A stretch of 35,455 nt of DNA from an uncultured Saprospiraceae bacterium (GTDB lineage Bacteria > Bacteroidota > Bacteroidia > Chitinophagales > Saprospiraceae). Shown here one piece after another: positions 1 through 35,455 of the stretch. Location of the stretch: NCBI GenBank assembly GCA_938008185.1, contig CALLLR010000240.1, forward strand, positions 1-35,455, given 5' to 3'. The translations under genes and the position numbers were made by a program. Below the pieces are notes generated by a model. That model ran no database searches and had not been told where the DNA came from. It worked only from the letters and a program-made list of their open reading frames with translations. The first letter of the stretch is position 1. Each line of letters begins with the position of its first letter.

Positions 1-82
1 CCAGCTCTTCCGTTTCTGGCCCTGAAAAACACTTTTCTAACTCAGCCAGCAGTCTCTTTGAATCAAAATTTTTTATATCCAT
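1..82 (-). CDS. N-terminus of an unrecognised protein (partial)
   Basis: Reading the minus strand from the ATG at 82 gives 27 codons running off the window edge, beginning MDIKNFDSKRLLAELEKC. It has no signal peptide and is rich in charged residues and leucine, so it is probably cytoplasmic and helical. A second ATG at 87 in another frame hits a stop after four codons, which favours the start at 82. No family can be named from so short a piece. Confidence 0.4.
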   Translation of the reverse strand, partial: MDIKNFDSKRLLAELEKCFSGPETEEL

Positions 83-448
83 TCCATCTTAACCTCGTTT
101 TTTGTAAGTTTGTTTAATTAATAGCCTGACGGCTATGGAGCAGGCTCTAAAAAGTATTTTTCTCGCAGAGACGCAGAGACCTGACTGCCGTCAGGCAGGT
201 TCTTTAACGTGTATATCTTTTATCGCAAAGCAAATATGCATATTAATTTTTGTTAATGAAATTCAAGAAATCTGTTTTCTTAGTTTTTAGAGCAGGCTCA
301 TCGTTGAAAATCGTTGAAGGTATATAATAATATCTTCTCAAAATAAGTTGTCAGTTGATAAAATAAGTATTTTATCTTGAAGAGGCTCCAAGGCGCAGAG
401 AATTTATCGTGTTATCTTTTATCGTAAATTTCTTTCGATTTTTTTATA
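83..448. repeat. Intergenic stretch with small hairpins and repeated fragments
   Basis: No gene is visible. There is a 6-bp stem hairpin at 121-136 (ATAGCC/GGCTAT) and another at 180-195 (CCTGAC/GTCAGG). The palindrome GAGCAGGCTC occurs at 138-147 and again at about 291-300. A cgcagag motif followed by a tatcttttatcg motif occurs at about 165-233 and, diverged, at about 391-425. These look like fragments of a dispersed intergenic repeat of the kind common in Bacteroidota. No promoter could be assigned. Confidence 0.45.
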
Positions 449-1711
449 TCAAAATACTACTTCTACTTCGACCTCTTTCTTGCCACGTTTTACGATAACT
501 GGCGCTTTATCTCCTGCCTTATATTTGCTGAGTCCTTCCATATATCCGTAGATATCTTTTACGTCGGTTTCTCCGATTTTTATGACAATGTCCCCGTCTT
601 TGAGTCCTGCTTTATGGGCTACCCGGCCTTCGATGACCGCATCAATTTTCATCCCTGTTCCACTGTATACATAGTCGGGCATCACGCCAAGCGTAACCTT
701 GAAAGCGGCGGCAGAACGTTCCTCACGCTGTTTGGTTTTTGTGAATTCGACTTTACCTTTATTATCCAGTTTTTCAATGATGGCCAGGAGATATTCGGAG
801 ACATCATAGATACCCGGAAAATTAATCAGAGGGACGTCGTCTTCCGGTTTGTGGTATTGTCGGTGCTGTCCGGTAAAAAAGTGTAGAACAGGAATATCTT
901 TCAAATAGAAAGAAGTATGATCGGAAGGTCCAATGCCCGAGTCGGTAGTTTTTATTTTTAAGCGACCTTTTTTAATGGTTGGTAACACTTCGTTCCAGAC
1001 GGGAGAGGTACCGACGGCATTTACGGCCAGGACGCGCTCCTCGTTGAGGCGACCGACCATGTCCATGTTGAGCATATAGTTAATGGACGCTAAAGGCACG
1101 GTAGGGTTATTGACAAAATATTTAGAGCCGAAGAGGCCCATTTCTTCTCCCGAAAAAGCGATAAATAAATAATTATTGTTGGTTCCTACTTTGCGATCTT
1201 TCAATATTTCGGCCATCCGCAACATGGCCGCGATTCCACTGGCATTGTCATCCGCTCCGTTGTGAATGGCCTTTTCGTGCGCATGCAGAGATCCGCCCGT
1301 TTCGCCCCACCCCAAATGATCGTAATGCCCCCCGACTACGACGGTATTTTCTGCGCCATTATCAAGGTAAGCGACGACGTTGTGTCCGGTACCGGCAATA
1401 GGGGCATCGTCGGGATTGGCGTGGGGATTGGTGATGGTTTTAAATGGGAAGGGCTGGAGGAAAGAACCGTCGGTTCCTTTGGCGGTCCAACCTAATTCTT
1501 TAAAGCGGTGGATGATGTATTCGGCAGCCAGGGCTTCTCCGGGTTTGCCCGTCTGACGACCTTCGAGGTAGTCGGAAGCGAGGTAGACGACATCGATTTT
1601 GAGATCGAGGATAGCAGCATCCGGGTAAAATGGTTTGTTGATTTTAATATCTTGTGAGAACCCGTTAGTTAAACAAAACAGGATTAGAGATAGAAAAGAA
1701 AGAATACGCAT
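449..1711 (-). CDS. Secreted M28-family aminopeptidase with C-terminal PDZ domain
   Basis: A 420-residue predicted zinc exopeptidase, probably periplasmic or outer-membrane associated, that would trim N-terminal residues from peptides. Residues 1-20 form a signal peptide ending FSQ. The M28 metal set is readable: H129 in GGHYDHLG, D154 in NGADDNASG, E189/E190 in AFSGEE, D217 in NMDMVGR and H287 in QYHKPEDD. This gives a complete two-zinc site. Residues about 330-420 form a PDZ domain with a GLKDGDIVIKIG core, which may gate substrate access. The gene is monocistronic and divergent from the DUF6515 gene. Its leader may contain the hairpin at 1741-1756. Family is very likely; substrate is unknown. 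Confidence 0.9.
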   Translation of the reverse strand: MRILSFLSLILFCLTNGFSQDIKINKPFYPDAAILDLKIDVVYLASDYLEGRQTGKPGEALAAEYIIHRFKELGWTAKGTDGSFLQPFPFKTITNPHANPDDAPIAGTGHNVVAYLDNGAENTVVVGGHYDHLGWGETGGSLHAHEKAIHNGADDNASGIAAMLRMAEILKDRKVGTNNNYLFIAFSGEEMGLFGSKYFVNNPTVPLASINYMLNMDMVGRLNEERVLAVNAVGTSPVWNEVLPTIKKGRLKIKTTDSGIGPSDHTSFYLKDIPVLHFFTGQHRQYHKPEDDVPLINFPGIYDVSEYLLAIIEKLDNKGKVEFTKTKQREERSAAAFKVTLGVMPDYVYSGTGMKIDAVIEGRVAHKAGLKDGDIVIKIGETDVKDIYGYMEGLSKYKAGDKAPVIVKRGKKEVEVEVVF

Positions 1712-1740
1712 TTCAGTATTGTTTTAAGGTAAGACGTATC

Positions 1741-1756
1741 TGGACTAAGAAGTCCA
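1741..1756 (-). other. Small hairpin in the leader of the M28 gene
   Basis: TGGACT-AAGA-AGTCCA is a perfect 6-bp stem with a 4-nt loop. It lies 30-45 nt upstream of the peptidase ATG and just downstream of the candidate promoter box at 1766-1773, so it would sit near the 5' end of the mRNA. Its role is unknown. Confidence 0.35.
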
Positions 1757-1765
1757 AACCGGCGG

Positions 1766-1773
1766 TAAAGATA
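1766..1773 (-). promoter_or_regulatory. Candidate -7 box of the M28 gene
   Basis: Read on the minus strand this is TATCTTTA, one base off the Bacteroidota -7 consensus TAnnTTTG, 55 bp upstream of the ATG. No TTTG -33 box is seen at the usual spacing, so the call is weak. Confidence 0.3.
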
Positions 1774-1992
1774 CGAAGATTGTCGAAACAATAGGAGGGC
1801 GATAAGTAAAGTGGTTTACTAATTTCATGATCTTGTAACCTTCCGTGTTTATAAAATAAAAGTTGTTTTTAACTTTTCAGTCTGAATCCTTAACCTTTCC
1901 TTAAGAAGGAAAATAAAACTAAATGTTGTCTAACTGGTGTTCTAATGAGACAACAAAATTATTTTAATTTTTTTTCACTAAAAAAAATCATC

Positions 1993-2901
1993 ATGGAAAA
2001 TAACAAAAGTAAATTAAAAGGAATTTTAAAAATCTTACTCGCCGGTTTATGCTTAACGATGCTTTTACCTTCAGAAATCTTTGCACAAAAAAGGGGAACT
2101 GTGGAACGAAGCTCAAGGTCTGATGAGGCTGTCGCCAGCAATACCAGATCCAATAGCAACCGATCTAATAATCCTCGCACCGGCAACTCCAGGACAAGCA
2201 ATTCCAGGGCGACCACATCCAACCGTACTAATACCAGATCCAGCAACAACCGGACGGCGACCGCCAGAGGGAACAACTCCAGGGTTGCCAACAACCGAAC
2301 GGCGAACACCAGAGGAAATAACTCCAGGGTTGCCAACAACCGAACGGCGAACACCAGAGGAAATAACTCCAGGGTTGCCAACAACCGAACGGCGACCGCC
2401 AGAGGAAACAACTCCAGGGTTGCCAACAACCGAACGGCGACCGCCAGATTCAACGCGCGCGGTAACCAGTTCCGTAATTTTCCAGCTCGGGGAACACGGG
2501 TAAATAATTTTCCTCGAACCGCCTCCAATATTAGATTCCGGAATGCCAACTATTGGTACAATGGAGGTATTTTCTATCAACCTTACAATGGTGCTTACAT
2601 CGTAGCTCGAGCGCCGATTGGGATTCAGATCCGGATTCTTCCTCCTAATCCTTTTCGGTTTGTTATTTATGGACGCGATTATTACTACCATTATGGGACG
2701 TACTATACGCCTAGACGAGATGGGTATTATGAAGTAGTGGATGCACCGATTGGCGCCATCGTGGATTATCTACCGGACGGGTATGAAATTTTTGAAATTG
2801 ACGGCCGTGTGTATTATTTTTTTGATGGAATATATTATAAAGCCATCGTGGATTATAGAGGTGTTGTAGCGTACGAGGTGGTTCGCAGAGGTCCGTTTTG
2901 A
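1993..2901 (+). CDS. Secreted DUF6515-family protein with Asn/Arg-rich repeats
   Basis: The product has 302 residues from the ATG at 1993. The frame is open back to 1945, but only the later start puts a normal signal peptide (MENNKSKLKG, a hydrophobic run, then IFAQ) at the N-terminus. A low-complexity Asn/Arg/Ser/Thr stretch follows. It includes four near-identical 15-residue repeats of the type NNRTANTRGNNSRVA. The C-terminal part, from about protein residue 200, is rich in Tyr and Gly and has the paired motifs YYYHYGTYYTP and VYYFFDGIYYKA, typical of DUF6515. It is probably exported or surface-exposed. The basic repeats could bind polyanions, which is speculation. It is convergent with the Kelch gene. 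Confidence 0.75.
   Translation: MENNKSKLKGILKILLAGLCLTMLLPSEIFAQKRGTVERSSRSDEAVASNTRSNSNRSNNPRTGNSRTSNSRATTSNRTNTRSSNNRTATARGNNSRVANNRTANTRGNNSRVANNRTANTRGNNSRVANNRTATARGNNSRVANNRTATARFNARGNQFRNFPARGTRVNNFPRTASNIRFRNANYWYNGGIFYQPYNGAYIVARAPIGIQIRILPPNPFRFVIYGRDYYYHYGTYYTPRRDGYYEVVDAPIGAIVDYLPDGYEIFEIDGRVYYFFDGIYYKAIVDYRGVVAYEVVRRGPF
2248..2448 (+). repeat. 45-bp in-frame tandem repeat (about 4.5 copies)
   Basis: Units lie at 2248-2292, 2293-2337, 2338-2382 and 2383-2427, with a partial fifth to 2448. Units 2 and 3 are identical and unit 4 differs at only a few bases. Because 45 is divisible by three, copy-number change would lengthen or shorten the protein without a frameshift. The near identity suggests recent expansion or ongoing homogenisation. 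Confidence 0.9.
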
Positions 2902-2930
2902 GGGCTGGATTTTTGAAAGATTGAACAGGC

Positions 2931-3127
2931 GTCATCCCGAATTTCATGATTAAAATTTAAAATGGTGATTTGCCCTTGAAACCAGATTTTTCGCTGGTTA
3001 GCCAATTGGCTTTTAGCCAGTTAGAAGCTGTCTTATTCTTTTTCAAATATAATGAGACAGCCTCTACTGGCCAACCGGCGAACAAGCCAACTGGCTGATC
3101 ACTTCTAAATAAATAATTCGGGATGAC
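2931..3127. repeat. 197-bp nested inverted-repeat element between convergent genes
   Basis: A perfect 13-bp inverted repeat, GTCATCCCGAATT at 2931-2943 and its complement at 3115-3127, bounds the element. Inside are inverted segments related to TTAGCCAATTGGC and GGCCAACCGG (about 2992-3020 and 3064-3099). At the centre is an 11-bp stem, 3027-3037 with 3051-3061, with one G-T pair. The whole could fold as one long imperfect hairpin. It sits between the 3' ends of two convergent genes, so it could act as a bidirectional terminator as well as being a MITE-like repeat. No clear target duplication is seen. Confidence 0.6.
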
Positions 3128-3165
3128 TACTGTTATATTTTTGGGTTTAACACCATCTGCTTTTG

Positions 3166-4323
3166 CTATATTTTAATAAATTTTGCGTGGTACAACTTTT
3201 CGCCGATTACGCCTTTTAGTAAATACATACCTCCTTTCAATTTAGATACGTTAATATCAATTACGTTGGTAAAGTTTTGTATTTCTCTTCCTTGCATATC
3301 GTAGATTTTTAATCTTTCAAAATGCGTATTCAAATTTAGAAAACTGCCAGCTGGATTTGGATGCACTTTAAATACTTCCAAATTAGTAATCTCACTGATT
3401 GCGGTTATGATGTCTCCTTTTTGAACGCTGGCAATTGAACTTTGTATGCTGGAAGTGGTATTGCCTCCGATGGCAAAAAGACTACCCCCAATTGCCTCTG
3501 CCGCACAATGTCTTCTTGGATTTAAATTATTAGTCAAGAATTGAAAACTGTGATCGAATGTATCAAAACAGGCTATGGAGGTAAGATTGACAAAATCTCC
3601 TACCAAGTATATTTTGCGCCCAATTGAAGTGGTTGCATGGGCGGAAATACCAACAGGCATTACCACGTTAGATTCCCAGATGCCCGTAGATAAGTTATAA
3701 ACATCAATGCTGTTTGACACCATTCCGTTAAATCCGCCAATGATGTAAAGTTTTCCGTTCACTATTTCTCCTTTGGTTTCGCCGGCAAATGGAATTTCGG
3801 CCAGCTCCGTCCATACATCATTCTGTGGATCAAATTGATATAATTTATTTGAATATCCATTGTCCTCTAAAGATCCACCAAAGGAATAAATTTTATGGTC
3901 CCATACTGCCACTCCTCCGGATTGAACAGGCTGAGGATTATCGGACAAAAATTGAATTTCACCATTTGTCAGGTTTATTTTTTCAACTACCCTATTGAGC
4001 GTACCGGATTCCGTTAACCCATTAAAAACGTATAAGTAATCCCCAACTATTTCCGAGGAAGCAAATCGTTTAGGTATCGTGGAAGAGGTCAGGATGGACC
4101 ACGAATTCAGGGAAACCTTATACTGAAATACCTCATCGGTATATAGTTCGTTAAAGCCAAAGCCATTTACGACAAAAATATCTTCTCCATTATTTGCGGA
4201 AGTTAAAGCACTTCTGGTTTCAGGAAGATTTTCCATATCTGTAAATTGAAGGTCTTGACCTGTTACGACTACTGAACAGCTCAATAGTAAGCATAGTAGA
4301 ATTTTAATTTTTTCTCTTAACAT
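3166..4323 (-). CDS. Secreted Kelch-repeat protein with T9SS sorting domain
   Basis: A 385-residue protein. Residues 1-23 are a signal peptide ending VVTGQ. A Kelch beta-propeller follows, with repeated blades of the form IYSFGG, LYIIGG, IYLVGD and LFAIGG, each followed by a Tyr/Trp-containing strand such as WTELAEIPF. The last roughly 70 residues look like a type A T9SS C-terminal domain: VHPNPAGSFLNL, LKIYDMQGREI, then LKGGMYLLKG and a basic end. It is predicted to be exported, processed and anchored at the cell surface. The ligand is unknown. It stands alone on this strand, divergent from the DUF6249 unit. Confidence 0.85.
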   Translation of the reverse strand: MLREKIKILLCLLLSCSVVVTGQDLQFTDMENLPETRSALTSANNGEDIFVVNGFGFNELYTDEVFQYKVSLNSWSILTSSTIPKRFASSEIVGDYLYVFNGLTESGTLNRVVEKINLTNGEIQFLSDNPQPVQSGGVAVWDHKIYSFGGSLEDNGYSNKLYQFDPQNDVWTELAEIPFAGETKGEIVNGKLYIIGGFNGMVSNSIDVYNLSTGIWESNVVMPVGISAHATTSIGRKIYLVGDFVNLTSIACFDTFDHSFQFLTNNLNPRRHCAAEAIGGSLFAIGGNTTSSIQSSIASVQKGDIITAISEITNLEVFKVHPNPAGSFLNLNTHFERLKIYDMQGREIQNFTNVIDINVSKLKGGMYLLKGVIGEKLYHAKFIKI

Positions 4324-4673
4324 TTTTTATAGTTGATGATTAAATATATGACCAGTACAGTGCGTACCGATAGGAAGATCGTACTTTGTCTATGATTATA
4401 TCCCGTTTTTTATTTTTGAAATTAAAACCAACGCTACTTTCATCCCAGCAATAATTACCAAAAAGCATTCCTATCCACGCTAAATAACGTTATATGCGAA
4501 TTAAAAGTTTAACCGATTTTATCTCAGTTACAAGCCACAGCTAACATTTTTAACACCATAAAAATCAGTTTAATAAAGTAAAATTAAAAATTACATTGTA
4601 AAACCTGTAACCTTACCAAGTTGTCAGTAATCATATAGCTGTAATTCTAAAACACAAATTAAAACATAAAAAA
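4324..4673. promoter_or_regulatory. Divergent AT-rich promoter region
   Basis: No gene is seen. The region must hold the promoters of the Kelch gene (leftward) and of the DUF6249-sigma unit (rightward). The nonamer TGTAACCTT at 4606-4614 is also present at 1834-1842 upstream of the DUF6515 gene. No clear TAnnTTTG box was found. Confidence 0.4.
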
Positions 4674-5012
4674 ATGGAGCATTTTATTTTCGGACCCGGT
4701 GTTGTATTATTAGCATTAGTGGTCTCCGCCGGGTACACGATTTACACATTTATTACCGCTTCGCATTTAGAGCGGATGGCTAAAATTGAAAAAGGGATGG
4801 ATACCGACGCACCCGCTAACGGCCGCTACCTGGAATTAAAACTGGGCATGTTAATGATCGGAATTGCCTCCGGTTTACTTTTGGCTTACCTGCTGGAAAA
4901 AACTTTTAGCATCGACGAAGTGGTATTTTATCCGGCTTTTATGCTCTTGTTTGGTGGTGCCAGTCTGATCACCTCTTTTTTTTGGGCAAAGCGATTACAA
5001 AAAAACAAATAG
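4674..5012 (+). CDS. DUF6249-like small membrane protein
   Basis: A 112-residue protein with three predicted membrane segments at about residues 7-28, 56-73 and 83-105. Between the first two is a short charged loop with ERMAKIEKGMD, the Glu/Lys-Gly motif seen in DUF6249 proteins that often lie beside ECF sigma genes. It is the first gene of a three-gene unit, ending 6 bp before the sigma factor ATG. Its function is unknown. The linkage suggests a part in sensing or tuning the envelope response run by that sigma factor, which is inference. Confidence 0.65.
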   Translation: MEHFIFGPGVVLLALVVSAGYTIYTFITASHLERMAKIEKGMDTDAPANGRYLELKLGMLMIGIASGLLLAYLLEKTFSIDEVVFYPAFMLLFGGASLITSFFWAKRLQKNK

Positions 5013-5018
5013 CCCTAC

Positions 5019-5576
5019 ATGGATGCCCATTACATAAATGAGGTTTTAAAAGGAGACATCAATGCTTTTAGTTATTTCATCAAAACGTACCAGAACAAAG
5101 CTTTTGGCGTGGCGATCTCCATTGTAAAACGCGAGGATGATGCAAAGGATGTAGTACAAGAAAGCTTTATTACGGCCTATGCTTCGCTGGGCAGCTTTCG
5201 AAAGGACGCAAAATTTTCCACCTGGTTTTACCGCATCGTCGTCAATACGGCCTTACAATTAATTAAACGGGAAAAACGGAAAGCCGAAGTCTATTCGATT
5301 ACCGAAGAGGAAAAAACCGCATTCAACCACGCCATCGGTCAATTGGAGAAGCAGGATTTAAAGGAGTTGATAAAAAAGGTATTTGAAAAAATACCAGCCA
5401 AAGAAGCGTTGGTCTTACAACTCTTTTATATGGATGACCAAAACATCAGAGAGATTGAGGCAATAACTACTTTTACCAAGGCAAACGTAAAAGTCCTGTT
5501 ACACCGGGGAAGAACAAATTTTTATAGAATGTTAAAGGCCGAAAAAATTACAAAACCTTATTTAAATGGAAAGTAA
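5019..5576 (+). CDS. ECF-family RNA polymerase sigma factor
   Basis: 185 residues, the usual ECF length. Region 2 lies at about residues 10-80, with DDAKDVVQESFITAY and the -10 recognition stretch FSTWFYRIVVNTA. Region 4 lies at about 115-175, with a helix-turn-helix in the motif REIEAITTFTKANVKVLLHR. It directs RNA polymerase to a small regulon, typically for envelope stress. The 3' end overlaps the next gene by 11 bp, implying translational coupling, and the gene upstream ends 6 bp before it. The target promoter is unknown, and autoregulation is plausible. Confidence 0.92.
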   Translation: MDAHYINEVLKGDINAFSYFIKTYQNKAFGVAISIVKREDDAKDVVQESFITAYASLGSFRKDAKFSTWFYRIVVNTALQLIKREKRKAEVYSITEEEKTAFNHAIGQLEKQDLKELIKKVFEKIPAKEALVLQLFYMDDQNIREIEAITTFTKANVKVLLHRGRTNFYRMLKAEKITKPYLNGK

Positions 5577-5892
5577 AGATCTCTTAAAAGAAGTCCTGGG
5601 AAATATAGATCAGATGAATGCGCCGATTGACCTGGAGCGAATTATTTTGAAGAAAATTCAAGCAGAAGAAAATTCAAAAATTCAAATTGCTCGTTACAAG
5701 GCAAAAGGCATGAAAGCTTTTATCGCCTCGGGCATATTGATTTTAGTGCTTGCCATACTTTTTAGTCTGCCGGGTGGTGTTCGGTCGGTTGAACATGCCA
5801 TTATAACTTATACTTCGATCATCCTGGTATTGCTGGTATTTTTTGTGCAATTGGAAATAGGTAGCGCAAGAATATTTCAGAAGGCGAATTAG
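5566..5892 (+). CDS. Small two-helix membrane protein, possible anti-sigma factor
   Basis: A 108-residue protein whose ATG lies inside the last codons of the sigma gene. The N-terminal 50 residues are charged and cytoplasmic in character (ESKDLLKEVLGNIDQ). Two membrane helices follow at about residues 50-70 and 79-96, with only about 8 residues between them. It is not a recognised zinc-binding anti-sigma, since no HxxxCxxC motif is present. Position, overlap and topology (cytoplasmic domain plus membrane anchor) fit an anti-sigma or sigma partner. That role is inferred from context only. Confidence 0.6.
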   Translation: MESKDLLKEVLGNIDQMNAPIDLERIILKKIQAEENSKIQIARYKAKGMKAFIASGILILVLAILFSLPGGVRSVEHAIITYTSIILVLLVFFVQLEIGSARIFQKAN

Positions 5893-6047
5893 GGATTAAG
5901 TATCTCTGCTAACATAATGTGATCTTCCATCTCGAGGTGCGGCAGGTCTGAAATCATTACCCAAACCACTGATTAAAATTTTAAAAAATAACTTATAATG
6001 TAAGGGATTTCTCGATAACACAATTTTTTGGACAAGCTACGGAGAAT

Positions 6048-6075
6048 CGCCCCGACCGGGATGCCAGTCGGGGCG
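6048..6075. terminator. GC-rich hairpin between convergent genes
   Basis: CGCCCCGAC at 6048-6056 pairs perfectly with GTCGGGGCG at 6067-6075 around a 10-nt loop. It lies 10 bp beyond the stop codon of the charged-repeat gene and about 155 bp beyond the sigma unit. No T-tract follows on either strand, so it could instead be a dispersed palindromic repeat. Termination is a guess from position. Confidence 0.45.
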
Positions 6076-6085
6076 CATTACTCGA

Positions 6086-6898
6086 TTATTGCTTAGTTTT
6101 TGTCTTGTTTAATTTTTCTTCAATCTCAGCGATTTTCGCTTCTGTTTTTTCTATTTTAATTATTTTCTCTTCGTATTCTTTACTGGATATTTCACCATTT
6201 TCCTTTTCTTTAATCACCTTATCTTTTGCTTCTTTCACTTTCACTTTTGCTTCTTTCACTTTATCAGATCCCTCGTTTGCGGTTTCTTTTAATTTAGCTT
6301 TTCTAGCTTCGTTCGTAGACTTAGCGGCGAGGGCTCTTGATTGTCCGAATTCCTTTCCGGATAAACCTTCTTTATTTTTGCCGTAAGCGTTGCCCTCTTT
6401 TTTTGCTTCGCCATCTTCCTCTATATCATCGTCGTCCTTATCGCTTTTATTTTTCATTTTCTCCGCTTTGTTTTTGCCTTTTTCGGCTTTGTCCTTACCG
6501 TTGCCTTTCATTTTTTCCGCTTTATCCTCATCCATATCGTCATCGTCGTCATAATCATCACTTTTGTTTTTCATTTTCTCCGCCTTGTCTTTACCATTAC
6601 CTTTCATTTTCTCCGCTTTATCCTTGCCATTGCTTTTTATTTTTTGAGCTTTATCCTTGACATTTTCTTCTATTTCAGCTGCTTCGGCTTCGACATTATT
6701 CTTCATTTCATTGGCTTTGGCTTTGGCTTGGCCGTTGTTTCTCATTTCATCGGCTTTACCCTTGCCATTTTTCTTCATTTTCTCCTTTTTAGCCTTGCCA
6801 TTATTTTGAGCAGATAAGGAGGTACTAGTGCCAGTAAAAACCAACAGAAGTACAAAAATATTTAAGATGATTATTTTTGAAAATTTCATATTTATCAT
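6086..6898 (-). CDS. Secreted Lys/Glu-rich repeat protein of unknown function
   Basis: 270 residues. A signal peptide ends near residue 31 (SLSAQ). The start could also be the ATG three codons later. The mature chain is almost entirely low-complexity. It has recurrent 11-residue units of the type GNGKDKAEKMK, acidic tracts such as DDYDDDDDMDED, and a C-terminal half rich in heptad-like KVKEAKDKVIKEKE segments likely to form a coiled coil. I recognise no enzyme or binding domain. It lies 20 bp downstream of a small lipoprotein gene on the same strand and is probably co-transcribed. The alternating charge suggests an extended, possibly metal- or polyanion-binding, periplasmic protein (inference). 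Confidence 0.7.
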   Translation of the reverse strand: MINMKFSKIIILNIFVLLLVFTGTSTSLSAQNNGKAKKEKMKKNGKGKADEMRNNGQAKAKANEMKNNVEAEAAEIEENVKDKAQKIKSNGKDKAEKMKGNGKDKAEKMKNKSDDYDDDDDMDEDKAEKMKGNGKDKAEKGKNKAEKMKNKSDKDDDDIEEDGEAKKEGNAYGKNKEGLSGKEFGQSRALAAKSTNEARKAKLKETANEGSDKVKEAKVKVKEAKDKVIKEKENGEISSKEYEEKIIKIEKTEAKIAEIEEKLNKTKTKQ

Positions 6899-6918
6899 TT
6901 TTCAGATTAAGAAGTTAT

Positions 6919-7131
6919 TTAAATATTATCTAATTCGTTTAGTAAGGTATCTAGTTCCTCCAGGTCCTGGTTGATTTCCAGTTCAAGCGTTTCGATTTCA
7001 GTATTTTCTTTTTCTATTTCAAGAACCTGCTCGGGTTCCAGGGTGACTGCGTCGTTTTTTTCCTGGGTACTATCTCCACAGGAAAAAAGCGCTAAAGTAA
7101 GGAAGGTAAGGATGATTAGTGTCTTTTTCAT
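6919..7131 (-). CDS. Small acidic lipoprotein
   Basis: 70 residues. The signal peptide MKKTLIILTFLTLALFS ends in a lipobox (LFSC) with the lipidated Cys at 18. The remaining 52 residues are strongly acidic and Leu/Ile-spaced (EIETLELEINQDLEELDTLL), so they probably form one amphipathic helix or coiled coil. The shape recalls small helical outer-membrane lipoproteins, but no homology is claimed. It is the first gene of a likely two-gene operon with the charged-repeat protein. An ATTT microsatellite lies directly upstream of its start. Confidence 0.7.
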   Translation of the reverse strand: MKKTLIILTFLTLALFSCGDSTQEKNDAVTLEPEQVLEIEKENTEIETLELEINQDLEELDTLLNELDNI

Positions 7132-7136
7132 AAAAA

Positions 7137-7155
7137 TATTTATTTATTTATTTAT
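7137..7155 (-). repeat. Tetranucleotide (TTTA) microsatellite in the lipoprotein leader
   Basis: About four and a half TTTA units begin 6 bp upstream of the lipoprotein ATG. They are placed to affect leader length or promoter spacing if the copy number varies. Confidence 0.6.
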
Positions 7156-7437
7156 TCGTTTTATGACGGGGTTTTGTAGGTTCAGTCACAATTCTTATTA
7201 TCAAGTTTTTGTATTAGAAAATGGAAAACAGGAGAATTAACAGGCCTTTCATATGTCTTTCGTTTTAAAGAAGCAAAAGATAATTGAGTTCCTATAAAAG
7301 GAATAAGTAAATTTACATTTTAATTTAGCGGCAAGGGAAGAGCAATAGTGCTACCATTGGACGATCTCAAAACTGGCTTTAAGCTCAACGGGCGAATAAG
7401 AGAAAACAAACTTAAATCAAATTATAAACTGACACCT

Positions 7438-7986
7438 ATGTTTCGTTTCTATCTTATATTTTTTTTAATACTTCCTCAATGCTTATTAATAGCGCAAGAA
7501 GGCTGGGAAACCAGACCTGAATTACCGGATGATTTTCCTCGCGTCGAACAAACTGAGGAACTGTTGTTTTTTATTCAAAGAAACCGAAATAAGAATACCA
7601 TTGTTTACGATCTTAACTTCAATACAGATGGTAGTCTAGACACTAAAAATCCAATCAATGTCTATTGGCGCAAGTTTCAGAATCATGATGGATTAAAGGA
7701 TGAACTGTCCTGGCTGGAGCTTCATTTTGCTTACGGATATCGGGCTCGTAAAAAGGACGGTTACTACTCCATCAAATTAAAAGCCTACAATGAACGAGAA
7801 ATTCAACTCACTTTCAAGGATGGACAATGGATTCCGCTGATGACCATTAATGGACAATCCTGCGTGTTGAAAAACTTGTATATTTTTGCGGATGAGTCAA
7901 AATTATGGCCTTCGGTCAAATATGCGGATATTTATGGGGAGCGTATTTTGACTGGTGAATTGGTTAAGGAGCGGATCTTGAATTAG
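7438..7986 (+). CDS. Secreted DUF4833-family protein
   Basis: 182 residues from the ATG at 7438. The frame is open upstream to 7348, but the later start places a clean signal peptide (MFRFYLIFFLILPQCLLIAQ) at the N-terminus. The mature part matches DUF4833 in length and pattern: FFIQRNRNKNTIVYDLNF, then NPINVYWRKF, GYRARKKDGYY and a closing segment naming the next strands YADIYGER. Family members are predicted periplasmic or secreted proteins of unknown role. It is a single gene. Its stop codon lies in the first unit of a GAATTA microsatellite. Confidence 0.75.
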   Translation: MFRFYLIFFLILPQCLLIAQEGWETRPELPDDFPRVEQTEELLFFIQRNRNKNTIVYDLNFNTDGSLDTKNPINVYWRKFQNHDGLKDELSWLELHFAYGYRARKKDGYYSIKLKAYNEREIQLTFKDGQWIPLMTINGQSCVLKNLYIFADESKLWPSVKYADIYGERILTGELVKERILN

Positions 7987-8003
7987 AATTAGAATTAGAA
8001 TTA
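7980..8003 (+). repeat. GAATTA hexanucleotide tandem repeat (4 units)
   Basis: Four exact GAATTA units start in the last codon of the DUF4833 gene, so the TAG stop is made by the repeat. The 238 bp that follow up to the cyclophilin start hold no convincing gene. Confidence 0.85.
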
Positions 8004-8199
8004 GAATGGGAATGACTCGTCAACGTTACTCCCAGATGGAGGGGAAATTCTAATTTGATAATTCATTTTCTCCGCGTATAAATTACCCATTCCAGCTAGT
8101 AATTTTTGCTTAAGTGAACTACCCCGACCCAAGGGTACGGGAAATTCTAAACATCGATTAAAAACACCTTCATAAGTTCCTAAAATCAAAAAAAAATCC

Positions 8200-8207
8200 T
8201 ACTTTCG
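8200..8207 (+). promoter_or_regulatory. Candidate -7 box of the cyclophilin gene
   Basis: TACTTTCG differs by one base from TAnnTTTG and lies 35 bp upstream of the ATG, implying a leader of about 25-30 nt. No -33 TTTG is seen at normal spacing. Confidence 0.4.
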
Positions 8208-8241
8208 CGCCCAATTTTAAAAATTAAAAAAACATATTAAC

Positions 8242-8673
8242 ATGAATGCAGAAATACATACTTCCAAAGGAGTTATGAAGGTGGAACTTTTCGAGAAAGA
8301 TGCGCCTAAGACCGTTAAAAATTTTGTGGATTTAATCAACAAAGGTTTTTACGACGGGCTGACTTTTCACCGGGTGATTCCTAATTTTGTGATTCAGGGA
8401 GGCTGTCCGAATGGTACTGGCGCGGGTGGACCTGGTTACCAAATTGATTGCGAAGTGGATGGAGAGAATCAATACCATGACCGTGGCGTTTTATCAATGG
8501 CACACGCGGGTAGAAATACCGGCGGATCTCAATTTTTCGTTTGTCACAGCCGGGATAATACAGCACACCTGGATGGGAATCATACTTGCTTTGGTCGGGT
8601 AACGGACGGACTGGAGGTCATTGATGCGATTAAAGGAGGTGATTTGATTGAGAAAATGGTGGTGGTGGAATAA
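8242..8673 (+). CDS. Cyclophilin-type peptidyl-prolyl cis-trans isomerase
   Basis: 143 residues, a minimal single-domain cyclophilin without a signal peptide, so cytoplasmic. It catalyses proline isomerisation during protein folding. The active-site signature is clear: [13 protein letters not shown], with the catalytic Arg in HRV; then [26 protein letters not shown] and a closing GLEVIDAI. The length matches the short bacterial PpiB-like group. A candidate promoter box lies at 8200-8207. About 105 nt past the stop is the conserved hairpin at 8778-8808, probably in its 3' UTR. Confidence 0.95.
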
Positions 8674-8777
8674 ATAATTGGTTAATTAATCTTTTTTAGG
8701 TGCTCATCCTCTATAAAGCATCTGGATTTCTTTTAGACTAAATACCCTGTGCAATAAATTTATTAATATTTAAAGAT

Positions 8778-8819
8778 GAGTCATTGGTCCTGAGTGGATT
8801 GATGACTTGTTTTGTTTTC
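8778..8819 (+). ncRNA. Conserved 13-bp-stem hairpin element, copy 1
   Basis: GAGTCATTGGTCC (8778-8790), loop TGAGT, GGATTGATGACTT (8796-8808) pair over all 13 positions as + strand RNA, with four G-U pairs. The opposite strand would have A-C mismatches at those sites. A T-rich tail (TTGTTTTGTTTTC) follows, as in an intrinsic terminator. A second copy at 11845-11886 matches 40 of 42 bases. It lies 105 nt past the cyclophilin stop. It is a terminator or 3'-UTR element of a repeat family; the molecular role is inferred. Confidence 0.6.
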
Positions 8820-8916
8820 GGCAGGTAGACTGCTTAGGATAGACTAGCTTGCACGTTGGGTTGCAACAGTTGGGGGATGTTGATTAAAGCAGGTTGTCGC
8901 CTTAAAATTGCCAGGT

Positions 8917-8935
8917 TTTTTGTATCTACACGAGG
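8917..8935 (-). repeat. Isolated REP-like half unit
   Basis: Read on the minus strand it gives CTCGTGTAGATACAAAAAA, matching the TGTAGATACAAAAAA variant at 14818-14832 in the RAYT-associated cluster. It stands alone just downstream of the S8 protease stop codon. Confidence 0.4.
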
Positions 8936-8961
8936 CGTCTTAATAAGCGCTCGGCTTTGGA

Positions 8962-10596
8962 CTACTCAACTACTATTTTTTCCAATGCTATTTTATTACC
9001 AGACTTATCCGCTATTTTAAAAAGGTAAGTACCCGTAGCTAATTTAGGGACGATCAGGGTTATGGACGAATGATCGGTCGCGATTATTTCTTTATAAATC
9101 TGCTGACCTCCTACGTTATAAATAGTGACCGTATATTTTCCAGCCACTAGATTTGAAATTTCTAACGGCGCTCCGGTGGCGATAGGGTTTGGATAAATCA
9201 AGGTATTTTGCGTCACTTCCTCCGTGGTACTAACCGCCATTGCGACGCTTGACAAAGCTTGAAAAGCGTTGATTCTTCCATGCCCATAAAATGGATCCCA
9301 ACCTTCGGTATCTTCGAAACTCCCTACTTGATCTTCGGAGGTTTCTTCCAGAATGGTTCTCATCTCATCGACCGATAAAGTCGGATCTACCGACAGCAGC
9401 AGCGACAACAAACCAGAAACCAACGGTGCCGCTTGTGAGGTTCCTCCCCAGTAGGAATTATAGTTGGTGTTTGAATTATACCTCAATCCATAAATATAAT
9501 TTCCCGGGGCCACAAAATCTAACTCAGGACCATAATTACTCCCCGTGTTCGAATTCCAGAAAAACGGTACACTTCGGGTATCATCTGAGTTGGTAGATCC
9601 AATCGCAAAGGCATTATGGTACCTGGCGGGATACTGGATAGAAGTATTTCCATTTCCAGTTGAAACAACCACGGGTACATTATTTGAATATGCATAGTTA
9701 ACTGCATTTTCCAAAAGAAAAGAAGCACTATTGCCTCCCGCAGATAAATTAATAACCGAGGCTCCGTTATCCACCGCATAATATATTGCATCTGCCCACC
9801 AACTATAAAATCCGACATTGTCTTCATCCAATATTTTACAGACCATGATTTTAGAATTCCAGTTCATTCCGGCATATCCCAGCCCATTATCTCCCGCAGC
9901 CAGAGCAATGCCCGTTACGTTGGTACCATGTCCGTGATCATCGGTCGGATCATTATCATCGTTGGCAAAATCCCAGCCGTTGACATCATCTACGAATGTA
10001 TTCAGATCACTGTCTACCCCATTATTCGCTTCGTTGGGATTGTTCCAGATTCGTGCAGCCAGCTCCGGATGGTCTAATTTTGTCCCGGAATCCAAGATCG
10101 CAACTACTAAATTCGGGTCTCCTACGGTGATGTCCCAGGCGAGTTCTGAATCTATATCGGCATCTACCGTTGCATTCGATAAAGCAAACGATCCGTCATT
10201 TAAATGAGACCATTGTTGACCAAACTCTGTATCGTCAGGTATCGTTTCAAAGCCGTGACCTTCCCCCAGAAAATCGGGCTCTACGTAATCAAACAATCCG
10301 GTGTTTTGGTATAACGCAACTAAGTCTTTCAGCGATTTATTCGTATTTAGTACCAGCACGTAAGTATCGGCATTTTTTTTATTTCCGGTCAGCCGGATGG
10401 ATTGAATCCCGTTATCTTTATTCAATAAATGAAGGACTGGATCCTCAAATCCCTGCGCTGGCAATACCACCGTTTCAGGCTTTTTGTCTTCTTTAAATTT
10501 GATGATGATTTGCTGGATGGTCGACTCCGGATTGGATTGAGCAAAAGAAAAATGGCTCACTATAAAACAGATCAGCAGGAGGGATATTTTTTTCAT
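8962..10596 (-). CDS. Secreted subtilisin-like (S8) serine protease with T9SS sorting domain
   Basis: 544 residues. Residues 1-20 are a signal peptide ending FSFAQ. Residues 21-130 look like a propeptide region. The S8 catalytic domain runs from about 145 to 450. Its triad is complete: D169 in AILDSGTKLDHPE, H223 in HGHGTNVTG and S387 in GGTSQAAPLVSG, with the oxyanion Asn at about 315 in VSTGNGN. The last roughly 75 residues form a type A T9SS domain (IYPNPIATGAPLEI, VTIYNVGGQQIY, LATGTYLFKI). It is predicted to be an exported, surface-anchored or released endopeptidase. It is monocistronic and convergent with the cyclophilin gene. Confidence 0.93.
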   Translation of the reverse strand: MKKISLLLICFIVSHFSFAQSNPESTIQQIIIKFKEDKKPETVVLPAQGFEDPVLHLLNKDNGIQSIRLTGNKKNADTYVLVLNTNKSLKDLVALYQNTGLFDYVEPDFLGEGHGFETIPDDTEFGQQWSHLNDGSFALSNATVDADIDSELAWDITVGDPNLVVAILDSGTKLDHPELAARIWNNPNEANNGVDSDLNTFVDDVNGWDFANDDNDPTDDHGHGTNVTGIALAAGDNGLGYAGMNWNSKIMVCKILDEDNVGFYSWWADAIYYAVDNGASVINLSAGGNSASFLLENAVNYAYSNNVPVVVSTGNGNTSIQYPARYHNAFAIGSTNSDDTRSVPFFWNSNTGSNYGPELDFVAPGNYIYGLRYNSNTNYNSYWGGTSQAAPLVSGLLSLLLSVDPTLSVDEMRTILEETSEDQVGSFEDTEGWDPFYGHGRINAFQALSSVAMAVSTTEEVTQNTLIYPNPIATGAPLEISNLVAGKYTVTIYNVGGQQIYKEIIATDHSSITLIVPKLATGTYLFKIADKSGNKIALEKIVVE

Positions 10597-10951
10597 TTGT
10601 TTTTTTTAAAAGGGCTATAAAGATTGGCAGATTAGGTTGGTTGCCAGATTTTCCGGTGCAGAGAAAGAAAGCAAAAGCCTGTTTTAAGGTCATCAAAGTT
10701 AGAATTACTTTGGTATAATTACAAAGCTTTTACTGTTTTTTTTGGCTTGCGGTGTGACAGCGGGGAGAAAGCACGGGTTAAGCTGCCACAGCCGGGATTT
10801 CTGTTAATCACACTTTGTAAAGTATGTTTGTGAAATAAACGATTATGGTATCATTACAAAAATTACTAAAAAATCAGTATATTACACGCTTATTACTCTA
10901 GATTAAATCAGGTCGATTGTAATATATATTTTTTATAATTTTTTTAAACCA
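10597..10951. other. Divergent intergenic region with one imperfect hairpin
   Basis: There is no gene. At 10750-10794 an imperfect hairpin (CGGTGTGACAGC against GCTGCCACAGCCG, one bulge and one mismatch) sits in an otherwise AT-rich stretch. The segment GTGTGACAGCG followed by GAGAAAGC, with TTAATCACACTTT to its right, faintly resembles the MITE at 17575-17666 and may be a very decayed copy. No riboswitch consensus matches. Confidence 0.3.
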
Positions 10952-11734
10952 ATGAAAATGAAGTATTTATTCCTTATCCCTTTATTCTCCTGCCTGCTCT
11001 TGTCTTCGTGCCATCAGGATAGCTCACTCAACCATTCGCAAGAAGCATATTCAGAGGTTCAGGATTCAGACCTTTCTGCCACTACCAGAAACAATCAATC
11101 CACCAAGCCGATCAAGGTTTTTAAAACACGGAAGGCCATCACGATAGATGGCCAGGAAAAGGACTGGAAACGAGCACCAAAACGTAAAATGCGGTTGGAA
11201 ATTGATTTGGGTTTTGAACTCGATAACAAATCTGACTTGTCGAGCTATTTCAAAATGTTGTGGGATGACGAAAATCTCTACGTTTTTGCTAGTATTTCGG
11301 ACGACGAAATCAATACGTCCGCTTCAAATATATTCGAGAAAGATGGATTCGAAATCTACCTTGACGGAAATAACAGCAAGACCCCGGCGGACTATAATGT
11401 TCCAAGTTTTCCACCTGCTGCCTACGGAAACAATACTGATTTTTTCAGGTATATCCCTGGAGAAACACAAGCACAGGGAGCCTGGGGAATTATCAATACC
11501 TCCACTTTTGAATCTGCCATTATCCTGACAGAAGATGGCTACAGCGTGGAAACCAGAATTCCATTCTCCGCTTTTCCTGATTTTTCAGCGGAAGCAGGAA
11601 CCCTTTTCGGCGTAGAATTCCAAGTTAATGACAATGACGATAATGTACGTCAACAGATTTTAAAATGGTGGTCGGATAGTGATTTTTCTTTCCTGGATCC
11701 GAGTTTATTCGGAACGGCTGTATTGTTTGAGTAA
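10952..11734 (+). CDS. Lipoprotein with a CBM9-like carbohydrate-binding domain
   Basis: 260 residues. The signal peptide ends in a lipobox (LLLSSC) with the lipidated Cys at 20, and a Ser/Gln/Asn-rich linker runs to about residue 55. The rest has the layout of a family 9 carbohydrate-binding module: ITIDGQEKDWKRAP, LWDDENLYVFASISDDEI, DGFEIYLDGNN, YSVETRIPFSAF and a GVEFQVNDND segment. In this family the fold binds sugars or calcium. It may tether polysaccharide at the cell surface, but no glycoside hydrolase domain is attached and no sugar-use genes are nearby. The conserved hairpin copy 2 follows 111 nt after the stop. Confidence 0.8.
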   Translation: MKMKYLFLIPLFSCLLLSSCHQDSSLNHSQEAYSEVQDSDLSATTRNNQSTKPIKVFKTRKAITIDGQEKDWKRAPKRKMRLEIDLGFELDNKSDLSSYFKMLWDDENLYVFASISDDEINTSASNIFEKDGFEIYLDGNNSKTPADYNVPSFPPAAYGNNTDFFRYIPGETQAQGAWGIINTSTFESAIILTEDGYSVETRIPFSAFPDFSAEAGTLFGVEFQVNDNDDNVRQQILKWWSDSDFSFLDPSLFGTAVLFE

Positions 11735-11844
11735 GTTGTTGAAAGTGTATGGTCGCGCAAAACGCAGAAAATCTAACGTGCTTACTCGACTAGCGTCTTA
11801 GACTTTTTTATTAAAAATAACAGATTTCCTTGATCTTTAAAAAC

Positions 11845-11886
11845 GAGTCATTGGTCCTGAGTGGGTTGATGACTTGTTTTATTTTC
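11845..11886 (+). ncRNA. Conserved 13-bp-stem hairpin element, copy 2
   Basis: Stem arms lie at 11845-11857 and 11863-11875 around the same TGAGT loop. It differs from copy 1 at two positions. One of them turns a U-A pair into U-G, so pairing is kept. The T-rich tail is also kept (TTGTTTTATTTTC). It lies 111 nt past the CBM9 lipoprotein stop on the same strand. Confidence 0.6.
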
Positions 11887-12077
11887 CATCGAAAAATAAT
11901 TCCCCTACTCCATCTCTCCATTCATTTTTGGACTTAAACAAAATATCCAAAAATTCAATACACACTACTCTCTATTATAGATACACGGTATTCTTGGAGT
12001 CTAGTCTCTCGGATTAAGAATAATTTTAAACCACAAAAACTAATGAGTCATAAAAATACAAAATTTCCAAACTATCG

Positions 12078-12180
12078 GTAGATACGAAAAACGTAGGACT
12101 TTGTATGTTCATCAGAAGGGAAGAATGTTTAAGTTTTCGTTTCTATACCTACCTAAAACGGTAGGCAGGTGTAAACGAAC
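12078..12180. repeat. Inverted REP-like pair 1
   Basis: A forward GTAGATACGAAAA (12078-12090) and an inverted TTTTCGTTTCTATAC unit (from 12134) flank a 43-bp spacer. The inverted unit carries an extra CCTACC/GGTAGG stem and ends in GTGTAAACGAAC at 12180. It is the most diverged of the clear copies. Confidence 0.65.
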
Positions 12181-12360
12181 ACCGCAAATTGTGCTGAAAC
12201 AATGACGCGCAGGCGTATAAAAATTTGACAATCAAGAACGCTAATAAAACTGTCTTAATAAATAAAATTTTATTTGTTATAAAATGACCCAACCTATTCG
12301 AAAAACATCCCGTCTTACCAATAAAGAAGGTAATTTTTTCAATAAAAAAACTTAAATCCC

Positions 12361-13014
12361 ATGAAGCATCTCATTTTTATTTTCTCATTTCTATTTTTAT
12401 TTTCTTCAACTTCATTTGCTCAGAAATTAAGTTTTGGGGTAGAGGCTGGACTGATCTCTTCTCAACCATACAACTCTTTTTTTTCATCCTTAAAGAGTAG
12501 ACGAAATTCTTTTAATATCGGTTTAAATCTTAATTATCAAATCTCCGAAAGTATCTCTTTGACAACAGGATTACATTATTTACGACAGGGCTACAAAAGA
12601 AAAATTTGGTTTGGGCTAGATCCCGTTGAGGAAGTTAAAGTAGTCGATAAATTTGATAACTTAGCAGTCCCCTTAGCAGTTAATTTTCATCTGCTCAAGT
12701 CAAAAAGATTAATGGTGCAATTAGGAATTAATGTTGTCTATAATTTCAATACCAAGTTAGATAATATTGAATTCTCTGCTTATCAAAATGACATAAGTAG
12801 TAATTTAAGAAATTTTAATTTACAAACTACTTTCGGAATTGGTTATAAAATCATTAAAAATGAAGATAGTGACCTTTCTATCATGCTTAAAAGTTCACCG
12901 GGGATAAGCAATATCACTTCTACGGGCTCTTTTTTTTCTAGATACGCTCCAAAAAACCACTCTTTTTCCGCAAATTTGATTTACAATTTCAAACTTAAGA
13001 AATCAAAAAAATAA
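12361..13014 (+). CDS. Outer-membrane beta-barrel protein (porin-like, OMP_b-brl type)
   Basis: 217 residues. The signal peptide MKHLIFIFSFLFLFSSTSFAQ is followed by alternating hydrophobic strands typical of an 8-stranded barrel. These include FGVEAGLISSQPYN, FNIGLNLNYQIS, SLTTGLHYLRQGYKRK, FHLLKSKRLMVQLGINV and a final FSANLIYNFKL. The layout of two short extracellular loops and a conserved glycine-rich first strand matches the PorT/OMP_b-brl group of Bacteroidota. The role is unknown, either structural or in small-molecule passage. It sits alone between two REP-like pairs. Confidence 0.75.
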   Translation: MKHLIFIFSFLFLFSSTSFAQKLSFGVEAGLISSQPYNSFFSSLKSRRNSFNIGLNLNYQISESISLTTGLHYLRQGYKRKIWFGLDPVEEVKVVDKFDNLAVPLAVNFHLLKSKRLMVQLGINVVYNFNTKLDNIEFSAYQNDISSNLRNFNLQTTFGIGYKIIKNEDSDLSIMLKSSPGISNITSTGSFFSRYAPKNHSFSANLIYNFKLKKSKK

Positions 13015-13058
13015 GTACTAAGCATGTTTGTTTAAGTGGCAGGGGCAAGCCTCTAGCT

Positions 13059-13149
13059 GTAGATACGAAAAGTCGAGTACTTGATTTGCTATCAGGAGCT
13101 AAGTTTGTCTAAGTTTTCGTTTCTACACGTGCCGTGTAGAAACGAACGA
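13059..13149. repeat. Inverted REP-like pair 2
   Basis: Forward GTAGATACGAAAA at 13059-13071 and an inverted unit at 13114-13149 flank a 42-bp spacer. The inverted unit contains a perfect 12-bp stem, CGTTTCTACACG (13118-13129) with CGTGTAGAAACG (13133-13144), around a 3-nt loop. The spacer (cacttgatttg ... tctaag) is shared with pair 3. It lies in the 380-bp gap between the two barrel genes. Confidence 0.75.
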
Positions 13150-13394
13150 GGGAAGTGTTGTCACAACGGGGCAGTTCGGGCTTGGCTTTTCGCTGTTTTT
13201 GTAGGCGCCCGGTTTCATTTAAAACAGTCTCCGCTGGTTGCGCTCACCGACAGACCCAACCAATTCCAGTTTAAGTCCGTCTTTAATTAAAGGAGAAGCA
13301 GAAAGAAAAAATTTTTCATCTGAATTCCTTATCTAAAACTAGATTTATTTAGGCCTCCCGTAAAAGTTCGTCATCATTCTTATAAAAATAAGTC

Positions 13395-14039
13395 ATGAAA
13401 AAATTAATTATTATACTGGCAGTAAGTTGTTTGTTGATTAATTTTTGCAATGGACAACATACGGGCAACGCAGATTTTATAGAAGTAGAAGGGAGAACAA
13501 GCCGATTTATTGAAAGCTCCTTTCTCGCCAATTCAAAATATCAAACTGAATTAAATAATCCATTTGAAAAATTCGAGGAGTTGCGGTTGATCCCTGCTGC
13601 TACCGAATCAAATTATGCTATCAAATTCAGATACGGTAAGCAAATCTTTGCTAAAACATATTTGATCGGAGAGCTGGGATTTTCAAAATACAACGAGCAG
13701 ACCCTATGTGTCTGCGATGTTTGTGACAAAGCGGCCAGTCCGACTACCCTGGTAAGTTTAAAGATTCTGAATTTTGGAATAGGCGTCCGCCATCAGGTAT
13801 TTCGAATGAATAGATTTAGTCTTTCCGTTGAGGCGATTGGTAGTTACTCCGTGGCGACCAATGAGTCGGGTGTTGATTATTTTGGCTACGCCATTAGTCC
13901 GGTGCTGGCTTATCAGATAACCGAAAAATGGAACCTCAATTTTAGAGCAGGATACGAACAGTCGTTTCAAGACTATCAGAAGAAAGAAAAATTTTATGGA
14001 ATTGGGGTCAATTATTTGATCAGAAAAAATAGTAGTTAG
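13395..14039 (+). CDS. Predicted secreted outer-membrane barrel protein, unrecognised
   Basis: 214 residues with signal peptide MKKLIIILAVSCLLINFCNGQ. The second half alternates short amphipathic strands (YLIGELGFSKY, LNFGIGVRHQVF, FSLSVEAIGSYSV, ISPVLAYQITEKWNLNFRAGYEQ) and ends in YGIGVNYLIRK, as in an 8- to 10-strand barrel. An unusual CVCDVCDKA motif at about residue 103 could form a disulfide or bind metal in an extracellular loop. No family name can be given. It is convergent with the transposase, with stop codons only about 11 bp apart. Confidence 0.65.
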   Translation: MKKLIIILAVSCLLINFCNGQHTGNADFIEVEGRTSRFIESSFLANSKYQTELNNPFEKFEELRLIPAATESNYAIKFRYGKQIFAKTYLIGELGFSKYNEQTLCVCDVCDKAASPTTLVSLKILNFGIGVRHQVFRMNRFSLSVEAIGSYSVATNESGVDYFGYAISPVLAYQITEKWNLNFRAGYEQSFQDYQKKEKFYGIGVNYLIRKNSS

Positions 14040-14050
14040 GAAAATACCGC

Positions 14051-14659
14051 TTACCTTCCAAGGAATACGAATCCTTCATCGTTCCAGATTCCATCCAACA
14101 AATCTATCTCAATTTTACAATTTTTTTGTTCTTCCGGTAAATGTGACTTACGATAATTTGAGGCACTACTATTCAAGTAATGTTCTGGTAATTCAACAAT
14201 TCCTGCTACTACTGGATTTCTATGAATATAATTAAGATATCGTCGAATCACCTTAGGAGTATACAACTCAATTGGATGATTACCATTTTTCCAAATCTTA
14301 TACTTACTGTTTTTTCCATCCACAATCGCAGCATTCCGGAATTGATTAAGTAACCATTCTTTTCTACTTTCCTTGCTTTCTCTACTTTCTAAAAATCGAA
14401 TTATTTGTCTGGCAGTATACGATTTAAAATCTCGAATTATTGATGATAAATCCGCTTCTCTACTAGCTCTTAGAATAAGGTGTAAATGATTAGACATGAC
14501 TACATAACCAAATATTTTTAAGCCTTTTTCATTTCTACAATAGGTTAGGCTATCTAATACAATCTCACAGATCGCTTTTCTAGTAAATAGATCAACCCAG
14601 TCGACTACGGTTATTGTTATAAAGTTTAATCCTTTTTGGTCTAAGATTTTGTAACGCAT
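14051..14659 (-). CDS. REP-associated tyrosine transposase (RAYT), HUH endonuclease
   Basis: 202 residues of the IS200-like Y1 transposase fold in the lone-gene REP-associated group. The HUH motif is H58-L-H60 in MSNHLHLIL. The nucleophile is Y81 in FKSYTARQI. A C-terminal IHRNPVVAGIV motif typical of RAYTs is also present. These enzymes cut and join single-stranded DNA at REP hairpins marked by GTAG. The gene looks intact and is not flanked by IS200/IS605 ends or a TnpB. It is surrounded by GTAG-containing inverted repeats at 13059-13149, 14771-14929 and 15158-15260, which are its likely substrates. Known RAYTs are domesticated and do not mobilise themselves freely. Family call is strong; the activity here is inferred. 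Confidence 0.92.
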   Translation of the reverse strand: MRYKILDQKGLNFITITVVDWVDLFTRKAICEIVLDSLTYCRNEKGLKIFGYVVMSNHLHLILRASREADLSSIIRDFKSYTARQIIRFLESRESKESRKEWLLNQFRNAAIVDGKNSKYKIWKNGNHPIELYTPKVIRRYLNYIHRNPVVAGIVELPEHYLNSSASNYRKSHLPEEQKNCKIEIDLLDGIWNDEGFVFLGR

Positions 14660-14770
14660 AACTAAAGGTTAGCTTTATTTTAAAATAAGATTCGCCTTAA
14701 TTTAAGAAATTTTATTTAAAACTTCTCAGTTGATTACTAATACTATTCTCATTAATAAACACCAAACTGT

Positions 14771-14929
14771 TAGTTTACATCTACATTTGTAGATACGACG
14801 TTCCTCTACATCTAATTTGTAGATACAAAAAACACAAACCATCTATACAACAGCCTTCTTATTCTAAGTGTTTTTTAAAGCTCTTTTTTGCTTGTAGAGC
14901 TGTTTCTACAGCTGGAGCTGTAAACAAAC
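14771..14929. repeat. REP-like cluster upstream of the RAYT gene
   Basis: Two forward units (TTTACATCTACATTTGTAGA from 14774, and TTTGTAGATACAAAAAAC near 14816-14833) and one inverted unit (GTTTCTACAGCTGGAGCTGT from 14902 to 14921, then AAAC) lie within 160 bp. The first unit includes a 7-bp perfect stem, ATCTACA/TGTAGAT. The cluster begins 112 bp upstream of the RAYT start codon, so it overlaps its probable promoter. Confidence 0.65.
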
Positions 14930-15027
14930 ACCTTTATTTTTGTTTGCTTTTATTAATGGTTGAGCTGGTGATACGATGGGTGTGTTGTCATAACGGGTAA
15001 CGTCGGGGCATTAAGTTCTGCGTGTTA

Positions 15028-15091
15028 CGTTTACCAAACTAGAGTATGGTGGTCGGTAAGCTCAAAGATGGTCGATAAAGTTTAGTAAACG
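15028..15091. repeat. Imperfect 13-bp inverted repeat
   Basis: CGTTTACCAAACT at 15028-15040 and AGTTTAGTAAACG at 15079-15091 are complementary at 12 of 13 positions. The interior holds two short direct copies of TGGTCGGTAA and TGGTCGATAA. It lies in the 700-bp gene-free stretch between the RAYT and dnaK and may be another diverged unit of the repeat cluster. Confidence 0.4.
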
Positions 15092-15157
15092 AATGGGAAT
15101 CGTCGTGTTCGTTGCTCGTTTAGATCCGCCTATGAGCAGCCAAAAGCCGAGCCGTTA

Positions 15158-15260
15158 GTTTACAGCTCTGGCTGTAGAGACGAAAAGCTGAGCACTTGAT
15201 TTGTATTAGCAGGAACGTTGGTCTAAGTTTTCGTTTCTACACATGACGTGTAAACGAACG
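15158..15260. repeat. Inverted REP-like pair 3
   Basis: A forward unit, GTTTACAGCTCTGGCTGTAG then AGACGAAAA (15158-15186), and an inverted unit, TTTTCGTTTCTACACATGAC then GTGTAAACGAACG (15228-15260), flank a 41-bp spacer closely related to that of pair 2. It is the most complete copy, with a palindromic arm (ACAGC/GCTGT) before the GTAG at 15174-15177. Confidence 0.75.
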
Positions 15261-15293
15261 AGGTAAAAAAATTCAATTCCCCCACCACCTCCC

Positions 15294-15332
15294 AAAAAAA
15301 AAGCCAGCCCCCTCCCGGGAACCGACTTTTTT
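15294..15332 (-). terminator. Intrinsic terminator of dnaK
   Basis: As minus-strand RNA, GUCGGUUCCC (from 15326) pairs over 10 bp with GGGGGCUGGC (to 15303) around a GGGA loop, followed by nine U residues at 15302-15294. A run of A residues lies 5' of the stem. Several G-U pairs exist only on this strand; the + strand would have A-C mismatches, so it works in the dnaK direction. Confidence 0.8.
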
Positions 15333-15345
15333 ATATCTAATACAC

Positions 15346-15366
15346 ACCCGACTCTAACAGTCGGGT
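15346..15366 (-). other. Second hairpin after dnaK
   Basis: ACCCGACT (15346-15353) and AGTCGGGT (15359-15366) form a perfect 8-bp stem with a 5-nt loop, starting 9 bp beyond the dnaK stop. No T-tract follows directly. It may protect the 3' end or back up the terminator. Confidence 0.6.
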
Positions 15367-15375
15367 TACAAAAAT

Positions 15376-17313
15376 TTACTTCGCGTCGTCCACTTCCTCA
15401 AACTCCACATCCGTTACATCTTCCGCGCCTGTTCCTGCACCTGCGTCACCTGCGTTCGCCTGATCAGTTGGGATATCTTCCGCACCGGCGCCGGCGCCGC
15501 CTTGGGCCTCCTGCTGTGCTGCGTAAATTTCCTGGCTGGCTGCTGCCCAGGCCATATTTAGCTTTTCGGTCGCGGCTTCGATCTGTGCGACGTCTTCCGT
15601 CTTCTGGGCTTCTTTCAATTCTGCCAAAGCAGTTTCGATGGGCTCCTTTTTGTCGGCGGGAATCTTCTCTCCGAATTCCTTCAGCTGTTTTTCCGTCTGG
15701 AAAGCGAGTGTGTCGGCGGCGTTGAGTTTTTCTACTTTTTCCTTCGCGGCTTTATCGGCGTCGGCGTTGGCTTCTGCTTCGGCTTTCATCTTCGCGATTT
15801 CTTCCTTGGACAATCCGGTAGATGCTTCGATCTTGATCGACTGTACTTTTCCGGTTCCTTTGTCAGAAGCGGTTACTTCCAGAATACCATCGGCGTTCAT
15901 ATCGAAAGAAACTTCGATCTGAGGCGTTCCTCTTGGCGCTGGAGGAATATCTCCGAGGATAAATCGTCCAACGGTACGGTTGTCTTTCGCCATGGATCGC
16001 TCTCCTTGCAGGATGTGGATTTCCACGGATGGCTGATTGTCCGAAGCGGTAGAATATACTTTTGATTTCTTAGCCGGAATGGTAGTATTAGATTCGATCA
16101 CCACATCGTAGATGCCATTCATCGTTTCGATACCCAAAGAAAGCGGCGTTACGTCGAGTAACAATACGTCCTTTACATCTCCACTTAAAACACCTCCCTG
16201 AATAGATGCTCCTACGGCAACTACTTCATCCGGGTTTACACTCTTATTCGGCTTCTTGCCAAAAAACTCTTCTACGGCTTGCTGAATCCGTGGGATACGG
16301 GTTGAACCACCTACGAGGATGATTTCGTCAATATCGCCTTTGCTTAATCCGGCATCTTTCAATGCTTTTGCACAAGGATCCAAGGTACGCTGTACTAATT
16401 TATCGGCTAACTGCTCAAATTTCGCACGGGTCATCTTAACCACGAGGTGCTTAGGTACGCCGTCTACTGCGGTGATGTATGGTAAGTTGATTTCCGTCTC
16501 GTTAGAAGAAGACAACTCAATCTTTGCTTTTTCCGCAGCGTCCTTTAAACGTTGTAGCGCCATCGGATCTTTGCGCAAGTCAATATTTTCCTGATCTTTA
16601 AAAGTATCCGCTAAGAAACTGATAATTACGCGATCAAAGTCGTCTCCCCCCAGGTGGGTATCACCGTTGGTAGATTTTACTTCGAAGATTCCGTCACCCA
16701 ATTCCAGGATAGAGATATCAAATGTACCTCCACCTAAATCGTATACGGCGATGGTCGCATCTTTGTCACGCTTGTCCAAACCGTACGCTAAGGCAGCAGC
16801 AGTTGGCTCGTTGATGATTCGTCGTACGGTAAGACCGGCGATTTCACCCGCTTCTTTGGTCGCCTGACGCTGTGAATCATTAAAGTAAGCAGGAACGGTA
16901 ACAACCGCTTCGGTTACTTCCTGACCCAAAAAGTCTTCTGCCGTCTTCTTCATTTTCTGAAGAATCATGGCCGATAATTCCTGTGGTGTATAAGAACGTC
17001 CGTCAATTTCCACCTTAGTGGTATTGTTGTTTCCTTTTACTACCTTATAAGGCACGTTGGCCAGTTCACCGCCTACTTCATCGAAGCGATTACCCATAAA
17101 TCTTTTGATTGATGAGATGGTACGTGTCGGATTGGTGATTGCCTGACGTTTTGCCGGATCACCGATTTTACGTTCACCATTGTCCATGAAGGCAACAACG
17201 GAGGGGGTCGTTCGTCGTCCTTCCTCGTTAGGGATAACGACGGGTTCGTTTCCTTCCATTACGGCCACACAAGAGTTGGTGGTTCCTAAATCAATTCCAA
17301 TTATTTTGCCCAT
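15376..17313 (-). CDS. dnaK: Chaperone DnaK (Hsp70)
   Basis: 645 residues, normal length. It is an ATP-dependent folding chaperone of the cytoplasm that works with DnaJ and GrpE. The nucleotide-binding domain opens with [19 protein letters not shown] and has the second phosphate motif [16 protein letters not shown] and the adenosine motif [13 protein letters not shown]. The linker is [13 protein letters not shown]. The substrate-binding domain is followed by a helical lid, a Gly/Ala-rich stretch and a C-terminal acidic EEVDD tail. No dnaJ or grpE lies within the window, so it is a lone dnaK. A cluster of TGACA repeats and a MITE lie upstream, and a strong terminator lies downstream. Confidence 0.99.
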
Positions 17314-17466
17314 TGTTAGTGTTTTTATTTCGATCCTTCCGGTTCGAATTTGTGATATTTTATTTTAATAGGTTCAATTAAAAAACAGGTAAACTATTCT
17401 TTTGTTGATCCTCAACGCCTATTTAATATCAATCGTTGTGCCACCGGGCCAAAAAGGGTTTTTAGG

Positions 17467-17523
17467 TGACAAAAGGGCGAAAACCGGTCAGAATTGGCTG
17501 ACAGAATGTAAATTTGGGTGACA
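17467..17523. promoter_or_regulatory. Three TGACA repeats upstream of dnaK
   Basis: Related blocks GGTGACAAAA, GGCTGACAGAATG and GGGTGACAAAATGG place TGACA at 17467, 17499 and 17519. They lie 150-210 bp upstream of the dnaK start. They could be sites for a heat-shock regulator or sigma factor. No CIRCE inverted repeat is present. Confidence 0.35.
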
Positions 17524-17574
17524 AAATGGCTTTTGAATAGCTGGTTTGTTAGTGAGCCGGTTGGCTGGAAAACT

Positions 17575-17666
17575 GGGACTGTTCCCTAAAGTGTGTCAGC
17601 GCGAAAGCTTTCCTTTAGGAATACAAGGTGCGAGATGCAAAATGACACACTTATTTGGATAGTCCC
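17575..17666. mobile_element. 92-bp MITE with target-site duplication
   Basis: The ends are 24-bp imperfect inverted repeats (17575-17598 and 17643-17666, 17 of 24 complementary) beginning GGGACT and ending AAGTGTGTCA. Directly outside, GGAAAACT occurs at 17567-17574 and again at 17667-17674, a perfect 8-bp duplication. The element is too short to code for anything. The ends and duplication length recall IS256-type elements, which is inference; no parent transposase lies in the window. A diverged inverted relative lies at about 33673-33762. Confidence 0.85.
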
Positions 17667-17868
17667 GGAAAACTCGTCATTCTCTTATCAATATCATATA
17701 TTTGGAAGACCAGCATATTTAAACTACTAAAGCTTTAACATTCAATTCAGAGCAAATCTTCTAAATTCATAAGGAATCCGAATCTGTATCTATTTCAAAA
17801 TATTCCGTTATGATTGTTAACAAGACGTTAATTAACAGTTAAGAATAAAGGATCGACCTGAAATTGTA

Positions 17869-17876
17869 TACTTTCA
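17869..17876 (+). promoter_or_regulatory. Candidate -7 box of the export operon
   Basis: TACTTTCA resembles TAnnTTTG. It would start transcription near 17882, just past the possible TTG start at 17881, which supports using the ATG at 17920. Confidence 0.35.
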
Positions 17877-17919
17877 TTTTTTGTATAAAAGAAGCAACCT
17901 AAAACTAAAACACCCCTCC

Positions 17920-19314
17920 ATGCCCCGTTTAAAATTCTTACTTCCTATCCTGGTTATAGCATTAGCCGTAGCAGGCTATTTTTTTTACAATCCTTCTATT
18001 AGTTCTCCGGAAGAAATCAATCTTAAAACCACCGTTCAAAAAGGCGAATTTGTGGTCAGAGTAACGGCGACCGGAGAACTTAAAGCGAAGCGATCAGTCA
18101 AAATTCAAGGACCCCAGGGGATGCGATCAGCCCGGATTTATCAAACCAATATTACGGACATGGTCCCGGAAGGAACCGTCGTTCAGGAAGGAGATTATGT
18201 AGCAACGTTGGATAAGACAGAATTGGATGGAAAAATAAAAGAAGCACAAACGGAGGTTGATAAAATCGAAACACAATTAGAACAAGCAAAGATTGATACA
18301 ATTATAGAACTTCGCGGCATCCGGGATGATTTGATTAACCTGAAATTTTCAAAAGAAGAAAAAAAACTCCAGGTCGAGCAAAGTAAGTACGAACCACAAA
18401 TGGTCATTCAACAGGCAGAGATTGATCTCCAAAGAACGGAAAGAGACTATAATCAATTACTCAATAAATATTCGCTAACGCAGGAAAAATCTGCGGCGGT
18501 TATTTCTGAAATCATTGCCTCCCTGAAAAAAGAGCAAATCCAGATAGATCGGTACTCCAAACTCGCGGCCAATTTTAAGATCATGGCTCCTAAAGACGGG
18601 ATGGTCATCTACACGCGTAGCTGGAATGGAAAGGTAGGACCAGGATCCCAGATCAGCACCTGGAATCCAGTGGTGGCTGAATTACCGGATCTGAGTGATA
18701 TGGTCTCCAAGACTTTCGTAAATGAAGTAGATATTAGTAAGGTTAAAAAAGGACAAGCGGTTAAATTAAAAGTAGATGCTTTCCCGGATAATGAATACAC
18801 TGGAGAGGTAATTAAAGTAGCCAATATCGGAGAGACTTTAAAAAATTACGACTCCAAAGTTTTTGAAGTAACGGTACAAGTCAACGAATCAGATTCGATC
18901 CTTCGTCCTGCCATGACGACCAGTAATGAAATTGTAACGACTGTTTATGAGAATGTTGTATTTATTCCTTTGGAAGCTTTATATAGCGACACCCTGGCAT
19001 ACGTTTACAAAGATCTGGCAGGAAAAATAATCAAACAAGAAGTAATCGCCGGCGCCTCAAATGATAATGAGATCATCATTGAACATGGTCTGACGGATAC
19101 GGATGAAATTTATTTTGCACCTCCGGAAGATGTCTCCAAAATAGATTTTAATCCCATCGATCCAAAAATAAAAAAAGATATCCGCGATAAAATAAATGAG
19201 GCCAGGAAACTCCGACAGGCGCAAATGCTGGAGAAAATGAATAAGGCAAAAGACGAAGAACTATCTGATGACCGCAGTAACAGTGGCGGGGGAAGTATTA
19301 TCATTATGAATTAG
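17920..19314 (+). CDS. HlyD/MacA-family periplasmic adaptor of an efflux system
   Basis: 464 residues from the ATG at 17920. The frame extends to a TTG at 17881, but the later start places the membrane anchor properly. A single N-terminal helix (LKFLLPILVIALAVAGYFF) precedes a barrel/lipoyl half (VVRVTATGELKAKRSVKIQG). A long coiled-coil hairpin follows at about residues 95-205, then the second lipoyl half (FKIMAPKDGMVIY) and membrane-proximal domains. The C-terminus is charged and ends GGGSIIIMN. Adaptors of this type bridge an inner-membrane transporter and a TolC-like channel. It is the first of three same-strand genes (72 bp, then 148 bp apart) making adaptor, permease and outer-membrane factor. 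Confidence 0.9.
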   Translation: MPRLKFLLPILVIALAVAGYFFYNPSISSPEEINLKTTVQKGEFVVRVTATGELKAKRSVKIQGPQGMRSARIYQTNITDMVPEGTVVQEGDYVATLDKTELDGKIKEAQTEVDKIETQLEQAKIDTIIELRGIRDDLINLKFSKEEKKLQVEQSKYEPQMVIQQAEIDLQRTERDYNQLLNKYSLTQEKSAAVISEIIASLKKEQIQIDRYSKLAANFKIMAPKDGMVIYTRSWNGKVGPGSQISTWNPVVAELPDLSDMVSKTFVNEVDISKVKKGQAVKLKVDAFPDNEYTGEVIKVANIGETLKNYDSKVFEVTVQVNESDSILRPAMTTSNEIVTTVYENVVFIPLEALYSDTLAYVYKDLAGKIIKQEVIAGASNDNEIIIEHGLTDTDEIYFAPPEDVSKIDFNPIDPKIKKDIRDKINEARKLRQAQMLEKMNKAKDEELSDDRSNSGGGSIIIMN

Positions 19315-19386
19315 TATCATGCTCAAAACACACCGAATTATTTCCCCATTACACACCCTAACCCAGCGCCTCCAAAACACCTTCAA

Positions 19387-20724
19387 ATGAATCGAGTCAT
19401 CTTTAATTTTTCGTTGGCCATGGAAGCCGTGTTTGCTAATAAGCTAAGAACGTTCTTAACGGCACTCGGTATCATTTTCGGAGTGGCAGCAGTGATTGCC
19501 ATGCTGGCCATTGGAACGGGAGCAAAACAATCTATCCTGGCGCAAATGAAACTTATCGGCACCAACAATATTGTGATTAAATCAATTATTCCATCCGGAG
19601 AAGATGAGCAAGGTGGCGGCAATTTGGGACAAAATAATAAAACGTCCTGGACGCCAGGCCTGACGTTAAATGATGTCCAGGCGATCAAAAAAATTATCCC
19701 TTCTATTGAAAATTTTAGTCCGGAAATGATTTTAAATACGCCCATTATTCAGTCTGGAAGATTACAAAGAGCAAAATGCGTTGGGATAACCAATCAGTTT
19801 TTTGCCTTGAATAATTTACAAATTGGTTTGGGAAATAATTTTCATGAGCAACATATGGAATTTGGAAAACCCGTCTGTATCATCGGTAAAAGTATTCAAT
19901 CTAAATTCTTTAGTCAGGAAAATCCAGTCGGTAAAAAAATTAAATGTGGAAACACCTGGTTGACCATCGTGGGTGTATTAAAAAGAAGATTAGCGAGTAA
20001 AGAAAGCCTGGAAAACTTAGGAATTCGAGACTACAATTCTGATGTTTACATTCCCATCACAACCGCTTTACTTCGTTTTAAAAATAGAGCTTTTATTAGT
20101 CAGGAAGATATTTCTGACGGCGACGAAGAGGAGGACGAAGAAAACAATAATGCCAATGCACAACAACAAAATTATCACCAATTAGATCGGCTGGTGCTGC
20201 AGGTCAAAGAATCCAATACCTTACAAGCCAGCGCAGATATTTTGGGACGAATGTTAAAAAGAAGGCACCAGGGAATCATTGATTATGAAATAGAAGTTCC
20301 AGAATTACTATTACAACAACAGCAAAAAACACAAGATACTTTTAATTTTGTCCTGGCAGTCATCGCAGGCATTTCACTTTTGGTGGGTGGCATTGGGATT
20401 ATGAATATTATGCTGGCCTCTGTTTTAGAAAGAATCAAAGAGATCGGTCTTCGTCGTTCTTTGGGTGCAACGCGAATGGATATCATTTTACAATTTCTTT
20501 TCGAAGCCATATTTATCAGTTTGATTGGTGGAATCATTGGAGTAGTTCTGGGCGTTTCTGCGGCCAGCGCCATTGCTTCTTCGGCGGATATTCCAACCGT
20601 AGTTTCGACCTGGTCCATCATTTTATCGTTTGGCGTAGCAGCTTCGGTAGGATTGGTCTTTGGTTTATTTCCAGCAAGGAAAGCGGCCTTGCAAGATCCA
20701 ATTAAAGCGTTGAGAAGCGATTGA
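19387..20724 (+). CDS. MacB-like ABC transporter permease
   Basis: 445 residues. It has an N-terminal helix RTFLTALGIIFGVAAVIAM, a large periplasmic MacB core domain (about 50-310), and three C-terminal FtsX-type helices from FNFVLAVIAGISLLVGGIGIMNIML onward. The cytoplasmic coupling motif EIGLRRSLGATR is present, and it ends PIKALRSD. No nucleotide-binding domain is fused and no ATPase gene lies beside it, so it must use an ATPase coded elsewhere. An acidic, Asn/Gln-rich insert (DEEEDEENNNANAQQQN, about residue 240-260) in the periplasmic part is unusual. It probably exports a lipid, peptide or antibiotic with its neighbours. Confidence 0.92.
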   Translation: MNRVIFNFSLAMEAVFANKLRTFLTALGIIFGVAAVIAMLAIGTGAKQSILAQMKLIGTNNIVIKSIIPSGEDEQGGGNLGQNNKTSWTPGLTLNDVQAIKKIIPSIENFSPEMILNTPIIQSGRLQRAKCVGITNQFFALNNLQIGLGNNFHEQHMEFGKPVCIIGKSIQSKFFSQENPVGKKIKCGNTWLTIVGVLKRRLASKESLENLGIRDYNSDVYIPITTALLRFKNRAFISQEDISDGDEEEDEENNNANAQQQNYHQLDRLVLQVKESNTLQASADILGRMLKRRHQGIIDYEIEVPELLLQQQQKTQDTFNFVLAVIAGISLLVGGIGIMNIMLASVLERIKEIGLRRSLGATRMDIILQFLFEAIFISLIGGIIGVVLGVSAASAIASSADIPTVVSTWSIILSFGVAASVGLVFGLFPARKAALQDPIKALRSD

Positions 20725-20755
20725 TTTATTTGGGTTGGTTGGCCAGTTGACGAGC
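20725..20755. repeat. Short GTTGGC-type intergenic repeat
   Basis: GGTTGGTTGGCCAGTTGACG sits just after the permease stop. It is related to stretches at about 3064-3099 and 17539-17567, a diffuse family rich in GTTGGC/GCCAAC. Confidence 0.35.
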
Positions 20756-20872
20756 GCTGTCTTTAACCAGATCCTAACTACAAGCATGCTCCTTACACGA
20801 TCAGAACGGTATCGAAAAAAAATCTATACCTTTTGAGATTACTTTTTAAAAAGCTTCCTAATAAAAATATTC

Positions 20873-22351
20873 ATGAAAAAATACTTCTATATTTTTCTTT
20901 TCCTTTGTCTATCCGGTCATTACCTTTCAGCTCAAACAAAGACCCTAAAATTAAGTCTGGCTGAATTAATCGAGATGGCACAAGGAGACGCACCGGATGT
21001 ACAAATTGCCAAAACTAAATTAACCACGAACTACTGGTCTAATCAATCTTTTTTAGCGAATTATAAACCTAAAATTAATTTTAATGGAGAGTTACCAAAC
21101 CTAAATCGAAGTATCCGGGAAATTACTCTACCGAATGGAGAACAGAGTTTTACTCCAACTGCATTTATGAATAATTCTATTGGCTTTAGTTTGGAACAAG
21201 ATATTGCCCTGACGGGAGGAAGTGTATTTGCCAGTACCAGTTTGGAGCGACTGGATATTTTTAAAACGGATATTAACCCCAAATCAATCTCTTATTTATC
21301 CACACCAATCGTAGTTGGTTTTAATCAACCGTTTTTTGGTTTTAATAGTTTAAAATGGGACAAAAAAATTGAGCCCTTACGCTATGATGAAGCAATTCGG
21401 GAATACAGTGAAGAAATACAAATGGTTGCTTATGATGGCGCTGTTTTTTTCTTTGAAGTTTTTATTTCTCAAATAAATCTGGAAGCCGCTAATCGAAACA
21501 AAGTCAACGCAGATACTTTATTTTCGATTTCTAAAGGAAGGTATAGTGTGGGAAGAATTGCAGAAACAGAGTTGTTGCAAATTGAATTAGGAGCGATGAA
21601 TGCCGATACAGAATTGGCGGAAGCTACCCTGAATCTGCAGTCCAATACCGAAGGATTAAGGAATTTTTTAGGAATTAGAAATCCCATTCAATTTGATTTA
21701 ATAGCACCAGATAAAATACCTGATTTTCAAATAGACGCTAATCTGGCTTTAGATTATGCCCGGAAAAACAGGAGTAAAACTATTGAATTTCAACGAAGGT
21801 TAGAACAATCAGAACAAGCGATTGCAGAAGCAAAAGGCGCAAACGGTCGAAGCATTAATTTATTTGGTCGTTTTGGTTTAAGCCAAACTGCTAAAAATCT
21901 GGGAGATGCATTTAATAATCCAATCGACCAGGAACAACTCTCCCTGGGCATTCAAATTCCAATTGCAGATTGGGGGAAAGCAAAATCAAGAATCGAAATT
22001 GCCCGGTCAAGTCGCGAATTAGAACGCATGAATATCGAACAGGAACGGATCAGTTTCGAACAAGAAGTACTACTTCGAGTCAAGCAATTTGATTTGATCA
22101 GAAAACAAGTCGCACTAGCGGTACGCGCTTACGATGCCTCAAAAAAACGAGAAGAGATTACCCGGAAAAGGTACTTCATTGGAAAGATTGGAATCACCGA
22201 TCTTAACCTCGCCATCCGTGAACAAAATGAAGCCCGGATAAAATATATGACTGCACTTCGCGCTTTTTGGTTGGCTTATTACGAACTGAGAAATCTGACT
22301 TTATACGATTTTGAAAAAGAACAAAGCCTGGTAAAAGAAGTGGATAGATAG
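20873..22351 (+). CDS. TolC-family outer-membrane efflux protein
   Basis: 492 residues with signal peptide MKKYFYIFLFLCLSGHYLSAQ. Two outer-membrane-factor repeats are seen. Each has long helices rich in Glu/Ala/Gln (NAVADTELAEATLNLQ-like pattern at about 220-260; KSRIEIARSSRELERMNIEQ at about 365-385) and a terminal ITDLNLAIREQNEARIKYM helix before a final AFWLAYYELRNLTLYDF segment. Such proteins trimerise into a barrel plus periplasmic tunnel. Adaptor and permease genes directly precede it, so it is the exit duct of that system. The 148-bp gap before it leaves room for an internal promoter. Confidence 0.92.
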   Translation: MKKYFYIFLFLCLSGHYLSAQTKTLKLSLAELIEMAQGDAPDVQIAKTKLTTNYWSNQSFLANYKPKINFNGELPNLNRSIREITLPNGEQSFTPTAFMNNSIGFSLEQDIALTGGSVFASTSLERLDIFKTDINPKSISYLSTPIVVGFNQPFFGFNSLKWDKKIEPLRYDEAIREYSEEIQMVAYDGAVFFFEVFISQINLEAANRNKVNADTLFSISKGRYSVGRIAETELLQIELGAMNADTELAEATLNLQSNTEGLRNFLGIRNPIQFDLIAPDKIPDFQIDANLALDYARKNRSKTIEFQRRLEQSEQAIAEAKGANGRSINLFGRFGLSQTAKNLGDAFNNPIDQEQLSLGIQIPIADWGKAKSRIEIARSSRELERMNIEQERISFEQEVLLRVKQFDLIRKQVALAVRAYDASKKREEITRKRYFIGKIGITDLNLAIREQNEARIKYMTALRAFWLAYYELRNLTLYDFEKEQSLVKEVDR

Positions 22352-22457
22352 AGCGTTTTAACAAAAAAATTTGCAACATTTAAAAATTCATAGCTAGCTG
22401 ATAATCAGACCTTCAATTGCACACCTGCCCGTCCAATAGCCAAGGTCAAAAATCAAG

Positions 22458-22489
22458 ATTCAATATTCGATATTGGCCATTCAATATTC
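22458..22489. promoter_or_regulatory. Paired 11-bp direct repeats upstream of the ACMSD gene
   Basis: ATTCAATATTC occurs at 22458-22468 and 22479-22489, exactly 21 bp apart start to start, which is two helical turns. The second copy ends 17 bp before the TATCTTTG box, in the -33 area. The spacing suggests a dimeric regulator binding one face of the DNA. Confidence 0.45.
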
Positions 22490-22506
22490 ATTAGTTAAAT
22501 TACCCT

Positions 22507-22514
22507 TATCTTTG
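22507..22514 (+). promoter_or_regulatory. -7 promoter box of the ACMSD gene
   Basis: TATCTTTG matches the Bacteroidota consensus TAnnTTTG in full, 40 bp upstream of the ATG. A -33 TTTG is missing at usual spacing, which fits a promoter that needs an activator at the 11-bp repeats. Confidence 0.55.
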
Positions 22515-22554
22515 GGACGCTAACCAAATTATAACAAAAAAACCAACGCTCCCT

Positions 22555-23604
22555 ATGCATATCAACGGACACTCTCATCTACTCCCCTATCCCGAGCAAA
22601 TTCCTTCGTTTATGAAAGAAAAGGAAATTTTCTGGATTGATGAAAAACGGGAGTTTATGTTGCAGAAAAACTGGAAACGCCCCATTACGGATAAGAGTTT
22701 CTTTTTACACGAAAAACTGGAGTGGATGGAAAAAAGCGGGATCGACCACGCGGTGGTTTTAAATCTCTCCCAACTCTACGGCAACGGTCTCCGACTCGAG
22801 GAAATGAAACAAGTACTGCGTTTCCAAAATGATTTTAATGCCAAAGTCCAACACGATTATCCGGATAAATTTACGACCGGGTTTGTGGTCCATTGCGGGT
22901 ACACGCGGGGTGCGCTCTGGGAAATTGAAAGATGTGTAGAAGAACTCGGAATGCACGTACTTTGTCTACCAACGCATTATATGGATTCGATCGGTACGTG
23001 GCGTTGTATTTTTGACGAAGAAATTGAACCGATCCTGGAACTGGCCAACCACTATAAACTCGCCATTGAAATTCATCCTTACGACGGAGAGAAATTTATC
23101 AAACTGGAAAATACGGCCTGGCGTTTTCACCTCGTATGGATGCTGGCACAGTGCGCGGATGCGTACCACTTTTTTACCTTGAATGGGTATCAGGAAAAAT
23201 ATCCGGATATCCGAACTTGCTTTGCGCACGGTGGACAACTGGCACAAATCAACCTGGGCCGTAGAATTCAGGGTTTTGACGGACGACCGGATTTATTTAA
23301 GGGAAAAATACACCCGCGTAAAGCAGTTGGTCATCCCAATATATTTTTCGATACACTGGTACACGATACCGACTCTCTGGAATTAATGATCCGACGCAAT
23401 GGAACCGATCAGATTTTTGTAGGACTGGATGATCCCTACCCACTGGGAGAAATGAACAGTGAAGAACAGTCTTCTTATCCGGGTAAATTGTTAGATTTGG
23501 CGCTGGAGCGGAACATTATCGATCAGAAGCAGTATGGGCAAATGTGGAAAACAAATGTGGAGCGGTGGTTGGGGCATGAGATTGGTGGATTGGTGGATTC
23601 GTAG
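22555..23604 (+). CDS. Amidohydrolase, probable aminocarboxymuconate-semialdehyde decarboxylase (ACMSD)
   Basis: 349 residues, cytoplasmic, TIM-barrel amidohydrolase fold. The zinc ligands occupy nearly the same positions known for human ACMSD (His6, His8, His174, Asp291): here H6 and H8 in NGHSHLL, H174 in IEIHPYDG and D292 in GLDDPYPLG. The catalytic His equivalent is H225 in CFAHGGQ. ACMSD decarboxylates 2-amino-3-carboxymuconate semialdehyde in the kynurenine branch of tryptophan breakdown. None of the pathway partners lie in the window, so a related decarboxylase role cannot be excluded. The C-terminal codons run into a degenerate GATTGGTGG repeat. Confidence 0.85.
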   Translation: MHINGHSHLLPYPEQIPSFMKEKEIFWIDEKREFMLQKNWKRPITDKSFFLHEKLEWMEKSGIDHAVVLNLSQLYGNGLRLEEMKQVLRFQNDFNAKVQHDYPDKFTTGFVVHCGYTRGALWEIERCVEELGMHVLCLPTHYMDSIGTWRCIFDEEIEPILELANHYKLAIEIHPYDGEKFIKLENTAWRFHLVWMLAQCADAYHFFTLNGYQEKYPDIRTCFAHGGQLAQINLGRRIQGFDGRPDLFKGKIHPRKAVGHPNIFFDTLVHDTDSLELMIRRNGTDQIFVGLDDPYPLGEMNSEEQSSYPGKLLDLALERNIIDQKQYGQMWKTNVERWLGHEIGGLVDS

Positions 23605-23645
23605 ATTGTTTGATGTGCGGATTGGTGGATGTGCGAATAACTAAC

Positions 23646-23718
23646 CGATCCCGACCAACGGAAGGGTGGCCTATGACAATACGACAAAGGGAAGCCACCA
23701 CCTAAGCGGAAGGGATCG
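23646..23718. other. 73-nt symmetric structured element between convergent genes
   Basis: CGATCCC (23646-23652) pairs with GGGATCG (23712-23718). GGTGGC (23665-23670) pairs with GCCACC (23694-23699). The two internal-loop strands are both exactly 12 nt and both contain CGGAA. The terminal loop is 23 nt. It lies in the 217-bp gap between the ACMSD gene and tamL. It could be a structured RNA, a protein-binding site or a repeat; only the complementarity is certain. Confidence 0.4.
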
Positions 23719-23744
23719 CGGATTGTGTGGATGAATTGACAAAA

Positions 23745-23757
23745 GCCCCAGCGGGGC
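23745..23757. terminator. Small GC hairpin between convergent genes
   Basis: GCCCC-AGC-GGGGC is a perfect 5-bp stem with a 3-nt loop, preceded on the + strand by an A run. It lies 65 bp beyond the tamL stop. As a terminator it is weak, because no T-tract follows on the + strand; on the minus strand the A run becomes UUUU. Confidence 0.45.
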
Positions 23758-23821
23758 GACCATGTTTTCACCGTATAAAATGTGACCTCAAAGCCACTCA
23801 ACACCTCAACAAACCAAGCCC

Positions 23822-26137
23822 CTAAAATGGATACCCAATCGCAATATTCCAAACCATTTCGCCAAAATTGCTCACCACGTTTAGGTTCTCGGGCGTCCAT
23901 TGGAAATTCCGCTCTGCAATCGGTTGTCGAACGGGAGTAGCCAAATCCAGACGAATCACAAAAAATTCTACGTCGAGCCGAAGGCCGAAACCGGCACCTA
24001 CGGCTATTTCTTTGTAAAAACGATTAAATTCAAAATGTCCGGCGCGCGTATCGGGATCGATATTTAATAACCATACATTTCCGGCATCAGCAAAGAGTGC
24101 CCCCTTAAAAAATCCGAATATTGGAAAGCGGTATTCTGCGCTGAACTCCAGTTTTAAATCACCCGTTTGATCAATAAATTGCTGACCGATGGTACCCATA
24201 TCGGGATCGTTGTTAAAGCTGGAGCCTGGTCCTACACCACGTATCTGGAAGGCTCGGATGCTATTAGATCCGCCCACGAAATATTGCTCTACGTAAGGTA
24301 ATAATTCAGAATTTCCGTAAGCGATTCCAATGGCGGGGACGAACCGAAATGCTAATTTACCAGTTCGTAAGAATGGCAAATAATAGCGTATATCTTGTTC
24401 TAAACTAATAAATTGACTGTAAGGTTGACCGAATACTTCACCGGGTTCTCCGTTGGGGCCTTTCCCGCTAAACAGAGAAAATACATTTCCGGCAATTTTA
24501 GTTTTAGCGCGGTAATACCAATAATCATCTTTGGGATCGGCGGCTTGGGTGGTTCGAATATACGTGTATTCCATTCCACCAATGAAGAGGTCGGTAAAAC
24601 TTCCCCGGAGTCGTCCATTTTGATCAAGTAAATCCTGAAATTCGGCACTGGCCGAGAGTACGTTTACCTGTCGGATGGTCAATGGATTAAAAATATGCTG
24701 TACCTGCCGACTGGGTTTCCAGTTGTATCCGAAAGAAAAAGCAGTCGCATTAATCGTGTACAATCCCGTTCGCCGCTGGTAATTATTACTCAACGTTAAG
24801 TTGGTACGGGGAACGAAAACACCGGAGAATTTTTTATTTTTAAAAATAAATAATAACCTCGGCAAGGACAGGCTTGTTTCCAGACTGATGTCTACGGTAT
24901 TAACCAAAGGTCCCATCACTCCCCGTTGGGTCTCTACCCCACCCGACAGTCGATTATTCCAATTCAGACCACGATCAAAAACATTTTTATGATTAAAATT
25001 AATTCCGGCCGTTGTTCCAAAAAAAGAGCCCGTACGGTTGTTCAGTTCCAGATCAGTCGTTAGCGTTCTGGCGATACCCGGTGTCAGATAAATAAGTCGG
25101 TTAAGTACCTGATCGGTAGAAGCAGAATCAGTAACGCTTTGATATTTTAAATTAACAAACTTAAAAACGCCCAGATCCAGCAAGTGACTGACGGAAACAT
25201 CCTGTAAATTTTTATTGTAAATATCTCCTTCATCTTGTAAAACCAGCCGATCCATCACACTAGGCCGAACGACCGGTTTATCCTGAATCACAATAAAATC
25301 TGATTTATAATTTAGGGTATCTTTAAAAGTCAATCCTCCTTCTGTACTAAGATCAAAATTAGGATAAATATAAGTTTTCCCAACACGGAAAATTTTCTGT
25401 TTTACAGCTTTCTGAGCATCATCCACCCGGACGTAAATATCCAGTTCTAATGTATTGGGAATCGTGTCCACAAAATAAAACACAGAAGTCGGATCAAATT
25501 CTAAAAATCCTTTATTATTAGCAACTTCGCTGATCCGGGTTCGTTCCAGCGCGAGTAATAATTCCTGATAAGGATCTCCTGATTTTATTAAAGATTTTTT
25601 CTCGGCTTCGTAAATAATACTGGCAATATCGGATGAGTCTTCTGGCATATAGATGTCTCGGATGGTATATTGTCCCCGAGTATCAACATTATACTTAACC
25701 CTTACCTTTTTGCCAGTGACGAGCGTATCAATGGTCAGATCCGAATCAAAATAACCATTGTCTTTCAGATATTTTCTAATTTGTAACCGGTTTTTCTTTA
25801 CGGATGTGGGATCATAAAGAGCAGGTGCTTCGCCTAATTTACGCTTCATCCAGGATTTAAAACCTTTTTCTTTTTTATGATCCCGAAGTTTTAAATAAGT
25901 CCATAATCTGAACTTAAAAATACCACTGTTGGGTCGGGGCTTGGCAAGATTTTCTAAAGCGTACTTGGTAATACTACGATTAGCAATGGTCTCTTTATCT
26001 ACAAAATTAATACTTGATTCCGTCACCAATAACTCGTCTTCCCTCAGCAGTTTGGATGGATTGCAGGAGGCAAACAGCATCGCTATGATGCTGATCAGAA
26101 GAATGAATTTTATAGATGAATTATTTAAGAAAAGCAA
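23822..26137 (-). CDS. tamL: TamL: lipoprotein-type TamA/Omp85 outer-membrane protein
   Basis: 771 residues. A lipoprotein signal ends LFASC with the lipidated Cys at 25, the hallmark of the Bacteroidota TamL branch of Omp85. N-terminal POTRA-like domains (about 30-320) contain DNGYFDSDLTIDTLVTG and GVFKFVNLKYQ. The C-terminal half is a 16-strand barrel with the conserved lid-loop motif GGSNSIRAFQIRGVGPGS and a closing GAGFGLRLDVEFFVIRLDL / NIAIGYPF end. With TamB it helps insert outer-membrane proteins or move lipids. It lies 33 bp downstream of tamB on the same strand, so the pair is an operon. The Cys lipid anchor is read from sequence; the function is from the family. Confidence 0.92.
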   Translation of the reverse strand: MLFLNNSSIKFILLISIIAMLFASCNPSKLLREDELLVTESSINFVDKETIANRSITKYALENLAKPRPNSGIFKFRLWTYLKLRDHKKEKGFKSWMKRKLGEAPALYDPTSVKKNRLQIRKYLKDNGYFDSDLTIDTLVTGKKVRVKYNVDTRGQYTIRDIYMPEDSSDIASIIYEAEKKSLIKSGDPYQELLLALERTRISEVANNKGFLEFDPTSVFYFVDTIPNTLELDIYVRVDDAQKAVKQKIFRVGKTYIYPNFDLSTEGGLTFKDTLNYKSDFIVIQDKPVVRPSVMDRLVLQDEGDIYNKNLQDVSVSHLLDLGVFKFVNLKYQSVTDSASTDQVLNRLIYLTPGIARTLTTDLELNNRTGSFFGTTAGINFNHKNVFDRGLNWNNRLSGGVETQRGVMGPLVNTVDISLETSLSLPRLLFIFKNKKFSGVFVPRTNLTLSNNYQRRTGLYTINATAFSFGYNWKPSRQVQHIFNPLTIRQVNVLSASAEFQDLLDQNGRLRGSFTDLFIGGMEYTYIRTTQAADPKDDYWYYRAKTKIAGNVFSLFSGKGPNGEPGEVFGQPYSQFISLEQDIRYYLPFLRTGKLAFRFVPAIGIAYGNSELLPYVEQYFVGGSNSIRAFQIRGVGPGSSFNNDPDMGTIGQQFIDQTGDLKLEFSAEYRFPIFGFFKGALFADAGNVWLLNIDPDTRAGHFEFNRFYKEIAVGAGFGLRLDVEFFVIRLDLATPVRQPIAERNFQWTPENLNVVSNFGEMVWNIAIGYPF

Positions 26138-26170
26138 AATTTTATTTTTTATAAAGTTGTTTAGGTAGCG

Positions 26171-29100
26171 TTAGTTTTCCTCCTTACGTTCTTTTTCCAC
26201 CGCTTTTTCGACCCGCCCTTTTTTTCTAATATCGTTGTCAAATACTTTTCTAAAAGAAATACCAATACCCGTTTTAATGGCATTCTCTTCGTTGAGCACA
26301 TCAAAATCACTCCGGCGAAATACCTTCAACAAGTAGTTCCCGGAACTGGTCAATTCGTAAGTCAACAAAAAGTCTCCCGCTACCTGAGAAGCACCTGCTT
26401 CGCCACCAACCTCCAGACTACCTCCAGCGGTCAGACTTAGGCGATCGTTAAAAAGTTGTTTGGTGATTCCTACCCCGACCTCGGTGACGGTACCACCCGC
26501 TCCGTCGTTGGCGTATTGAGATTTATAGCTGCTAAGGTCAAAATTAACTTCAACCCCTTTGACAAACTTTTCGGCCAAACTATTTAATTGATTGGAAAAT
26601 AATTTACTGACACTCGATAAAACGACATTTTCTCCCAGGTCACCCAAATTGGTCGAAGAACTGGAGACGATAAAACTATTGATCAACAAAAGACCAAAAA
26701 CCTGCTTATTCAATTCGCTGGGATTGCTTCGAAGTTCTTCCAGCTTACGTGGAACAGCACTGTTATAAGATGTACCTTGCGCTTCCGGCACTTCGATATC
26801 AAAAGCTAAAACGGGTGCGGCCAGATTACCATCCAAATTTAGTATCACCGAAACAGGTTGCCGTTTTTGTGCCTGTTTTATTTCGCCCCCACTAAGGGTC
26901 GCTTCACTGGCAATTAGTTCGTAGGTAGCGGCCTTGGTAGTATATTTTGCGGCCACATCAAAACGAGCGTTGAGCGGATCGCCATTAAAGAAAACAGTAC
27001 CTCCTTCCACGATGTCAAAATTTCGGCGAATCACGTCACTGTACGAAAATCCGTATTGACCGCTCTTGATAGTGTACGTTCCAAACATTTCCATCAGTCC
27101 AGACGGTAAAAATCGCATCAATAAATCCGAAGAACCACGACACTTCAATCGATCACCCGTCACGGGATCAACGATAATTCTTAGTAGTGCATCGTCGGTA
27201 AGTTCCAAATTAAGTGTTATATCCGCCGGAATCGAAGCCTTAGCATTATACACATCGATGCTATCTCCCAGTTTGACGTACGTGTCAGGATTTCCAAAAA
27301 TAATAAAATCTTCTTCGAGCGCTACTTCGCCCTCCGCGAAAGGCGAGAGGTTTAGTTCCGAACCCGGCAATGTTTTGGCCACCACATTGATGATGGGTAA
27401 TTCCAGCGGCCCAAGTACCTCCACCTGCGCACCAAGGATCAGACTTCCATAGAAAAGTGGATTATCCTGCGCCGTGGTATTTAAAATCAAAAACTTATCG
27501 GTGTTTAAGTCGAAGTCCAGTTTGATGTTGGTGAAAAAATCATGCGTCAGTTTACCATCCAGTTGAGCGGTGTTGCTGGCGGTGTCCCGCAACGTCATCC
27601 GACCAAGGTCAATCGTTTTATTGTTCAGTTTGACGGTTCCCTTGTCAACTGCGTAGCGCGCTTGCGTAAATTCGATGAGCGTACTGATTTCACGGAGGCT
27701 GAGCGTTCCGTTAACGTCCGGTTTGTCGATGGTTCCTTTCACGGTGATATTCCCGTCAATGGTTCCTTTACTGTCAGCAATAATATCGACCATCACGAGA
27801 TCGAGGAGACGCATTTCGAGTGGTTGAATATCGGCTTTTAAATCCAGTTGTCTGGAATCAATTCCGTAAGTACCACCCATATTTAAATCGTTTACCGCTC
27901 CTTTCAGTAAAACATTCACGTTTACCATAGAACTAGTAGCCGATTTACTCAAGTCAAGAGTAACTGCTCCAACCGACTCTCTGTTCATCGTCAAATCCGG
28001 CACCCTCAGATCAACGGTAAAGTATAGATTTTCCGTAGGGTCCATTACTTTTACTTTCCCATTGATGGTTCCTCTCAGGGTCTCGTCGCCGGGAATCACC
28101 AAATTGGACAATTCGCGAATCTGAAACTGATCAAAATCAATGGTAATATCCGGAATTAAAACAGTCGTATCTTTGGGCGTTTCGGTATTGATGATGAGTT
28201 GGTGAACACCGTCCTGTAACGCCAGATTATTAATTAGAATTTGCTGGCCGTCGTAACGGATTAGATTGTCCGATGGAATTTCCCAATCCTGATCGTTTAA
28301 AATAAATTGATCATTAAAACGCATTTCATAAGCCTTGTTCGGTCGGTCGATCATCGCACCCAATTGAATTAATTTCTTGATCGTATCCTTACCCATAACA
28401 TCCAGTTGAAAATAGGCACTGTCCTGTCGTAAAACATTGGCCAGCGTAATTTCGGGAAATTCGTTCCCGCCTGCCTCTAACGCTTCCAGAAGCAGATCGT
28501 TCTTTAACCGAACGTTGGTACCATCCGCTTTCCAGCTGATTTTTTTTAATTTATTGGTACCGTAGACCACTTTTTTCACTTGTGTATTCAAAGACATGGT
28601 CTGTTCTTTAGAATCGAAACTTCCAGTCAGTACCGCCGATTCTACGTATTCCAGATCGGGTAAAGCCAGCAGTTGCAACGGTGTAATATCCGTTACCTCA
28701 ACGCGAAGTTTAAATTCCTGTTGGCCTTCGATATCTGCGAAACGAATTTTTTGCTGGTTCTTGGAAAGATAGTCTTCCAGTGGAAAATAATCGTTGATGT
28801 AAGCCAGAATCAAGGTCGGCATTTCTTCCAGATCAAAGTCTCCGTTAATTTCTCCTTTTACGAACGGTGCGTCAAGGGAAAGTTGATTATTTCCTTCCTC
28901 ATCAAGTCCAGAAAACAAGGTGATAGAATCCGCCAGATAAGATTGTGTTGAATCGCTGATCGCAAAATTGGTAATACTGGCAAAACCATTTAGATTATTA
29001 ATATTGGTGGCCGCAAAATCAAAGTCCAATACACCACTAAATTGTAAATCCCGATCCAGTAAATTTAACGCCGTCAGGTTAACGGTATCAATATCCATAG

Positions 29101-31165
29101 CAAATTGAAAGGTAGGAATTTCGGCATTTAAATCTACCAGTCCGGCAAAGTCAAAATTTATATTTGGATCAGCAATCTCAAATTCTCCGGTAAATTTTTT
29201 CCGGTCTATGGTACCATCGATTTTTAAGTTTTTATAATCGTATTCCTGGTAAACCACGTGGTCGATATTCGCGTCGATTTCAGCCTGAATTGTTTCGGGG
29301 GTCATCCCGGAACCGTTGACATTTCCAGAAAACGTGATCTCCCCTACTCCCAGACTATCACCGAGAATTTCATTGAATTGAAAATTATTAAGCGTGAGAT
29401 CCCCCTGATAAGTAGCATCGGAATAATCCGCGTTAAAATTTGCTTTTAAATCGCTGGTCAGACTACCAATGTCCGTGATCAAATCTCCAATCAGTTCCAT
29501 ATCCGTCGTTCCACCGACGAAATTTCCGGTGTAAGAAATAGTTCCCAGTGGTAAAAGATTGTCGGGTATACTATCGGGCACCAAATAACTAATTTCTGTT
29601 ATGTTGGTCGTCAGATTCTCAATATTAATATCTAAAAATAATTTTTCCGGATTAGCCGCATTTTCCACCCGACCACTGATCTGAAAGCCGGTCGCCAAAT
29701 CCGTATCCAATTTAAAATTAGTGGTCGTAAAATCGGCGATGGTTCCCTGAGCCGCTCCGCTGAGATTGAAAATTCCAAAGCGCGCCAGTCCGAGTGGCAA
29801 CACAGCTTCTTTAAAAATTTTATTCAATTTTTCGTAAGAAGAAGCAAAAGTTTTTAGCTGCACGTCAAAACCCAACGCATCAGGATTGGTAGGATTACGT
29901 ACCTTACCATCAAGTGCCAGTGTCAGCATCTGATCCACTTTTATTTCCGCATTGGCAATATTTACTACCTTGGTATTGCCCGATACGCTTCCGTAAAGAT
30001 AAATTTTTTGGAGAGCATTGATATTGATCCCGTTGTTTTCGCCAATAATGGGGGCAAGTAGTGCTATGTCCCGAACGCCAACATTCGTATTTTTGAAATC
30101 CAGATTATAATTTACTTCTTCTGTAAAAGAAGCAAGGTCAGATAAACTGGTAAAAGTAAGCGACGTGTTGTTATTGAAATTAGAATGTGGTGTTTTAATA
30201 TTAAAACCTTCTAAAGTAAATTTTTCTGGTGTGAAATTTAAATCACCATTCAAATGATCTACTTGTAACCCACTGTTTTCTAAGAAAGAAAATTGTTTGA
30301 TAAAAATTCCCAGTTCTTCTTCCCGCCAAACGAAATCTCTTAGATCAACCGTCAAATCGACCAGTTTTAAATTATTAAAATCTATCCCATCTTTGTCTGT
30401 GATTTGCTTGCCCACCTGATAGGCGACGGACGTTTCCTCGATTTTCAGCTGACCCAAATTTACCTTCCAGCCAAAGTAAGGAAAAATCAGGAGGCTGGCG
30501 GTATTGGAGGTATCTGTAATGGCTACATTCTGTGGAACCGATAAAACAGTAATCGAATTTTTTTCTAATAAAACATCTTCAATATCTACGGATTTATTTT
30601 CGAAGTCCAGATCGTTTAAATCTAAAGAGAATAGTTTTGACTTAAATAAGATATCCAATCCCGTCACCTGATCGCCGAAGCGAATTCTGGTTCGATTAAG
30701 GGTGACCGCATTGAGGCCAAAATCCCAGGCGACGGAAGTAGTGGAGGTGTCGGCCGCCGGATCGGTGGCAAAAGCTTCGAGTAAAAAATTGATATTTAAA
30801 GAGGAATCACCGGGATGTTGGTAAATATTAAGAAACCCATCGTTAAGGGTAATCTGATTAAGAAAAATTTCACTGCCCAACAGATCAAATACGCCAATAT
30901 TGACATCAATAGAAGAAGCATAGAGTAACGTATCCTGTTGTTGATCTTCGAGGTAAATCCCTTCGGCGGAAAGGGTTTTAAAAAATTTTATATTAACCCG
31001 GTCAATAGAAACCTTGGCACCAAGAGTAGATTCGAGCGATTCGGTGACTATACCAACAATCTTTGTCTGAACGGAAGGTAATTGTAATAAGCCCCAGGCG
31101 ACTATAAAAAGCAGCAAGAGGAAAAGCAAAATTAAACCGGTCCATTTTAAAAATTTCTTTAGCAT
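26171..31165 (-). CDS. tamB: TamB-like translocation and assembly / lipid-transport protein (DUF490)
   Basis: 1664 residues, an AsmA-like giant. A single N-terminal membrane anchor (about residues 9-31) is followed by an AsmA-type start (VKIVGIVTESLESTLGAKVS pattern). About 1,400 residues of repeated beta strands follow, as expected for a long hydrophobic groove. The conserved C-terminal DUF490 domain runs from about 1250, with FGTYTIKSGQYGFSYSDVI, VSVILNLDGNL and a closing VEVNFDLSSYKSQY segment. It is longer than E. coli TamB (1259 residues), typical for Bacteroidota. It spans the periplasm from the inner membrane to TamL, coded directly downstream. An Asp/Asn-rich surface is notable. Confidence 0.93.
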   Translation of the reverse strand: MLKKFLKWTGLILLFLLLLFIVAWGLLQLPSVQTKIVGIVTESLESTLGAKVSIDRVNIKFFKTLSAEGIYLEDQQQDTLLYASSIDVNIGVFDLLGSEIFLNQITLNDGFLNIYQHPGDSSLNINFLLEAFATDPAADTSTTSVAWDFGLNAVTLNRTRIRFGDQVTGLDILFKSKLFSLDLNDLDFENKSVDIEDVLLEKNSITVLSVPQNVAITDTSNTASLLIFPYFGWKVNLGQLKIEETSVAYQVGKQITDKDGIDFNNLKLVDLTVDLRDFVWREEELGIFIKQFSFLENSGLQVDHLNGDLNFTPEKFTLEGFNIKTPHSNFNNNTSLTFTSLSDLASFTEEVNYNLDFKNTNVGVRDIALLAPIIGENNGININALQKIYLYGSVSGNTKVVNIANAEIKVDQMLTLALDGKVRNPTNPDALGFDVQLKTFASSYEKLNKIFKEAVLPLGLARFGIFNLSGAAQGTIADFTTTNFKLDTDLATGFQISGRVENAANPEKLFLDINIENLTTNITEISYLVPDSIPDNLLPLGTISYTGNFVGGTTDMELIGDLITDIGSLTSDLKANFNADYSDATYQGDLTLNNFQFNEILGDSLGVGEITFSGNVNGSGMTPETIQAEIDANIDHVVYQEYDYKNLKIDGTIDRKKFTGEFEIADPNINFDFAGLVDLNAEIPTFQFAMDIDTVNLTALNLLDRDLQFSGVLDFDFAATNINNLNGFASITNFAISDSTQSYLADSITLFSGLDEEGNNQLSLDAPFVKGEINGDFDLEEMPTLILAYINDYFPLEDYLSKNQQKIRFADIEGQQEFKLRVEVTDITPLQLLALPDLEYVESAVLTGSFDSKEQTMSLNTQVKKVVYGTNKLKKISWKADGTNVRLKNDLLLEALEAGGNEFPEITLANVLRQDSAYFQLDVMGKDTIKKLIQLGAMIDRPNKAYEMRFNDQFILNDQDWEIPSDNLIRYDGQQILINNLALQDGVHQLIINTETPKDTTVLIPDITIDFDQFQIRELSNLVIPGDETLRGTINGKVKVMDPTENLYFTVDLRVPDLTMNRESVGAVTLDLSKSATSSMVNVNVLLKGAVNDLNMGGTYGIDSRQLDLKADIQPLEMRLLDLVMVDIIADSKGTIDGNITVKGTIDKPDVNGTLSLREISTLIEFTQARYAVDKGTVKLNNKTIDLGRMTLRDTASNTAQLDGKLTHDFFTNIKLDFDLNTDKFLILNTTAQDNPLFYGSLILGAQVEVLGPLELPIINVVAKTLPGSELNLSPFAEGEVALEEDFIIFGNPDTYVKLGDSIDVYNAKASIPADITLNLELTDDALLRIIVDPVTGDRLKCRGSSDLLMRFLPSGLMEMFGTYTIKSGQYGFSYSDVIRRNFDIVEGGTVFFNGDPLNARFDVAAKYTTKAATYELIASEATLSGGEIKQAQKRQPVSVILNLDGNLAAPVLAFDIEVPEAQGTSYNSAVPRKLEELRSNPSELNKQVFGLLLINSFIVSSSSTNLGDLGENVVLSSVSKLFSNQLNSLAEKFVKGVEVNFDLSSYKSQYANDGAGGTVTEVGVGITKQLFNDRLSLTAGGSLEVGGEAGASQVAGDFLLTYELTSSGNYLLKVFRRSDFDVLNEENAIKTGIGISFRKVFDNDIRKKGRVEKAVEKERKEEN

Positions 31166-31446
31166 TTATTTCTATAAAACAAATTTCCTTTTTTCCGTGA
31201 GAGTGTTCTATTTTTCATCACGATTTATCAGTATTGCCTGAGTTCGGCCTTAGCCATTGGTTTCCCTTTATTCGTGAACATGGTACAACTTTATTGATTG
31301 TCAGATTTATTCAACGACCGTGGTAAAATTAACTAAGCCTATTCACATTTTAGGGAAGCCAATAACCAAATGCTAAAAGCCAATAGCTAAGTTTGGCTAA
31401 AGTCGAGCTGATGATTTGACTTTAAAAGCTAGGAAAATAGAACGAA

Positions 31447-31995
31447 TCAATCGAACCATTGTTCTATCCAGCCAGAAATATGTTTCCGTACCGTTTTCCG
31501 GGTTTCCGTATCGGTTAATTTCCCTTTTTCGATCAATCCCCCAACTTTGGAAAAGGGCATTTGCGAAGGGTAAACATGCGTACCAAGGTGCATGAGAATA
31601 TGTGCCAGGTGTCCCAGCCCACGGAGGTTTCCAGCCCGTCCGGTAGCAACCCCGGCCAGCAGAACATTTTTACCGCCGAAGGATTCTTTATTTTTCCGGA
31701 TAGAAAGTGCATCGATAAAAAACTTTAATATTCCGGAAAAGCTACCGTTGTACTCGGGACTGATGATGACGAACCGATCTGCGGGTATGATAAATTCGTC
31801 CTGTAATTCCCGGATTTTTCCGTGCTGAGTATCCGCACTGTACATACCGGTTGGTATGGTTAGTTCATTCAGTTCGGTAAGAGAAAGAAACTTGACTTCA
31901 GTTTTTGCTTTTTTCTTTAGTTCCTGAAAATAATACTTGGCGAAAATGGCGGTGTTGGAGCCGGGGCGGTTGGTGGCGGAAATTACCGTGATCAT
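31447..31995 (-). CDS. NAD(P)H-dependent FMN reductase
   Basis: 182 residues of flavodoxin-like fold. The FMN phosphate loop is SATNRPGSNTAIFAK at the N-terminus. The conserved SPEYNGSFSGILKFFIDAL binds the flavin ring edge, and GVATGRAGNLRGL follows at the dimer interface. It transfers electrons from NAD(P)H to FMN or directly to quinones, azo or metal substrates; the true substrate is not shown. It is cytoplasmic and monocistronic, divergent from purB. Upstream is a short 8-bp tandem repeat. The gap to tamB (about 280 bp) holds AGCCAATAGC-type repeats but no gene. Confidence 0.9.
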   Translation of the reverse strand: MITVISATNRPGSNTAIFAKYYFQELKKKAKTEVKFLSLTELNELTIPTGMYSADTQHGKIRELQDEFIIPADRFVIISPEYNGSFSGILKFFIDALSIRKNKESFGGKNVLLAGVATGRAGNLRGLGHLAHILMHLGTHVYPSQMPFSKVGGLIEKGKLTDTETRKTVRKHISGWIEQWFD

Positions 31996-32018
31996 ATATT
32001 TTAGTTGTTGAGGTGTTG

Positions 32019-32042
32019 AATCGTTAAATCGTTAAATCGTTG
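32019..32042. repeat. 8-bp tandem repeat between the FMN reductase and purB
   Basis: AATCGTTA is repeated three times, the last with a final G. GTTGAGGTGTTGA lies just before it at about 32006-32018 and also occurs in inverted orientation near 23800-23815. ATCGTTGA copies are also found near 299-316, pointing to a dispersed short-repeat family. Confidence 0.6.
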
Positions 32043-32117
32043 ATAGATCTGGGGGAAGGTACAAAATTTGGGGCAGAAGTATTGCCCAAAATCAGGGCTG
32101 GTCACCAAAAACTTTCT

Positions 32118-32125
32118 TAGCTTTG
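32118..32125 (+). promoter_or_regulatory. -7 promoter box of purB
   Basis: TAGCTTTG matches TAnnTTTG exactly, only 15 bp before the ATG at 32140. Transcription would begin within about 10 nt of the start codon, so the mRNA would be nearly leaderless. The upstream in-frame ATG at 32068 would lie before this promoter, which supports the shorter protein. Confidence 0.55.
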
Positions 32126-32139
32126 CAAAAAAAAATACT

Positions 32140-33474
32140 ATGCTAAACGCTATTTCTCCCATCGATGGTCGTTACCATGCCAAGACAAAAGTACTGTCTG
32201 AATATTTTTCGGAATATGCCCTGATTAAATACCGAGTCTTTGTTGAGATTCAATACTTTATTGCTTTGGTGCAGCATCCACTTCCGGAATTAGAACATTT
32301 TGATGGAGATAAGGTTGATAGATTGAATGAGATCTTCGAAAATTTTCAGGTGCCGGATGCACTTTTGGTGAAAAAGATTGAGTCCACGACCAATCACGAT
32401 GTAAAAGCGGTAGAATATTATCTGAAGGAGACTTTTGATAAACTGGGCGTGGGAGAATTTAAGGAATTTATACACTTCGGACTGACCTCACAGGATGTTA
32501 ATAATACGGCGATTCCCTTATCGCTCAAACATGCGATGGAACAGGTATATATCCCCATGCTCGACGAGGTAATTAACCGACTAAAAGATCTTAGCACAGA
32601 GTGGGCGGGCATCCCGATGCTGGCACATACGCACGGACAACCGGCCTCCCCCACTACGTTGGGAAAAGAATTTCAGGTTTTTGTGGAGCGGCTGGAAGGA
32701 CAAAAAAAATTATTAATGCAGGTGCCTTACCAGGCCAAATTTGGTGGTGCCACGGGTAATTTTAACGCCCATCACGTAGCCTATCCAGCCATCGACTGGC
32801 CAAAATTCGGAAATTATTTTGTGGAAGAATATCTTGGTTTGAGCCGGGCACAGTACACCACACAGATTGATCACTACGACTATCTGGCGGCGTTGTTTAT
32901 GGCACAAAAAAGAATCAATACTATTTTAGTCGATATGTGCCGGGATATCTGGACCTACGTTTCGATGGACTATTTTAAGCAGCGAGTGGTCGCCGGTGAA
33001 GTGGGTTCTTCGGCCATGCCGCATAAGGTTAATCCGATCGATTTTGAAAATGCAGAGGGGAACCTGGGCATGGCCAATGCTATTTTTACGCACCTGTCGG
33101 ATAAGCTGCCGGTCTCCAGATTACAGCGAGATTTGACGGATAGTACGGTGTTGCGGAATATTGGGGTACCGGTCGGGCATACGATTATTGCTTTTCAGTC
33201 AATTCTAAAAGGTTTAGGAAAATTATTGTTAAACGAATCCAAACTGGGTGAGGATCTGGATAAAAACTGGATGGTGGTGTCGGAAGCGATTCAAAATATT
33301 CTACGGCGGGAGGGATATCCTAAACCGTACGAGGCCTTGAAAAGCTTGACGCGCGGTAAGTCACAGGTAACGCAGGAGGATATTCACGAGTTTATTGATG
33401 AGCTGGAGGTGGATGAGATTGTAAAAGGAGAATTGAAAGCGATTACGCCGAGGAATTATGTGGGGGTGTTTTAG
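32140..33474 (+). CDS. purB: Adenylosuccinate lyase
   Basis: 444 residues from the ATG at 32140, where the protein opens MLNAISPIDGRY as in the E. coli-type enzymes. The frame extends upstream to 32068, but that extension is not conserved in type and crosses the promoter box. It catalyses two steps of purine synthesis, releasing fumarate from SAICAR and from adenylosuccinate. Motifs: TSQDVNNTA, H163/H165 in LAHTHGQPASPTT, and the fumarase/aspartase signature SSAMPHKVNPIDFENAEGN with the catalytic Ser at about 290. It is a lone gene, followed by a tandem repeat. Confidence 0.97.
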   Translation: MLNAISPIDGRYHAKTKVLSEYFSEYALIKYRVFVEIQYFIALVQHPLPELEHFDGDKVDRLNEIFENFQVPDALLVKKIESTTNHDVKAVEYYLKETFDKLGVGEFKEFIHFGLTSQDVNNTAIPLSLKHAMEQVYIPMLDEVINRLKDLSTEWAGIPMLAHTHGQPASPTTLGKEFQVFVERLEGQKKLLMQVPYQAKFGGATGNFNAHHVAYPAIDWPKFGNYFVEEYLGLSRAQYTTQIDHYDYLAALFMAQKRINTILVDMCRDIWTYVSMDYFKQRVVAGEVGSSAMPHKVNPIDFENAEGNLGMANAIFTHLSDKLPVSRLQRDLTDSTVLRNIGVPVGHTIIAFQSILKGLGKLLLNESKLGEDLDKNWMVVSEAIQNILRREGYPKPYEALKSLTRGKSQVTQEDIHEFIDELEVDEIVKGELKAITPRNYVGVF

Positions 33475-33483
33475 GGGGCGGAT

Positions 33484-33616
33484 GGGCTTTTTTGCTCTTT
33501 TGGCGGGTTTGGCTTTCGGTGGGCGGACGATGGGCTTTTTTGCTCTTCTTTCGGGTTTGGCTTTCGGTGGGCTTTTTTGCTCTTTTAGCGGGTTTGGCTT
33601 TCGGTGGGCGGACGAT
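33484..33616. repeat. 37-bp tandem repeats after purB
   Basis: Units at 33484-33520, 33532-33568 and 33569-33605 share GGGCTTTTTTGCTC and GGGTTTGGCTTTCGGT. An 11-bp spacer GGGCGGACGAT follows units 1 and 3 only. Degenerate copies continue to about 33670. Unit lengths are not multiples of three, so the open frames across it (Pro/Lys/Ala-rich on the minus strand, Phe/Gly-rich on the plus) are unlikely to be real proteins. Confidence 0.85.
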
Positions 33617-33672
33617 TGGCTTTCTGTTTTCGTGGGCTCTTCAATTGGTGAGGCTTTCGGTGGGCTTTTGAG

Positions 33673-33762
33673 GGGCGTTAGAATCAAGTGTGTTAGTTAG
33701 CTTTGCGCACCTTGTGTTCCTCAAGGAAAGCTTTCGCGCTGACAGATTTTAGAGAACAGTTC
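33673..33762. mobile_element. Decayed relative of the 92-bp MITE, inverted
   Basis: The segment 33706-33759, read on the minus strand, matches 17579-17632 at 49 of 54 positions, including TCAGCGCGAAAGCTTTCC. A remnant of the other end (AAGTGTGTTA on the + strand) is at about 33686-33695. The outer GGGACT ends are blurred and no target duplication is visible. Confidence 0.7.
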
Positions 33763-33796
33763 ACTTTCCCAAATCAATAGTCGACTTTTTTTATTG

Positions 33797-34697
33797 CTAC
33801 CGACTGACCACTACCCTTTCCGTCTTTGTCTTTCCATTTTCCAGCGCAGTTAATTTCAAAAAATAAACGCCGTTACTCAAGTGATCAACGTTTATAAAAT
33901 TGACATTCCGTTGAGCATCTAATAATTGTCCTGCGTTGTTATACAATTCGATTGCTAATAAAAAATCGGAAGGATATTCTAGAAAAATCATCTCCGATAC
34001 TGGATTGGGGAAAACCGAAATTTCGATTTGATCCAGTGTAACAATGGCATTTACTTCAGCACAACTAAGATCAAGATCTTCCACGTCTACGTCGGTGCCC
34101 GTAAAGTCAGGTTCTGAAAAGAATGCATTGCCGGGACAAAAAGCCGTTTCTATACTGATAAAATAATTATGTCCCCGGTAAGAAGCACCAGTTTAATTAC
34201 TACCACTAAAGCTACTATTGCGAAGATTAGGAAGCATACTCAGATCGGGAAAATCTCCACTTAAATTCTATTCCCCAAGTCAACGAGGGTACCCAAAGTA
34301 AAACTACGCTTTCCCAGTGATCGCATACTGAGTGGCAGGATTCCGGTAAAATTATTTGATCCAACATCAAATTTTTCTATGTCCGAATAAAAAGGCGTGG
34401 CGTCGGGCAGCGTTCCCGTAAAGTTATTATTACCGATGTGAAAAGTGTTTAACGAAGAAAGGGAAGTAATCGACGCGGGTAAACTTCCCGATAAATTATT
34501 GAACCGAATACTCAGGTCGTCTACCCTACCGTTTGATAATTAAACGCCAGACCAAGTGCTGACGGGTTTGACCAGTTGGGGCCGTCCAATGCCTCATAAA
34601 AAGCAACCAATGCCAGAGAATCAGTGGTAATACTTTGGGCAGAAATAACGTTTAAACTAAACAATAAGATGAGGGAGAAGATGATTGTCTTTTTCAT
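33797..34697 (-). pseudogene. Decayed leucine-rich-repeat protein gene with T9SS tail
   Basis: An intact start at 34697 gives signal peptide MKKTIIFSLILLFSLNVISA and the typical opening FYEALDGPNWS, but the frame ends at a TAG at 34521-34523 after 58 codons. Coding resumes in other frames with clear leucine-rich-repeat segments (LSIRFNNLSGSLPASI, FHIGNNNFTGTLP, FDVGSNNFTGILPLSM, LSGDFPDLSML). These are interrupted by at least two further frame changes or stops. The last frame, 33797-34084, encodes a full-looking T9SS domain (VFPNPVSEMIFLEY, IELYNNAGQLL, LSNGVYFLKLTA). It was once a surface LRR protein. It starts 7 bp after the carboxylase stop, so it may still be transcribed. Confidence 0.85.
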
Positions 34698-34704
34698 GCT
34701 TTTT

Positions 34705-35455
34705 TTATAATGGGATGTTTCCGTGTTTCTTTTTGGGTAAAATATCCACCTTTTTCTTTAACATCGCAAAAGCTTTAATCAATTTACGACGGCTCAAAGT
34801 CGGGTCGATAACTTCGTCAATAAAACCACGTTCGGTCGCACTGAACGGATTGGCAAATTTCTCGGCGTATTCGGCTTCCTTTTCGGCCAGTTTGGCGGCG
34901 GGATCTTCGGCGGCGCCAATTTCTTTTCTAAAGATAATTTCGGAGGCTCCTTTGGCGCCCATCACGGCAATTTCAGCCGTGGGCCAGGCAAAATTCAGGT
35001 CGGCCCCGATGTGCTTGGAGTTCATCACGTCGTACGCACCACCGTACGCTTTACGGGTAATGAGCGTAATCCGTGGAACGGTCGCTTCACTAAACGCATA
35101 GAGTAATTTTGCCCCGTTGGTAATGATCCCGTTCCACTCCTGATCGGTACCGGGCAGGAACCCCGGAACATCTACTAACACCAATAATGGGATATTAAAA
35201 CAGTCACATGTTCGCACAAACCGAGCGCCTTTCCGGGAGCTATTCACGTCGAGTACACCCGCTAAACTAATCGGTTGGTTGGCGACAATACCGATGCTTC
35301 GTCCGGCCAGCCGAGCAAAGCCAACTACTATATTTTCCGCAAAATCGGGATGTACTTCCAGGAAAGAATCTTCGTCCATAATCCCTTCGATGACTTCCCG
35401 CATATCGTAAGGTTGGTTGGCAGATTCGGGAACGATGGTGGCAAGTTGTTCGCGG
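34705..35455 (-). CDS. Acyl-CoA (probably propionyl-CoA) carboxylase beta subunit, C-terminal part
   Basis: The window holds the last 249 codons or so; the gene runs off the right edge (the frame continues upstream of the internal Met at 35403 with [17 protein letters not shown]). It is the carboxyltransferase C-domain: [21 protein letters not shown], the oxyanion-hole region [37 protein letters not shown], and [14 protein letters not shown]. These patterns are closest to PCC-type beta subunits that carboxylate propionyl-CoA to methylmalonyl-CoA with a biotin carrier subunit. The acyl specificity cannot be fixed from this half alone. It ends GNIPL, the usual family end. Confidence 0.92.

Follow-up and report, generated by a model that had tools for sequence, protein, structure and literature searches.

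Two near-identical hairpins in the window, the whole 35,455-nt stretch of DNA analysed here from an uncultured Saprospiraceae bacterium, are very probably intrinsic (Rho-independent) terminators, and local duplication or recombination is the likely source of the pair. Each lies 3′ of a gene on its own strand, copy 1 behind a cyclophilin-type peptidyl-prolyl isomerase gene (ppi) and copy 2 behind a CBM9-domain gene (Table 1). Positions 8778-8819 and 11845-11886 are identical at 40 of 42 bases, loop and tail included, and the likeness extends to 57 nt at 89% (8763-8819 / 11830-11886), while the 200-nt flanks outside this match score no better than shuffles and a longer duplicated segment was not found there. 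The alignment and the flank scores thus confirm the preliminary description, which had reported a 40/42 match within differing DNA. One difference (A/G) falls in the 3′ arm and turns a U-A into a U-G pair, so that pairing is kept, as had been described; the other (G/A) lies in the tail. Similar distances from gene to element had also been claimed, and indeed the cyclophilin stop ends at 8673, 104 nt before the 42-mer of copy 1, and the CBM9 stop at 11734, 110 nt before that of copy 2. A 32-base pattern with ≤3 mismatches matches the window only at 8778-8809 and 11845-11876 (mean of 0.00 matches in 100 shuffles), and at the same tolerance no further copies were found in the organism's own 3.84-Mb assembly, which is 64% complete and may hide more.

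Table 1. Coordinates of the twin hairpins and of neighbouring features in the window
Feature	Position	Strand	Remarks
Cyclophilin-type peptidyl-prolyl isomerase gene (ppi)	8242..8673	+	followed by copy 1; Pfam PF00160, E 5.5e-44
Terminator hairpin copy 1 (predicted)	8769..8819	+	A tract, 18-bp stem, loop, T-rich stretch
Copy 1 stem	8773-8790 with 8796-8813	+	18 bp
Copy 1 loop	8791-8795	+	TGAGT
Copy 1 T-rich stretch	8810-8818	+	first four bases pair with A tract
Segment flanked by the twins as direct repeats	8820..11835	.	both its genes absent in syntenic G005 stretch
S8 peptidase gene with T9SS sorting tail, between the twins	8962..10596	-	Pfam PF00082, PF18962
CBM9-domain gene	10952..11734	+	followed by copy 2; Pfam PF06452
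Terminator hairpin copy 2 (predicted)	11836..11886	+	A tract, 18-bp stem, loop, T-rich stretch
Copy 2 stem	11840-11857 with 11863-11880	+	18 bp
Copy 2 loop	11858-11862	+	TGAGT
Copy 2 T-rich stretch	11877-11885	+	
Y1/RAYT transposase (Y1_Tnp)	14051-14659	-	2.2 kb from copy 2

Both twins form a stable RNA hairpin with a 5-nt loop, whose stem, given as 13 bp in the preliminary description, reaches 18 bp once the A and U tracts are counted. As + strand RNA, copy 1 folds at −20.7 kcal/mol (z −4.6) and copy 2 at −19.4 (z −3.3), with 0/200 and 1/200 shuffles folding as well, whereas the − strand gives −8.2 (z −2.6) and −11.0 kcal/mol (z −1.6), in agreement with the strand-specific fold proposed earlier. 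For a bidirectional terminator, with an A tract before, a T tract after and a hairpin that is stable on either strand, the signs are mixed: the − strand folds of the twins are weak, yet copy 2 (not copy 1) also matches the arm pattern on that strand, and the orthologue in G003 matches it in both directions. A U-rich tract, part of which pairs with the A tract, closes the stem in each twin; the T-rich stretches, TTTTGTTTTC and TTTTATTTTC, contain 8 T in 10, as expected from the U-rich tail already noticed, and both are interrupted. An RNA polymerase leaving the cyclophilin or CBM9 gene would transcribe the stem, the loop and the U-rich stretch; the hairpin would fold behind the enzyme and the weak U-A hybrid would release. 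The G-U pairs and the T-rich side would make the structure stronger on the + strand.

The twins resemble other predicted terminators sampled from their own genome. A scan for hairpins followed by a T tail, which trims A-T closing pairs and which both twins pass, gave 33 sense sites in 490 kb (window included; two convergent places entered once per strand), among which the twins, trimmed like for like (−19.6 and −18.4 kcal/mol), rank 14th and 16th. In same-direction gaps of this genome (G000) and the congener G004 together, there are 33 sense sites (including copy 2) versus 13 antisense sites (p = 0.0045), an excess suggesting that the lineage uses such sites. A stricter consensus terminator scan lists copy 2 and not copy 1, but it does not discriminate, since it gives 7 sites versus 7.3 in shuffles.

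Furthermore, in 5/5 genus genomes where the orthologous cyclophilin gene was found, it is followed by a homologous hairpin and U tail, with 22-228 nt between stop and A tract; together with the shape typical of the sampled sites, this favours the terminator among the options of the preliminary description. Copy 1 occupies the position that the putative inherited cyclophilin terminator has in the congeners. The cyclophilin hairpins of G000, G002, G003 and G004 differ at 5-11 of 32 positions (a comparison that leaves out the shorter hairpin of G005), and loop sequence and gene distance vary among genus hairpins, so neither is conserved. The loop described as invariant is therefore so in the window twins only, and the suggestion that conservation exceeds what a plain terminator requires is not supported. 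Changes within the stem are mostly one-sided wobble changes, and the compensatory changes for which a search had been proposed are weak: both sides change at 1 pair in 7 sequences, which 325/500 shuffles reach, and at 3 pairs in 9 sequences, which 44/500 reach. Alignment A2 omits the G005 hairpin because its stem is shorter, and A3 includes it with inner pairs gapped or misaligned.

A 3′-UTR regulatory element or a small RNA family, whether a protein-binding hairpin or a 3′-UTR-derived sRNA, would be conserved beyond termination. The near-identity of the twins is in line with this, as are six stem pairs (columns 9, 12, 13, 15, 16 and 22) that are invariant over the sequences with letters there; the varying loop and gene distance, the unrelated DNA upstream of the twins, 0 window matches at gathering score in Rfam 15 and the terminator-like appearance of the five weak family matches inspected make such an element, also raised in the preliminary description, very unlikely. 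These five loci, from three genomes, came from a family search (39 candidates scored per genome) in which 32/150 genomes, including genus members G000, G004 and G005, have a match at E ≤ 0.01, all matches outside the genus being <46 bits; they prove to be different hairpins with partly shared arms, resembling other terminators, and were not included as members. The outer arm GAGTCAT...ATGACTC recurs in hairpins at two other orthologous genus loci and, with variation, in 4/5 inspected family matches, as might be expected if terminators had become alike by convergence. Convergence is possible for the weaker matches; for the twins we give independent evolution hardly any credence, as those loci share arm parts only while the twins also share loop and tail, and a comparison of 526 predicted-terminator pairs from the G000 sample puts the twins first with a score of 39, the runner-up reaching 15. 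A viral origin was considered and rejected, one degenerate pattern giving 0 matches in a viral contig set.

Across seven genus genomes, with 150 candidates scored per genome, ten strong matches (>50 bits to the R1 model, which nine of the ten had served to build) were obtained, 1-4 in each of the five genomes having any, and all share contig and strand with the cyclophilin gene. An intact same-strand gene precedes eight of them and a broken DUF2911 3′ end one; G004:C46:2502, also among the ten, and a weaker fifth G004 match (21503) are preceded by no intact same-strand gene. The random strand and position named in the preliminary description as counter-evidence are thus not seen. Similar copies follow the DUF2911 gene in congeners, and in G003 DUF2911 ends in an unrelated hairpin. 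In G004, 13079 and 6591 match over 228 nt at 79%, the DUF2911 3′ end being duplicated with the hairpin, and 16784 (ppi) and 2502 match over 85 nt at 75%. Such visible duplication of gene-end-plus-hairpin segments in one congener points to local copying as the probable source of the twins, and the second copy as well as the DUF2911 copies probably arose by local duplication or recombination at the locus. The terminator would be most of what stays recognisable because it is, presumably, under selection. Near-identical hairpins behind unrelated genes can thus be locally copied terminators, selection keeping the hairpin while the flanks drift.

It is also possible, though on balance we doubt it, that recombination at short terminator homology brought in or exchanged the S8-CBM9 segment, leaving the hairpins as direct repeats, which is compatible with a terminator function. 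Indeed, in six other genus genomes the S8 peptidase is without a match at E ≤ 1e-30 and the CBM9 gene at E ≤ 1e-20, and among 40 relatives the latter cut-off is passed only in the organism's own genome and in G011 (33-34% identity). The syntenic stretch of G005 (DUF4833 - ppi - one hairpin - RAYT - DnaK - amidohydrolase - BamA - TamB) lacks the segment, and the genes between the same-strand copies differ in G002 and G004. However, the G005 stretch also lacks OMP1 and OMP2 (after copy 2) and HlyD, MacB and TolC-type genes (after DnaK), so the region varies at hairpin-free places too; its hairpin is of a different subtype, the GC content of the segment (0.415) is close to that of the window (0.406), and selection on two duplicated terminators would leave the same picture. 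It is improbable that terminators here double as recombination sites and make the locus a terminator-bounded cassette region, in which same-strand homologous terminators behind successive modules would allow gene-plus-terminator units to be swapped, gained or lost with no dedicated integrase taking part. If this were true, short terminator homology would shape gene content in Saprospiraceae.

REP hairpins are recognised as single strands, and the strand-specific hairpin here has a Y1_Tnp protein nearby, which might have moved it as a small REP-like element. The RAYT motifs NHLH and YIHRNP resemble those of Bacteroidetes subclass 2.6, whose genes are reported to be flanked by atypical secondary structures (PMC6006769), and a RAYT gene sits beside the ppi hairpin in G005 too. 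However, the strong copies are few and confined to the cyclophilin contig, and a search at E ≤ 1e-4 found no RAYT along the entire 25-kb contig of G004 that carries four strong copies, or in the examined stretches of G002 (7.9 kb) and G003 (4.2 kb). Other repeats surround the RAYT in the window, and in G005 it is flanked by 87-nt direct repeats unlike the hairpin. We therefore regard transposition as highly unlikely, and the mobile terminator of the preliminary description, read as a dispersed element, is not supported; the copying looks local.

Several known systems invite comparison with these putative terminators. Integron attC sites are same-strand hairpins at gene 3′ ends with the core consensus GTTRRRY/RYYYAAC. 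The twins share this placement; unlike attC, their stem is plain and unbulged, and attC was rejected, inspection by eye against this consensus revealing no such cores in 8769-8819 or 11836-11886. No integron integrase was noticed among the window ORFs when their list was checked by eye. With REP/RAYT systems the twins share a short strand-specific hairpin outside genes and a neighbouring Y1_Tnp gene, but the many dispersed copies of REPs are not seen (two in the own genome at ≤3 mismatches), and the hairpin does not flank the window transposase. In the uptake-signal terminators of Neisseria and Pasteurellaceae (PMC1852404), arms likewise share a short motif between genes, but that motif generally has at least 1,000 occurrences per genome, whereas here there are two copies of the full hairpin and, on the forward strand, 1-3 occurrences of the outer-arm pattern per genome. 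Among the sampled terminators it is unusual for one neighbourhood to contain two near-identical copies. What the twins have in common with intrinsic terminators is a stable hairpin after the stop, a short loop, a U-rich tail, a U tract that pairs with an A tract, and a stem and folding energy in keeping with the 33 predicted sense sites.

The two 42-base hairpin elements of the window differ at 2 positions, and their similarity spans 57 nt at 89%. The 200-nt flanks beyond this stretch show no more similarity than shuffles do (5′ alignment score 11 versus a shuffled mean of 9.7 and maximum of 15; 3′ score 8 versus 9.3 and 13), and together these comparisons confirm the preliminary description of 42-bp twins with two mismatches set in unlike DNA. 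A 32-base pattern (≤3 mismatches) matches only the twins in the window, with no match in 100 shuffles; the twins are also its only matches in their own genome (G000; a 3.84-Mb assembly in 281 contigs, 64% completeness), and a scan of 60 relatives added one match, in the congener G002. The + strand RNA of each twin is predicted to fold into a single 18-bp stem with the loop UGAGU, at −20.7 and −19.4 kcal/mol (equalled by 0 and 1 of 200 shuffles, respectively) versus −8.2 and −11.0 kcal/mol on the − strand. Strong folding on the + strand only, in line with the original claim, is borne out, as is the hairpin itself, although its stem is 18 bp rather than 13 bp once the A tract and the U tract are counted.

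Coordinates of the twin hairpins, nearby genes and other repeats in the window
Feature	Position	Strand	Remarks
Hairpin copy 1	8778-8819	+	42 bases, 104 nt past cyclophilin (PF00160) stop
Hairpin copy 2	11845-11886	+	42 bases, 110 nt past CBM9 gene (PF06452) stop
S8 peptidase gene	between copies 1 and 2	opposite to cyclophilin and CBM9 genes	
Two genes	beyond copy 2		one outer-membrane beta-barrel, one without Pfam match
Y1_Tnp (RAYT-like) gene	14051-14659	-	motifs NHLH and YIHRNP
Repeats around RAYT	12070-15260		related to GTTTCTACA-palindrome-TGTAAACGAAC
GAATTA-type short repeats	7980-8013		upstream of cyclophilin; downstream of it in G002 (locus L046, near 7430-7480)
Tandem repeats	2199-2468		45 bp, within DUF6515 gene; more than one frame open
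Inverted repeat pair	17578-17672 / 33666-33760		95 nt, 79% complementary, 16 kb apart
Short repeats	33483-33623		33-56 nt (TGGGCTTTTTTGCTC...GGTTTGGCTTTCGGTGGGC), directly past gene end at 33474

Cyclophilin is present at E ≤ 1e-40 in five of the seven genus genomes (G000, G002, G003, G004 and G005) and was not found at that threshold in G001 or G006. Downstream of the gene, all five carry a U-tailed hairpin with recognisably similar arms, shorter in G005; no such hairpin lies within the 330 nt read in G022, a relative with the next closest cyclophilin protein (82%). The loops are TGAGT, TAAAA, TAAAT and AATTA, and the distance from the stop to the start of the A tract is 95 nt in G000, 84 in G002, 228 in G003, 22 in G004 and 181 in G005. 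The invariant loop and spacing proposed from the window therefore do not hold among genus homologues, with four loop types and A tracts 22–228 nt past the stop. In seven equal-length sequences, 96.8% of cells pair and variation is mainly in one-sided wobbles. The suggested check for compensatory changes found stem pairing kept and both-sided change weak: one pair in these seven sequences, not above shuffles (matched by 325 of 500), and three pairs in nine sequences (matched by 44 of 500), whose covariation score was reached in 4 of 500 shuffles and whose slid controls gave 31–53% pairing. Together, these alignments support a maintained stem and would point weakly to covariation.

A covariance model built from nine sequences was run on the seven genus genomes, scoring 150 of ~870–2150 first-look candidates per genome. 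Among the candidates scored, ten exceed 50 bits (four in G004, two each in G000 and G002, and one each in G003 and G005), nine of them themselves in the model, and the next reaches 43.5 bits. All ten lie on cyclophilin's contig and strand. The other genes preceding strong copies are CBM9 (G000) and DUF2911 (PF11138; G002 and G004), and the G003 DUF2911 gene ends in a different hairpin. One G004 hairpin follows a broken copy, 69 codons long, of the DUF2911 3′ end. No intact same-strand gene precedes the copy at 2502 of G004 contig C46 or the fifth G004 match, a weaker one of 36.6 bits at 21503. Pattern scans matched G004 and G002 contigs alone in genome_contigs (uncultured Saprospiraceae; the window's own genome was possibly outside the scan) and nothing in viral_contigs. 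The outer arm GAGTCAT...ATGACTC also occurs in terminator-like hairpins between convergent genes at two other orthologous genus loci. Across the family, 32 of 150 genomes (G000, G004 and G005 included) yield model matches with E ≤ 0.01; outside the genus every such match scores below 46 bits, and the five loci read, from three genomes, are other A-tract/T-tract hairpins. G104, a genome of the family, has 12 matches at E ≤ 0.01 in nine places, of which the three read (L152, L153 and L154) are terminator-like hairpins with GAGTCAT-type arms; a single terminator stem may be preferred in this genome.

The G004 segments preceding 13079 and 6591 resemble each other over 228 nt (79%), a match that takes in the DUF2911 gene end and the hairpin; those at 2502 and, after cyclophilin, at 16784 are alike over 85 nt (75%), in a match that starts 33 nt ahead of the hairpin unit. 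Both pairs are interpreted as gene ends copied together with their hairpin by local direct duplication. In the window twins, likeness is left in the hairpin unit only. Over 32 positions in eight copies (G005 and 2502 left out), the twins differ from each other at one and from every other copy at more; the G002 DUF2911 copy comes next (3–4 differences), and copy 1 differs from the cyclophilin copies of G002, G003 and G004 at 7–10. As the twins are mutually closest among the copies compared, they probably go back to recent copying, either of one twin from the other or of both from a third copy. A literature query on terminator duplication combined with gene conversion gave no hit at its threshold, which does not prove absence from print.

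G005 is syntenic with the window, in the order DUF4833, cyclophilin, one hairpin, RAYT, DnaK, amidohydrolase, BamA and TamB. Between the first hairpin and RAYT, the window has the S8 peptidase and CBM9 genes, the second hairpin and a further two genes. No match to S8 or CBM9 turned up in the six congeners at the cut-offs used, and a hairpin stands on either side of the pair; the twins are therefore direct repeats bounding a genome-specific segment. Recombination at terminators, which would have produced direct repeats around this segment, fits the arrangement, but so does plain duplication followed by insertion. The segment has ordinary GC (0.415 versus 0.406 for the window), and G005 is also without other window genes at hairpin-free places, namely the two genes after copy 2 and those of HlyD, MacB and TolC type after DnaK (the names of these last three come from reading the ORFs). 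The possible part of a repeated terminator in reshuffling its neighbourhood is the remaining interest.

The NHLH and YIHRNP motifs of the RAYT resemble subclass 2.6 of Bacteroidetes as set out in PMC6006769. The surrounding repeats differ in their inner letters and keep the palindrome in most copies; under a strict pattern, 13 copies are spread over five of the seven genus genomes, and they are a candidate REP-like family. The orthologous G005 RAYT (65% identity) also lies between cyclophilin and DnaK, flanked by 87-nt direct repeats of 95% identity (L157, contig C216, 906-992 and 1846-1932) that begin directly past the cyclophilin terminator.

Terminator-like sites were surveyed in 490 kb of G000, the window among them, and in 345 kb of G004, a simple ORF rule supplying the gene calls. 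Over both genomes together, T-tailed hairpins in same-direction gaps are sense to the upstream gene in 33 cases versus 13 antisense (p = 0.0045), and their density is 0.76 per kb in convergent versus 0.38 in divergent gaps in G000 and 0.96 versus 0.16 in G004. By energy the twins rank 14th and 16th, midway down the G000 list of 33 sense sites, and they resemble the other sites on it. A ready-made consensus terminator scan of 7000-15500 listed copy 2 and missed copy 1, returning 7 sites versus 7.3 from shuffles. The hairpin is most likely an ordinary intrinsic terminator that has probably been duplicated locally. Intrinsic terminators are predicted and used for annotation in the Bacteroidota model B. 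thetaiotaomicron (PMC7366714), and an A tract pairing with the U tract is discussed as a terminator feature (PMC12207403).
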